Source: Gigantopelta aegis | Taxonomy: Eukaryota; Mollusca; Gastropoda; Neomphalida; Peltospiridae | Assembly: GCF_016097555.1 (NCBI RefSeq) | Contig: NC_054701.1 | Location: 5,825,093-5,889,092 of the forward strand | Reading direction: 5' to 3' | Length of the DNA stretch: 64,000 nucleotides | Shown here: one piece after another, positions 1-64,000 of the stretch | Layout: the number at the start of each line of letters is the position of its first letter | How positions within the stretch are numbered: the stretch's first letter is position 1 | Program-made: the position numbers and the translations under genes | The notes under the pieces: generated by a model | Database searches by the model: none | Told to the model about the DNA's origin: nothing | Seen by the model: only the letters and a program-made list of their open reading frames with translations

Positions 1-952
1 TCTCTCTCACTAACAACCCACCCAAGCTGAGGTGTGTGGCCACTACACTGACGTCTCTCGCACTAACCACTACCACCCACCCAAGCTGAGGTGTGTGGTC
101 ACTACACCAACGTCTTTCTCACTAACCACTAACCATCCACCCAAGCTGAGGTGTGTGGCCACTACACCGACGTCTTTCTCACTAACCATCCACCCAAGCT
201 GAGGTGTGTGGCCACTACACTGACGTCTCCCTCACTAACCACCAACCCAAGCTGAGGTGTGTGGCCACTACACCAACGTCTTTCTCACTAACCACTAACC
301 ATCCACCCAAGCTGAGGTGTGTGGCCACTACACCGACGTCTCTCTCACTAACCATCCACCCAAGCTGAGGTGTGTGGCCACTACACTGACGTCTCCCTCA
401 CTAACCACCAACCCAAGCTGAGGTGTGTGGCCACTACACCAACGTCTCTCTCACTAACAACCCACCCAAGCTGATGTGTGTGGTCACTACACCGACGTCT
501 CTCTCACTAACCATCCACCCAAGCTGATGTGTGTGGCCACTACACCGATGTCTCTCTCACTAACCATCCACCCAAGCTGATGTGTGTGGTCACAACACCG
601 ATGTCTCTCTCACTAACCACTAACCACCCAAGCTGAGGTGTGTGGCCACTGCACCGATGTCTCTCTCACTAACCATCCACCCAAGCTGAGGTGTGTGGCC
701 ACTGCACCGATGTCTCTCTCACTAACCACTAACAACCCACCCAAGCTGAGGTGTGTGGCCACTGCACCGATGTCTCTCTCACTAACCACTAACCACCCAC
801 CCAAGCTGATGTGTGTGGCCACTGCACCGATGTCTCTCTCACTAACCACTAACCACCCACCCAAGCTGATGTGTGTGGCCACTGCACCGATGTCTCTCTC
901 ACTAACCACTAACAACCCACCCAAGCTGAGGTGTGTGGCCACTGCACCGAGG
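1..952. repeat. 60-bp tandem satellite derived from a SINE body
   Basis: About 16 tandem units of roughly 50-60 bp, each with a CTCTCTCACTAACCACTAAC stretch, CACCCAAGCTGAGGTGTGTGG and CCACTACACCGA. Early units vary in length by loss of one 'ctaacca' block; from about 600 on the period is close to 60 bp. The unit matches an internal stretch of the SINE at 19724-19968, which carries 'ggccactaca', 'ctcgctaaccactaaccca' and 'ttgaggtgtatgcccagg' in the same order. The array therefore looks like an amplified internal SINE fragment. The array runs off the left edge of the window. Open frames across it are products of the periodicity, not genes. Confidence 0.9.
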
Positions 953-1174
953 TATCGGATATACGTGTGTTCCTAATTTGCTCTGTCAGTGTCAAAAGGT
1001 GTGAATTCCAATGTAATGAACAGAATATCAATGATGTACATGTACGTTCGTTGCCTACAATGTGTGGTCGGATGTTGTAAATGTCATAGTAACGACGATC
1101 GTTGTAACAAGATCTGACTGTAATACATCTTTATTTATTTCTACGTATATGTTTATGTTTTACTATTTAAATGT

Positions 1175-1317
1175 ATTTTTAGTCTCATAAATCCACGAGG
1201 AGTGGCCTGTATATTGTTTAATAAGAATGTTTGTTATGTATTTTATTATATATACTAGTATAATATGCCTATATGTTTTACTATTGATTTGATTTTTAAA
1301 GTATCTCATAACACCAT
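1175..1317. repeat. Diverged first unit of the 108-bp satellite
   Basis: The segment with 'tagtctcataaatcc' and 'tatattgtttaataagaatg' resembles the 108-bp satellite that follows. It is separated from the main array by the SINE at 1318-1503, so that SINE appears to have inserted into the first repeat unit. The stretch before it (953-1174) shows nothing I can name. Confidence 0.6.
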
Positions 1318-1503
1318 AAACTGCTAGGGATCTGTTATATGCACTATCCCACAGACAGGGTAGTACATACCACAACCTTTGATATACCAGTTGTGGTGCA
1401 CTGGCTGGAATGAGAAATAGCTGAATGGGCCCACCAACGGGGATCAATCCCACGCTGACCGCGCATCGAGCAAGCATCTTACCACTGGGCTACGTCCCGC
1501 CCC
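1318..1503 (-). mobile_element. tRNA-derived SINE (family A), partial, minus strand
   Basis: On the minus strand the sequence begins GGGGCGGGACGTAGCCCAGTGG, followed by a B-box-like GGGATTGATCCC, then GGGCCCATTCAGCTATTTCTC and CCAGCCAGTGCACCACAA. This is the head and first half of the SINE family seen full length at 18937. It is truncated at its 3' side. Confidence 0.85.
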
Positions 1504-1504
1504 T

Positions 1505-3664
1505 TGCATAAAGAGGGGCTTTATATTGTTTAATAAGAATATTTGTTATGTATTTTATTGTACTATGTATATGACTGTGTGATGAACTATAGACCTCTTA
1601 GTCTCTCGTAACTGCATAAAGAGGGGCTTTATATTGTTTAATAAGAATATTTGTTATGTATTTTATTGTACTATGTATACGACTGTGTGATGAACTATAG
1701 ACCTCTTAGTCTCTCGTAACTGCATAAAGAGGGGCTTTATATTGTTTAATAAGAATATTTGTTATGTATTTTATTGTACTATGTATACGACTGTGTGATG
1801 AACTATAGACCTTTTAGTCTCTCGCAACTGCATAAAGAGGGGCTTTATATTGTTTAATAAGAATATTTGTTATGCATTTTATTGTACTATGTATACGACT
1901 GTGTGATGAACTATAGACCTTTTAGTCTCTCGTAACTGCATAAAGAGGGGCTTTATATTGTTTAATAAGAATATTTGTTATGTATTTTATTGTACTATGT
2001 ATACGACTGTGTGATGAACTATAGACCTTTTAGTCTCTCGTAACTGCATAAAGAGGGGCTTTATATTGTTTAATAAGAATATTTGTTATGTATTTTATTG
2101 TACTATGTATACGACTGTGTGATGAACTATAGACCTTTTAGTCTCTCGCAACTGCATAAAGAGGGGCTTTATATTGTTTAATAAGAATATTTGTTATGTA
2201 TTTTATTGTACTATGTATATGACTGTGTGATGAACTATAGACCTTTTAGTCTCTCGCAACTGCATAAAGAGGGCCTTTATATTGTTTAATAAGAATATTT
2301 GTTATGTATTTTATTGTACTATGTATATGACTGTGTGATGAACTATAGACCTTTTAGTCTCTCGCAACTGCATAAAGAGGGCCTTTATATTGTTTAATAA
2401 GAATATTTGTTATGTATTTTATTGTACTATGTATACGACTGTGTGATGAACTATAGACCTTTTAGCCTCTCGCAACTGCATAAAGAGGGGCTTTATATTG
2501 TTTAATAAGAATATTTGTTATGTATTTTATTGTACTATGTATACGACTGTGTGATGAACTATAGACCTTTTAGTCTCTCGTAACTGCATAAAGAGGGGCT
2601 TTATATTGTTTAATAAGAATATTTGTTATGTATTTTATTGTACTATGTATACGACTGTGTCATGAACTATAGACCTTTTAGTCTCTCGCAACTGCATAAA
2701 GAGGGGCTTTATATTGTTTAATAAGAATATTTGTTATGTATTTTATTGTACTATGTATACGACTGTGTGATGAACTATAGACCTTTTAGTCTCTCGTAAC
2801 TGCATAAAGAGGGGCTTTATATTGTTTAATAAGAATATTTGTTATGTATTTTATTGTACTATGTATACGACTGTGTGATGAACTATAGACCTTTTAGTCT
2901 CTCGTAACTGCATAAAGAGGGGCTTTATATTGTTTAATAAGAATATTTGTTATGTATTTTATTGTACTATGTATATGACTGTGTGATGAACTATAGACCT
3001 TTTAGTCTCTCGCAACTGCATAAAGAGGGGCTTTATATTGTTTAATAAGAATATTTGTTATGTATTTTATTGTACTATGTATATGACTGTGTGATGAACT
3101 ATAGACCTTTTAGTCTCTCGCAACTGCATAAAGAGGGGCTTTATATTGTTTAATAAGAATATTTGTTATGTATTTTATTGTACTATGTATATGACTGTGT
3201 CATGAACTATAGACCTTTTAGTCTCTCGTAACTGCATAAAGAGGGCCTTTATATTGTTTAATAAGAATATTTGTTATGTATTTTATTGTACTATGTATAC
3301 GACTGTGTGATGAACTATAGACCTTTTAGCCTCTCGTAACTGCATAAAGAGGGGCTTTATATTGTTTAATAAGAATATTTGTTATGTATTTTATTGTACT
3401 ATGTATACGACTGTGTGATGAACTATAGACCTTTTAGTCTCTCGCAACTGCATAAAGAGGGCCTTTATATTGTTTAATAAGAATATTTGTTATGCATTTT
3501 ATTGTACTATGTATATGACTGTGTGATGAACTATAGACCTTTTAGTCTCTCGCAACTGCATAAAGAGGGGCTTTATATTGTTTAATAAGAATATTTGTTA
3601 TGTATTTTATTGTACTATGTATACGACTGTGTGATGAACTATAGACCTTTTAGTCTCTCATAAC
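1505..3664. repeat. 108-bp satellite, 20 units
   Basis: Twenty head-to-tail units begin with 'tgcataaagagg' at 1505, 1613, 1721, 1829 and so on, with an exact 108-bp step. Units are nearly identical. Alternative bases recur at fixed sites (ggggct/gggcct, tatac/tatat, cgtaac/cgcaac), as expected for recent unequal exchange or replication-based expansion. No open reading frame runs through it. Confidence 0.95.
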
Positions 3665-4412
3665 TACATAATGAGTGGCCTTTATATTGTTTAATAAGAA
3701 TGTTTATGTATTTTATTGTACTCTATATATGACTGTGTGATGAACTATAGACCTTTTAGTCTCTCATAACTACATATTGAGTGGCCTTTATATTGTTCAT
3801 TAAGAATGTTTCTCGTGTATTATACTGTGTACATATTGAGTGGCTTTATATTGTTCATTAAGAATGTTTCTCGTGTATTATACTGTGTACATAATGAGTG
3901 GCCTTTATATTGTTCATTAAGAATGTTTCTCATGTATTATACTGTGTACATATTGAGTGGCCTTATACTGTTCATTAAGAATGTTTCTTGTGTATTATAA
4001 TGTGTACATACTGAGTAGCCTTTATACTGTTCATTAAGAATGTTTCTCGTGTATTATACTGTATACACACTGAGTGGCTTTATACTGTTCATTAAGAATG
4101 TTTCTCGTGTATTATACTGTTCATTAAGAATGTTTCTCGTGTATTATACTGTGTTCATTAAGAATGTTTCTAAAGTATTATACTGTGTACATATTGAGTG
4201 GCTTTATACTGTTCATTAAGAATGTTTCTCGTGTATTATACTGTTCATTAAGAGTGTTTCTCGTGTATTATACTGTGTTCACTAAGAATGTTTCTCGTGT
4301 ATTATACTGTGTACATATTGAGTGGCTTTATACTGTTCATTAAGAATGTTTCTCGTGTATTATACTGTGTTCATTAAGAATGTTTCTCATGTATTATACT
4401 GTGTACATACTG
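3665..4412. repeat. Degenerate extension of the 108-bp satellite with a ~55-bp subunit
   Basis: After two diverged 108-bp-like units the period shortens. Units then carry 'gagtggctttatactgttcattaagaatgtttctcgtgtattatactgtgtacatatt' variants of about 30-60 bp. The core 'attaagaatgttt' corresponds to 'aataagaatattt' of the 108-bp unit, so this is an older or differently rearranged flank of the same array. A further 30-bp unit beginning 'tttgtctggg' is repeated twice at 4441-4500. Confidence 0.85.
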
Positions 4413-4591
4413 AGTGAGACCATAATCAAATATAGGTCAGTTTGTCTGGGAAATAATAATTATCTTTCAGTTTGTCTGGGAAATAATAATTATCTTTCAG
4501 TTTTGATTTTCCACAACTCTCCATGTTCTCATATGTCCGTGACCTGTACGAACCCTGCTAAAATCACAGTCTAAATGCTGGTATGTGCTGC

Positions 4592-4780
4592 CTTGAGCAC
4601 ATTGATTTATGAATCTTTGGCTATTGGATGTCAACCATTTGGTAATTTTGGCATATAGTGTTAGAGAGGAAACACGCTACATTTTTCCACTAGTATGCAC
4701 TGTCTGACAGACACATGCCACGGCCTTTGATATACCAGTCATGGTGCAATGGCTGGAACGAGACATGGCTCATTGGGCCC
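4592..4780 (-). mobile_element. SINE family A (tail subtype 2), partial, minus strand
   Basis: The reverse strand carries the SINE body: 'gagcacattgatttatgaatc', 'ggctattggatgtcaa', 'gagaggaaacacgctacatttttcc', then 'cacggcctttgatataccag' and 'caatggctggaacgagacatggct'. It stops at 'gggcccattg', before the tRNA-like head, next to the repeat that begins at about 4783. Confidence 0.85.
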
Positions 4781-4782
4781 AT

Positions 4783-5890
4783 TGTCTGTTTAGATGATGA
4801 TGACAACTAGTTTAACGTGCCCATATACCACTAGGGTTTCGAACACGCCCATCCCGAGTCCGACCTCCGATAAGATCGGTGGCCTGACTCGGGATGGAGG
4901 GGGGGGGGGGGTTGAAAATGGGCAGAATTTTGAAAATAGCAATTAGTAAAAAAGTTAATGGAATAAAATAAAAAAAGAAAAAGAAAAAGGTTACAAGCCA
5001 AAAATAAAAAGAATTGACTGCTCGGCCGAATATTTACATAATTTGGAGCATTTTAGAAGGACAGTCCAAAACTAAATAAGAGAAAGAAGAGAGGATCGGA
5101 CTATTTAATAATATTAAAAAAAGAAGAAGTAATTTCGACATAAAATTTTGAACGCAGATCTAAAAGTTTAAAGTCCGATCGATATGTCCATGCGAGTGGC
5201 CTCGTTAAGGCCGTTTGGGTGCACAGCTTAAAGGGACGAGATGGGTTGCATCCCGTCAAGAAAACCCCTAGATTGACAGTCGATAGACGTTGAATGTTTA
5301 GTGCTGTGCTGAAATAGATCTTGAGAAGCCGGATCCGTCTGAACGAGAGAGAGAGTATCAGACTAGGGTATAGTCCAGTCGTCATGGGTTGGTGCGGACA
5401 GGCCCGACTCCGGAGGATACGAGATGGTATCACTATAAAGCAAGGTAAAGTCTAGAAAAAGAGTAGTAGGGGCCGACCCCGCTTCCTATTTCTTCTTAGA
5501 GTGGGGCGGTCAATCTTCCAGTGCTGCTAGGACAGGCTCGGACATGTAGAGACTAAACGCGAACAACCGTGGCGTTCTGCAGAATGGCTGTCATACAAGT
5601 CACGAAAAAAAAACAAGTCGACAGTCAGACGGAGAAATGACGTGGAGGCAAGGAATCTCGCTAAAAAAGAATCCATCCAGGTGGTGCAGACTGTCGAAAC
5701 GAGAAGCGTTCCAGCATTCAATCAGTTCCAATGGCCGCATACATCCCAGTAGTAAACTTCATTTCGCTGACAAAAACAACGAAATGAAGGACCCCCAAGT
5801 CGAGCACACGAAAGCACGTGCAGTGTGCACAAGCGAAACAAACATGTCTTACCGCGTGGAGCTCCAGACTGGGAATGTCTGTTTAGAATA
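4783..5890. mobile_element. Unclassified dispersed element flanked by a 12-bp direct repeat
   Basis: The 12-base string TGTCTGTTTAGA occurs at both edges, as expected for a target duplication. Just inside the left edge is 'agtttaacgtgcccatata' followed by 'cgaacacgcccatcccgag'. The same module begins the short insert at 21880-22012, and a relative occurs near 53870-54010. The interior is rich in short G and C blocks and has no long reading frame. The class is unknown; a retrotransposed SINE-like element is one possibility, given the 12-bp duplications here and at 21880. Confidence 0.5.
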
Positions 5891-6780
5891 AAATGCATGT
5901 ACAAGATTATTGTTGTTAATTAGAACAAGCAGCCTGTGGAGGCGAGGACTTTCTTCTCTTGGCTCTGCAATATGTAGTATATATTAACAACTACTGACAT
6001 GCGACCTCATGTTCAGAAAACATATACTTAAACCCTAAGTATCATACTAATCTAATGATCATACTTAAGTGATATTCATAAAAAAGTATACTTAATTAAG
6101 ATGGCCTAAATTGATTGCTCTGTGACATGTAAGTTAACCTGAAACTGGTCATTTTGTGATGCATAAAGTAACTGCCGCGCAAATGCCGTACAAAAAAGTT
6201 TTAATTGGAAAAGACGTTTTAAAACATTATTTAAACATCGTTTAGAATACTACTTTTGTGTCCATCTTAGAACTTGTTGTATAAAAATGTATCCAATGTG
6301 CTTTCTCTCGTTAGATATGTTATTTAAACAACTCGTTGTAAGATACTTGGTATATGGCGACCATTCATATAGTATTCTCTATGTCCAAAACTGTTATGTT
6401 AAGTACTACCGACATTACATGCTGTGAAGAGGCATAGGTCTTTCTGGCACTAGTGTCTACAGATACAGTTTTTAACATGCACAAAAATAGGAGAAAGCCA
6501 AATGTTTCTGAGGTTGAGAAATGCAAATGTGGATTTTGTATTTATCATTACGTCTGTTTTCCTCAACCATTCCACCCCCACTCCCCTCTGCATCCCCCCA
6601 AACCCACCCCCACCCCAAAAAAAATAAAATGCTGAGGGGTTGATTTGCCCGAAATTTTACCCAGATAAAATTTGCCCGAATTTCCCCCGTTTTCCCACTG
6701 TTTTGCCCAAATTTGTGGGGGCAATTGCCCCCCTGACCCCCCCACCCCCCGGGTCGTACGCCCATGCGTGCATGTATTAT
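5891..6780. other. Intergenic stretch with a degenerate foldback MITE and C-rich tracts
   Basis: No gene is visible. Positions 6244-6378 are a decayed copy of the foldback element at 30953-31102: it starts AGAATACTACTTTTGTGTCC, ends ATAGTATTCT, and carries 'aacaactcgttgtaagata' in the right arm. Positions 6570-6615 and 6720-6755 are C-rich low-complexity DNA. A short 'ttgcccgaatttccccc' block is repeated with variation at 6640-6700. Confidence 0.6.
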
Positions 6781-7050
6781 GGATCCGGACGTGGCGTAGC
6801 CCAGTCATAAATCACAGTCTAGGATCGATCCCCGTTGATGGGCCCATTGGGATATTTATTGTTCTAGCCAGAGCTGTACAAATGGAGTAACACAGGCCGT
6901 TATATACACTATCTTCTGTAGGATGGTGCTGATAAAAGACCCCTTGCTGTTAATCGAAAAGAGTGGCGGGAGCGGGTTTCCTCTCTAATTACCTCTGTGG
7001 TATGTCAGACGACATAATATTATGAGAGCGTTGTTAAATAAAGAAACCAA
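6781..7050 (+). mobile_element. SINE family A, diverged, plus strand
   Basis: The sequence starts GGACGTGGCGTAGCCCAGT and continues with 'aggatcgatccccgttgatgggcccattggg', 'ctgctgataaaagaccccttgctg'-like and 'agcgggtttcctctctaatta' segments. It ends with 'gttgttaaataaagaaac'. It is an old copy with several small deletions. Confidence 0.85.
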
Positions 7051-7116
7051 TTATTATGTATCCTTCATGTACTTCTGGATATAGTTTTACAGCAGGGCTA
7101 ATTACTCCTTTCTGAA

Positions 7117-7372
7117 GTTTGTTTTGTTTAACAACACCACTAGAGCACATTGATTTATGTATCATCGGCTATTGGATGTCAAACATTTTGTAATTTTGAC
7201 ATAATATAGTCTTACAGAGAAAACCCGCTACATTTTTCCATTACTAGCAAGGGATCTGTTATATGTACCTTCCCACAGACAGGATATCACATACCACGGC
7301 CTTTGATAGGAGTTGTGGTGCACTGGCTGGAACGAGAAATAGCTGAATAGGCTCACCGGCAGGGATCGATCC
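7117..7372 (-). mobile_element. SINE family A (tail subtype 2), minus strand, left arm of an inverted pair
   Basis: The left end is the SINE tail in reverse, GTTTGTTTTGTTTAACAACACC followed by 'gagcacattgattta'. The body follows in order to 'ggctggaacgagaaatagctg' and the B-box region 'ggcagggatcgatccc'. It abuts a second copy in the opposite orientation, so the two tRNA-like heads meet. Confidence 0.9.
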
Positions 7373-7820
7373 CAGTAGCCCAGTAGTAAAGTGCTCACCT
7401 AATGTGCGGTTGGTCTATTTCTCGTTCCAGCCAGTGCATCACGACTGATATATCAAATGCTGTGGTATCCCTTGCTACTAATAGAAAAATGTAGCGGGTT
7501 TCCTCTCTAAGATAAAAGGATAAAAGATCCCTTGCTACTAATGGAAAAATGTAGCGGGTTTCCTCTCTAAGATAAAAGATCCCATGCTACTAATGGAAAA
7601 ATGTAGCAGGTTTCCTCTCTAAGATAAAAGATCCCTTGCTACTAATGGAAAAATGTAGCAGGTTTCCTCTCTAAGATAAAAAATTCCTTGTTACTAATGG
7701 AAAAATGTAGCAGGTTTCCTCTCTAAGACTATATGTCAGAATTACCCAATGTATTTTGTCCAATAGTTGATGATTACTTAATGAATGTGCTCTAGAGGTG
7801 TCGTTAAACAAAACAAACTT
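7373..7820 (+). mobile_element. SINE family A (tail subtype 2), plus strand, with internal fivefold expansion
   Basis: The copy begins AGTAGCCCAGTAGTAAAGTGC and ends with GTGTCGTTAAACAAAACAAAC. Between about 7465 and 7730 a 50-bp internal block ('gataaaagatcccttgctac' through 'gcgggtttcctctctaa') is repeated about five times. The expansion makes this copy much longer than its neighbours. The B box has been lost and the head runs directly into the 'ctatttctcgttccagccag' body. Confidence 0.9.
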
Positions 7821-8334
7821 AACCTTGTGCACTAATAGAGACTTTCTAATGGCTATTATTGCATATTAGATATCTGCATAATGTATCGGGGATTGTATAC
7901 TATATATGTTTCTGATCATTCTAGTGTCTGAACTAGGTCAAATTTCTATTTATTTCCTAATATACTTGTTTTTCGTACATCTGAATTTACTGGTGTCCAA
8001 ATCTAATTTGAACTATTTACAAACAGTGGAACGAGACCACTGTTAATCAATGTGCTCCAGTGGTGGTGTTAAAAAAATTGTTATGTAGGTATGTATGTAG
8101 GTAGGTAGGTATGTGTTTGTATATGTCTGTGTTTATACTTAGTTATTTGTAATAACATAGTGAAATTATGCGTTGGTCATAGACCATATTTCACTATGCA
8201 TACTATCGAAACTATTGATAGTTGAGCAAACAATTGCAATAGTTATTGATTGTTGAATTAACTATTGAGGCACTGACTATTGCAACATATCGATAGTTTA
8301 ATGTATTGTTACACCACTAATATCTTATATACAC
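7821..8334. other. AT-rich intergenic DNA, no gene seen
   Basis: The stretch contains a short 'gtaggtatgtat' imperfect repeat at about 8085-8115 and several 'actattga' repeats at 8205-8290. No exon, transposon end or RNA gene is recognisable. Confidence 0.5.
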
Positions 8335-8490
8335 ATTTTCAGACAGGACAGTACATACCATGACCTTTGATATACCAGTAATGATGCACTGGATGAGACG
8401 GGAGAACCACCAATCAGAGAATGGGTCCACTGAGGTTTGATCCTACGATGGAAGCACCTGTCAATTGATTGACCGGCTACATGTCAGCCC
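8335..8490 (-). mobile_element. SINE family A fragment, minus strand
   Basis: The reverse strand matches the SINE centre and head: 'cagacaggacagtacatacca', 'cctttgatataccagtaatgatgcactgg' and a degenerate 'gggtccactgaggtttgatcc'. It is diverged and truncated. Confidence 0.75.
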
Positions 8491-8506
8491 TTTCACTTCC
8501 AAGAGC

Positions 8507-9161
8507 CATTTTAAATAGTGATTCTATTTTAGAAACTTAATACTCATAGACTTTCTTTTACACAATATCGATTAAAATAGCTTATGACCAAATTAACTAC
8601 TACAAACAATACATATATTGTTTTAATAATTAATTATCATTTTAAATAGTGATTCTATTTTAGAAACTTAATACTCATAGACTTTCTTTTACACAGTATC
8701 GATTAAAATAGGTTATGACCAAATTAACTACTACAAACAATACATATATTGTTTTAATAATTAATTATCATTTTAAATAGTGATTCTATTTTAGAAACTT
8801 AATACTCATAGACTTTCTTTTACACAGTATCGATTAAAATAGGTTATGACCAAATTAACTACTACAAACAATACATATATTGTTTTAATAATTAATTATC
8901 ATTTTAAATAGTGATTCTATTTTAGAAACTTAATACTCATAGACTTTCTTTTACACAGTATCGATTAAAATAGGTTATGACCAAATTAACTACTACAAAC
9001 AATACATATATTGTTTTAATAATTAATTATCATTTTAAATAGTGATTCTATTTTAGAAACTTAATACTCATAGACTTTCTTTTACACAGTATTGATTAAA
9101 ATAGCTTATGACCAAATTAACTACTACAAACAATACATATATTGTTTTAATAATTAATTAT
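8507..9161. repeat. 131-bp tandem repeat, 5 units
   Basis: Units begin 'cattttaaatagtgattc' at 8507, 8638, 8769, 8900 and 9031, an exact 131-bp step. They are nearly identical; the differences I see include 'ttagc/ttagg' style changes such as cttatg versus gttatg and atcg versus attg. The unit is AT-rich and non-coding. Confidence 0.95.
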
Positions 9162-9518
9162 CATTTCTGATGATTATTGAATCATATTCTTTAGTGGTGT
9201 TGTGAACTATTAATATACTAATATATGACCAAGGAAGAGACGATGTGCAGCACTGGGTAACTGTAATCAGTGTGAAAGCAATTTTAAGCATACAAACACA
9301 TTTAAAATAAAACAAAAGAAAGAACACAACAAAAGGTACTAACCAATTATCAAAAGAGTCATTTTGAAATAATTGTTTTCTTCCAAAGTCGTCTTCCTCA
9401 GGTGTGAGTTTGTAGAAGCAGCTTAGACAGTGTCTTCTGGTCTAGTGTAGGCCTACTCGAAGATTCCATCTTTTATAGAGACGGAAAGACGATGACGTTA
9501 GCTCCATATACGTCACAA

Positions 9519-9564
9519 ATGAGGATGGGCACAGCAGCATACTTATTTGCGAAGAAACGCAAAG
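9519..9564 (+). CDS. Possible short first exon (very tentative)
   Basis: An ATG at 9519 opens a 15-residue frame (MRMGTAAYLFAKKRK) that ends at an AAAG/GTAAAA donor-like site. The segment upstream holds 'gatgacgtta' and 'tacgtcac', which resemble CRE-type sites. The peptide looks protein-like, but no matching downstream exon is visible before the satellites, and such short frames arise easily by chance. I assign no function. The surrounding 9162-9777 shows nothing else I can name. Confidence 0.15.
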
Positions 9565-9777
9565 GTAAAAAATAGCTTTTGAAATACATGTATTACATTT
9601 AACAGAGTATCCTGAGTTTATCGCCATTTTAACTTGCTTCTTCTCAGAGCCAGATCATTATTTTTACAACTAAAATACATATTAAATACATTTTCCTGTT
9701 TAGAATATTAGTGTCGGTGTATTCAAGGAGTTTTTGATTATATTTACAACTGAAAGTTCATTTTATGTTTCCATATA

Positions 9778-10153
9778 TGCTCTCTCTCTCTCTTTCTCTC
9801 TCTCTCTATCTGTGTGTGTGTGTGTCTCTCTCTCTGTCTGTCTCTCTCTGTGTGTTTGTCTCTCTGTGTGTGTGTGTGTGTGTCTCTCTGTCTGTGTGTG
9901 TTTGTCTCCGTGTGTGTCTCTCTCCCTCTCCCTGTCTGTCTCTCTGTGTGTTTGTCTCTGTGTGTGTGTGTCTCTCTCTGTCTCTTTCTGTGTGTGTCTC
10001 TCTCTCTCTCTCTGTGTGTGTGTTTGTCTCTCTGTCTCTATTTCTGTGTGTGTGTGTTTGTCTGTCTCTCTCTGTGTGTCTCTCTCTCTCTGTGTGTTTG
10101 TCTGTGTGTGTGTGTGTGTGTCTCCCTTTCTCTCTCACACACACACACACACT
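9778..10153. repeat. CT/GT compound microsatellite
   Basis: About 375 bp of mixed (CT)n and (GT)n with interspersed 'ctctctgtctgt', ending in a (CA)n run at 10135-10153. All six frames are open for long distances because of the composition. The predicted Cys/Leu/Ser or Thr/His/Arg polypeptides there are artefacts. The following 10154-10810 holds nothing I recognise. Confidence 0.95.
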
Positions 10154-10820
10154 ATGACTGCTTGTGTTACCCTGCATCACTGCATCTCAGAGTATGAAAT
10201 AAAAGCAAACACAACATTCCAGTGCTAAGAGGTATGTTTCCAGAAATTGTCGAATTGTTTCATGGATATTTTACATTTGTAAAAGAAAAAAATCCATCCA
10301 AAAACCAACAGAATAAAAAAATCAATGTTAGTACTGTATACTACATCATCCTCAGTGAAACACCCACCCATTTTGTATTCAAGGCAGAGTCTAAAAAACA
10401 TTTCAAAGAGAAAAATAACTAATTTAACATTGCTTCATTGCTTTCTCTTCAACCAATTATCAGGCATTGGTATCCTTCTTATATGTTTGTATATCCCTCA
10501 TTTGTGCATTTACTTCTTTTATATAGTTTAGTTAACAGATACTTGTAGTGATCAAATACACGTCAGCATATTTCTACAACATTCTGGTTCCTTCACGTTT
10601 CGCAATTTTATCCGATACCTGTCTGTCAACGAGACTGATTGGTCAAGTAATTTCACACTTACCTTTGGATCTTGCTTTTGTTGTAACAATAGGTATTGAT
10701 ATTGGTGGCAATTCATTCTTTATGATCCTTACAATATTAACTTTTTGGCTAGTGTTGTATGCTGTAAGTACTTTGTAGTCTTGTCACGGGTCTAGGAAGG
10801 TGCCAAAAAGTGTGTGTGTG

Positions 10821-10821
10821 T

Positions 10822-10858
<37 letters not shown>
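10821..10858. repeat. Homopolymer G tract
   Basis: Nearly 40 consecutive G residues follow a short GT run. Tracts of this length are often mis-sized in assemblies, so the exact length should not be trusted. They can form quadruplexes. Confidence 0.9.
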
Positions 10859-10863
<5 letters not shown>

Positions 10864-11058
10864 TCTGTGCAATATGTTCATTAAGCTCAAGGGGTGTACC
10901 TGATTCTAATTAATTGAATTATCAATTGAACTGAAATAACATTATCATATAAACATTTGTGAAGGATTTCAGGTGGTAATCGATGACCATCCACATGTTA
11001 GTACACCAACAACTGTAGTTGATGTGATCACATCTACATGTATTAAACCATAGTACTA

Positions 11059-14000
11059 TGTCCCAGTATGAGTACAGATACTGATCCCAGTGATCATCAC
11101 CCACTGCCCAAGGTTGTAAACACAACATAGCAACATGTCCCAGTATGAGTACAGATACTGGTCCCAGTGATCATCACCCACTGCCCAAGGTTGTAAACAC
11201 AACATAGTAACATGTCCCAGTATGAGTACAGATACTGGTCCCAGTGATCATCACCCACTGCCCAAGGTTGTAAACACAACATAGCAACATGTCCCAGTAT
11301 GAGTACAGATACTGGTCCCAGTGATCATCACCCACTGCCCAAGGTTGTAAAGACAACATAGCAACATGTCCCAGTATGAGTACAGATACTGATCCCAGTG
11401 ATCATCACCCACTGCCCAAGGTTGTAAACACAACATAGCAACATGTCCCAGTATGAGTACAGATACTGGTCCCAGTGATCATCACCCACTGCCCAAGGTT
11501 GTAAACACAACATAGCAACATGTCCCAGTATGAGTACAGATACTGGTCCCAGTGATCATCACCCACTGCCCAAGGTTGTAAAGACAACATAGCAACATGT
11601 CCCAGTATGAGTACAGATACTGGTCCCAGTGATCATCACCCACTGCCCAAGGTTGTAAAGACAACATAGCAACATGTCCCAGTATGAGTACAGATACTGG
11701 TCCCAGTGATCATCACCCACTGCCCAAGGTTGTAAAGACAACATAGCAACATGTCCCAGTATGAGTACAGATACTGGTCCCAGTGATCATCACCCACTGC
11801 CCAAGGTTGTAAACACAACATAGTAACATGTCCCAGTATGAGTACAGATACTGGTCCCAGTGATCATCACCCACTGCCCAAGGTTGTAAAGACAACATAG
11901 CAACATGTCCCAGTATGAGTACAGATACTGGTCCCAGTGATCATCACCCACTGCCCAAGGTTGTAAAGACAACATAGCAACATGTCCCAGTATGAGTACA
12001 GATACTGGTCCCAGTGATCATCACCCACTGCCCAAGGTTGTAAACACAACATAGCAAAATGTCCCAGTATGAGTACAGATACTGGTCCCAGTGATCATCA
12101 CCCACTGCCCAAGGTTGTAAACACAACATAGCAACATGTCCCAGTATGAGTACAGATACTGGTCCCAGTGATCATCACCCACTGCCCAAGGTTGTAAACA
12201 CAACATAGCAAAATGTCCCAGTATGAGTACAGATACTGGTCCCAGTGATCATCACCCACTGCCCAAGGTTGTAAACACAACATAGCAAAATGTCCCAGTA
12301 TGAGTACAGATACTGGTCCCAGTGATCATCACCCACTGCCCAAGGTTGTAAACACAACATAGTAACATGTCCCAGTATGAGTACAGATACTGGTCCCAGT
12401 GATCATCACCCACTGCCCAAGGTTGTAAACACAACATAGCAAAATGTCCCAGTATGAGTACAGATACTGGTCCCAGTGATCATCACCCACTGCCCAAGGT
12501 TGTAAACACAACATAGCAACATGTCCCAGTATGAGTACAGATACTGGTCCCAGTGATCATCACCCACTGCCCAAGGTTGTAAACACAACATAGCAAAATG
12601 TCCCAGTATGAGTACAGATACTGGTCCCAGTGATCATCACCCACTGCCCAAGGTTGTAAACACAACATAGCAACATGTCCCAGTATGAGTACAGATACTG
12701 GTCCCAGTGATCATCACCCACTGCCCAAGGTTGTAAACACAACATAGCAACATGTCCCAGTATGAGTACAGATACTGGTCCCAGTGATCATCACCCACTG
12801 CCCAAGGTTGTAAACACAACATAGCAACATGTCCCAGTATGAGTACAGATACTGGTCCCAGTGATCATCACCCACTGCCCAAGGTTGTAAACACAACATA
12901 GCAACATGCAACATGTCCCAGTATGAGTACAGATACTGGTCCCAGTGATCATCACCCACTGCCCAAGGTTGTAAAGACAACATAGCAAAATGTCCCAGTA
13001 TGAGTACAGATACTGGTCCCAGTGATCATCACCCACTGCCCAAGGTTGTAAAGACAACATAGCAACATGTCCCAGTATGAGTACAGATACTGGTCCCAGT
13101 GATCATCACCCACTGCCCAAGGTTGTAAAGACAACATAGCAACATGTCCCAGTATGAGTACAGATACTGGTCCCAGTGATCATCACCCACTGCCCAAGGT
13201 TGTAAACACAACATAGCAACATGTCCCAGTATGAGTACAGATACTGGTCCCAGTGATCATCACCCACTGCCCAAGGTTGTAAACACAACATAGCAACATG
13301 TCCCAGTATGAGTACAGATACTGGTCCCAGTGATCATCACCCACTGCCCAAGGTTGTAAACACAACATAGCAACATGTCCCAGTATGAGTACAGATACTG
13401 GTCCCAGTGATCATCACCCACTGCCCAAGGTTGTAAACACAACATAGCAACATGTCCCAGTATGAGTACAGATACTGGTCCCAGTGATCATCACCCACTG
13501 CCCAAGGTTGTAAACACAACATAGCAACATGTCCCAGTATGAGTACAGATACTGGTCCCAGTGATCATCACCCACTGCCCAAGGTTGTAAACACAACATA
13601 GCAACATGTCCCAGTATGAGTACAGATACTGGTCCCAGTGATCATCACCCACTGCCCAAGGTTGTAAAGACAACATAGCAACATGTCCCAGTATGAGTAC
13701 AGATACTGGTCCCAGTGATCATCACCCACTGCCCAAGGTTGTAAACACAACATAGCAACATGTCCCAGTATGAGTACAGATACTGGTCCCAGTGATCATC
13801 ACCCACTGCCCAAGGTTGTAAACACAACATAGCAAAATGTCCCAGTATGAGTACAGATACTGGTCCCAGTGATCATCACCCACTGCCCAAGGTTGTAAAG
13901 ACAACATAGCAACATGTCCCAGTATGAGTACAGATACTGGTCCCAGTGATCATCACCCACTGCCCAAGGTTGTAAAGACAACATAGCAACATGTCCCAGT

Positions 14001-15079
14001 ATGAGTACAGATACTGGTCCCAGTGATCATCACCCACTGCCCAAGGTTGTAAAGACAACATAGCAACATGTCCCAGTATGAGTACAGATACTGGTCCCAG
14101 TGATCATCACCCACTGCCCAAGGTTGTAAAGACAACATAGCAACATGTCCCAGTATGAGTACAGATACTGGTCCCAGTGATCATCACCCACTGCCCAAGG
14201 TTGTAAAGACAACATAGCAACATGTCCCAGTATGAGTACAGATACTGGTCCCAGTGATCATCACCCACTGCCCAAGGTTGTAAAGACAACATAGCAACAT
14301 GTCCCAGTATGAGTACAGATACTGGTCCCAGTGATCATCACCCACTGCCCAAGGTTGTAAACACAACATAGCAACATGTCCCAGTATGAGTACAGATACT
14401 GGTCCCAGTGATCATCACCCACTGCCCAAGGTTGTAAACACAACATAGCAACATGTCCCAGTATGAGTACAGATACTGATCCCAGTGATCATCACCCACT
14501 GCCCAAGGTTGTAAACACAACATAGCAACATGTCCCAGTATGAGTACAGATACTGGTCCCAGTGATCATCACCCACTGCCCAAGGTTGTAAACACAACAT
14601 AGCAACATGTCCCAGTATGAGTACAGATACTGGTCCCAGTGATCATCACCCACTGCCCAAGGTTGTAAACACAACATAGCAACATGTCCCAGTATGAGTA
14701 CAGATACTGGTCCCAGTGATCATCACCCACTGCCCAAGGTTGTAAACACAACATAGCAACATGTCCCAGTATGAGTACAGATACTGGTCCCAGTGATCAT
14801 CACCCACTGCCCAAGGTTGTAAACACAACATAGCAACATGTCCCAGTATGAGTACAGATACTGGTCCCAGTGATCATCACCCACTGCCCAAGGTTGTAAA
14901 GACAACATAGCAAAATGTCCCAGTATGAGTACAGATACTGGTCCCAGTGATCATCACCCACTGCCCAAGGTTGTAAAGACAACATAGCAACATGTCCCAG
15001 TATGAGTACAGATACTGGTCCCAGTGATCATCACCCACTGCCCAAGGTTGTAAACACAACATAGCAACATGTCCCAGTA
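11059..15079. repeat. 77-bp satellite, 52 units
   Basis: The motif 'tgtcccagtatgagtacag' recurs with a 77-bp step from 11059 to 15070. The total distance equals 52 x 77 plus 7, and the extra 7 bp is one unit near 12906 in which 'caacatg' is doubled. Each unit contains a 7-bp inverted repeat, CCAGTAT and ATACTGG, separated by 8 bp, and a BclI-type TGATCA. Variants sit at fixed positions: taaaCaca versus taaaGaca, gcaaCatg versus gcaaAatg, and gCaac versus gTaac. Because 77 is not a multiple of three, the repeat gives a ladder of overlapping 61-codon frames that are not genes. Confidence 0.97.
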
Positions 15080-18000
15080 TCGGTCTTTTTTTAAGGTTTC
15101 TATATTTCTCTTTTATGAAAGTGATGTCAGCGTACGAGCTCTCATTCCTCTTGTCTATTGGTTTCCTGCCAATACCTCATCATCAGCAGCTACAGGGCCA
15201 AATATACTGTGAATTTTTTTTTTTGTTGTTGGCTAAAGCAAAAAAATGTGTGGTTTTCCAAAAATACACATTCTGTTGGGTATTTCTATTCGTGGATCAA
15301 AAAGGTAGTATCATAAGTTTGTATTACTAGTTGATTGCACCAGTCCACGAATTACACGAGAATTTGACAACCACAAATATAAGTATGAATAAAGCAGATG
15401 TAATGTTTAGCTTGCATTATTACCTACAATATGGGGACTAACTGGCGAGTGTAGAGTTAGTAGTTAATTGTGTATGAACGACTGAAGTTTTGTTACAGAA
15501 TCACAGGAACAATCAACATTTTTACAACACAGCATGAATGACAGGCAAACTCTGCTCTCCACTAATACTAAGGTAGCTTATTGTTTTTCATGTGTGTGTA
15601 TTAGTTCTGCTAGTGAAATTAATTTTCCAATGTAAGCTAACGGCCAGTCCACATTGAACATTGTGACAGAATCACATATTTAGTGTGACGGAATCACAAG
15701 TGCAATTTCTATATTTTCCCATGTCTAGGTGACCTTCATGTGGCAGACATGTACTTTCTATAATTATAACATAGCAAAGTTAGTTTTGTATTTCAGGTCC
15801 CATAACTTCTTTTCTTCAGTATATTTCTTTCTGTACTTGGCTTGTGTAGTCAACTTCAAATTGCATGTTTTACCTGTGTGGTGGGTGAATACCTGTGACA
15901 TCTCTTTGCTTCTTATAAGGACTATTTTCATGTGCTGTCTGTGAAGACAGTGTTTTTAGTTTTGATTGGGCTGCTGACCATGACATGATCAGCTGATGTT
16001 AGAAGGTAGCCATTCTGCATTTATTGAGTTATATTAGATGGTGGTTTCTTTTGGACTCCTGATTTTGGTGTCCTGCATCTTGACATAAGAATTTATGTAA
16101 AGGTTAGTCTAACTTAATATATTAAACACATATTATATTAATATTTTCTAAATATAATGCAATAAATATAATTAAAGTTATAAACAGTAACATTAGTAAT
16201 GTTATTAGCAATGTTGAAGATAAATTTATAAGTTGGGTATTCTGCTTAATATTTAAAGTAACTTATTTATTATTAAAATTATTCCCTTTATATTATACAT
16301 GCTTCTTTTCCTTTTGAGTATTTTGAATTAATAATTGTAAAAGGGTTTATCTTAAAATATGTATTTTATTTATTTCATTTAAAAGAAGTTATTTTAACTT
16401 CAGGTTCACAGTATATAGTCTATAAGTGACGGTGGATATGGATGAACAGAACATCTTAAACATCACGGGTTTGGTAATGTTATCTCATTTTATGGTATCA
16501 ACTAGTAGTAAAAGTGTCTTTACTATAATTATTGTACATTGACCTATTTGTCATTTTTATTGACCAGAATGTTACATATCATTGTATTATCATGTTTATA
16601 TGTTAATTATGGTAATATTAATTCGTACAGTTTAGATATGCATACAGTTTTGATAGTCGTATGTCATTAATGTTTTAAATGAAGGATTGTATTTATTTTG
16701 TATAATTTTTACCTAAAAAATGTATGTATTTTTTTTAAATACATATAATAATAGTATCATTTTGATATGAATTGTTGTAAATACGTACATTTTCAGAATG
16801 ATAATGGTTATGCTGTATATTTATTATTGTTATTTATTATTGTAGAGATGGATTTCATCTCCGTGATCTACAATAAACTGTGCAAAGCTAAATAAGTGGT
16901 TGTTATCATTTCCTGCACTGAGCACCCTGTTACATTCACACAAGTATATGAAGAAAACTGAAAACTATAACTTTATTCCCAAAATGGCTAATTGAAAAAG
17001 CAAAACGATTGACCAATCATGCAAACAGAAATAAATCATGTAATAATTAAAATTTATTTCATAAAAGCTGCAAAGTAACGATAAAAGTTATAACCGTACA
17101 CAAGTATACTTGTAACTGTTAAGATACATTCATACGGTAAATTTCTGAACGCTAATGTTTAACATATTTATTTTAAGGATTGGTGATTGACAAAATGGGC
17201 ATATATCTGACATTGGTCAACATGGGATCAATAATATGCCTTGCACATAATCTAGTTCATTAACATGCAATGGTATTTAATGTACGTCAGTAACGTTATG
17301 TATTGTTTGGGTGCAAGATTTTCTATTCAGGTACAAATCGGGGTTGGGGGAGGGTTCCAAGGTGCATGCGCCCCCTTTTTGCGTTGTAAAACAATACTAA
17401 AACCCTATTCAAACACCTATTACCATGCTCGGCGCCCCACCCACCCCCTCCCTTTCACCTACCCCTGGATATGCACCTGTTATTTATAGAAATAATTAAA
17501 TAACATATTTATTTTTAATACAAAACTATTAAAGATAGTCTTTATTTGATAATTTATAAAACGAAAATGAATATCATAAATGAGAAATATATGAGACATT
17601 TGGGGATTCTGTTAATTTTTTGTTAAAAACATGCATTTCTACCCTCACCTTCAATTTTAATACTGATGTTTATCAGAAACAACATTTTCCCTTTTTTTTA
17701 TTCCCTTTAATGTGGTCATAAATGAAGAAGGAATATAATTATAATATAAATTTGTAAAAAATATCCCAAAAATCCCCTATTTTATTACTCCCCCCCCCCC
17801 CCCCCCAATAAGCATGCAGTTTTGAGAGCAGATTTTGAATATGTTATGTAGAATGCATATGTGAATACGAACAAAACCCATCCCCAAGCATTTCTATTCT
17901 AATTTGTTTCTTGGGTCAAACCACATATTGTCATGGTGACTTAATAATTGCCATAGTAACCTCAAAGTGTTAATAGAAAAGCCAACAGACTTTGCCGAGT

Positions 18001-18535
18001 GTATTGCTAAGGCAGCTTGAACATACGGAAACAATTGGTTTTCTGTTTAAATGCGAAAGTTTTTACCTCAATCACTAATGTTGACCTACATGTATGTGGT
18101 ATAACAATTTGGAAGATTTCCACTCTCCCCCTACCTCACTGAGTTATCTTAAACTCTAGTCAGTGAAGGCTGTCGTATGTGACGTCTGTTATAGAACATA
18201 ATATTGAGCTTTGCCTCCATCATGTTTCAGACTGGATATGAGTAAGAACATTTTGTTAAACAGTAGAAAAAATAAGATAATAAATTTATCTATATACATG
18301 TAAATAATAACAATAATAAGTCCATGAGCCAATAGGCTTTATTGGTATCATTTTGGGGAATAAGGCTCACAGTAATTTTTAGCAAAGTATACATATCTAC
18401 GGTTGGAAAATATGTGATAGCAATGGAATAGTGGTAGCTTTTGAGTATTATCACTCTTTTCAAGACACTACTCTAAAATAATCATTTTAGAAATATGACC
18501 AACGCATAGTAAAACAACCCAATGCAACTTTATCA
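15080..18535. other. AT-rich intergenic DNA, no gene recognised
   Basis: I find no convincing exon or transposon. An 'caataaactg' polyadenylation-like signal occurs at about 16872 after a 'gagatggatttcatctccgtgatc' hairpin, which could mark a 3' UTR whose gene I cannot see. A 'ggggttgggggagggttcc' / 'ccccacccaccccctcccttt' pair at 17340-17455 is a G/C-rich dispersed-repeat remnant. A poly-C run lies at about 17791-17806. Confidence 0.5.
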
Positions 18536-18922
18536 TTAAAGGCATACTGTCACAGATTTAAGGACCTTATTTCTCTAAAAATGGATAATAAATAAAAATG
18601 ACATTAATTGTTGGAAACCAAATCTATCTATTGCATCACCTTAACTGAACCATGATGGAGTGAAATCCATGTCAACCCTCTCAGCAATTTTAGTTTTTGA
18701 ATTATGGACCATTGCCATAATTCAATTATTTTTACAAAATATCGTTAATAAATGGAGTATGGTGGTTATGAAGATGGTTGAATAAAGTACATTTAGCGAC
18801 AAATCAAATTACTTTTGTTCAGGTAATACTTTGTTAGACCATTAAATAGGTCAGTGGTCTGTGACAATATGCCTTTAAATCTGTGACAGTATACCTTTAA
18901 ATCTGTGACAGTATATCTTTAA
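18536..18922. mobile_element. piggyBac-like MITE with TTAA target sites
   Basis: A TTAA at 18536-18539 is followed by AGGCATACTGTCACAGA. The inverted counterpart TCTGTGACAATATGCCT ends at 18874 and is followed by TTAA. TTAA duplications with short terminal inverted repeats are typical of the piggyBac superfamily. The right terminus is then repeated twice more (ctgtgacagtatacct and ctgtgacagtatatct), each again followed by TTAA, at 18897 and 18919. The 335-bp body has no coding capacity, so the copy is non-autonomous. Confidence 0.75.
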
Positions 18923-18936
18923 GCAGTCCTTGTAAA

Positions 18937-19262
18937 TGATAGGGGCAGGATGTATACCAGTGGTAAAGCATTCACTTGATGCGTGGTCGGTCCAGGATCG
19001 ATCCCTGCTGGTGGACCCATTGGGCTATTTCATGTTCCAGCCAGTGCTCCACAACTGGTATAACAAAGGCCGTGGTATGTACTATCCTATCTGTGGGATG
19101 GTGCATATAAAAGATCCCTTGCTGCTAATCGAAAAGAGTAGCCCATGAAGTGGCGACAGCGGGTTTCCTCTCTCAATATCTGTGTGGTCCTTAACCATAC
19201 GTCTGACACCACATAACCGTCAATAAAATGTGTTGAGTGTGTCGTTAAATAAAACATTTCTT
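18937..19262 (+). mobile_element. Full-length tRNA-derived SINE, family A (tail subtype 1)
   Basis: The head contains an A-box-like 'ataccagtggtaaagc' and a B-box-like GGATCGATCC, as in RNA polymerase III promoters of tRNA-derived SINEs. The body runs through 'gggctatttcatgttccagccag', 'gccgtggtatgtactatcc', 'ataaaagatcccttgctgctaatcgaaaagag', 'gcgacagcgggtttcctctc' to 'gtgtcgttaaataaaacatttctttc'. This is the most complete copy in the window and serves as the reference for the others. Confidence 0.93.
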
Positions 19263-19723
19263 TCTTTCTTTTTTTTGTAAATGATATTTGTCAAACCTGT
19301 GGTAATGTTAAATAGCATTTTAAAAAACATTTGATAAAATACTGAAGTTGAAAATTTTAGCAGTGGTAATACATACATTGCAGTGCCGAAGTTTTGTTTT
19401 GTATAATGGAATATTTCAGTTTCAGAATTTTTTTTATATATCATTTAGTTTTAAAGCGTTAATAAACGTTTTGGAATACATACAATTACACGTTTATAAC
19501 TATTTTATAGATGAATCCAAATAATTGAAAATATTTTATGTAATTTATATATTAAAATCACTAAAGCAGAAAATGTTACCCCCCCCCCCCCCAAATGAAA
19601 ATATACTTTTTTTTTTTTTTAAATTGTTTTTAGAAATTGTATTTCATTTCCCTATTGCTGTTGAAGAATACTCTCCTAACATCAAATAAATGTGTACAGT
19701 AACATGTTGTAATCATTCTAAAC
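19263..19723. other. AT-rich intergenic DNA
   Basis: No gene is seen. Low-complexity runs of C (about 19580-19592) and T (about 19608-19620) are present. Confidence 0.5.
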
Positions 19724-19968
19724 CTGCCTCGGCACTGTAGTGGTTAAGTTATAGGACTTGTGGCTGATAGGTACTGAGTTCGAATCCATTTACTGGCTCC
19801 AACCCAGAGTGAGTCTGATGATTCAATGGAAAGGTGTAAGGCCACTACATTGAATGATCTCTCGCTAACCACTAACCCACTGTCCAAGACTGACAGCCCA
19901 GATAGTTGAGGTGTATGCCCAGGACAGTGTGCTTGAACCTTAATTGAACAGAAGCACATAAATAAATA
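19724..19968 (+). mobile_element. tRNA-derived SINE, family B
   Basis: The tRNA-like head reads GCCTCGGCACTGTAGTGGTTAAG, then a B box GAGTTCGAATCC. The body holds 'aaggccactacattgaatg', 'ctctcgctaaccactaaccc', 'gttgaggtgtatgcccaggacag' and 'gtgcttgaacctta'. This body is the parent of the 60-bp satellite at 1-952. A Tc1-like element sits immediately after its tail. Confidence 0.85.
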
Positions 19969-19970
19969 TA

Positions 19971-21464
19971 CTCTTCAAAAGAAGAAACGCAAAACCACAT
20001 TGTCGTAACATTTGGAGAATTGATTTAATTATTGAATGGTGAGTCCGATAATTACCAAATGTTGCAGGATTGTTCACAATTCACTCTAGTCCATTGTGAG
20101 TAAGTGATAGGACACACCACCAAGGTCAAGGTCATCTGGAGTCAATACCGGATGTGGCCTCCGCGTGTGTTGACAACTGCCTGGCACCGCCTGCCCATTG
20201 AAGCAACCAGAGTACGGATGACGTCCCGGGGGATGGTGGCCCACTCGGCCTGCAAGGCTGCTGCCAGCTCGGGCAGGGTCTGGGGCTGTGGTTGTCGCTG
20301 TCGGAGGCGTCGTTCCAACTCGTCCCATAGATGCTCATTTGGGTTCAAATCCGGTGATGTCGATGGCCAAGGAAGGACATTAATGTTGTTGTTCTGTAGG
20401 AAAGCCGTTGTGAGACGTGCTGTGTGAGGCCTGGCGTTGTCATGTTGGAACACTGCGTTGGCGTTGGCCATAACTGGAACGATGTGTGGCCGGAGGATCT
20501 GGTCAATGTAGCCCTGTGCATTCAGGTTGCCCTGCACGTGGACCAGGTCAGTTCTGCCAGTGTGTGAGATGGCTGCCCACACCATGACACTACCCCCGCC
20601 GAATCTGTCCACTTCCTGCACGCAGTTTGCCGCATAACGTTCACCACGACGCCTATACACGCGACATCTTCCACCATGACGTCGGAGCAGAAATCGGGAC
20701 TCGTCACTGAACCACACCTGTCTCCATCGCAGTTGAGGCCATTGTCGATGAATCTGGCACCACTGCAGTCGGAGTCGACGGTGTTGTGGTGTTAAGATGA
20801 CACCTCGAACTGGACGTCTGGCACAAATTCCTACCTCACGTAGGCGGTTCCGTACGGTCTGGTCGGATATCCTGCGCAAACCTGGTATTGCTGTGGCTGT
20901 GGAGGTGGCAGTAGTCAATCGTTCCCGAAGGTGGTGTACCCGGATGTAGCGGTCCTGCCCGGGGGTAGTGACCCGTGGTCGACCGGATCTAGGGAGGTCA
21001 CGTGTTGATCCATGTTGCTGGTAACGGTCCCACAGTCTGGAGATGATGCTTGGGGACACATGGAATGCCCTGGCAACGGCCGTTCTGGATTCGCCTGCGT
21101 CTAGTCGGTCGATGGCATTGTTTCTCTGCGGTTCACTGAGACGTGGCATGTCCTGGATTGTCAACTGTCGGCCAGATACAGAGGCCAGGCAAGCGAACAC
21201 CCTGTACTTTTATACTGTCGGTGTTTATGTTGCACGTGCAGACAACGCACGTGCAGTGGTAACATGGTTTGCACGTGGCTGCATTTTTGCGAATATTCAC
21301 ATTTTGGAACTTTATTGTACAGTAGCTGCGTTTTATCGAATGTAACCATGGGAATGTGTTTGGGACATGCAATGACCTTATATTCACAAAGCATGAACCG
21401 GTAGGAAATATAAAATCGGAGTTATAACCCATTTGTACCCTTTTGCGTTTCTTTTTTTGAAGAG
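19971..21464 (-). mobile_element. Complete Tc1-like DNA transposon
   Basis: The element is 1494 bp, bounded by TA dinucleotides at 19969-19970 and 21465-21466. Its termini are inverted repeats: CTCTTCAAAAGAAGAAACGC on the left and the same with a single G-to-A change when the right end is read in reverse, followed by AAAA. It encodes one uninterrupted transposase on the minus strand. TA targets, about 24-bp inverted repeats and one intronless gene are diagnostic of the Tc1/mariner superfamily. Intact coding and near-identical ends suggest a young insertion. It lies in the tail of a family B SINE. Confidence 0.95.
20142..21149 (-). CDS. Tc1-family transposase, DD34E, intact
   Basis: The 335-residue protein would bind the element's terminal repeats and catalyse cut-and-paste transposition into TA sites in the nucleus. 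Its N-terminus MPRLSEPQRNNAIDRLDAG begins a helix-turn-helix paired-like domain, with a second around 'GLRRISDQTVRNRL'. The catalytic triad is visible: Asp in FSDESRF, Asp in QHDNARPHTA, and Glu in SPDLNPNEHLWDELERR, with 34 residues between the last two, as in Tc1. The frame stays open back to an ATG at 21200 (17 residues more), but the family start is the inner Met chosen here. There is no stop or frameshift. Whether it is active cannot be told from sequence. Confidence 0.95.
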   Translation of the reverse strand: MPRLSEPQRNNAIDRLDAGESRTAVARAFHVSPSIISRLWDRYQQHGSTRDLPRSGRPRVTTPGQDRYIRVHHLRERLTTATSTATAIPGLRRISDQTVRNRLREVGICARRPVRGVILTPQHRRLRLQWCQIHRQWPQLRWRQVWFSDESRFLLRRHGGRCRVYRRRGERYAANCVQEVDRFGGGSVMVWAAISHTGRTDLVHVQGNLNAQGYIDQILRPHIVPVMANANAVFQHDNARPHTARLTTAFLQNNNINVLPWPSTSPDLNPNEHLWDELERRLRQRQPQPQTLPELAAALQAEWATIPRDVIRTLVASMGRRCQAVVNTRGGHIRY

Positions 21465-22380
21465 TATATAAATGGATGAATTTACAATTTTAAGCAATGT
21501 AAAATGTTTAGCAGAAATATGATAATCATATTCATTTTCTTCATCCTCATTTGTACTTTCCCAATAGCCTAGTAGTCTGTACATATCACTGACCTTAGTG
21601 TATGATGCACTGAGGACACAGAAGAGACATGTGAATGCCTTTACTTTGGAGTTTTTAGTTCTCGGGGTGGGGTGGGGGTCCATTCCTGACCCAACTAAGA
21701 AACATGTCCTGAAGCTGGTCAGCAATTTCAAAGCACTTGGCTTTCCTTTACCGTCAAATTAGTGGCTAAAGTGGCTTTGTTAGTCTTTCTAAGTAATAAA
21801 TCTGGTGTGGACAGAGCTCATGGTAATGGTTCAAGTGATTGAGATAAAATGCCTCCATTTGGAGCTTGTGTCCTTGTGCCACCACTAGGATGGAATGGAA
21901 TGGAAACTCGTTTAACGTGCCCATATCCACAGAGGTTCAGGCACGCCTACCACGGATCCGACCTCTGACTTGGCCAGTGGAGGGTTCTGTGGCAGGAGGG
22001 ACCACTAGGATGCAGCCAAACAAAGACCAATCTGCTTTTATGGTGACCACTGTCCCTCTTGCTTTTACTTCTTTCTCTTGTTAGTTTTCATCAGATTTTG
22101 GAATTGGTTTGCTGGTAGGTCTTTTTCTAGTGTCTCACACTTAAAGGCTTTCATGAATCTAACGGTGGTGATATTTCTGGGAGCTACCTTTGCAGCAGAA
22201 ATGCTAATGAGGTCCAACTTTTCTGTGAATGGACTTATCCTTTGATGACGAAAACAACTGTTGATACTGCTTCCTGGTCTTTTATTTCATTCTTGGTCAG
22301 TAAGTATGATTGAAGTTTGATGTGTTGCCTTTTAACTGACCTTGGAATGTATTGCTGGGATCAGCTGTTAATAATACTGT
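21465..22380. other. Unassigned DNA, possible decayed retroelement
   Basis: A 115-codon minus-strand frame (21384-21731) has protein-like composition in 'YRLLGYWESTNEDEENEYDY', but no family is recognised and it overlaps the transposon end. The segment could be the remnant of the LTR element further right or unrelated host DNA. A short repeat is inserted at 21880-22012. Confidence 0.3.
21880..22012. mobile_element. Short dispersed repeat with 12-bp target duplication
   Basis: The string ACCACTAGGATG occurs on both sides of a roughly 120-bp insert that begins GAATGGAATGGAAACTCG, contains 'tttaacgtgcccatatccac' and 'ggttcaggcacgcc', and ends near 'tggcaggaggg'. The left module is shared with the element at 4783-5890, so this is a short member of that family with the same length of target duplication. 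Confidence 0.65.
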
Positions 22381-22617
22381 TATCAATACAGAGTAACCTA
22401 GATGACCGTCATCAATACGGAGCAGCCTAGATGACCGTCATCAATACGGAGCAGCCTAGATGACCGTCATCAATACGGAGCAGCCTAGATGACCGTCATC
22501 AATACGGAGCAGCCTAGATGACCGTCATCAATACGGAGCAGCCTAGATGACCGTCATCAATACGGAGCAGCCTAGATGACCGTCATCAATACGGAGCAGC
22601 CTAGATGACTGTCATAC
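22381..22617. repeat. 29-bp satellite, about 8 units (left block)
   Basis: Tandem units read 'cctagatgaccgtcatcaat' plus 'acggagcag'. They are almost identical. The same 29-bp satellite recurs as a larger block at 27624-29190, on the other side of the LTR-gag unit. Confidence 0.95.
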
Positions 22618-23039
22618 AAAAGTATCAGACTGTGTGTCCAGATTTTTGTAGGATTATGTGTATCCAAGAGTTTAAAACTGTATTCCTATTTTTTTTGTAG
22701 GATTGTATATGCAAGTTTAAATTGTGTCTCATTTTTGTAGGATTGTATATGCAAGAGTTTAAGACTGTGTGTCCAGATTTCTTGTAGGATTGTGTATCCA
22801 AGAGTTTAAGACTGTGTCCAGATTTTTTGTAGGATTATGTGTATGCAAGAGTTTAAACTGTGTTCAGATTTTTGTAGGAATGTGTATCCAAGGGTATAGG
22901 ATTGTGTGTCCATATTTGTTTTAGGACTGTGTATCCCAGTGATTAGAAGTTTGTTTCACAGACCTTATGGTATTGCTAGAGTAGCTGACATTTTATGTTT
23001 TGTATTTATTATATCTCATTTCGGGGACGAAATGAAAGC
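22618..23039. repeat. Degenerate ~45-bp repeats before the LTR
   Basis: Loose repeats of 'gtgtgtccagatttttgtag', 'gattgtgtatccaagagttt' occupy 22618-22930. The same sequence occurs at 27530-27623, directly before the right-hand block of the 29-bp satellite, so both blocks share a border sequence. From about 23020 comes 'tttcggggacgaaatgaaag', which resembles the 3' end of Ty3/gypsy pol next to a polypurine tract. Confidence 0.7.
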
Positions 23040-23053
23040 AAGAAGGGGGGAAG
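23040..23053 (+). other. Polypurine tract of an LTR retrotransposon
   Basis: AAGAAGGGGGGAAG directly precedes the TGTTGTG start of the LTR. A purine-only run immediately upstream of an LTR is where plus-strand DNA synthesis is primed in retroelements. Confidence 0.75.
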
Positions 23054-25017
23054 TGTTGTGAAATTAATTGTTTCAAAGAGCATGATCCTTTAAAATTAAA
23101 TTTCAATGTTTTACCGTGGTCAGCTATGTTAAAACTTGACGTTTACCTTTTGATTTCTTCCATGATTTGAAGTAATTAACATATAGATGGACAGGCCAAT
23201 GTCCGTGATTAAATTATGTATCATTATAGTTCAGTAAATACTTAACTGAATATTAATATTTGAGTTATTTCATAAAAAACTTAAGTATTTCTTGCTAAAT
23301 GTCGTCTGCTTTGCGAGCGGAAATGCACGAGACGAACTATTTCCGGTTTGCTGTAAAGGTCTCACTACACAGATCACTTCCGGGTGACAGTTCATTCATC
23401 ACGGTCCGCTATAGTTCCTAATTGTGACACATGTTATGGTTCACATATTCACTTCTAGGAAATGGGAAGAATTAAAACAATATGTATGTTTAATGGTAAG
23501 CCTTCTGGCTGTATTTTGCCCATGTCATTTTGTATTATTGTGCATCGACCTTTTGGGACATGGGTATATAGCGCAAGTGACAGCCGGAGTGAATCGGTTA
23601 ATGAACCACCTGTTCGGACCGGTACTACAGCCAGATGCGGTCATATAGCAAAACACTGAGACGGAAATGTTCTCAATTTTGGAGTGGAAATAAATGCTTA
23701 TATAATGTATGTTCGCAATGGTGTATGTTGTTAGTGCCAACGAGAACCCGTTCTATGGGCAATCTTCGCTTGAAGTTGGGCAGTTTAACATGGGTTTCAA
23801 TGGCAGATGACATCTGTGTAGTGAGACCTAAAGCACTGTTGGTCAATAGACTGGAACCGTAGTGTTATTGCTTAACCTGTGAAAACGATGTTGTTGTTTT
23901 GATTAATGTTATGGATTATAAATAACATTGATATTAGAAATATATGCTTAGATATTCGCTGATTTGTGGATCCGTTGTGTATTGTAAGACCATATTGTGT
24001 TTTTCTTGAGAGTATATTTGACTTCATACTAGAGATTCAAAAAAGACCAGTGACGTCAATGTTGGGGTATAAATAGAACTGTTACGTCAGTTGTAAACAG
24101 TTGGATCCAAATTTTGACAGCAATCAGCTGATCGAGCTTAAGTTATAGTCATCACGTTTTATTGAATATTTTTCTTACGTTTTGGACAGCACTGAGGGGT
24201 AAATGGACGATTGTCTTTAGCTTCCTCTGCGATCTTTCAAAATTAATAGGTTATCCAATTTAAATTACTTAAAAGTAGTTTTGGGATCCAACTCAATACC
24301 AGTAATTACTCTTTTGTTTATTAAATTTAGGATAGATAATTAATTAACTGGTCATTGAGAGCATCTTGAGATATGAGCGATTGTCTAGTCTCCTGGTGTT
24401 GTTAGTCAGTCACCGAGAACACTCAATTGATAATGGGCAATTGCCTAGTCTTTTGGTGGTTTAAATAAATATCTGCAAGTGTATGTAAGTGTATATAAAA
24501 TGAACTGTAGTTAAATATTGTAGTTCTTTTGTGTAGAACTCTTTAATTAACTGGTCATTGAGAGCATCTTGAGATAATGGGCGATTGTCTAGTCTCCTGG
24601 TGTTGTTAGTCGGTCACTGTGAACATTCAATGGATAATGGGCGACTGCCTAGTCTTTTGGCTGTTTAAATAAATATAGATTTTTAACTGTGATACTTGTA
24701 ATTGACATCTCTGGTTCACTATAATATATGTGTTCATAGTTTAGTGTTAATAGTATTCTTAGTTCACAACTTTGGTTGATATCTGCATAATATTTCATGT
24801 ATAAAATTCTGTGGTTTTCGATGCAATAACAACCCGTCTTTAAAGTGACATCTTGTTGTCTTGTTCATTTTAACTATTATATATGTGGTAAACGCCTTCA
24901 TGGTCACGCGTGTGTCGAGCGTGCGGTACGCACTCCTCGTCGCTTACCCAGTACGTAGGTCCAGAGTATAGTTGCACGACACGGCCACACAACTCGCACG
25001 CACAAAATTCTACCACA
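23054..25017 (+). mobile_element. Long terminal repeat (about 1.96 kb) of a Ty3/gypsy-like element
   Basis: The segment starts TGTTGTG and ends CTACCACA, so has TG...CA ends. It lies between a polypurine tract on the left and a primer binding site on the right. A TATA box (TATAAATA, 24068-24075) follows a 'gtgacgtcaatg' CRE-like site and would drive the element RNA. AATAAA motifs occur at about 24465 and 24668. A block carrying 'gagcatcttgagat' through 'gtctagtctcctggtgttgttagtc' is duplicated inside it (24356-24450 and 24557-24660). No second LTR is present in the window, so the boundary call rests on its flanks alone. Confidence 0.7.
24068..24075 (+). promoter_or_regulatory. TATA box of the LTR
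   Basis: TATAAATA within the LTR, about 950 bp before its end and just downstream of a TGACGTCA-like site. This is the likely core promoter of the retroelement. Confidence 0.55.
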
Positions 25018-25018
25018 T

Positions 25019-25036
25019 TGGTGGCAGTGGTTAACT
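25019..25036 (+). other. Primer binding site
   Basis: TGGTGGCAGTGGTTAACT starts one base after the LTR. It opens with TGG, the complement of a tRNA CCA end, and resembles primer sites used by other Ty3/gypsy elements. Which tRNA is used was not determined. Confidence 0.65.
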
Positions 25037-25090
25037 TCCAGTAATACTCATAATAAAAAATATACTAGTTAAAGCTAAGTATAAAATAAA

Positions 25091-26470
25091 ATGATGTTAA
25101 GAAATAGAGAATTACCTCCAGTTAGTTTCTTAAGTGAAAGATATAGGAGTTCTTTGGGGAGGGAAGATGATGAGTTAGATGAAAGAGGTCCTATATTCAC
25201 CTGTAATTCAAATACTAGTGATCAAAATGTTCAAGTAACATCTAGCACAAATACACCCATATGTAGTGCACCTGTAGATTTGATGACTGGTAGTAACAGA
25301 AATCATATGGGTAGACGTTTCAGTGATAGTATACTAGACACTGTAAACCATTCTGCTAGTTTATATCCAACATTTACTGGTAGTGGTTCCAATTCTGGGG
25401 TAAATGTAAGTCCATCTTTACCAAACATGGGTGGTCAGCATAGATATAGTGAAAGCGATTCTGATGCAGTCCGTGGAAGATCATGTGTTTACCCAACAGC
25501 AAGTTCAGCTCGTTACAATGTTCGCTCAAATGCTGATTATATTCCTAATTCGTTTGTGCCTGGTGTGAATGGGATTCGGAGCAGATATAACACAAACCCT
25601 CACCCAGATGAACCAAAACCACGACTCCCATTTTTCAATGGAAAAGGAGATTTCGAGTCTTTCTGGATTCAGTTTCAAATGCTATCACGTCGATTTCAAT
25701 GGGATGAAGAGAGGCAGTGTGAGCAGTTGTTTTTCTGTCTTAGCGATGATGCTCTTAGTTTTGCAGCTCAGTTACCCAGGGATACCAGATATGACATTTT
25801 CGCATTATATTCGTGTGTGAAATAACACTTTGGTGACAATGTACTACCCGAAACTCACAGGTCAAATCTACATAACATACATAGAAATCAAAGGGAGACA
25901 ATTCAAGATTTTGCTTCAAGAGTTAGTGCGTTAATGGAAAAAGCCTATCCAGGATTGAAAAATAGCAACACTAAACTATTTACTGAACTGTCTATAGAAC
26001 ACCTGGTGAGAGGACTTTCAGATCACAGTGTAGCCTATGATGTTCTCACCAAGAAACCACAAACTTTGGATGAAGCAATCAACATGATCAACTGGCACGA
26101 ATGCTGTAAAAATAATATTACAAGGAAAACTAGCGTTAGGGGAGTAGATATTGAGAGAGATACTACAGAACATGACATTGAGGTAAATCGAGTGAACATG
26201 AACAAATTTGTTACAGAGGAAAGACTTCTGCAGTTTGGACGCGAGTTGAAAGACTCTATAATTAAGGAAATGAAACAACTTATTTCCGAAAGTTTGAAAA
26301 GGAATTTCCAAATAGACTCAAATAATAAGAAACTGTGTTTTTCCTGTAAAGAGGAGGGTCATTTTGCTAAATATTGTCCTTATCTTAGAGAAGAAAACAA
26401 AGCCGTGAAGAAGTGGAATAAACATGAAGATGATTCCAGGTCAGAGCAAAACTTAATTCATCTAGATTGA
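25091..26470 (+). pseudogene. gag: Ty3/gypsy gag, one in-frame stop
   Basis: The frame of 459 codons plus terminator encodes the structural protein that packages element RNA into cytoplasmic particles. It is broken by one TAA at 25823-25825; the codons before and after are in the same frame. The first 165 residues are Ser/Asn-rich. A capsid-like retrotransposon gag domain follows, including 'FFNGKGDFESFWIQF' and, after the stop, 'ETIQDFASRVSALMEKAYPG'. A CCHC zinc knuckle near the C-terminus (CFSCKEEGHFAKYC, spacing C-2-C-4-H-4-C) confirms the family. It starts 55 bp after the primer site. No protease, reverse transcriptase or integrase motif follows, so the copy is non-autonomous. Confidence 0.85.
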
Positions 26471-27145
26471 CGGCAGCTGAAAATTATACCAGTGGACCAT
26501 CTTTAAACATGTAAAGTTGAAACAGACGGCCAAGTTTCAACCTCAAACATGAAGTTAATTAATCATGATGATAAACAGTGTAATCATAGAAGTGATATTC
26601 TGTGTGACGAAGTAAACTGTGTAGGTGAGTCTAGTGACATACTGTGTAGTTTGCCTTTTGAGTTCAGCAAGGGAGAGAACTTTTGCAGGGAATTTATAGG
26701 AGACATTGTAAACCGAATGCTTGCATGGAAGTTATAAGCCCAAAGGTGTTCTGGGATGAGTGTGAAGGTCTTGGTGGAACGAGTAGGGGTAAGGAGCTTC
26801 ATGGAGATTCAGAGGGTTTAATTTCATTGGAGGATTTCGGCGCAGATATGAAGGATAAGCTGAAAAACAACAATGATAAAGATATAAATTCCAGTGAACA
26901 GGGGAAAAGAGAAAATACAACAGAGGTTATAGAAGTGACTCATAGTTTGAAAAATGATAAATGTTGATGAAGAATTTACTGTTGAAATTAATAGTGTGTT
27001 TTTGAAATGCCATCGATGTCCACTTTGTGTATTAGGGATCAGGGTTGTACACGATTTATAGAATTGATGCTTTTTGTATAGATATGCTGTTACAATACTA
27101 ACTTCCTGAGGGTGTTTTAATCCCCACGGTCCTAACTGCCATACA
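26471..27145 (+). other. Post-gag remnant of the LTR element, pol missing
   Basis: Short open frames continue (to 26737 in the gag frame and 26683-26967 in another), rich in Asp, Glu, Lys and Asn. No DTG protease or YVDD-type motif is present. This is where pol should be, so it appears deleted or replaced. Confidence 0.55.
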
Positions 27146-27490
27146 TTAACTGTATCGATTAAGGGGTACTAGGGAGTGGCTCAAGATAGGCGCAGGGGTA
27201 AGGTGCAGTGTCGCAGGACTATCTGTGAAACCATCGACGACCTCGTCATGTGCAGTTGATTATGGTTTGAAGAGATGTGGCACGACGGATTGGAAAATTG
27301 GAAAGGGGTAGAGAAAAAAATAAAATAAAATAAAATAAATAAATAAAATTAACTATCGATTAAGAGGTACTAGGGAGTGGCTCAAGATAGGCACAGGGAT
27401 AAGGCGCAGTGTCGCACTAGTAAGTCGCAGGACTATCTGTGAAACCACTGACGACCTCGTCACGTGCAGTTGATTTGGGTGTGAAGAGAT
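27146..27490. repeat. Tandem duplication of about 135 bp
   Basis: The block 'atcgattaaggggtactagg' through 'tcgtcatgtgcagttgatt' at about 27152-27268 recurs, diverged by roughly 5-10%, at about 27355-27473. An 'aaaataaaataaaat' spacer separates them. There is no coding content. Confidence 0.8.
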
Positions 27491-27623
27491 TTGTTTTGTT
27501 GTTGTTGTAATATTGTAGACTATATCCAAGAGTATAGGACTGTGTGTCCAGATTTTTTGTAAGATTGTGTATACAAAAGTATCAGACTGTGTGTCCAGAT
27601 TTTTGTAGGATTATGTGTATCCA

Positions 27624-29190
27624 AGAGTACGGAGTAACCTAGATGACCGTCATCAATACGGAGTAACCTAGATGACCGTCATCAATAATGAATGACCTAG
27701 ATGACCGTCATCAATACGGAGTAACCTAGATGACCATCATCAATACGGAGTAACCTAGATGACCGTCATCAATACGGAGTAACATAGATGACTGTCATCA
27801 ATACGGAATAACCAAGATGACAGTCGTGAATATGGAGTAACCTAGAAGAAATGTTTTATTTAACGATGCACTCAACACATTTTATTTACGGTTATATGGT
27901 GTCAGACATATGGTTAAGGACCACACAGATTTTGAGAGGAAACCCGCTGTCGCCACTACATGGGCTACTCTTCCGATTAGCAGCAAGGGATCTTTTATTC
28001 GCGCTTCCCACAGGCAGGATAGCACAAACCATGGCCTTTGTTGAACCAGTTATGGATCACTGGTCGGTGCAAGTGGTTTACACCTACCCATTGAGCCTTG
28101 CGGATTGAGTAACCTAGATGACCGTCATCAATACGGAGTAACCTAGATGACCGTCATCAATACGGAGTAACCTAGACGACCGTCATCAATACATAGTACC
28201 TAGATGACCGTCATCAATATAGAGCAGCCTAGATGACTGTCATCAATACGGAGTAACCTAGATGACTGTCTTCAATACATAGTACCTAGATGACCGTCAT
28301 CAATATAGAGCAGCCTAGATGACTGTCATCAATACGGAGTAACCTAGACGACCGTCATCAATACAGAGTACCTAGATGACCGTCATCAATATAGAGCAGC
28401 CTAGATGACTGTCATCAATACGGAGTAACCTAGACGACCGTCATCAATACGGAGTAACCTAGACGACCGTCATCAATACAGAGTACCTAGATGACTGTCA
28501 TCAATACGGAGTAACCTAGATGACTGTCTTCAATACGGAGTAACCTAGATGACCTTCATCAATACGGAGTAACCTAGATGACTGTCTTCAATACGGAGTA
28601 ACCTAGATGACCTTCATCAATACGGAGTAACCTAGATGACTGTCTTCAATACGGAGTAACCTAGATGACCGTCATCAATACGGAGTAACCTAGATGACCG
28701 TCATCAATATAGAGCAGCCTAGATGACTGTCATCAATACGGAGTAACCTAGATGACTGTCTTCAATACGGAGTAACCTAGATGACCTTCATCAATACGGA
28801 GTAACCTAGATGACTGTCTTCAATACGGAGTAACCTAGATGACCTTCATCAATACGGAGTAACCTAGATGACTGTCTTCAATACGGAGTAACCTAGATGA
28901 CCTTCATCAATACGGAGTAACCTAGATGACTGTCTTCAATACGGAGTAACCTAGATGACCTTCATCAATACGGAGTAACCTAGATGACCGTCTTCAATAC
29001 GGAGTAACCTAGATGACCGTCTTCAATACGGAATAACCTAGATGACCGTCATCAATACGGAGTAACCTAGATGACCGTCATCAATACGGAGTAACCTTGA
29101 TGACCGTCATAAATATGGAGTAACCTAGATGACGGTCATCAATACGGAGTAACTTATATGACTGTCATCAATACAGAGTAACTTAGATTG
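27624..29190. repeat. 29-bp satellite, about 45 units (right block), interrupted by a SINE
   Basis: Units of 'gtaacctagatgaccgtcat' plus 'caatacgga' fill 27624-27847 and 28108-29190. Variants alternate in a higher-order pattern around 28500-28980, where 'gactgtcttcaat' and 'gaccttcatcaat' units alternate as a 58-bp dimer. A SINE interrupts the block at 27848-28107. The last units (29110-29190) are degraded. Confidence 0.95.
27848..28107 (-). mobile_element. SINE with family A tail (subtype 1) inside the 29-bp satellite, minus strand
   Basis: It reads from the tail, 'aaatgttttatttaacgatg', through 'ggttaaggaccacacag', 'ctgtcgccactacatgggc' and 'caaaccatggcctttgttg' to 'cccattgagccttgcgg'. The tRNA-like head is absent. 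The matching body at 43437-43818 shows that this subtype carries a family B head. Satellite units continue on both sides. Confidence 0.9.
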
Positions 29191-29280
29191 TTATCTAGGT
29201 GATCCTCTGTGGAGAAAACATCTGCAAGTTTCAAAAACACTGATTATTTCACCATTTTCCCAGTCTTTCCACCAATCTTT

Positions 29281-29586
29281 AGGGTGGGACATGACCCAGT
29301 GGTAAAGCAAGCACTTGCCTGATATGCGGTCAGTCTAGGATCAATTCTCATTGGTGGGTGCATTGAGCTATACCTTCTTCTAGCCAGTACACCACGATTA
29401 GTAGGCCAAAGGTCATGGTGTGTACTATTCTATCTGTGAAATGGTTCATATAAAAGATCCCTTGCTACTAATGGAAAAATGTAGCTGGTTACTTCTTAAA
29501 ACTATATGTCAGAATTACTAAGTTTTATATTCAGTAGCCGATGATTAATAAATAAATGTACTTTAGTGAAAACATTAAACAAAAGA
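29281..29586 (+). mobile_element. SINE family A (tail subtype 2), plus strand
   Basis: The copy begins GGGTGGGACATGACCCAGTGG, has an altered B box ('aggatcaattctc'), contains 'cataaaagatcccttgctactaatgg' and ends 'aaaacattaaacaaaagaaa'. It is moderately diverged. Confidence 0.88.
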
Positions 29587-29992
29587 AATTTTAACATTTC
29601 ACCAGTCTTTATTTAACTTTATACCAAGTTTCAGCTTTCATCTCCAGTTAATGATATTGTCAACTATAACAAACCATTTTAATCAGACTTCAACATGAAA
29701 AGCAAACGTTGAGGGGAGTGAATAATTGTTCCGTAACAGATTATAACTAGCCATTTAAGAGAATACTATACTGAACATTGATATTTAATCCCTGTGTAGT
29801 TCAAGTTGTTGTTTTAATTCACATTCTAATTGGATCTAAATATGACTCTTCTAACAGCCAGATTTGCTTAATGGTTCCAATCAGAAAGTTGGGCTTTAAG
29901 TAGTTGACTTTGTCCACCTTGACAAAGAAGAAGTCATCTTCAACTTTGGTGTTCATTCATTTCACCCTTTGTTTATTCTTTAAATAAACCAC

Positions 29993-30339
29993 AGGGCTTC
30001 TAGAATTTTTCTTAAATCCACTAGCCATGGGATCAGTGATTAAAAAAATGTACTAGCCAAGATTAAAAATTCACTAACCCTACTTTACTTTAAGTTAATA
30101 AAATTTTACTAAATAATAGTCATAATCAGATATGTCACCTAAAGAGGGAGATAGAGCTTAAAAACATTAACATTGGGGGTTGGGGGTCAAGATATTCATA
30201 TTTACAAAATAGACTAAACTGCAACATTTGAAAAAAAAAAATTCACTAGCCATCGGGCATAGCAATAGTAGTTATTTATTAGCCCAATATTAAATATCAC
30301 TAGCCATGGGAGTGAGGCTACCATAATCTAGAAGCCCTA
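29993..30339. mobile_element. MITE-like repeat with short terminal inverted repeats
   Basis: The left end AGGGCTTCTAGAATT is matched in reverse by the right end ATAATCTAGAAGCCCT. The interior repeats 'cactagccatggga' at both sides. A truncated relative lies at 34187-34290 in MRPL2 intron 2. It overlaps the expected 3' end of MRPL2, including the candidate poly(A) signal. No clear target duplication was found. Confidence 0.6.
30275..30280 (-). terminator. Candidate MRPL2 polyadenylation signal
   Basis: AATAAA on the minus strand about 190 bp downstream of the MRPL2 stop. It falls within the MITE at 29993-30339, so the transposon may supply the 3' end. No transcript evidence is available. Confidence 0.35.
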
Positions 30340-30468
30340 GAAAACGTTACATTGCAACACAGTCCAAAATATGTCATAAAAACCAAGAGTTAGTAATAAA
30401 AACAAAAATATCTCTGCCAAACAATAAAACACTTATATACGCATCACCACTGTCTGTCTGTGTGGTCA

Positions 30469-30881
30469 CTAAAACGTGTACTTGTAAACTGCAGGGCTAG
30501 GTGCTTTTGGGTCTGTGTACACTTTAGCTGGCTTAATGGGGCGGATTTTGCGTCCATTATATCCCGTTTTTCGATGCCACAATCCACTCTGAGGGCGAAC
30601 CCCAAACCACCGGGCCCGTCCAGCTGACCCGATGTGTTCCTTATCGTGATCGACGTTGGAAACACGGCCCACGGTCGCCATGCACTCATTGGAGACGTTT
30701 ATTTCACGTTTCGACGGCATCTTGAGAAAACATCGGTCCCCGATTTTTCGGACAAGCTGAGCGCAGGTGCCGGCAGCCCGCGCTATCTTGCCACCCTCGC
30801 CGGGGTACATTTCTACACAATGCACCAGAGTTCCGAGAGGCAGCGAGCCAACAGGGTACGAATCACCTTCTTCAGCTTTCA
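30469..30881 (-). CDS. MRPL2: MRPL2 exon 4 (C-terminal domain and stop)
   Basis: The exon starts after a 'gtgtatttcag' acceptor and ends in TAG at 30469-30471. It encodes 136 residues plus a split Val codon shared with exon 3. Recognisable uL2 segments in order are SYPVGSLPLGTLVHCVE, IARAAGTCAQLVRK, LKMPSKREINV, ATVGRVSNVDH and AGRARWFGVRPQSGLWHRK, then NGRKIRPIKP. The RPxSGxWHRK loop replaces the HPHGGGEG-type loop of bacterial uL2, as in animal mitochondrial homologues, and so separates it from cytosolic RPL8. The final residues 'AVYKYTF' are lineage-specific. Confidence 0.96.
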
Positions 30882-30952
30882 CTGAAATACACAACATAGA
30901 GAAATGTCAACTCTAGCAAAAACATTATATTAACAGAAATGTGAACTATATA

Positions 30953-31102
30953 TAGAGAATAATACATGAGTTTCCGTTTGATACCATTTATCTTACGAGT
31001 TGTTTAAAAACATATCCAACGAGCAAAGGCAAGTTGGATACGTTTTTAAACAACGAGTTGTAAGATAAGTGGTATCAAACGGACACAAATGTAGTATTCT
31101 AT
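30953..31102. mobile_element. Foldback MITE in MRPL2 intron 3
   Basis: Two arms of about 65 bp are near-perfect inverted repeats: CCGTTTGATACC...ATCTTAC...GTTGTTTAAAAAC on the left and the reverse on the right, with a 12-bp loop (gagcaaaggcaa). The outer ends are AGAATAATACATG and its counterpart CATTTGTGTCC...AGTATTCT read in reverse. A decayed relative lies at 6244-6378. In the MRPL2 pre-mRNA this would form a long hairpin. Confidence 0.85.
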
Positions 31103-31933
31103 TTCTTACATACCTCGAAACAATGAAAATGTAAACAATATAATGAACTAAATTATGTTACAGAACGTAGCCTAACTGGGTCATGGCGTATAATACTTGG
31201 CTTTAAACATACATACCACGTCATAACCAAATCACTACTGTACTAAGAGATCCGTTTTCCTTAACAAAAATAGAGCTCTCTAAAACATTTGCCAACCACT
31301 TGGAAAATGAAACTGATGAAAAGCAAGCATTTTAATGTGGCGAAGTATTGTAATAATACAGCTAATTTTGCATTTGAATGATGTTAGTATTCCAATGACA
31401 TCACTTTACATCTCCTTACAATGACACTAAACTGGGTCATGACCTCTTAAAAACGATCTCCAACATACGATTTTGATACACAATGGTGATCTCCTACACG
31501 GGTGTGTAAGAAATATTAATAAATTAAGATATTAATACACAACAGACATCAAAGTTAGCAAGACATTATATCAAGACATTAATATATTAATACACACACA
31601 AAAAGAAACGTGAATTTAAAAAAAAGATATCATATGAAACAAATGGATCACTCTGATGTACTAAAACTTGGTTATCACATTTTTAAACTCGGTTAAGAAA
31701 ACCAGTTGAATATAAGAATCAAATTATTGGAAATAAGGAAATGATTGGGTGTATCAGTACAGGTAGGGTGGATGTATCATAATACATATTATTTACTCTT
31801 TGAATCATATTATATTGGTATAATGGTGATACGGTGCAACCCAACTAATTAACATGACAGTATTCAAATTGAAAAACCCCAAACAAGTTTGTGTAATGAG
31901 TGTCACAAATATATGACTATTAAAATTGTTTAC

Positions 31934-32182
31934 CTGCAATTCTGGTAACTTTTCCAGATGTTCTAATCAAATCTCCAGGCTTCATGTTCTGTGATGCAAC
32001 AATGTAGCGTTTGTTTTCACCCCCAGCTACCACTGCTATATCGGCGGTCCGACATGGGTCGTACCGCACGGCCATGACACGCTCCACAAGAGGTGGCCCA
32101 TTGGCAGGAGCTGAGCGCCGGAAGTCAACCATGCGGAATCGTCGTTTGTGACCACCACCAACGCCGTGAGTCCATATCCGAC
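31934..32182 (-). CDS. MRPL2: MRPL2 exon 3 (RNA-binding core)
   Basis: The exon lies between a 'gttatgttgtag' acceptor and a 'GCAG/gtaaac' donor and is 249 bp, phases 1 and 1. It holds the strongest family signatures: the glycine-rich GVGGGHKRRFRMVDFRR, which matches the bacterial uL2 GGGHK loop that contacts large-subunit rRNA, and VRYDPCRTADIAVVAGGE, matching YDPNRSANIALV. A second block, RYIVASQNMKPGD, follows. The adjoining intron 3 shows only the foldback element; 31103-31933 is otherwise plain AT-rich DNA. Confidence 0.97.
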
Positions 32183-32423
32183 CTACAACATAACATTTCA
32201 CAATACCATATTGTGGCAATTACATGTACTTGTGTATCAATGTTGACTGACATGCCAAACCCCACATAATGATATATTAAAAAGAAGATTAAAAGTCTAA
32301 AAATGTAATACTGGTATGTGAAAAGTACCTATTATAAAGAATAATATTAAAAATAAATTAATATCCAATTTATATACACCTATAATAAAGAAAAAACTGT
32401 ATCACAGTTAAAAGGTTTGTAGT

Positions 32424-33652
32424 CAGGGTTGAAAATTCACATGAAAACCATGGTCGCCAGCAGAGCCAGTTGAAGAAAAAGCTTACTGGCCCTTCTCAAA
32501 TTCAACTAGCCCTCCAATTATCACATTGAAATTTAACTGCAGAGCCAAAATCAAAACTAGAATATTCTTTGTTAACTAATAACCATGTCCTCATCATATA
32601 TAGTCTGTTTGTTTCAAAAAGAAACCGATGAATTGGCATATAACTTCATAATGAATAGTTAAAGTACTAGTCTGGGTGGCAGTGCTCTATGTTGCAATGC
32701 AAGAGGGATGAAATATACTTTGTGGCGATGCAAAAGATGGTAAAATCTCCAGTAAAGGATTTCCTCGGGAGTGGCTGTTCGCCTGTAGACGAAGCATGCA
32801 TGTGTACATTTAATTTGGATATTGCAAATGCTACAGTAGTAGGCTACTAATAAAATAAACATTGAAAGAAAAATAAATTAAAAAAAAAACCCACCACAAA
32901 AAACATGATGTACTTTTTTCTGCTTTTAATTAATTTTTTCTAGTGCCCCAAAATAATATATGATGTACGTAGTTATTGTATTACAAAGCATAAAAAACGT
33001 ACTTATTGTTTACTACAGTAATATTTGGATGGTCATGTCATTATGTAAGTCTTGGTGTCACTTTAGATCCGGTCTGTTCTTATTTCATAGAAATCGCTTG
33101 AACGTAAAACAATACCGACAACAATAATCAATTAACTGACCTATGGAATAAGCCCTGTAGTAATGGAAAATGTCATTATTATTTTTATGTGTGTGCATGC
33201 GCTCACATTAGTATGAGTTAATACTACAAGAAAATTTTCGATTTTGTTCCAGAATAATGTAAGCTAATTAAATATGATTCCTTTTTACTACATAATTATG
33301 GCGTATCCAATCCATTCCAATAAGCCTACAACTTCCATGCAATGTCTTCAATACGTTTTAAGCTCTATTCTTAAAAAGACCAGGCCCAAGCCACAGAAGC
33401 CGAGTCTGGGGCTGTCAAAATAAAGAGCATGTTCTGTTTTCTGCTGCCATATCTGTAGTTCATGCCAACACAGATGTGGGGTGTTTTGTCACATTCGATT
33501 CAGTTTCAGTGTCTTTCTGTTTGAACTGGTACCATACTCGCCAGACCCTAAAATCGATGGTGGCCCAACAGACTACCTTTGTAAAATTCTTAGTCGCCCT
33601 TACCCAATAAAGGTCGCCACGGGTGACCAGGCAACTGCTAATTTTCAACCTG
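32424..33652. mobile_element. hAT-like non-autonomous element in MRPL2 intron 2
   Basis: The termini CAGGGTTGAAAATTC and AATTTTCAACCTG are inverted repeats of hAT style. A second, shorter copy in the same orientation lies at 59478-60363; both share 'catggtcgccagcag', 'caactagccctccaatta' and 'gcccaacagactac/tat'. This copy has an extra block of about 300 bp at 32630-32940. A reverse-strand frame here contains peptide-like 'CGLGLV', as in the other copy, but it is broken. The target duplication is unclear (gtagt on both sides). Confidence 0.7.
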
Positions 33653-35250
33653 AGTAGTATACTCCCACCCAAAAATTAGCAATAAAGTGAGAAATAAAGT
33701 AGGAATATATGTATAAAAGTGCTTTTTCTTTTACATTTGGCTTATTTCATCATATAATCAACTTGAAAAATAAGTCTTGCAATTTTAATCATCAGTGTTT
33801 CTGCCAGAAAGAAATTTTTGGGTATGGTGCTATGGAATTGAATGTAACCACAGTCACCAGGGGGTATGGGGGATTCCACCAGAAAGAAAATGGGTTAGGG
33901 TTAGGGTTAAGAAAATCATATAGTAAAGATAAAGAGTAATTAATTTTATCTAAAGATTAAACTAAAAAATAAATAAATCAGTAAACAAATTTAGTTATGT
34001 CACTATACCCATTTTACCCTCTGGCAAAAAACCTGATTATGTAATGTTTGAAAAAAACAGAACCCCCCTCGTTCTGACACTTTAAAAGGTTCGCAAACAT
34101 AAATGGTTACGTGCAACCTTAAAAGACTAGTCAGAGTTTGCATTATTACTCCTGCACTGTAACAGCCGTTTGGGAGCCAGTGAAGGGCTTCTAGAATTTT
34201 TGAAAAATCCACCAGCATCAGTAATTTTCAAAATCCACTAGCCATGGTTAAAAATCTACTAGCCCTACTTCTGTATGTTCTGTAAATTTGTACCAAAAAT
34301 ACTAGAAAGTAAAAAAAAAAATCCACACCACCACCTTAATATGTGCACGTCACTTTGTAATCACTATTAACAATTATTAACATGTAATCTGTAATATGTT
34401 TATTTACAAGTGTAAATACCATTTAACAATATTCACATTATTTAATTATTTCAAATGCCAAGTGCTATTTTTTGCAGGTAAATAACACACAAGGAACATT
34501 TTTTGTATACATACAGCCCAAGAAGATTGATACAATAGTTCATTACAAAATGTTAACATTATCAGCAATGGAAACTAATTTGATGTTTTCTGTTTGCATT
34601 ATTCCTAAAGTGTGTTACTTAAAATAGCAAATCATTGAGTACCAGTGTAAACAACATGAATAATTTTTGTCTGTTCAGCTTAGATGTGAATAAAATTAAA
34701 TTGATAAAATAGATTAATTTTTAGATGGTATATGTTGATGATGACTAGATTTTGATATAAGATTGGTGAATAACTGGGAATTTTCTGTGAAATTTGCTTT
34801 TGGGAAGGTGCCAATGTTTGGTACGGTACAACGCCTGGGTAAACCCCTTTAGTGGTACTGATATAATAATCCGTGATGAAGCGATCATTTTCGTGGAATC
34901 TGAAAGCCTGCTCTATGTGGAATAAACAGATGGAGACAGAAACTATAATCCTGTCCGGTCAGAACGTTAGGGACTAACTATGACAAAATTAAACTTCTTT
35001 ACAGAAATTTCTTTATCGGACATCACTGATCAATCACGGAGCTTCTGAACTATTCACACCATTCAACATCATTCATGGGTGCAGTCTCTGTCAACCCACC
35101 TCGCATCCTCTTCCTCAGCCAGTAATAAAGCTGGTTTAACCAATGGCACTACCTAACAACCGCCTGAGGTGACTGCTTCAGCCCAGACTTACACCTCTCC
35201 CCATCTGTAAAATGAGCTACTGTACGAACAGCTGTTTGATGAACGTACCA
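33653..35250. other. MRPL2 intron 2, middle part
   Basis: No exon is seen. It holds a fragment (34187-34290) of the MITE at 29993-30339, and three GGTTAG-like telomeric motifs at 33891-33910 that are too few to matter. The segment 34800-35230 is less AT-rich but shows no family I recognise. Confidence 0.5.
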
Positions 35251-36087
35251 TGTATTTACATGTACTCAGATCACTACTCTGACGAACAGCGCCCTCCTGT
35301 CTTGGGACATGGTAAGGGACATAGGGTGTATTTACTCAGATCACTACTCTGACGAACAGCGTCCTCCTGACTTGGAATATGGTAAGGGACGTAGGGTGTA
35401 TTTACTCAGATCACTACTCTGACGAACAGCGTCCTCCTGACTTGGAATATGGTAAGGGACGTAGGGTGTATTTACTCAGATCACTACTCTGACAAACAGC
35501 GTCCTCCTGACTTGGAATATGGTAAGGGACGTAGGGTGTATTTACTCAGATCACTACTCTGACGAACAGCGTCCTCCTGACTTGGAATATGGTAAGGGAC
35601 GTAGGGTGCATTTACTCAGATCACTACTCTGACGAACTGCACCCTCCTGACTTGGGACATGGTAAGGGACGTAGGGTGTATTTACTCAGATCACTACTCT
35701 GACGATCTGCACCCTCCTGACTTGGGACATGGTAAGGGACGTAGGGTGTATTTACTCAGATCACTACTCTGACAAACAGCGCCCTCCTGACTTGGAATAT
35801 GGTAAGGGATGTAGGGTGTATTTACTCAGATCACTACTCTGATGAACTGCACCCTCCTGTCTTGGGATATGGTAAGGGACATAGGGTGCATTTACTCAGA
35901 TCAATACTCTGATAAACTTACCATCATGACCACGCCCTCCTGTCTTGGGATATGGTAAGGGACGTAGGGTGTATTTACTCAGATCAATACTCTGATAAAT
36001 TTACCATCATGACCACGCCCTCCTGTCTTGGGATATGGTAAGGGACGTAGGGTGTATTTACTCAGATCAATACTCTGATAAACTTAC
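35251..36087. repeat. Satellite made of MRPL2 exon 2 fragments (70- and 83-bp units)
   Basis: About eleven tandem units lie immediately downstream of MRPL2 exon 2 in gene orientation. On the minus strand each unit includes the end of that exon, TACACCCTACGTCCCTTACC...CCCAAGACAGGAGGG. The two units nearest the exon (step 83 bp) keep the complete exon end and the GATG/gtaag donor, giving copy donors at 36005 and 35922. The other nine have a 70-bp step: a 13-bp loss removes the donor, and the coding part has drifted. Neither 83 nor 70 is a multiple of three, so read-through shifts the frame. Confidence 0.93.
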
Positions 36088-36209
36088 CATCATGACCACG
36101 CCCTCCTGTCTTGGGATATGGTAAGGGACGTAGGGTGTATTTACTCGGGTCAATTCCCTGCTTGATAAACTTCATCTTTCCACAGGTAGCTGATGAAACA
36201 CTAAACTGT
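36088..36209 (-). CDS. MRPL2: MRPL2 exon 2
   Basis: The exon is bounded by a 'ttttgtttctag' acceptor and a GATG/gtaag donor and is 122 bp, phases 2 and 1. It encodes RQFSVSSATCGKMKFIKQG followed by the conserved KYTLRPLPYPKTGGRGHDG, whose second half matches the KTGGRDHTG segment of other uL2m proteins. RQF/S fits an R-3-type mitochondrial processing site. It is distinguished from the copied fragments downstream by having the only acceptor and the unique first 60 bp. Confidence 0.95.
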
Positions 36210-36427
36210 CTAGAAACAAAAATAAAAGAGCAATGAAAATAAAAATATAGAATTGTATAAGTTTCACACCGCAAACATTATACACCATACAGATCATCAA
36301 AATAATTTTTTTTACTGTTGCACACCATTCTTTCTTCAATATCCTTTGACCACATGTGTAGTTGCTAATGTAAGTCAAATAAAACTATTCTTTTTTATTT
36401 TAACACCAACTAGTATATGCGCTAACG

Positions 36428-38597
36428 GGCAATTCCACGCTAAAGTGGACATGGAGTGAAATAATCAAATCATGTTATTCCTGATATATTAAGATTGTTT
36501 TTAATGTAAAATTGTCTGGAGAATCCAAATCTGGTAAGTAAAATATTGTAAAATAAATGGATGTGTTAGACTTTAACTATTTTATGAGGATACCGTCACA
36601 CTAAAAATATGACACTTCCATAATACACACTATGAATTTATGTACAGTAGCCATATAATTGAAGGTAATATTCTTTTTATTAGTGGTTTTGTTTTACCAC
36701 TAACAAAGTACTACACTTCATAATCCACTTTAATGAAAACTAATTTTTTTCTAGATTTAGGGGAAATTAGAAAACAGAGAATCAGTTTGTAATTCCGTTA
36801 CCGAAAACAAACAAAAAGTTAGATTGTATTATCCATATATATTTAATCAAGGAATCAACTCATATTCTCTGAGTATATGTTAATGCACATAATCAGACAC
36901 ATTTACTTTCAAATTCATACATTATTAGTAAAATTATATAGCTATAAACATATGTAATTCCATTACCATAGGTTTGTAACTCCGTTACCGTCTTTGGTAT
37001 ATAGTGTCAAGAAACACTTTAATATAAACCTACATAGTACTAAAATGCTACACTCTTATCCATATACACCAATACATCAAGTGATGTAACAATAGGAAGA
37101 TATACAAAATCTTTTTTTAAAATCCATATGGTAATAGTACTAGTAGTGGCTCCAAATGCATTTGCGGAACACCCATAGCAAATATAAATGTCATCCATTG
37201 ACAATATAGAAATTAAGGAAATCTGATACACTTTAACCAAACAGTACTACTTCATTATGACTAAACTTCTGCAAATCCATGACAAAATTCAAGTTATAAT
37301 CGAAACCTACTAGAATTATATTGGGGCTCGAAATATGAAGTAAAATATGGCTTGCCATTATTACTATTTTTAAATAGCAGGCCAAAAGAAATATGGCCCG
37401 CTGTGAAACAAAAATGGCCTGCTGGAAATAAGACAGCACAACATGAATGTAGGGTTTGGGACAGTGTGTGGAAACTTAAGACCTCTGATATGTAGTTTAG
37501 AGCATTATAAAATTAAAATGTAATAGAATTATGAGCTCGGCCTCAGCTAAATACAAGATGAGATGATCATAGGTACATCTGTTTTTTGAAAAATGAAAAA
37601 TGATGCAATTTTTAGTTAATTTTAGCAGGTGAATGTTTATTTCACTTGCAAGATTTAAAAATAGACTTCTTTTCACTTTTTACAGGCCACAATTTCAAGC
37701 TCTGTATAGATCTTTAAACATATGTTATGTTACATTTCCACTTTCTGGACCCTATATGTTTACTTGAAGCAAACTTTAATTTTACTTTATCCAAAGGCAT
37801 TTATTGACTGTATATGTATCATCATTCTAATTAAAGTATCATTCTAATTACCAACATTATGCTTTTAAATGTATATAATGGACAAAAAGAAAGCAACCGT
37901 TTTATAGTGTTAATGCTGTCTTTACAAGGAATCTGAGTTAAATTCTTAAAATGGAAACATTTACTATGTAATATGTACACAGTTTAGTGCTAGTTTAAAT
38001 CTCCACTCATATACATGTACGTGTACATGTTACCGATATTGAAACTAGTTATCATTTGAAATATTAATATGAATGCTTAAAACAAGTATACTGAATTATT
38101 ATTTAACTTATAAAATTATGCAACATATTTGGTAAATCAAATTTAAAGTAAATAAATATTGTTTTTCAAAAGTAAATTCAGAGTGGTAATTCCGTTACCA
38201 AACTGTGTAATTCCATTACCGGCATTCAGTGTTGTACAACAAAATTATGAAAAGATAATTTGTAATATAATTTCTATTTTGTTAATCACAAGTCATTAGG
38301 AGATCATTCCATCATGGAGATAAATAATTATTTCATCATACTTCACAGAGTTTGTAGATGTTTTGCGGTGCCCGTAAAAATGGTGTCCGTTTTTACATAA
38401 TTCCGTTACCAAACTTTAATTAAGTACTCATGCACTACACCTTGCAGTAGGGAGTCTCACTTCTGCCCATGACAAGGACTAGTGCAGTACTAGTGTATTA
38501 CATAGTTACATCATTATGATAATTTTTCTTATGTGGACTAGGTGAGTTTAATGCCTGAAATATCTCTCCAACTCGTAATTCTGTTACCGTGGAATTG
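36428..38597. mobile_element. Non-autonomous DNA element with a repeated internal motif, MRPL2 intron 1
   Basis: The ends GGGCAATTCCACG and CGTGGAATTGCCC are exact inverted repeats. TAA stands one base outside the left end and directly outside the right, which would fit a PIF/Harbinger-type 3-bp target, but this is not certain. Inside, the motif TAATTCCGTTACC or a one-base variant occurs in the same orientation at about 36790, 36955, 36977, 38187, 38208, 38398 and 38577. The repeats cluster toward the two ends, as expected for transposase-binding sites. No coding frame of note. Confidence 0.7.
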
Positions 38598-38789
38598 CCC
38601 TAAACTGAAAAAAATCCAAGTTTGGTCGTTTGGCCCATTATTTTGTAGTGGTTCTATTTTTATAAATTACCATGGTTCCAGTATCTTGGTGCATGTCACA
38701 GATTATCCATGTTTAAAGGAAAGAAAGAAAACAATGAACAAAGAAAACAAAACAAAACAAAAAGAAACAAAAAGAAAACAAAAGAAGAA

Positions 38790-39055
38790 AAAAATATTAT
38801 AAAGCACATAATGTGAACAATACCTAATAAGATGTAATATTATAAAGCATATAATGTGAACAATACCTAATAAGATGTAATATTATAAAGCATATAATGT
38901 GAACAATACCTAATAAGATGTAATATTATAAAGCATATAATGTGAACAATACCTAATAAGATGTAATATTATAAAGCATATAATGTGAACAATACCTAAT
39001 AAGATGTAATATTATAAAGCATATAATGTTAACAATACCTAATAAGATGTAATAT
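38790..39055. repeat. 43-bp tandem repeat, 6 units
   Basis: Units of 'gaacaatacctaataagatg' followed by 'taatattataaagcatataatgt' step by 43 bp from 38815. They are nearly identical. They lie in MRPL2 intron 1, directly after an AAC/AAAG-rich low-complexity run (38715-38795). Confidence 0.93.
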
Positions 39056-39510
39056 TTATTTGACAAGTGACACCTGTTGCTAGCTGCACAGGTTACCATT
39101 TTGGGTGGGTGTTTTTTTTGCTTACCCTCACACATAATCAAGCTGCTATTGCTATTAAGAAAACAATAGCAAAACATTATATTATAGAGTTCTTTTTCTG
39201 CTGAACTCAGGGTAAGGCAACAAGTTTAACCCACGCATGCTAACTATAGATAAACTAAAGGAGCTCTGTGATGATCGGATCCTGACTTGGAGCCACATCA
39301 AATGTTTAAATCATGACTCTAGGAATGGGAAAAGAAAGTTCACAAAACGTTAGCAGTCATTAGTTTTGAAACTGACAACATATTTTCAAGTTTCCGATGC
39401 ATTTCCAAGACACTGAAAAAATCACCAAGTACAACAACTTCACAAAATTCAAGGATTTTTAAAGAATTTAAGGACATGTACAAACCCTGTTGAAAACTGC
39501 CAAAATAATT

Positions 39511-41067
39511 ATGTCCAATATGATAATATCCTCAACAAAAACATTCATTTAGCCCATTTTGACCGTCTAGTTACAAAATTAATTTTATCATATTTTTTTT
39601 TAAACATTTGCGTTTCTTTTACTGTTTAGTATGTATTAGTGTTTTTACTGTTTAGTATAATATATTAGTGTTTTTACTGTTTAGTATAATATATTAGTGT
39701 TTTCACTGTTTAGTATAATATATTAGTGTTTTTACTGTTTAGTATAATATATTAGTGTTTTTACTGTTTAGTATAATATATTAGTGTTTTTACTGTTTAG
39801 TATGTGTTAGTGTTTTTACTGTTTAGTATAATATATTAGTGTTTTTACTGTTTAGTATATATTAGTGTTTTTACTGTTTAGTATGTATTAGTGTTTTTAC
39901 TGTTTAGTATGTATTAGTGTTTTTACTGTTTAGTATAATATATTAGTGTTTTCACTGTTTAGTATATATTAGTGTTTTTACTGTTTAGTATATATTAGTG
40001 TTTTTACTGTTTAGTATAATATATTAGTGTTTTTACTGTTTAGTATGTATTAGTGTTTTTACTGTTTAGTATATATTAGTGTTTTTACTGTTTAGTATAA
40101 TATATTAGTGTTTTTACTGTTTAGTATGTATTAGTGTTTTTACTGTTTAGTATGTATTAGTGTTTTTACGGTTTAGTATGTATTAGTGTTTTTACGGTTT
40201 AGTATAATATATTAGTGTTTTTACTGTTTAGTATAATATATTAGTGTTTTTACTGTTTAGTATAATATATTAGTGTTTTTACTGTTTAGTATAATATATT
40301 AGTGTTTTTACGGTTTAGTATAATATATTAGTGTTTTTACTGTTTAGTATGTATTAGTGTTTTTACTGTTTAGTATAATATATTAGTGTTTTTACTGTTT
40401 AGTATATATTAGTGTTTTTACTGTTTAGTATAATATATTAGTGTTTTTACTGTGTAGTATGTATTAGTTTTTTCACTGTTTAGTATAATATATTAGTGTT
40501 TTTACTGTTTAGTATAATATATTAGTGTTTTTACTGTTTAGTATGTATTAGTGTTTTCACTGTTTAGTATGCATTAGTGTTTTCACTGTTTAGTATAATA
40601 TATTAGTGTTTTCACTGTTTAGTATATATTAGTGTTTTCACTGTTTAGTATAATATATTAGTGTTTTCACTGTTTAGTATATATTAGTGTTTTCACTGTT
40701 TAGTATAATATATTAGTGTTTTCATTGTTTAGTATAATATATTAGTGTTTTTACTGTTTAGTATGTATTAGTGTTTTTACTGTTTAGTATGTATTAGTGT
40801 TTTCACTGTTTAGTATAATATATTAGTGTTTTCACTGTTTAGTATAATATATTAGTGTTTTCACTGTTTAGTATACATTAGTGTTTTCACTGTTTAGTAT
40901 ACATTAGTGTTTTCAATGTTTAGTATACATTAGTGTTTTCACTGTTTAGTATATATTAGTGTTTTTTGTTTCAATTGCTAGAAACTTGCATTTGAAGCCA
41001 TCCAAATTCCAGGCTCAGAACAGTGTATTAAATGAGTTTATAAATGAACTGAAGCCCTTACCTTGTA
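39511..41067. repeat. Large tandem duplication, copy 1, with 17-29-bp minisatellite
   Basis: Starts 'atgataatatcctcaacaaa', followed by 'gcccattttgaccgtctag'. The core (39610-40965) is a minisatellite of 'tttttactgtttagtataat' plus 'atattagtg', with shorter units lacking one 'ataat' block. It ends 'gaactgaagcccttacc'. That last string is the reverse complement of the MRPL2 exon 1 donor region, so this copy carries a duplicate of the donor flank inside the intron. Confidence 0.92.
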
Positions 41068-41076
41068 TGATATTAT

Positions 41077-42361
41077 GATAATATCCTCAACAAAAACATT
41101 CATTTAGCCCATTTTGACCGTCTAGTTACAAAATTAATTTTATCATTTTTTTTTTTAAACATTTGCGTTTCTTTTACTGTTTAGTATATATTAGTGTTTT
41201 TACTGTTTAGTATAATATATTAGTGTTTTTACTGTTTAGTATGTATTAGTGTTTTTACTGTTTAGTATGTATTAGTGTTTTTACGGTTTAGTATAATATA
41301 TTAGTGTTTTTACTGTTTAGTATATATTAGTGTTTTTACTGTTTAGTATGTATTAGTGTTTTTACGGTTTAGTATAATATATTAGTGTTTTCACTGTTTA
41401 GTATATATTAGTGTTTTTACTGTTTAGTATACATTAGTGTTTTTACTGTTTAGTATAATATATTAGTGTTTTTACTGTTTAGTATGTATTAGTGTTTTTA
41501 CTGTTTAGTATAATATATTAATGTGTTTACTGTTTAGTATAATATATTAATGTTTTTACTGTTTAGTATAATATATTAGTGTTTTTACTGTGTAGTATGT
41601 ATTAGTGTTTTCACTGTTTAGTATAATATATTAGTGTTTTTACTGTTTAGTATGTATTAGTGTTTTTACTGTTTAGTATGTATTAGTGTTTTTACGGTTT
41701 AGTATAATATATTAGTGTTTTTACTGTTTAGTATATATTAGTGTTTTTACTGTTTAGTATGTATTAGTGTTTTTACGGTTTAGTATAATATATTAGTGTT
41801 TTCACTGTTTAGTATATATTAGTGTTTTTACTGTTTAGTATACATTAGTGTTTTTACTGTTTAGTATAATATATTAGTGTTTTTACTGTTTAGTATGTAT
41901 TAGTGTTTTTACTGTTTAGTATAATATATTAATGTGTTTACTGTTTAGTATAATATATTAATGTTTTTACTGTTTAGTATAATATATTAGTGTTTTTACT
42001 GTGTAGTATGTATTAGTGTTTTCACTGTTTAGTATAATATATTAGTGTTTTTACTGTTTAGTATGTATTAGTCTTTTTACTGTTTAGTATGTATTAGTGT
42101 TTTCACTGTTTAGTATGATATATTAGTGTTTTCACTGTTTAGTATAATATATTAGTGTTTTCACTGTTTAGTATACATTAGTGTTTTCACTGTTTAGTAT
42201 ACATTAGTGTTTTCAATGTTTAGTATACATTAGTGTTTTCACTGTTTAGTATATATTAGTGTTTTTTGTTTCAATTGCTAGAAACTTGCATTTGAAGCCA
42301 TCCAAATTCCAGGCTCAGAACAGTGTATTAAATGAGTTTATAAATGAACTGAAGCCCTTAC
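41077..42361. repeat. Large tandem duplication, copy 2, adjoining MRPL2 exon 1
   Basis: Repeats the layout of copy 1: the same 'atgataatatcctcaacaaa' start, minisatellite (41170-42266), the same 'ttgtttcaattgctagaaac' segment, and 'gaactgaagcccttacc' at the end. In this copy the last bases are the true splice donor of MRPL2 exon 1. The minisatellite here itself contains an internal duplication: 41240-41660 resembles 41670-42090. Confidence 0.92.
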
Positions 42362-42453
42362 CGTGTACAACTAGCTAGAGTGTCATACTTTGTAGCAGCT
42401 AATATATTTCTTAGCACCGTTGAGATAGCTGCGGTGAGATTGCTTAAACTCAT
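42362..42453 (-). CDS. MRPL2: MRPL2 exon 1 (start and mitochondrial presequence)
   Basis: The ATG at 42453-42451 is the first after an in-frame TAA 33 bases upstream. The exon encodes MSLSNLTAAISTVLRNILAA and ten more residues, then the first two bases of an Arg codon completed in exon 2. The donor is ACACG/gtaagg. The peptide is rich in Ser, Thr, Leu and Ala with Arg/Lys and no acidic residue in its first 24 positions, typical of an amphipathic import signal. The exon was found by splice phase and position, not by similarity, so it is slightly less certain than exons 2-4. Confidence 0.82.
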
Positions 42454-42499
42454 ATCTATCAGATCAAAGCAACAACTCTGTGTAATTTACGCATTCAGC

Positions 42500-42967
42500 T
42501 TACAGTTGTTTCCTGAAAAGAAAAACATAGAAGAGAACTAACAACTGGATCACCAGGTCATAAGCTAGAACTGATAAAGTAGAAGTGACTTCTCCCTTCC
42601 CAAGAGAAAGGGTAAAAGTTTGATAAAAATAGGCCAAAATTATTATTAATACATGGAACAAGGGGAATCCAGTGCTCACCAATTTGCTAATTTGTATCAT
42701 TACATACAAAGTGGCTCCCTTCCCAGGAGAAAGGGTAAAATTTTGATAAAAATAGGCCAAAATTATTATTAATACACAGAATAAGGGGAATCCAGTGCTC
42801 ACCAATTTGCTAATTTGTATCATTACATACAAAATGGCTACAACATTTAGAGTTTGGCCAATAAAATATTCCTTAAATAAACCACATTTTAATAATTTTC
42901 CAGGAAATTCTGTATGTAAAAGTTGGCGATACCAAAAAGCATTCAGTGTGAGCCCTGGGAATGCCAA
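42500..42967 (-). other. Repeat with a 155-codon frame upstream of MRPL2
   Basis: The frame contains a 42-residue direct repeat (LYVMIQISKLVSTGFPLF and following, twice), the result of a tandem duplication of about 120 bp at 42596-42838. The product would be strongly hydrophobic with Phe, Ile and Leu. I regard it as a transcribed-looking dispersed repeat rather than a host gene, because the duplication is equally conserved at silent positions and no domain is recognised. It occupies the region where the MRPL2 promoter should be. Confidence 0.4.
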
Positions 42968-43137
42968 TTCTATAGGTACTTGTTATGTCAGTAGCCGAAT
43001 AAGGGAACTCTTCTTTCATACATGTATATTACATTTTTAATACAAACAATTTTAAACAATAAACAAGCATTCTGAGACTATTGTTAAAACAATTTGTTGA
43101 CCCCTACTGTGGCCAACAAATTTCTGTATCACCTAAG

Positions 43138-44393
43138 CAGTGCTCATTTTTAAGGATTTTGGTTGCTTGCCCGGAGGGCAAGTATGGGTTCACATTGAGG
43201 TTACCCCTCCAAAGATTTGGTTGCCCTGATTTTAGCCGTGTTTTGAAAATAGAGTTATATTTATATTTCAATAAAACAGCAACTAACAGGTTTGGAATTA
43301 ATATGTTGTCACTGTAAAATGTAATATATACTGTCTGACAATAAAATAATCACTTTTTAATATTTTAAAGGTTTTGTATTAGAAATTTAAAATTTGGAAA
43401 CGCCACATTTTTGGGGAAAAAAAAGAAAAAAAGAAGAAAGAAATGTTTTATTTAACGACGCACTCAACACATTTTATTTACGGTTATATGGCACCAGACA
43501 TATGGTTAAGGACCACACAGATTTTGAGAGGAAACCCGCTGTCGCCACTACATGGGCTACTCTTCCAATTAGCAGCAAGGGATCTTTTATTTGCACTTCC
43601 CACAGGCAGGATAGCACAAACCATGGCCTTTGTTGAACCAGTTATGGATCACTGGTCGGTGCAAGTGGTTTACACCTACCCATTGAGCCTTGCGGAGCAC
43701 TCACTCAGGGTTTGGAGTCGGTATCTGGATTAAAAATCCCATGCCTCAACTGGGATCCGAACACAGTACCTACCAGCCTGTAGACCGATGGCCTGCCACG
43801 ACGCCACCGAGGCCAGTCATTTTTTGGGAATGATAAAGACCAGAATAAAATTGATACACACTTCAGTTGGGTTTTTTCTTCATTTTTTTGTAAGTCGAAA
43901 TGCGAATTTAAAAAAGGAGAGATAAGAGGTGGATGAATCCAAAATGAAGTCTGATAAAACACAGCACACTGGGTACTGAAACATCAAAAGCAATGTCAAC
44001 AACACCAGAAACAGTCAACATTAGAAACGGTCAACGTCAGAAGCAGTGATTTGGTGATATGTCGGCTATTTTCCAATCGAATGCACTCTATGTTCCAATC
44101 GAACGCACTGGAATGTTTCCTATTCGGAATACTTCAGCCAATTACGATTTTTCATGATGTCTCACAGAATCAGCCGAGGAGTTCCGAGTGGCAAACAAAC
44201 CCACGTGATTTCGACTGATTGACCGATGCTTTAAATAACGACAGTTTAAAAGCGATTGTGGGCAAGGAAACTGCACATTATTATGGGACATAACTCGCCG
44301 TTTAAAAATGTTAGTCGTCCAATGGGCAACTAGTATCATAGAATTAAGTTGCCCGACTGAATATTAGGTCATCACAGTAAAAATTGAGCACTG
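43138..44393. mobile_element. hAT-like non-autonomous element with 6-bp flanking duplication, split by a SINE
   Basis: The ends CAGTGCTCATTTTTA and TAAAAATTGAGCACTG are inverted repeats, and CCTAAG lies directly outside both. The interior starts 'ggttgcttgcccggagggc' and contains matching 'gggcaactag' / 'gttgcccgactg' near the right end. A chimeric SINE is inserted at 43437-43818. No transposase remains. Confidence 0.75.
43437..43818 (-). mobile_element. Chimeric SINE: family B head joined to family A body
   Basis: Read on the minus strand, the head is CTGGCCTCGGTGGCGTCGTGG, then 'catcggtctacaggctggtag' and a B box 'gttcggatccc', matching family B (53385-53612). The rest, from 'caaggctcaatggg' to 'gttaaataaaacatttc', is the family A body and tail (18937). 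The junction is near 43690-43700. The 27848 copy has the same body without the head. Confidence 0.85.
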
Positions 44394-44510
44394 CCTAAGT
44401 CAAGAGCCACAATCAAGAAAAAAATGGGTAAATCGCAAAAAAACGTTAAACCTGATTTGTAATAGTACTTGATAAAGCTATACACAAAATTTCAGCTCAA
44501 TATCTTGAAC

Positions 44511-44778
44511 CACTGTTCGAAATAAGCACTTGTCCGTTTGTCCCAACAAGTGAAAATCTATTCGGACAAGCAAAATGTGCATTGGTGATTGTCCAGTGGA
44601 CAAGTAAAAAATTTCCAGTGCAGTTTATTTTTTAGCAATCACAAACATCATCCTGATACATTGTACGTGAATAAAACAAACCATTTATTTGAACAAGTGA
44701 AAACATTGGCAGACAAGTAGATTTCTAGATGTATTTGTCCATTAGACTAGTAAACAATTCTGCTTATTTCTATCGCTG
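44511..44778. mobile_element. Small hAT-like MITE with 6-bp target duplication
   Basis: The ends CACTGTTCGAAATAAGCA and TGCTTATTTCTATCGCTG are imperfect inverted repeats. TTGAAC lies directly outside both ends. The interior has paired 'acttgtccgtttgtcc' and 'acaagtag' modules. Non-coding. Confidence 0.72.
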
Positions 44779-45501
44779 TTGAACCATTGATGAAAAAACG
44801 TCTGGAAAACTATATGTGGGATGGACAGAAAACCAGACAGACGTAGATGAAACCTATAGTCCCCTCTGGTTTAACTGGTAGGAGACTCATAACATTTACT
44901 GATTATACATTCACAACTAATGTAAACAATCATTTCATTAATTCCAAATAAAAAACCCAGCTGACATGATCTACAGGGTTGCAGAAATGGAAAATATTTA
45001 AGTAGCCTGACCGACCAGAACCAACTAAAATTTACTAGCCTGCCAGAATTTCTACTAGTCCACCAGTCTATAGAACAATATATTATTAACAATATTATAA
45101 TATACAGTGTTTTCATTTCAAATGACATATATAGACATATTGACAAAACATTATTAATAATATTTTGTAAGTGATCAACATCACGTGTCAAACGAAATAA
45201 AAAAGACTGACTATCAGGCTGGTAGTTGCATTTTTAAAATCGTCCGTAACAATTTTTACAAGCATTTGGCAAGTACTTTTTGCAGCTTTGATCTACACCG
45301 AAGCTAGGTCTGAGTCTGAAACTTACATGTTTTCAATATTTATATATTAACTGCGTTCATATCTTTAGATGGGCTATTTTCACAAAAAAGGGGCAAATAA
45401 CGGTAAAGACATTGCAGCTCCAATACTTTCCACAAAACAGCATATAATGTACATAAACAGGGATGCACATAAAAAGCATCATCGCTTGATACACTGGATA
45501 T
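44779..45501. other. Intergenic stretch between two hAT-type elements
   Basis: No host gene is seen. Positions 44977-45066 read 'acagggttgcagaaatgg' followed by repeats of 'actagcctgcca', which resembles the edge of another dispersed repeat. Nothing else is recognised. Confidence 0.45.
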
Positions 45502-45791
45502 CAGGGCCATACCACCCCTGAGAATCTTGTCCTTTTTTTTTTTTTTTTATATCTCCAGTAATAGCATAGAAATGTCAGGGTTTAATTTATATAGTGTTTA
45601 ATTCCCTGTATTTTGTATGTCATACACTCAGGTAATATTCTAGAGGTTATAATATGTTATACGGCTACAGGTCTCTGACCGTCCATATTAAATAATAATA
45701 CTGTATATCGAGACCAACGTGCTAAAAATAGAACAGGAAATGCATAACGGAAACCCTAATAGTTTGATATTTCGAGAATACAAAATCTAAA

Positions 45792-45892
45792 ATGGCAATG
45801 TCCAATTCTCCAATTTCTGATGCGCCTAGCGCTAAGAAGGCAAAGAGATACACATAGCAAAGTGTATCGTCTTTTTTTCACAAATCAACAAG
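45792..45892 (+). pseudogene. hAT transposase exon 1, premature stop at codon 22
   Basis: The ATG at 45792 opens MAMSNSPISDAPSAKKAKRY, a Ser/Pro then Lys-rich start common in this transposase group, followed by T, then TAG at 45855-45857, then QSVSSFFHKST up to an ACAAG/gtaagt donor. The peptide after the stop, with its SSFF motif, looks like genuine family sequence, so the TAG appears to be a point change. The exon lies 290 bp inside the element's left end, where a first exon is expected. If the TAG is real, the full-length protein cannot be made from this copy. Confidence 0.6.
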
Positions 45893-46217
45893 GTAAGTTG
45901 CTGTCAAGTCTTGAAAAATTACCATTTGCATTAATGTTGACACAATCGATGTCACGGACACGATGTGTTCAGTTGAATAATAAAATTAATGCTGATTGTA
46001 TATTGCCTAATCATCTTAATAGACCCTACTACTACTGTCCCTACTATTATAAAATAATATAAAAGTGTTGGGGTTTTTTGTGTGGTTTTTTGTTGTTGTT
46101 GTAATGAGGTGAGTTAATATAGCTGTATTCCTACAGAATCGTTTCCAGAAACAAAATGCGTGCACATAAGTTGCAGCAAGGCATGCATTGTCAAAGCTGC
46201 GTTCACCGACACGTGTT

Positions 46218-47052
46218 CACGAACGCTAAGGGACTGTCTAAAAATGTCATCACTTCTCCTTAAAGGAATAACCCTCTAATACTTTTCAACACCCCCTGCC
46301 CCATCCAAACTAATTTAGTCAGGGAAAAAGCAGGTGTTGAAATGTTTTGTGCCACAACACTTGTAGGACGAAACTGACAAGGTGTATCTTAAATGACAGA
46401 CTCGGCAAATCTTGAAACAAATCGGAAACAGGACATTTACGTATAATTGCCGAGACTAGTTTACGTGTAGTTCGTGAAAATGTTTGTTAAAGGTGGTTTG
46501 TCTGTTTTTCTATATTTTAATATGTTTTACTAAAACAAAATATAAGCAAGACTGCAGTTTAAAACAATTCGTGCAGTTTTTTTTCTATCAACGAATATCG
46601 TCCTCTGTCCACACGCAAGGCTCAGATTTTGACGCCATTTCTCTGTTAACCTGCCGTTTGGCTGACCGCTTCCAGAACTAATATATAGGAAAATGGCGTC
46701 AAAATGTGAGCGATGTATGTTGACAGTGGACGTTATTCGTTGATTGAAAACGCACACGAGTTTATTAAAACAGCAGTTTTACTTGTATTTTGCATTAGTA
46801 AAATATATTAAAAGATAGAAAAACAGGTTTAGAATTTCACTTTATAAATAAATAATAAATTAAAAAAAAACAGTAAAAAAAAAAAAAAACGAACTTTTGG
46901 ACACTTCCTTTTTCGACTTTTTATTTGCATGGGCGTTTTACCCCTCCTCCCCTCCCCCCCCCCCCCCCCCCCCCCCCTCCCCTCTCTCCCCTTCTGCGGG
47001 TTATTCGGTTAGAGAGAAGTGATGAAATTTTGAGACGGTCCCTAACGTTCAC
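46218..47052. mobile_element. Nested foldback element with long inverted arms
   Basis: The outer arms 'gaacgctaagggactgtc' through 'catcacttctc' at 46218-46262 are matched in reverse by 'gagaagtgatgaaattttgagacggtccctaacgttc' at 47013-47050. The inner arms 46486-46644 and 46687-46830 are a second long inverted repeat: 'caacgaatatcgtcc', 'cagattttgacgccattt' on the left and their reverse on the right. The centre is about 40 bp. A poly-C run lies at about 46950-46977. No coding content; it sits in the hAT transposase intron. Confidence 0.8.
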
Positions 47053-48254
47053 GAGCGCTTTGATTGAAGTCGACGACACATGATTGTGAACTTTCTTATT
47101 TGCTTGGTACACAATAAATATTGCATATCTTACCATAACTTGATGTTAAATTAATTTTAGGAAAATATAACATTTAAAAACACGCACAAAAAAAACCCAC
47201 AACACTATAACTGTTAAAATAAAATACATTTGTAATACTCAAAAAAATAATAATAATAATGTCAACTTTAAAAAAAGTCTTTACATTGTAGATTTTCCAG
47301 CTTGGTAAAAGCAGAAATGTCTTGGACGAGTTTATTAATTTTTGTAGAAATATGTAAAAGAACATTACTTAAATAGTTGTTGTATAAAGATGACGAATGC
47401 GCTAGAAAGCAAAGTGGCCGAAATTTAGTTTTTCTACTTAACAAAAATCACAATAATAAATGTTGAGAAAAAAGACCGTGTTCTTGGTAGCAGATTCTAC
47501 AGAAAGATGGTCTTAGTTGTATTGCAAAATGACCAAACTATATTAAAAAAGTTATATTATTTGTTAAATGAAACATATCCAATAAATTAAAAGATATGCA
47601 ATATTTATTTTGTACGAAGCCGTAACGAAGCTTTGTTTCTGTCATTCTGTCATAGGGCCTACCAAGTTGTGTTTTGGAATATTTCTCAATTATATATTAA
47701 TCAAAAGAGGTTCAATGATGAAATGGTTTCGTCTATATACATCTGTATTACGTACCAAATAAAACAATCCCGCACTCAGTATTGTGTACCCCCTTCCCCC
47801 TGTACGCATGGCATATGCAATGGGCAAGATCCACCAACACCACCCCACCCCACCCAACCCTCTGTATGCATACACATCCAATAACAATGAAATACATTGA
47901 CAATAATATATTTGAAATTTCGTTTCACAACTGCAAATGGCGCTGATCTCGTTTTGCATTGAACACTCGTAATTTTCAAATGAGGCACGAGATATCCAAC
48001 ACGCATGAAAAAATCAAATGCAAATACATGTAGTAAAATGCACTTAGTAACTGTTTTTGTTTGCTGCCCCCACCCACCCCACCCTCCATTACGCACTTTG
48101 TATGCATTGGACTGGTCCCCTCCTGCTATCTGTGTACGTAGGCCTACTATATGGACGACTCCTTTCATTGAGCCAATGTGCATTATGACGTCGTTCTAAG
48201 CCTAAATTTTGAAGGACTTGTGCAAAATGTAATAAGCTTCCATTTTTCTTTCAG
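47053..48254. other. Rest of the hAT transposase intron
   Basis: AT-rich DNA without an obvious exon. C-rich low-complexity patches occur at about 47785-47865 and 48065-48090. A pyrimidine-rich 'tttttctttcag' acceptor stands at its right end (48254). Confidence 0.5.
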
Positions 48255-48270
48255 TTCACATAACTGCCAC

Positions 48271-50596
48271 AAGTTCAGACAAGGTTTGCCAGATATCTAA
48301 CCCAGAATTGTCCACTTCCAATGCAGACACCTGCAATGCTGTTTTGGCTAGTTCCATGCAAATCCATTTACATGACCCTGCAGATTACAGAGTTGAAAAT
48401 CGCTCTGACGAAGACATCAAAGCTGTGTTTTTATCTGATGACGCAAAATTTACCCCCAGTGAAACGTTTAGCTTCCATGTCACTTCATGTAGAAAGTATA
48501 ACATTTCATGGGAACATAATCGACCATGGCTTAGATATAGTTTGAAAAATGATGCCGCCTTCTGCTCATATTGTTTGTGTTTCGGGACTGTGGCTGACTC
48601 GCCATTTGTAAAGAACGGCTATAAAAACTGGAAGAAAGCGGTTGGAGTGAAATACAGCTATCTGGACAAGCATGCGAAGTCTGTCGATCATGTATCTGCC
48701 AGTGAAAAGGTACATAATTTCCTATATTCGAGGCAGAATGTGGGTACTGATATCTACGCCAAAATGGATAAAGCCACGAAAATAGACCAGATACGAACCA
48801 AGAGAGGGATTCTGTCTATAATTGACATAATTATTTCATTGGGACAGAGAGGAATTTCGTTAAGAGGAAATTGGTGTAAGGATGAACAAAGAGAAGATGG
48901 GAACTTTGCTTTCTTCACCTTCTGGAAAGCAAAATTCGACAAAGATTCGTCAGAACACCTTATGCAAGCGAACAAAGTTGCAAAATATACTTCGCCCAAA
49001 ATTCAAAATGAAATAATTTTGATAATTGAAAAGAAAATCAGAGATAAAATAATTAATTCAATTCCCCAATACTGGAGCATACTAGCAGATGAAACGCAAG
49101 ATTGTGCTGCTTGTGAGCAAGTAAGTCTGTGCATTCGGTTCGTCAAGGACAACACAATTCACGAGGAGTTCCTTGGTTTTCAGGCTATTGAAAAAATGGA
49201 TGCACAAACCATAGCGGATACATTAGTGAACAGCGTTACAGGTTGGGGACTATGCATGGATGATTTAGTAGGGCAAGGATATGACGGGGCTTCAGTGATG
49301 AGCTCTTGCAAGAATGGGGTGCAGGCTAAAATTCAACAACAGTTTCCAAACGCTACATACGTTCATTGCCGATCACATGTTTTGGCTTTGGTAATTGCTA
49401 AAGGTTGTAAACAAGTTCCAGAAATCCAGAATCTATTTGACAACGTCGAGAAACTGACATGGTTTTTAGGCGGTAGTGCTAAGAGGAAGGCCTTGTTTAA
49501 AAGCTCAAGCGACTCTCATGAACTTGGTGATTTTCTTATTGAGCAAGCTGACCATGATGAAGAATTTGACATGTCGAACACGGCACTTATAAGAGGAGTA
49601 AACAAAAAATGTGTTCCAAAGTTTTGCTCAACTCGTTGGACTGCAAGGATTGATACTCTCTCGGCTCTTCTTCCAAAGTACAAGACGGTTTTGGAAACAC
49701 TTGAAAAGATTCAAGAAGCCAGTATTGGAGACTCGAAAAGAGATGCGGGATCTTATGCTCGACTGCTAACCGATCCACAGTTTCTTGTCTCACTTGTAGT
49801 GGCTCAGTTCATCTTGAGCTATTTCGCGTCCGTGACCAAAAGTCTACAAGCTGTCAACTGTGATCTAGGCTCAGCCTATCGTGACATCCACTTGTCCAAA
49901 GAAACTGTGGCTAAGGCACGCTGTGAATCAACATGGGATAAACTTTATGAACGAATCGAGTCCATCTGCAGTGAAATTGATGTGACTATAGTCAAGCCAA
50001 GGACCACAAAAATTCAACGCCACAGATCGAATGCCGGCGCAGATGTTTCACAAAGTGCCAAAGATTACTTCAGGGTGAACGTATTTTATCCGTTTATTGA
50101 TCATCTTCTTCAAGATCTCGACTCCAGGTTTTCCGACCAGCATAGTAACCTAGTGGCTGCTGAAGCACTCATACCCGTGAATTTGGAACATCTTACACCA
50201 ACATGCATGGCCAAAATAAATGAATACTATTCAAAATGTCTGAAACGGGGAGAGTATCTTCAAGTTGAAGTAGAGAAGTGGAAACACTTGTTCCAACATA
50301 CTCCAGTAGAGTCCAGACCAGCGGATGGTTGTACCACTTTGGCAGCCTGCAACAAAGTGTATTTCCCAGCAATTCACCGAATTCTGGTGATATTCCTCAC
50401 TACTCCTGTTGGCAGTGTGGCATGTGAAAGATCATTTTCAGCACTAAGGCGCTTGAAATTGTGGACCAGAGCAAGTATGGCCCATGATCGCCTTAGTGGA
50501 CTAGCTATGCTTCTTTGCCATCGGAACACACCATACATTCCTTGCCCAGAACAGATATACTCTACAAAATGTAACTGGAGACAATTAGCTCATTAA
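48271..50596 (+). CDS. hAT-family transposase (DUF4371 / hAT dimerisation type), main exon
   Basis: About 775 codons without interruption encode a nuclear DNA transposase related to P52rIPK/ZMYM-like proteins. An N-terminal TTF-type zinc-binding region shows C-R-K and AFCSYCLCFG with a following YLDKHAKSVDH. The DUF4371/RNase-H-like core has ADETQD (first catalytic Asp region), GQGYDGASVMSS (second) and VHCRSHVLALV. The hAT dimerisation region near the C-terminus has TTPVGSVACERSFSALRRLK, whose Glu is the likely third catalytic residue. Two acceptors are possible. One after 48254 has the better pyrimidine tract but is out of phase with exon 1; one after 'cacaag' at 48270 is in phase. There is no ATG at the left edge, so the start lies in exon 1. 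A poly(A) signal follows at 50640. Confidence 0.9.
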
Positions 50597-50639
50597 ATTA
50601 ATGTACTACAGCTGTAACAAATGTACAATACTGAACTGC

Positions 50640-50645
50640 AATAAA
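50640..50645 (+). terminator. Poly(A) signal of the hAT transposase
   Basis: AATAAA, 44 bp after the transposase stop, the natural position for its 3' end. Confidence 0.6.
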
Positions 50646-51626
50646 AACACAATGTGCTTCAATGTCACCTATACCACAAACTCAATATGTGGCATTGCGA
50701 AACAAGAGCTGTATCTACCTGACATATCTTACAGGAATGACCTACACATCAGATTCTTCAGGAATGTCCTACATTTACTATACAAATCAAACAAACCTGC
50801 AATTATTTGGAGAGGAAAAAACCGATTGCTATATCATGCTATCAGAAATTGAATATAACTTTAGAATTTGAATTCATGACGTCATACGGCCACTTGTCTA
50901 TTTAGACTTCGAAATAAAAAAAACACTTGTCTGTTTAGCTTGACGGATTGTTGTCACAGTAAGTCTGTTTAGCTTAAGAGTGCAGCTTTAAAAAAAACAT
51001 CTTAGACTTGACCCACCCAAGTGCTGTCCTAAATTTAATAATGCCCTCCAAAATAATATAGTAATTCAGATCCAACAACATCATGTCCCAACTCATCTAA
51101 ACCCTTCTTGCATTATAAAATCCTACAAGATAACTAAAGTCACCGTTTGAAAATGGCTAACTTTGCGAGTCCTTTAAATAATAATAATTTTAAAAAATCG
51201 GGTTACAATACTCTGCCAAATAATCATTGAAGTTGTTTAAATTTATTGTTGGAAATTGGTCAATTTTGTAATTCATGTCAGGAAATCATGCCCCGGACTT
51301 CTAAAAGGTTCCGCGTTCTTGGACAAGTCACAATTTGTTTTATATATAAAAAGTAGTGACCCCCCCCCCCCCCAATTAGGATTTTGATCAGGGTACGGCC
51401 CTGAAAAGGTCAAGATTTAATCTTTATAGTATGTTAAAAATTATATATAAAATTTAGTGCCCCCCCCCCATGGATTTTGGTCAGGGTACGGCCCTGGATA
51501 TGGTATTTGGCAATGTTGATGCATTACAAAAGCTTGTGATTAAAATTATACACCCAAAATGTCCACTCCGTTATTGTGTACAAAAGCACGTTATCGTTCT
51601 GGAAATACTATCCCTAAAATACTAAG

Positions 51627-52575
51627 CAGGGGACAATATTTCGAAATCTGAGGTAACCGGAAGTCGGTTCACATGGTTTTTACCTAGGTAATCAATTGTT
51701 CGGTTACGTGAATTATATTTGCATAACCCGTGGGTTACCTGATTGGTTACCTCAAAATTACGTTGCAATTATATTTTAAATACATAGTTTTTAGCTCAAA
51801 CACAAAGTTAAAACAAATACAAAAGAAAACATTTTATAGGCAATCCAATATTATGTCTACATATATTCCTTTAAGGGACACACCCTAGTTTCAACCCGTG
51901 ACAATTAACACTAAGTTTAGTTAATCTACAAACGTGTAACACATTTGGATAAAGTTACAATTGAGTGAAACATGAGTCTGTGACTTTGAAATGGTGAAAT
52001 ACCTTCTTAAAATTGATTAAAACTCGTCTCCATAACTGTTACTTCTCAGAAGCATGTGCGTTTTTAAAAATATGTGAAATACATTTTGTGATATTAAAAA
52101 CACCAGGATGACCAAAAACACTTTGAATGTACGGAAATTGATAATCTAAACAAAATCTAAGTAAAGTATAATTTAATGGTTATAATAGTAAAAAATATGC
52201 GTTAGTGTTTAAAAACTAGGGTATGTCCCTTTTAGAGATAAATAGCAGCAGATACTTTAGCCGTCCCTAGAGGTCCGAGCACATTTCTGTAAAACTTTTT
52301 TTAAAGTTTAGACTGGTTGCAAGTTACAACTGTTGCAATATAACGTTGTCTACTGGTTTGCTGCGCATCAAGTATAAAAAATTCAGCCTAAAACATTTGT
52401 CGGAATACTAGTAGTATGTCTGCGTGAATAAACTTCCTGCAATCGTGAAGTTTGCAAGTTTTAATTTCTGAACGGTTACAGGTCATGACGTAACCAATTT
52501 GCGGTTCGCATAAATTTAGTTTTGCGTAACCGACACGTGAACAGAACGGAGGTTCGCGTGAAATATTGTGCCCTG
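51627..52575. mobile_element. hAT-like non-autonomous element with 5-bp flanking duplication
   Basis: The ends CAGGGGACAATATTTCG and GTGAAATATTGTGCCCTG are inverted repeats and CTAAG lies directly outside both. Sub-terminal parts also mirror: 'aaccggaagtcggttcac' / 'gcgtaaccgacacgtgaac'. A second MITE (51874-52230) is nested inside. No long reading frame. Confidence 0.78.
51874..52230. mobile_element. Nested MITE
   Basis: The ends AGGGACACACCCTAGTTT and AAACTAGGGTATGTCCCT are 18-bp inverted repeats with one mismatch. TTTA lies outside both ends. It is AT-rich and non-coding. The superfamily is undetermined. Confidence 0.72.
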
Positions 52576-53384
52576 CTAAGTGTTTGCCTTTGAACTGCAA
52601 AATTTAAGTGAACCACTCACAAATACATGTTTCTTAAATTTCAATTTAAAATATTAAAATAAAAGTACACTGCATATAACTTTAAGTTGCACCTTCTTTT
52701 TTTTTTCATTTTATTAAATACTTATATTATCTACCAAAAAAAGGACAATTTTTTTTTTTTTACAGTGGTATCTTTATTGGGGCGAACTGGTTATGCACAT
52801 GGGGTTGAACTGACATCCTATTTGGGGGCAAACAGACATGGGGTGAACTGACTTGGGGGCGAAACGTCTCAGGTACCCCTTTCACAAAATCAAACTGTTG
52901 ACCACAGATGTGTTAGACTACGGTTAGGATCATGATTATGATTATACATGCGTATCTGCTTAAAATGGACGCTGGTACGGAGTTAAGAAGTAGAACGTCC
53001 TGAGAACCAAGAGGAAATCGAGTCATTTGACATTCACATTCGATGATTCGTGACATTCACATTGTGACATTGGATGATTGGTCACCGTGGGGTGGTGATG
53101 AAATCATTAATGCTTACAACAGTTGCTACTTGATTCGGACATATGCAAATGTTAACGTTGCTGCCAAAAGGAGAGAACTGGTACAGAATAAAAGTAACTA
53201 AATACAATAAAATCTAGTAAAAATACAGAAGTTAACTGTCCACTAGGCAAACGTTACATGGAGCGCGCCATTCTTGCTCTGCTTTGTGAGACATTTCCAC
53301 CGTTGTGATCAGGGATCAGGCTATTAATATAGGACCTAACAGTTCAAAGATCGAAGCTTTGTGCTATGTCCGATCCGTACATTC
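52576..53384. other. Intergenic stretch, no gene seen
   Basis: Positions 52770-52870 contain 'ggggcgaactggttatg', 'ggggttgaactgac' and 'tgggggcgaaacg', a pattern that looks like a dispersed repeat. T runs occur at 52700 and 52750. Nothing coding is recognised. Confidence 0.45.
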
Positions 53385-53612
53385 ATTCCGTCCCTGAGAT
53401 AGGTTCAAGCACGCTGTCCTGGGAACACACACCTCAGTTTTCTAGGCTGTCTGTCCAGGACAGCTGGTTAGTTGGTTAGTGGTTTGTGAGAGAGAAGAGA
53501 GTGTAGTGGCCTTAAAAACTCGTTCTGGGTTGAACCCGGTACCGGCCTGCGAACCCTGTACCTACCAGCCTGTAGTCCGATGGCTTAACCACAACACCAC
53601 CGAGACCGGTTA
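53385..53612 (-). mobile_element. SINE family B, minus strand
   Basis: On the minus strand the head is CCGGTCTCGGTGGTGTTGTGG, then 'agccatcggactacaggctgg' and a B box GGGTTCGCAGGCC. The body contains 'aaggccactacactc', 'tctctcacaaaccactaac' and 'aggtgtgtgttcccaggacagcgtgcttgaa'. It preserves the link between the satellite at 1-952 and this SINE. Confidence 0.87.
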
Positions 53613-53779
53613 GACACGTTAATATGTTATCCAATGTATGTAAAGTAATGTCATCTTACAGCTTAATTGCTATAAATAAGATATTATGCCATTTGTTAAT
53701 TGTTTAAAATTTTCTTACATTTATTTGATCTTAAATCACACTGTCCAGGGGATTTAGTTCAATGAACTGCTTGCTCAGG

Positions 53780-54830
53780 ACAGAGGTCTAGCTGCTATTA
53801 TTTCTATCTCCCTTACACGGACATAAAAAAATAGCTGCTATTGTCATATCATGTCATGTCATAGGGTTTTACGTGCACATTCAGAATAGCTGCTATTTTA
53901 AAAAAAAAAATTTAAAGAGATTTACGTGCACATTCAGAGCAAGCTGTTGTAGCACACGCCTATCCTGGCCACAGGGACCGGCCTTGGCCGGTTCCCTCTG
54001 TCCAGGACAGGAAAGGGTTGGGGGAGGGTTGTAGAGAGGGAACGCCTGCACTGGCAAGTGCAAGGGAGCACCAGCAGTCCAATGTTGGTGGCAGGCGGGG
54101 GGTATTTGGTGCTATGGAATTTTGAAAGTCCCGTAGGATTATGTCAAAGAGGAAGAGGTGCGCGTTTTACAGGAAGGAAATTTGGCGCAATTTTGATGGT
54201 CGTTTTAATTGAAATAGTGAAGAGAGCCAATAGGTTTTGCTTTTAGTATTCCGAAAGTGGCTCTTTATTATGACCGTCTTGGTGCTGTAGGGTGTCTCCC
54301 TAGGTTGCCCATAGGGCCCTTAGAAAGGGCCTGATCTCTTCTGGTCGTGGCATGACAACCCAGGGTAGACTCGAGCAATTTGTGCATGTTGGACGAGGTA
54401 GAGGCGTTGGTGGAGAGCTTGATGTTGGAAGCTTGTTGCCGTGGAGGTGGAGTAGGTTCGTCCGTTTTGCCCAAAGTCCTGCCAGCGCCAAGGAAAGTTT
54501 TGTTTTGGGTTTGGGGGAAGGGGCTGGCATTCTTTTGTCCAGTCCCTTCTGGGTGCAGTGCAGTGGTGTACTCGGAGCCGGTTTCTTTTGTCCGACTTCT
54601 TATTGGAGTACGTGCTGGGCCATTATTTGGTTTTGCGTATGGACGGGTGCATTGTTATCATTAGTTAGCTGCTATTACGTCTATCTCCCTTATATGGACA
54701 TAAAAATAGATGCTATTACTTCTGTCTCCCTTACATGGACATAAAAATAGCTATTACGTCTATCTCCCTTACATGGACATAAAAATAGCTGCTATTACGT
54801 CTATCTCTCATATATGGACATAAAAATAAA
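53780..54830. mobile_element. Unclassified G-rich dispersed element between short tandem repeats
   Basis: The unit 'gctgctattacgtctatctc', 'ccttacatggacataaaaat' occurs at 53790-53835 and again about four times at 54666-54823, bracketing an unrelated 830-bp G-rich segment. That segment starts with 'tttacgtgcacattcagagc' and 'gtagcacacgcctatcctgg', akin to the left modules at 4783 and 21880. Overlapping open frames there (for example 54352-54744) have no recognised domain. Confidence 0.5.
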
Positions 54831-55014
54831 ACAAAGTAGGCCTAATAAATGATTAATATAGCTGTTGCTAATTCCTCTCACTAACCCCCAGAAATGTTTG
54901 GGTTTTTGGTGGGGGTTTTTTACATGTTAGTTTCAAAATGGCCTTTCCGTTTTGGCGCAGTTCCGTTTTTGTGTTAACCCGAGAAACCCGTATGAACCAC
55001 CTATGGAGTGTGGG

Positions 55015-55441
55015 TGTGGGGGGGGGGGGGGCGGAGCACTGACGGATCGGATACAAACTGTCAGATTTTGTCTAAAACACCCCCCCCCCCCTAAATCTGA
55101 TGCCACAGAGCATTAGTTTGATTATTCTCGAGTCCAGTCATGACATTAAACTTATGTCTCGTAGGCAGACACTTTGCTCTGCGTCGCCACAAAAAAAAAA
55201 AAATACAACGCATGTTCATTTCGCATAGATGGGGGGGGGGGGGGGGCGGAGCACTGACGGATCGGATACAAACTGTCAGATTTTGTCTAAAACACACACA
55301 CCCCTAAATCTGATGTCACAGAGCATTAGTTTGATTATTCTCGAGTCCAGTCATGACATTAAACTTATGTCACGTAGGCAGACACTTTGCTCTGCGTCGC
55401 CACAAAAAAAAAAAAATACAACGCATGTTCATTTCGCATAG
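55015..55441. repeat. Tandem duplication of about 212 bp
   Basis: Two copies, 55018-55228 and 55229-55441, each begin with a G run and GCGGAGCACTGACGGATCGG and end with a poly-A run followed by 'tacaacgcatgttcatttcgc'. They are about 97% identical apart from homopolymer length. Part of the unit recurs in reverse at about 57035-57105. Confidence 0.92.
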
Positions 55442-55539
55442 AGGCGTAGTTTCTTCAAGTAGCGTTTGTACTGGTTAACAACATGTAAGCTTAATGTCAT
55501 GACTGAGGCATGAGTTCGACCCGTATCCCCCTTTGGTTT

Positions 55540-56955
55540 AAACAATATTTATTAGCAGATCAAATCTGGGACTGGCCAACAGGCAAGTGCCTATATTAAG
55601 GCCTCTCCCTACATTTAAACAAATATGCATGTTATACATCAAGATGGCTAGAGCAATATTACAATAAAAATAACACGGATAGTTGGGGGGGGGGGGGTAG
55701 AAGAGAGGAAGGTGTTAAAGAAACAGAATAAATAGCAAATAGAATGGTTAAATGATTAATTGATCTCGAAACGCTTACTATTAATAAGAAAATTTTGAAC
55801 ATATTTAAATATAGAGATATTATCTTCGACACTTAAATTAGAATTTCCAAATAGTAAAGTATGACACTTGAGATTATAATAGTTCCAGTAAATGGGTATT
55901 GCGAGCTGCAGCGTATGTTGGACAAAAACACAATTTTTTTTTAGCATCTTCAACTGGATGGTCACAAATACAAGAAGGGGTATCTGTCACGTGTCGTACA
56001 AATTTGTGACCATTCAAGTCACTGGTACCCAAACGGAGTCGGATATGTAGAATCTGTTGCCTATCACCTTTATAGAAATGGGTTGGAACAGCAGAGTCGT
56101 GTTTGTTCATTTGTATTTTAAACAATTTTAGTGAAGAAGAATTTCTAATATCAGGCAACAGATTGTTCCATAATTTTACTGCAGAAGGAAAGGAGTTCGA
56201 AAACAATTTTGTTCGACAAACATATGTTTGCAGGTTCTCCGCATTATGCGTATGGTATTCATTGCGTTCAGCAGCAGAGCGAGGTTGTTGTAAGGTTGAA
56301 CAAGTTGGTAACATGTTATTTGAAAGTTTATACATAATACCGAGTTTGTGACGTTTCCTCCTTTCTAGTAAAGGTATGAAACCGGTTTCTCTATATAACA
56401 ATTGGTGAGATGTTCCTCTAACGGCACCAAAATTGTACGGAGAGCATCGAATTGGAGATTTTTACGAATGTTTGCCTGATAGAGAGTAACAGTTGTCCCA
56501 GATGATATCTGCATAGTCAAATATGGGAAGAATGAATGATCTGTATATTTTTTTCTAATGCCCTTCTAGATAATCTAAATTTGAATGAACGAAGACAGTT
56601 TATCATTTTACTGGCCTTATCCACAATATCTTTTATGACAGTCCCAATCTTCAGATTTTGGAAACGTTAGACCCAAATGTTTATGAACCTCAACCTCAGA
56701 TATCTGAACATTGTCTAAGAATAACCTAGGATTATCAGTGCTTACATTTTTACGATTGAAAGTCATTGTTTCAGTTTTATTAGGACAAAATTTTACTAAC
56801 CATTTTTTCCCCCATCTATTAGTTTCAAATTTTACAACATGCATTAGGATTTTCAACAGTTATATACAGCGAAGTATCATGAGCAAACAGTCGTATATTT
56901 GAGGTGATATCACTTACAATATCATTTACAATATCAAAAACAGAATAGGACCGTA
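55540..56955 (-). pseudogene. 5'-truncated non-LTR retrotransposon (LINE), reverse transcriptase remnant
   Basis: On the minus strand, broken frames encode the last part of a LINE ORF2. Near 56900 is RLFAHDTSLYIT, the position of the catalytic (Y/F)ADD motif, here with His in place of the first Asp. Next, 56856-56617 carries RWGKKWLVKF, NKTETMTFNRK and HKHLGLTF, typical of CR1/jockey-type elements. A 175-codon frame (56401-55874) carries KLWNNLLPDIRNSSSLK and RLRLGTSDLNGHKF, ending in a Cys/His zinc-knuckle-like CICDHPVEDA. The 3' UTR ends near 'ctaataaatattg'. Frameshifts and the lost Asp mean it is dead. Clade assignment is tentative. Confidence 0.82.
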
Positions 56956-57300
56956 CCCCCCTTTCAGTGGTTAGGGTAGTTTTGGGGATATGGTTAAGTC
57001 TTTAGAGCCTTTGATATAGAGGGTAGGCCTACTGGGCTCGAGAATAATCCAAGTAAAGCTCTTTGGCATCAGATTTAGGGGGAAATGTGTATTTTAGACA
57101 CAGTAGCTGTCTACCATTTGATCGTCGGCGATTACCGAAGTATTAAATACAGTCCTCTCTAGCCCCCCCCTCCCCCCTACAACATATCAATAAGAGGAGG
57201 AGGGAGAGCTAAGGGGTGACCCGAGCTCGATCTCGATTAGTTGAGTCATGCCAAATATTTATTTCCGGTAACCTTCACCTTTATTACAAACAGAAACAAG
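56956..57300. other. Region before the synaptophysin-like gene; possible promoter
   Basis: Contains a reverse fragment of the 212-bp unit (about 57035-57105) and C-rich DNA at 57160-57178. Just before the ATG at 57301 are 'ttatttccggtaacc', with an ETS-like TTCCGG, and a short A-rich leader. No clear TATA box. Confidence 0.35.
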
Positions 57301-57318
57301 ATGGAGACGGCTGGGCAG
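57301..57318 (+). CDS. Probable first exon of a synaptophysin-family gene
   Basis: ATG GAG ACG GCT GGG CAG encodes METAGQ and ends at a CAG/gtttgc donor in phase 0. The second exon at 61918 also begins in phase 0. The layout, a very short first coding exon before a 66-bp second exon, fits my memory of vertebrate synaptophysin genes. The donor is weak (not gtaagt or gtgagt) and six residues cannot prove homology. Translation could instead begin at the Met in exon 2, with this exon elsewhere. Confidence 0.45.
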
Positions 57319-58969
57319 GTTTGCATATTTATTTTAATGGCATTTTTGTTATTGTAAATATAATTATTCAGTAACAAAATACATGCATTAAATAAAGTAA
57401 ATGCCAGTCATTTGATACTTTATGCTGTTTATACTCCAAGTAGGCCTAACTTCACCACAAACCAGTGGACCACGGAAGGACTATCTTTAGTTTAGGAAGG
57501 GACTTTCTAAATATGAGAAGAATGATAGCGGTTTTTTGCCGTACTGCTGGAATACCTTTTAAAAGAACTATTTAAAAATAAAAAATTTAAGTTGGCCACA
57601 AACCCCTAAAATAAACTTTTTTATTAAGGGGAAATAACTCCATTTAGCAAAAATTGACAGAAGACCTATAGACAGTACATAGGTACTGTACCATCATACG
57701 ATTTCGATCAACATATGTTTTCGATACTTTGTTTGTAACCGCATGTATCGAGAGATTACGTCAATATCAGCCTGAACATAAACAACTGAGTGTCTTTTTT
57801 TCACTCTTTATTGAAAATGCTTAAAGTCAAGCTGCCAACTTTATGTTTTAATTATAATACCATAAATAGTGTGCATGTTGTCAGTTTTTGTAATGCAGTA
57901 TTTTGGTATTAATGAAATGCCTCACATAGCGAAATCCAGGTATTACAAATCCCTGCAAAGTTATCGTCTGCAACACTGACATCTGACCTGCCAAAGATAG
58001 ACGATATACCACGTGATCATTACACTAAACAATAAAATTTATGGAAGGCTGTCTGGGTTTCCTCTTATGTCATTTACAACAAAGTTCTTTTCGGTAATTC
58101 TGGTGGGGGGCATGTTTACATGTGCATTTACATTTACTACAAATAAAGGTGGTTTGGTGGAATTAGATGTTTTGAAATTTATATATAGTTCTATATCGCC
58201 GTCAGAGTACTTAAGGTTACAATCTGAATTTTGGTGCCTTTGATACGTATAACAAGATGATTAGACATTAACCTATTTAATGAAAACCTAATGTAAATAT
58301 GTTTTCAGTGAACACTGTCTATTGGTCTGAAGATTATTAAATTGTTTTTACGAGTTACAAACATTTTATGAATTTATTTTCAAAAGAAGATTTTGATGTA
58401 AATTATTGCACGGAGTATAGACCCTACACTACCATAACAAGGACAAAAATAGACAGCCAATGAAACTATCAAAAACATATGACGTTTGTGAAAATATAGC
58501 AGAAACACCTGTACAACTTAGCAGCTAGTTTTTTTTAGGAAAACTCGACGTTCATGGGAAATCACTGTTTTTCACAATAAACTAATGTGACTTGAGAAAG
58601 GTAAAGTATTATTGTATACAGGTATGAAGTATTGTTTTTATTATATTTTAATTTTTTGCTTATCGTATTGAAAACACATGACGCCAGGATAAGACTATAT
58701 CAAATAAAATCCCATAAGCGACCATGTTAACGTTTGTGTTTAAAAACGCTATATGCAATATATCAACCAAACTATGACCCATAAATATCATTACTACAAC
58801 CCCTACCTCAAAGTATTAACTGAAGAAAATGGTATACTCCTTGCTCACGATATCGCAGCATTTACATTTTTGTGGTTTAGCTTGCACAACACCCCCTGGT
58901 GTTAACTTCTCTATCAAAAGTTTGGTGCACCTCAAACTTTGACCCAGCTGGAAGTTATTTGGTTTAGTA
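57319..58969. other. Synaptophysin-like gene intron 1, left part
   Basis: No exon is recognised. A 'ttaaggggaaataactcc' repeat-like motif is present at about 57627. The ORF at 58013-58243 is isolated and without a recognised domain. Confidence 0.45.
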
Positions 58970-59392
58970 CAGGGGTGCACAAATGTGAAATTGTGATGGT
59001 TGCCCACCGGGCAACCAGTAACTGAGATTTGGTTGCCCACATATTTCATAAAAGTTTTATTAAAATAATTTTAAACTGTCATTAAAAAAACCCTGAGGAA
59101 CCAGCTAGTTTGGGGACAAATTATCTGGCATATGGCTTTTCCAAACGGTGGATGCTGAGTGGATGGCAGTGTTAGGGTGGATATTTACATCCTGTCAGTC
59201 AAGTTGTGGGTGCCGATACTTTTGAATTGCCTGTGACTGTCCAAGTGTCGTGAAGTTTTGTTTTTCATTTTAGTTGCAACTTGCTTTATGATTTTCATGG
59301 TTGCACGTTGGGCAACTGTTTGACAAAGAATGGTTGCCCGCAACATATTTTAGTTGTCCCAGGGGCGCGGACAACAGATTTGTGCACCCCTG
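58970..59392. mobile_element. hAT-like MITE with 6-bp flanking duplication
   Basis: The ends CAGGGGTGCACAAAT and GATTTGTGCACCCCTG are near-perfect inverted repeats and TTAGTA lies directly outside both. The interior carries mirrored 'ggttgcccaccgggcaacc' and 'gcacgttgggcaactg' modules, similar in style to the element at 43138-44393. It lies in intron 1 of the synaptophysin-like gene. Confidence 0.82.
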
Positions 59393-59477
59393 TTAGTATT
59401 ATCTATAGTCCATCCCACAGAGAACACTTTTTTTGCATACTATGAAATTTAGTACAAGCAGAATTGAAAAGTACAAG

Positions 59478-60363
59478 CAGGGTTGAAACCTAACATGGTC
59501 GCCAGCAGGGGCAATTGAAGAAAAATCTTAATGGCCCATCTCAAATTCAACTAGCCCTCCAATTATTACATTGAAATTTAAACGCACAGCCAAAATCAAA
59601 ACTAGAATGTTCTTTGTTGAATAATAACCATGTGTTTACCGTATATAGTCCATTTGTGTCAAAAGGTTATGTCATGTAAGTCTTGGTGTCAGTACTTTAG
59701 ATCGTATATGTTCTTATTTCATGCAAATCACTTAAACTTAAAACAATACAAATAACGACAATCAATTACTTGGTAACTGTCCTTTGGAATAATCCCTGTA
59801 GTTATGGAAAATCACATTGTTATTGTTATATGCGGGTATGCACTCACATTAGTGTGAGTTAAAACTACAGGATAGATTTTGATTTTGTTCCAGAATAATA
59901 TACCTGTAAGCTAATTAAATATGATTTATTTTTACCATAACACTGAATAACAATAGTCAAAAAGTATGTCTACTTGATAATTATCATGTATCCAGTCCAT
60001 TCCAATAGGCCAGTGACTTCCAGATTTAAACAAATACTTGCAGTGTCTGCAATATGTTTTTAGCTTTATATTTCCCGGCCCAAAACCACAGAAGCTGAGT
60101 CTGGGTCTGGTGAGTCTGCCGCTGTTAAAATATAGAGCATATTCAAGGTCTTTTGCTGCCAGATGTGTAGTTAGCGCCAGCACAGATGCAGTGTGTTTTG
60201 TCACATTCAGTTCAGTTTCATTGCATTTCTATTTTAACTGGTTCCATGTTCGCCAGACCCTAAAATTGATGGTCGCCCAACAGACTATCTTTATAAAATT
60301 CTTAGTCACCCTTAGCCACTAAAGGTTGCGATGGTGACCGGGTGACTGCTAATTTTCAACCTT
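59478..60363. mobile_element. hAT-like non-autonomous element, second copy of the 32424 family
   Basis: Starts CAGGGTTGAAACC and ends with AATTTTCAACCTT. A GTACAAG string flanks both sides, giving a 7-8 bp target duplication. It aligns along its length with 32424-33652 but lacks the extra 300-bp block. On the minus strand a 90-codon frame at 59932-60204 encodes EYALYFNSGRLTRPRLSFCG and CRHCKYLFKSG; the other copy has a broken version, so this may be a remnant of a captured or ancestral coding exon. Confidence 0.75.
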
Positions 60364-61917
60364 GTACAAGTTATTTATTTCTGAGTCAATTGTTTTGCAC
60401 CTTGCATACAAAAATAGTACTGTTTTGTTATATCCAAAACACATTTACTTTTCTTCTTACGTCAAACCAAACTGAAGTTATTTACAAAAAACATTTTTGT
60501 AGGAGGATGGGACAGACTATATGGTTGACGATAGTCACTTTTCACACACTTGTTTTGGCTTCATAGACAAATGTCAATAAATATAATGTATCTAGCAATA
60601 ATATTTTTATATGATATATATTTGAAGAATGGTACATTTTCTCTTTTTTTTTTTAAATTTAATATTTTATTAGTCTAAAATTATGAGAAACAAAATCAAA
60701 CCTGGGAAAATTTCCACCTGTTACCCTGGCATGATTCTGCAAGTAAGGTTTTGATTGGTGGACATGAGTTCCAACTGGCTGGTGTTAGATCCACATGTAA
60801 TAGTGGAGCTAATTTTAATTAGATTGCATCTTGCCTTAATCAGCACCATGATGCTGTTAGATTAAACAAGCCCTTTTCAATAATTAATTCTAAAATTGCC
60901 TTTATGAAATACTCACAAAATATATTAGGTATTTCATAAAGTATTGTTTGTTTCTGGTTACCCGACCGACCCTGATTTGAATCTGCTTACCCTAAATCTG
61001 TTTATTATGTCCAAAATTGTTTTTAATATAACTGATTTCCACAAAAATGTTCCAAAACTATCACAAGCACTAATTTGGTGTCGTTATAAATCAAATTGTT
61101 CTATATTAATTTTGTTTACGAGCCACATTGATTGATGGAGTTACTTCCCTTCAAATTAAAAGGCAAGTTCGGTAACTTTTGTGAGATATCGGGCGAAGAG
61201 TTCCAATTGTCGATGTTTTCCGATTTACTCCAGCGACAAACTAGCCTTGTAGAAATTTAGGGACCTTCTGATAAGCTAGGGGAGGGAGTTTTTACCGATA
61301 CTGATGAAGTTTACTGCCAAATCAAATGATGAAATATGTCGGTAAAATCTCAATTCATTTAATTATTTTTTGTAAATGGTCACTGGGATTCATTGGACCA
61401 ATTGATTGCATCAAACCAAGTGTGTACTTTAATACTGGATTTAGAAGTACTTATTCTTACAGAATAAAACTAACATTCTAAATTATAAAATGGGTAAGTC
61501 TACCATTTCATTCACAAGGAAAGATCATATTCATTTAAACAATTTTTTAAATGTTATTGTTGGACAGATAAATATAGAACCCTTCTTTTTCAATTTTATT
61601 TAAAAAATGATTAGTTATAACTTATTTATGTGCTTCTATCCAATTAAGGTTCAAGCATGTCTGTCCTGGACGCGGTCCAGCTGCCTCGACTGCCTATCCA
61701 GGGCAGAAATTAATGTTAATATGAGAAGAAACCTGCTTCTTATTACTAAACAGCAAGGGATCTTTTAAAAAGCCCACTCCATGCTAAGCTCTTGAAGAGT
61801 AGTTTTGGTGCCCTGGGCTTATTCCAGGTACTTAAATACAGTATTGGCATCTTCCTGGTATCAGGAATAAAACTTCTGAAAAATAGATCAAAATAAACTT
61901 TTATTGTGATATTTCAG
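60364..61917. other. Synaptophysin-like gene intron 1, right part
   Basis: AT-rich, no exon seen. Positions 61640-61710 are a fragment of SINE family B in reverse orientation ('ggttcaagcatgtctgtcctgg', 'gcctatccagggcag'), which ends in sequence resembling 'cagcaagggatcttttaaa' of family A at 61750. Confidence 0.55.
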
Positions 61918-61983
61918 GTTATGTCGGCCTTCAACCCAAGTGTTTTGAAGGAGCCAAGGGGCTTCATCAAGCCCATAGAATGG
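61918..61983 (+). CDS. Synaptophysin-family gene, exon 2 (N-terminal part, partial gene)
   Basis: The exon is exactly 66 bp (22 codons, phase 0-0) between 'gtgatatttcag' and a TGG/gtgagt donor. It encodes VMSAFNPSVLKEPRGFIKPI followed by EW. The LKEPxGFIKxxEW pattern is the signature just before the first membrane segment in synaptophysin, synaptoporin and pantophysin (SYPL), four-pass MARVEL proteins of synaptic and transport vesicles. The next exon should begin with the hydrophobic first membrane helix and is beyond 64000 or not seen. Which family member this is cannot be told from 22 residues. Confidence 0.8.
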
Positions 61984-64000
61984 GTGAGTAGCATTATTGT
62001 CAGTTCCATCATTGAAGCATGTATAAGTGCTGTGTTTAATACATACCATATAGCAGGTGTAGAGATGATGATTTTCCATTTCAGAATTTGGACAAATTCC
62101 CAAGTGCTTTTTGTGTAAAATGGGTGTGCTCCGGCCAGGTTTAATGGGTGTGTTTGTTTAAACCAATATCCTGGGAGAAAGAGCTGGACAACAGGGGTTG
62201 TCCTTTTCATGGTATGTGTCCCCCAGGCAGGCAAAGGTACATACAAAAATCCATGGACCTGCTGATATTAATAAACATGTTATAGCCACTAAGGCTATAT
62301 AGAAACATATAGCGTAATGAATTGTGGTCTATGGCCACATCAGGCTTTCTACCAGAAAATAATAATTTGAAACTGGACACTGCATTTCATGTACTTTGAC
62401 AAATTTTAAATTGCAGGTCTGTCACTATCATCTGTCTAAAAAAAAAAAATATATATATCTATTAATTTGTAAGATTCTAGGGTACGTAATTGTTACCGTC
62501 CGTACCCTCTGGCAGAAAGCCTGCCCATTACTTACTAAACACCAAACTAATAATAACACTTTATACCAGAAATTATATTCAAGCATTCTACAGATATATA
62601 GCATTGTACACATTGCCTATTGCATACTATAATATACTGGAACACTTAAATTGGTTTTTAATTAAGGACAGGGGAGATAACTACAACAGCCTTACTTTGC
62701 ATTATCTATGTAGTTATCTGCTATTCATTATGAAAGCACATTTTTAGTGCTTTGCTTTGTTTAAATGGTACTTGTAACTATCTGTTGCTTATTATGATCA
62801 ACTTCAGTGATCACAATGCTTGATTCAAAATGAATATATGGTACGTTTAGAATCAAATTGTTCTAAGCTAATTAAAGTTGGAATCAAGTAAATATTTGGT
62901 TTAAAAATATGTGCCAATAATAGTACAAACAATACAAATAAATAAATTATATTGTAAAAGTGGAAACCTGTATTAAGCAACCACCTGTCTTCACTGTCCG
63001 CCTTTGACTACTGCCATAAACTGAACTATTGTGTTAGCATTGGCTATAAAAAGATTAAAGGTCCAGGCTTAACATAATTCACTATTGTTTGGTATCTACA
63101 TATACCTTTTACAATATATATGAAATATCAATGAATAAAATTCCAAAAAATTTACCCGTTTTTAATATATTTGCAATAAAAAGTTGTGTTTTTCCCATTG
63201 CTTGCCAAAACTCCATGAGCTAAGTCACGTGACCCTGTGACTTGCTATGCAGCATACTATGAAAGCGTTATTGTGCACAGCCTTTCACACCTGACCTGAC
63301 CTTTTCACACGTTCGATTTGGAACACGTTTTTTTAAAATGCAAAATTTTTATTCTAGTGAATTGAATTTTATGGATGGAATATTCTTCTGGAAAATTTTC
63401 AAATGTAAAATATGGTGAACCATTGTTTTGTGTTTATAATAATAATTATAATAAATTCTTTATTTAGTGAGGGTAACAGTTAGCAAAAGCTAATTGGATG
63501 TATCAAAGCTGCAGTTTTTCCAAACTTTAGACAAACCGACAATCATAGGGTTTGCATGGAAGCAGTTCTTAAACTGAACCTGTGCATAATGGAAAGGACC
63601 ATCACGATGGGATAGGATCTGCAGTGACCACTTCATCCCTGGGGATTACAACAATTATTTAAGGTGGTTGATAAGTATGACACCTAATTTAAAAAACAAC
63701 AACACATGCACTGGCACATGTTCTACGATTGCATATTATACAGCAAACAAGAAACCACAACGAGCATCGGCTATTGGACGTCAGGTGTAGGTAGCAAGAT
63801 AAATCAGATTATTATTTGTATGTGTTCATACCTGTATTGCATCATACCGATCTGTCTAAAACAATAAAACTATAAATTCAGACACCTGTTTAAAATAATA
63901 TGATGTTATTTATTCTGCTTGTTGTTTTATATGCGTCATGAGCACAACTCGGTTACAAATGAAAACTGATTAGTAGCTGTGGTGTAGGAAGGTGCCAAAA
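61984..64000. other. Intron 2 of the synaptophysin-like gene, to window end
   Basis: I see no further exon. 'ggctttctaccagaaaat' at 62342 and 'ctggcagaaagcctgcc' at 62508 form an imperfect inverted pair that may be a MITE. A short SINE-like 'gagcatcggctattggacgtca' occurs at about 63762. The rest is AT-rich. Confidence 0.45.

Follow-up and report, generated by a model that had tools for sequence, protein, structure and literature searches.

A minisatellite at the 3′ end of MRPL2 exon 2 that includes the exon's splice donor in Gigantopelta aegis

How does a tandem array come to carry the end of a coding exon together with its splice donor, and what would such an array do to splicing? The question arises at MRPL2 in a stretch of 64,000 nucleotides of the Gigantopelta aegis genome, which we call the window. 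The initial annotation had read a tandem array adjoining exon 2 of this gene as a satellite grown from the exon end and its donor, and had proposed an order of events. The array is real, with 12 units and near-identical 83-bp copies of the exon end, but the history proposed for it is not supported.

MRPL2 encodes uL2m and lies on the minus strand. The gene model comprises exon 1 (42453-42362), exon 2 of 122 bp (36209-36088), which is also placed by protein matches crossing the exon 2/exon 3 joint, exon 3 (32182-31934), whose acceptor would pair with any donor of the array, and exon 4 (30881-30469). The four joined exons give a 291-aa frame with both ribosomal L2 domains, PF00181 and PF03947. 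The best structure match of the protein is mitoribosomal uL2m (7.1e-85), and its closest named relatives among the matches listed are molluscs. At the exon 2/exon 3 joint the sequence reads GGRGHDG/RIWTHGVGGGHK and is continuous with uL2m of other animals. Therefore, we took 36088 to 32182 as the protein-making splice, the working donor being placed from this protein joint and not from RNA. MRPL2 is single copy, as the search of the assembly (1,149,253,464 bases in 5216 contigs) returned six matches, namely the four exons and two array copies; a retrocopy recording the donor used was not among these six. Further tandem arrays flank exon 1, at 39617-42266 (96 bp downstream) and at 42592-42839 (139 bp upstream), and a dispersed repeat within intron 2 (33031-33651) is 73% alike to 59665-60362.

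The array runs on the minus strand from 36146 to 35268, counted from GAGTA at 36146. It consists of three units of 83 bp followed by nine of 70 bp, and Tandem Repeats Finder gives both periods too. Unit 1 (36146-36064) contains the final 59 bp of exon 2 and 24 bp of intron 2 and holds the working donor, ATG/GTAAGT, with 36088 as the last exon base. Unit 2 (36063-35981; last exon-like base 36005) is identical to unit 1 at 82/83 positions, the sole difference lying at donor position +5 (GTAAAT), and unit 3 (35980-35898; last exon-like base 35922) is identical at 83/83, with the donor copy intact. Units 4-12 (35897-35268) are each 13 bp shorter across the exon end and donor, and the donor is absent over the exon end from 9/9 of them, as had been described. 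Because their lengths are equal and the neighbouring letters are shared, the nine units probably go back to one common 13-bp loss; the position of the gap differs between units in the alignment. The term satellite does not fit: the array covers about 0.9 kb at one locus, rather than forming long arrays and/or occupying many loci. The 1101-bp array region matches only its own locus in the assembly, in a search that skips simple repeats and very common words, and minisatellite is therefore the right term. Array copies elsewhere in the window were limited to short or simple-sequence matches of no more than 44 bp.

Tandem arrays in total fill 25.5% of the window, in 26 merged stretches. A 77-bp array at 11058-15080 has 52 copies at 98%, and a 29-bp repeat family forms three separate arrays (22382-22615, 27628-27846 and 28107-29188), two of which are adjoined by a 47-bp repeat family (22627-22936 and 27523-27629). 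A dispersed repeat occurs at 27846-28104, 43438-43696 and 19041-19275, its copies being 97% and about 89% alike, and one of them occupies the space that separates two of the 29-bp arrays. On the plus strand, 48236-50593 holds a 786-residue stop-to-stop frame with the hAT-type domains DUF4371 and Dimer_Tnp_hAT, and 25826-26467 a gag-like open frame whose CCHC zinc knuckle barely passes the cut-off; on the minus strand, 20145-21209 holds a 355-residue open frame with DDE_3 and HTH_Tnp_Tc3_2, resembling a Tc1/mariner transposase. Rfam families at the gathering threshold and tRNAs were absent from the window.

To what extent do the units record the direction of copying and their own age? The 46-bp body, which aligns without gaps in all units, has seven variable sites, six of which fall at codon positions 1-2. 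Units 1-3 have one state at 7/7 of these sites, a small sample, and fixed differences between the exon and the 70-bp units comprise none in the body and one tail site. Taken by themselves, the seven sites show no more than a pattern of change in the copies like that of unconstrained DNA, with the shared state in the exon. Both the state common to units 1-3 and the codon positions of the changes support the suggested origin of the array from the exon 2 end and its donor. Over 61 ungapped sites, the mean divergence of the 70-bp units from unit 1 is 6.0%, and units 2 and 3 show one difference from unit 1 in 166 bp (1 and 0 per 83 bp). At the age of the 70-bp units about 10 differences would be expected in two 83-bp units, giving P ~5e-4 under a Poisson model. 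Since one difference was seen against about 10 expected, the donor-bearing copies look like the youngest of the array, or like copies recently converted by the exon, gene conversion being an alternative source of their apparent youth. This reverses the order first proposed, in which amplification preceded the spread of a donor-less unit. Nine donor-less units can be accounted for by a single loss that then spread, with no need of selection. Units 4 and 12, at the two ends of the 70-bp block, keep the exon state at the AAGACAGG site, which is changed in the seven inner units. The pattern fits array turnover from within, as a hint only; the total body distance of units 4 and 12 is 2, which ties with units 6 and 7.

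The intron part of the unit raises a question of its own. The first 24 bp of intron 2 (36087-36064, minus strand), GTAAGTTTATCAGAGTATTGATCT, align in register, with a 4-bp gap, to the exon 2 stretch AAGTTTATCAAGCAGGGAATTGACCC (36172-36147), which starts 87 bp (29 codons) upstream and encodes K F I K Q G I D and part of P. We presume that this stretch is the source, and the intron start its probable decayed copy. When anchored at the end, the match was reached by 7/100,000 shuffles of the exon piece and by 30/125,754 window 30-mers, many of which overlap or come from one tandem array. With GTAAGT held fixed, 1/100,000 shuffles and 3/50,000 random draws reached it, as did 0/79 other 24-mers starting with GTAAG; the starts of intron 1 and intron 3 score -6 and -9 versus 19 for intron 2. 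Fixing both the donor and the breakpoint ATTGATCT gave 515/100,000 shuffles and 191/50,000 draws, and without anchoring the match was reached by 5 to 19 in 5000 shuffles and, for window pieces, by 11 or 12 in 5987. Among 24 uL2m relatives that we picked from 120 listed, KFIKQGI is exact in eight and present in a close form in seven, and nine have neither, six of these being named molluscs. The codons therefore predate the array in part of the group. A 29-residue in-frame duplication was absent from other uL2m proteins among 120 listed of the 1559 found; the one second match above a threshold that we had set, P0006, proved to be an unrelated stretch.

Together with the codons, these controls make an exon-derived tail likely, not proven. 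The unit had been described as the last ~60 bp of exon 2 plus intron flank; the exon part holds, at 59 bp, whereas the 24-bp flank is itself probably exon-derived. As this flank is probably a decayed exon copy, nearly the whole of the founding unit was probably exon sequence. If the tail does derive from the exon, the first step of 87 bp is a multiple of three, so that the first duplication would have been in frame and only the later steps of 83 and 70 bp shift the reading frame, as both were correctly said to do.

Beyond the last unit, the piece at 35262-35217 (minus strand) is possibly a decayed 13th unit or an old seam between exon end and exon start. Letters 35251-35232 match an exon-end/GT/exon-start seam at 17/20 positions, including letters lost from the 83-bp unit. 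With strict scoring the seam match was reached by 7/3000 shuffles and 0/3131 window pieces, compared with 114/3000 and 51/3131 for an 83-bp dimer and 151/3000 and 68/3131 for a 70-bp dimer on the same flank. With lax scoring it was not singled out (108/3000 shuffles and 38/3131 pieces, next to 579/3000 and 264/3131 for the 83-bp dimer and 90/3000 and 75/3131 for the 70-bp dimer). A competing gapped alignment of the flank with the 70-bp unit was reached by 1/2000 shuffles for a 63-bp piece and 7/1000 for a 168-bp piece. In an ungapped 28-base test the flank, at 17/28, was equalled or exceeded by five unrelated places (18, 17, 17, 17 and 17), and because this comparison puts the flank level with unrelated places it does not support the seam. 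With controls this mixed, the flank is suggestive only of an array remnant or old seam.

We scored donors with a weight matrix whose scores only rank sites. The real donor at 36088 and the copy at 35922, identical in sequence, both score 6.40, and the copy at 36005 (ATG/GTAAAT) scores 2.59. By the same matrix the real donors of MRPL2 exons 1 and 3 score 5.19 and 3.30. Since 2.59 is not far below the value of the real exon 3 donor, the 36005 copy appears weakened, not dead. Both near copies had been called consensus donors; this is true of 35922 but not of 36005, with its GTAAAT. The best site inside the 70-bp units reaches 0.2, and other GT sites of intron 2 outside the array reach up to 4.93. 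Extension of exon 2 to either 36005 or 35922 reads GHDGKFIRVLI and then an early stop. Short exons favour the nearest donor, and extended mRNAs that contain a stop go to nonsense-mediated decay. Rare use of 36005 or 35922 would thus bring an early stop and probably the decay of the extended mRNA. Exon 2 and units 1-3 together show no stable RNA fold (z = -0.01).

The most likely account is that local duplication across the exon end produced a minisatellite with little or no effect on fitness. Local tandem arrays are so abundant in the window that no special cause is needed for one to lie at the end of an exon. We are fairly confident of the whole explanation, a single-locus minisatellite derived from the 3′ end of exon 2 of MRPL2, with a staged history and probably close to neutral in function. 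In the first stage, a tandem duplication would have joined AAGT of the donor (GTAAGT) to AAGT of the exon codons AAG TTT, 87 bp upstream and in frame, leaving an exon-GT-exon seam that now bears the working donor. Decay of the exon-derived intron start, including the loss of 4 bp, would have followed. Next, the leftover repeat ATTGAYCYGAGTA may have marked the boundaries of units that multiplied, one copy losing 13 bp and the donor, and the 70-bp form spreading. Recently, the intact 83-bp unit beside the exon would have been copied twice, which re-created two donors, one of them weakened at +5. The donor at 36088, as the one nearest the acceptor of the short exon 2, would make the MRPL2 protein. 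A bolder version, which we regard as possible but doubtful, is that the exon end duplicates its last 83-87 bp repeatedly, in the manner of a ratchet: older copies would be pushed into the intron, decay and lose their donor, positions +3 to +6 of the working donor and the intron start would descend from codons, and the intron would grow from its own exon.

The origin of the tail also admits a simpler reading, in which the first 24 bp of the intron are ordinary and one 83-bp duplication took place between the chance-alike ATTGACCCGAGTA of the exon and ATTGATCTGAGTA of the intron. Agreement of 11/13 letters at these breakpoints speaks for it, minisatellites are known to arise by duplication between short repeats that lie apart, and the tail score is reached by the 515/100,000 shuffles noted above once donor and ATTGATCT are fixed. 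However, AAGTTTATCA, in register 87 bp apart, and the flank-seam match under strict scoring are then both left to chance, and we consider this reading unlikely. Selection is invoked by the history first proposed, in which the donor-bearing copies are the older ones and selection against competing donors drove the spread of donor-less units. The donor is indeed missing from every distal unit, use of either copy donor would bring an early stop, and units 2-3 contain a single change, which weakens a donor. Yet the donor-bearing copies look youngest, a single loss needs one event only, and the +5 change is one observation, for which 18/166 copy positions lie in a donor, an estimated 1 in 10 by chance; we thus hold a purge of donors to be very improbable.

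A mis-joined or duplicated stretch of the assembly could also have produced the two extra 83-bp copies, which are near-identical to unit 1. This seems slightly less probable still, as unit 2 has a private difference, only one locus was found, and the 52-copy array at 98% in the window suggests a long-read assembly. Least probable of all, in our judgement, is a regulated switch in which the copy donors yield stop-containing mRNA that tunes the MRPL2 level. Such a switch could use the donor copy at 35922, which is identical to the real one, is preceded by the same 59 bp and leads to an early stop, but no stable structure was detected over exon 2 and units 1-3, and the apparent youth of the copies speaks against a device that is already established. 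The near-neutral minisatellite with a staged history remains the reading we prefer. If MRPL2 is expressed as expected, the locus is a natural experiment on donor choice by the spliceosome, in which identical donors are each preceded by the same 59 bp and a weakened copy is included. The array separates donor-bearing from donor-less copies by age, and it suggests that the first bases of an intron can be recycled exon.

The initial annotation knew of no described satellite with such an origin. Arrays with an exon's donor inside a VNTR are, however, already known in human genes: they are in print for ABCA7 (PMC5954066) and, going by the variant name, for CBS (PMC2630376), and IFI6 has a minisatellite with multiple donors. 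The MRPL2 locus belongs with them, being a tandem array of 12 units of 83 or 70 bp (the class ranges over about 10-100 bp), with the authentic donor 36088 of the neighbouring exon inside unit 1 and the exon end plus GT kept in 2/11 further units, one of them consensus. According to the excerpts of PMC5954066, the ABCA7 intron 18 VNTR likewise lies directly at an exon and contains that exon's splice donor. One unit is retained via a further donor in 2 ± 1% of cases, out of frame, stop-containing transcripts rise on translation block, and the VNTR is linked to disease risk (PMC5954066). For MRPL2, retention via a further donor may be expected at the same order of size. Unlike MRPL2, ABCA7 has a 25-bp unit described as intronic, in which the donor GT forms the first two bases, and its length variation is known (PMC5954066, same excerpts); the MRPL2 units measure 83 and 70 bp, coding exon accounts for 59 bp, and 9/11 further units are without the donor. 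The CBS 31-bp VNTR, c.1444_1467+7(16_21), is polymorphic with 16-21 units; by its name the unit joins exon bases c.1444-1467 to seven intron bases, and so includes exon end and donor as in MRPL2 (PMC2630376). It differs in its shorter unit and its polymorphism, and the excerpt of PMC2630376 does not mention a two-age structure. In IFI6 (6-16), downstream repeat units serve as donors and, in contrast to MRPL2, the copy donors give known isoforms (Turri 1995, as described in a citing sentence).

Duplication across an exon boundary is known beyond such arrays. In potato RdRp, as in MRPL2, a tandem duplication spans an exon boundary and an exonic GTAAG becomes a donor, but this is a single acceptor-side duplication that makes a new intron, without an array (excerpts of PMC4974935). 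We also considered intron gain by the Rogers model, in which a duplicated AGGT gives both splice sites (PMC4974935, as excerpted); this does not fit MRPL2, where the seam is ATG/GTAAGT and the acceptor, 32182, is not part of the array. For human genes, a survey counts 792 introns in 262 tandem repeats (PMC10809524), and an exon-derived unit was not found for the earthworm metallothionein intronic minisatellites in the excerpts of PMC12783039. The literature searched turned up no paper naming MRPL2, and we do not claim the array as unreported. Next to these systems the MRPL2 array adds an invertebrate example, a long coding part within the unit, two ages in one array and an intron whose opening bases are probably of exon origin. 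As the human counterpart in ABCA7 is linked to disease risk (PMC5954066), an example from an invertebrate is of use for learning how arrays of this kind arise.
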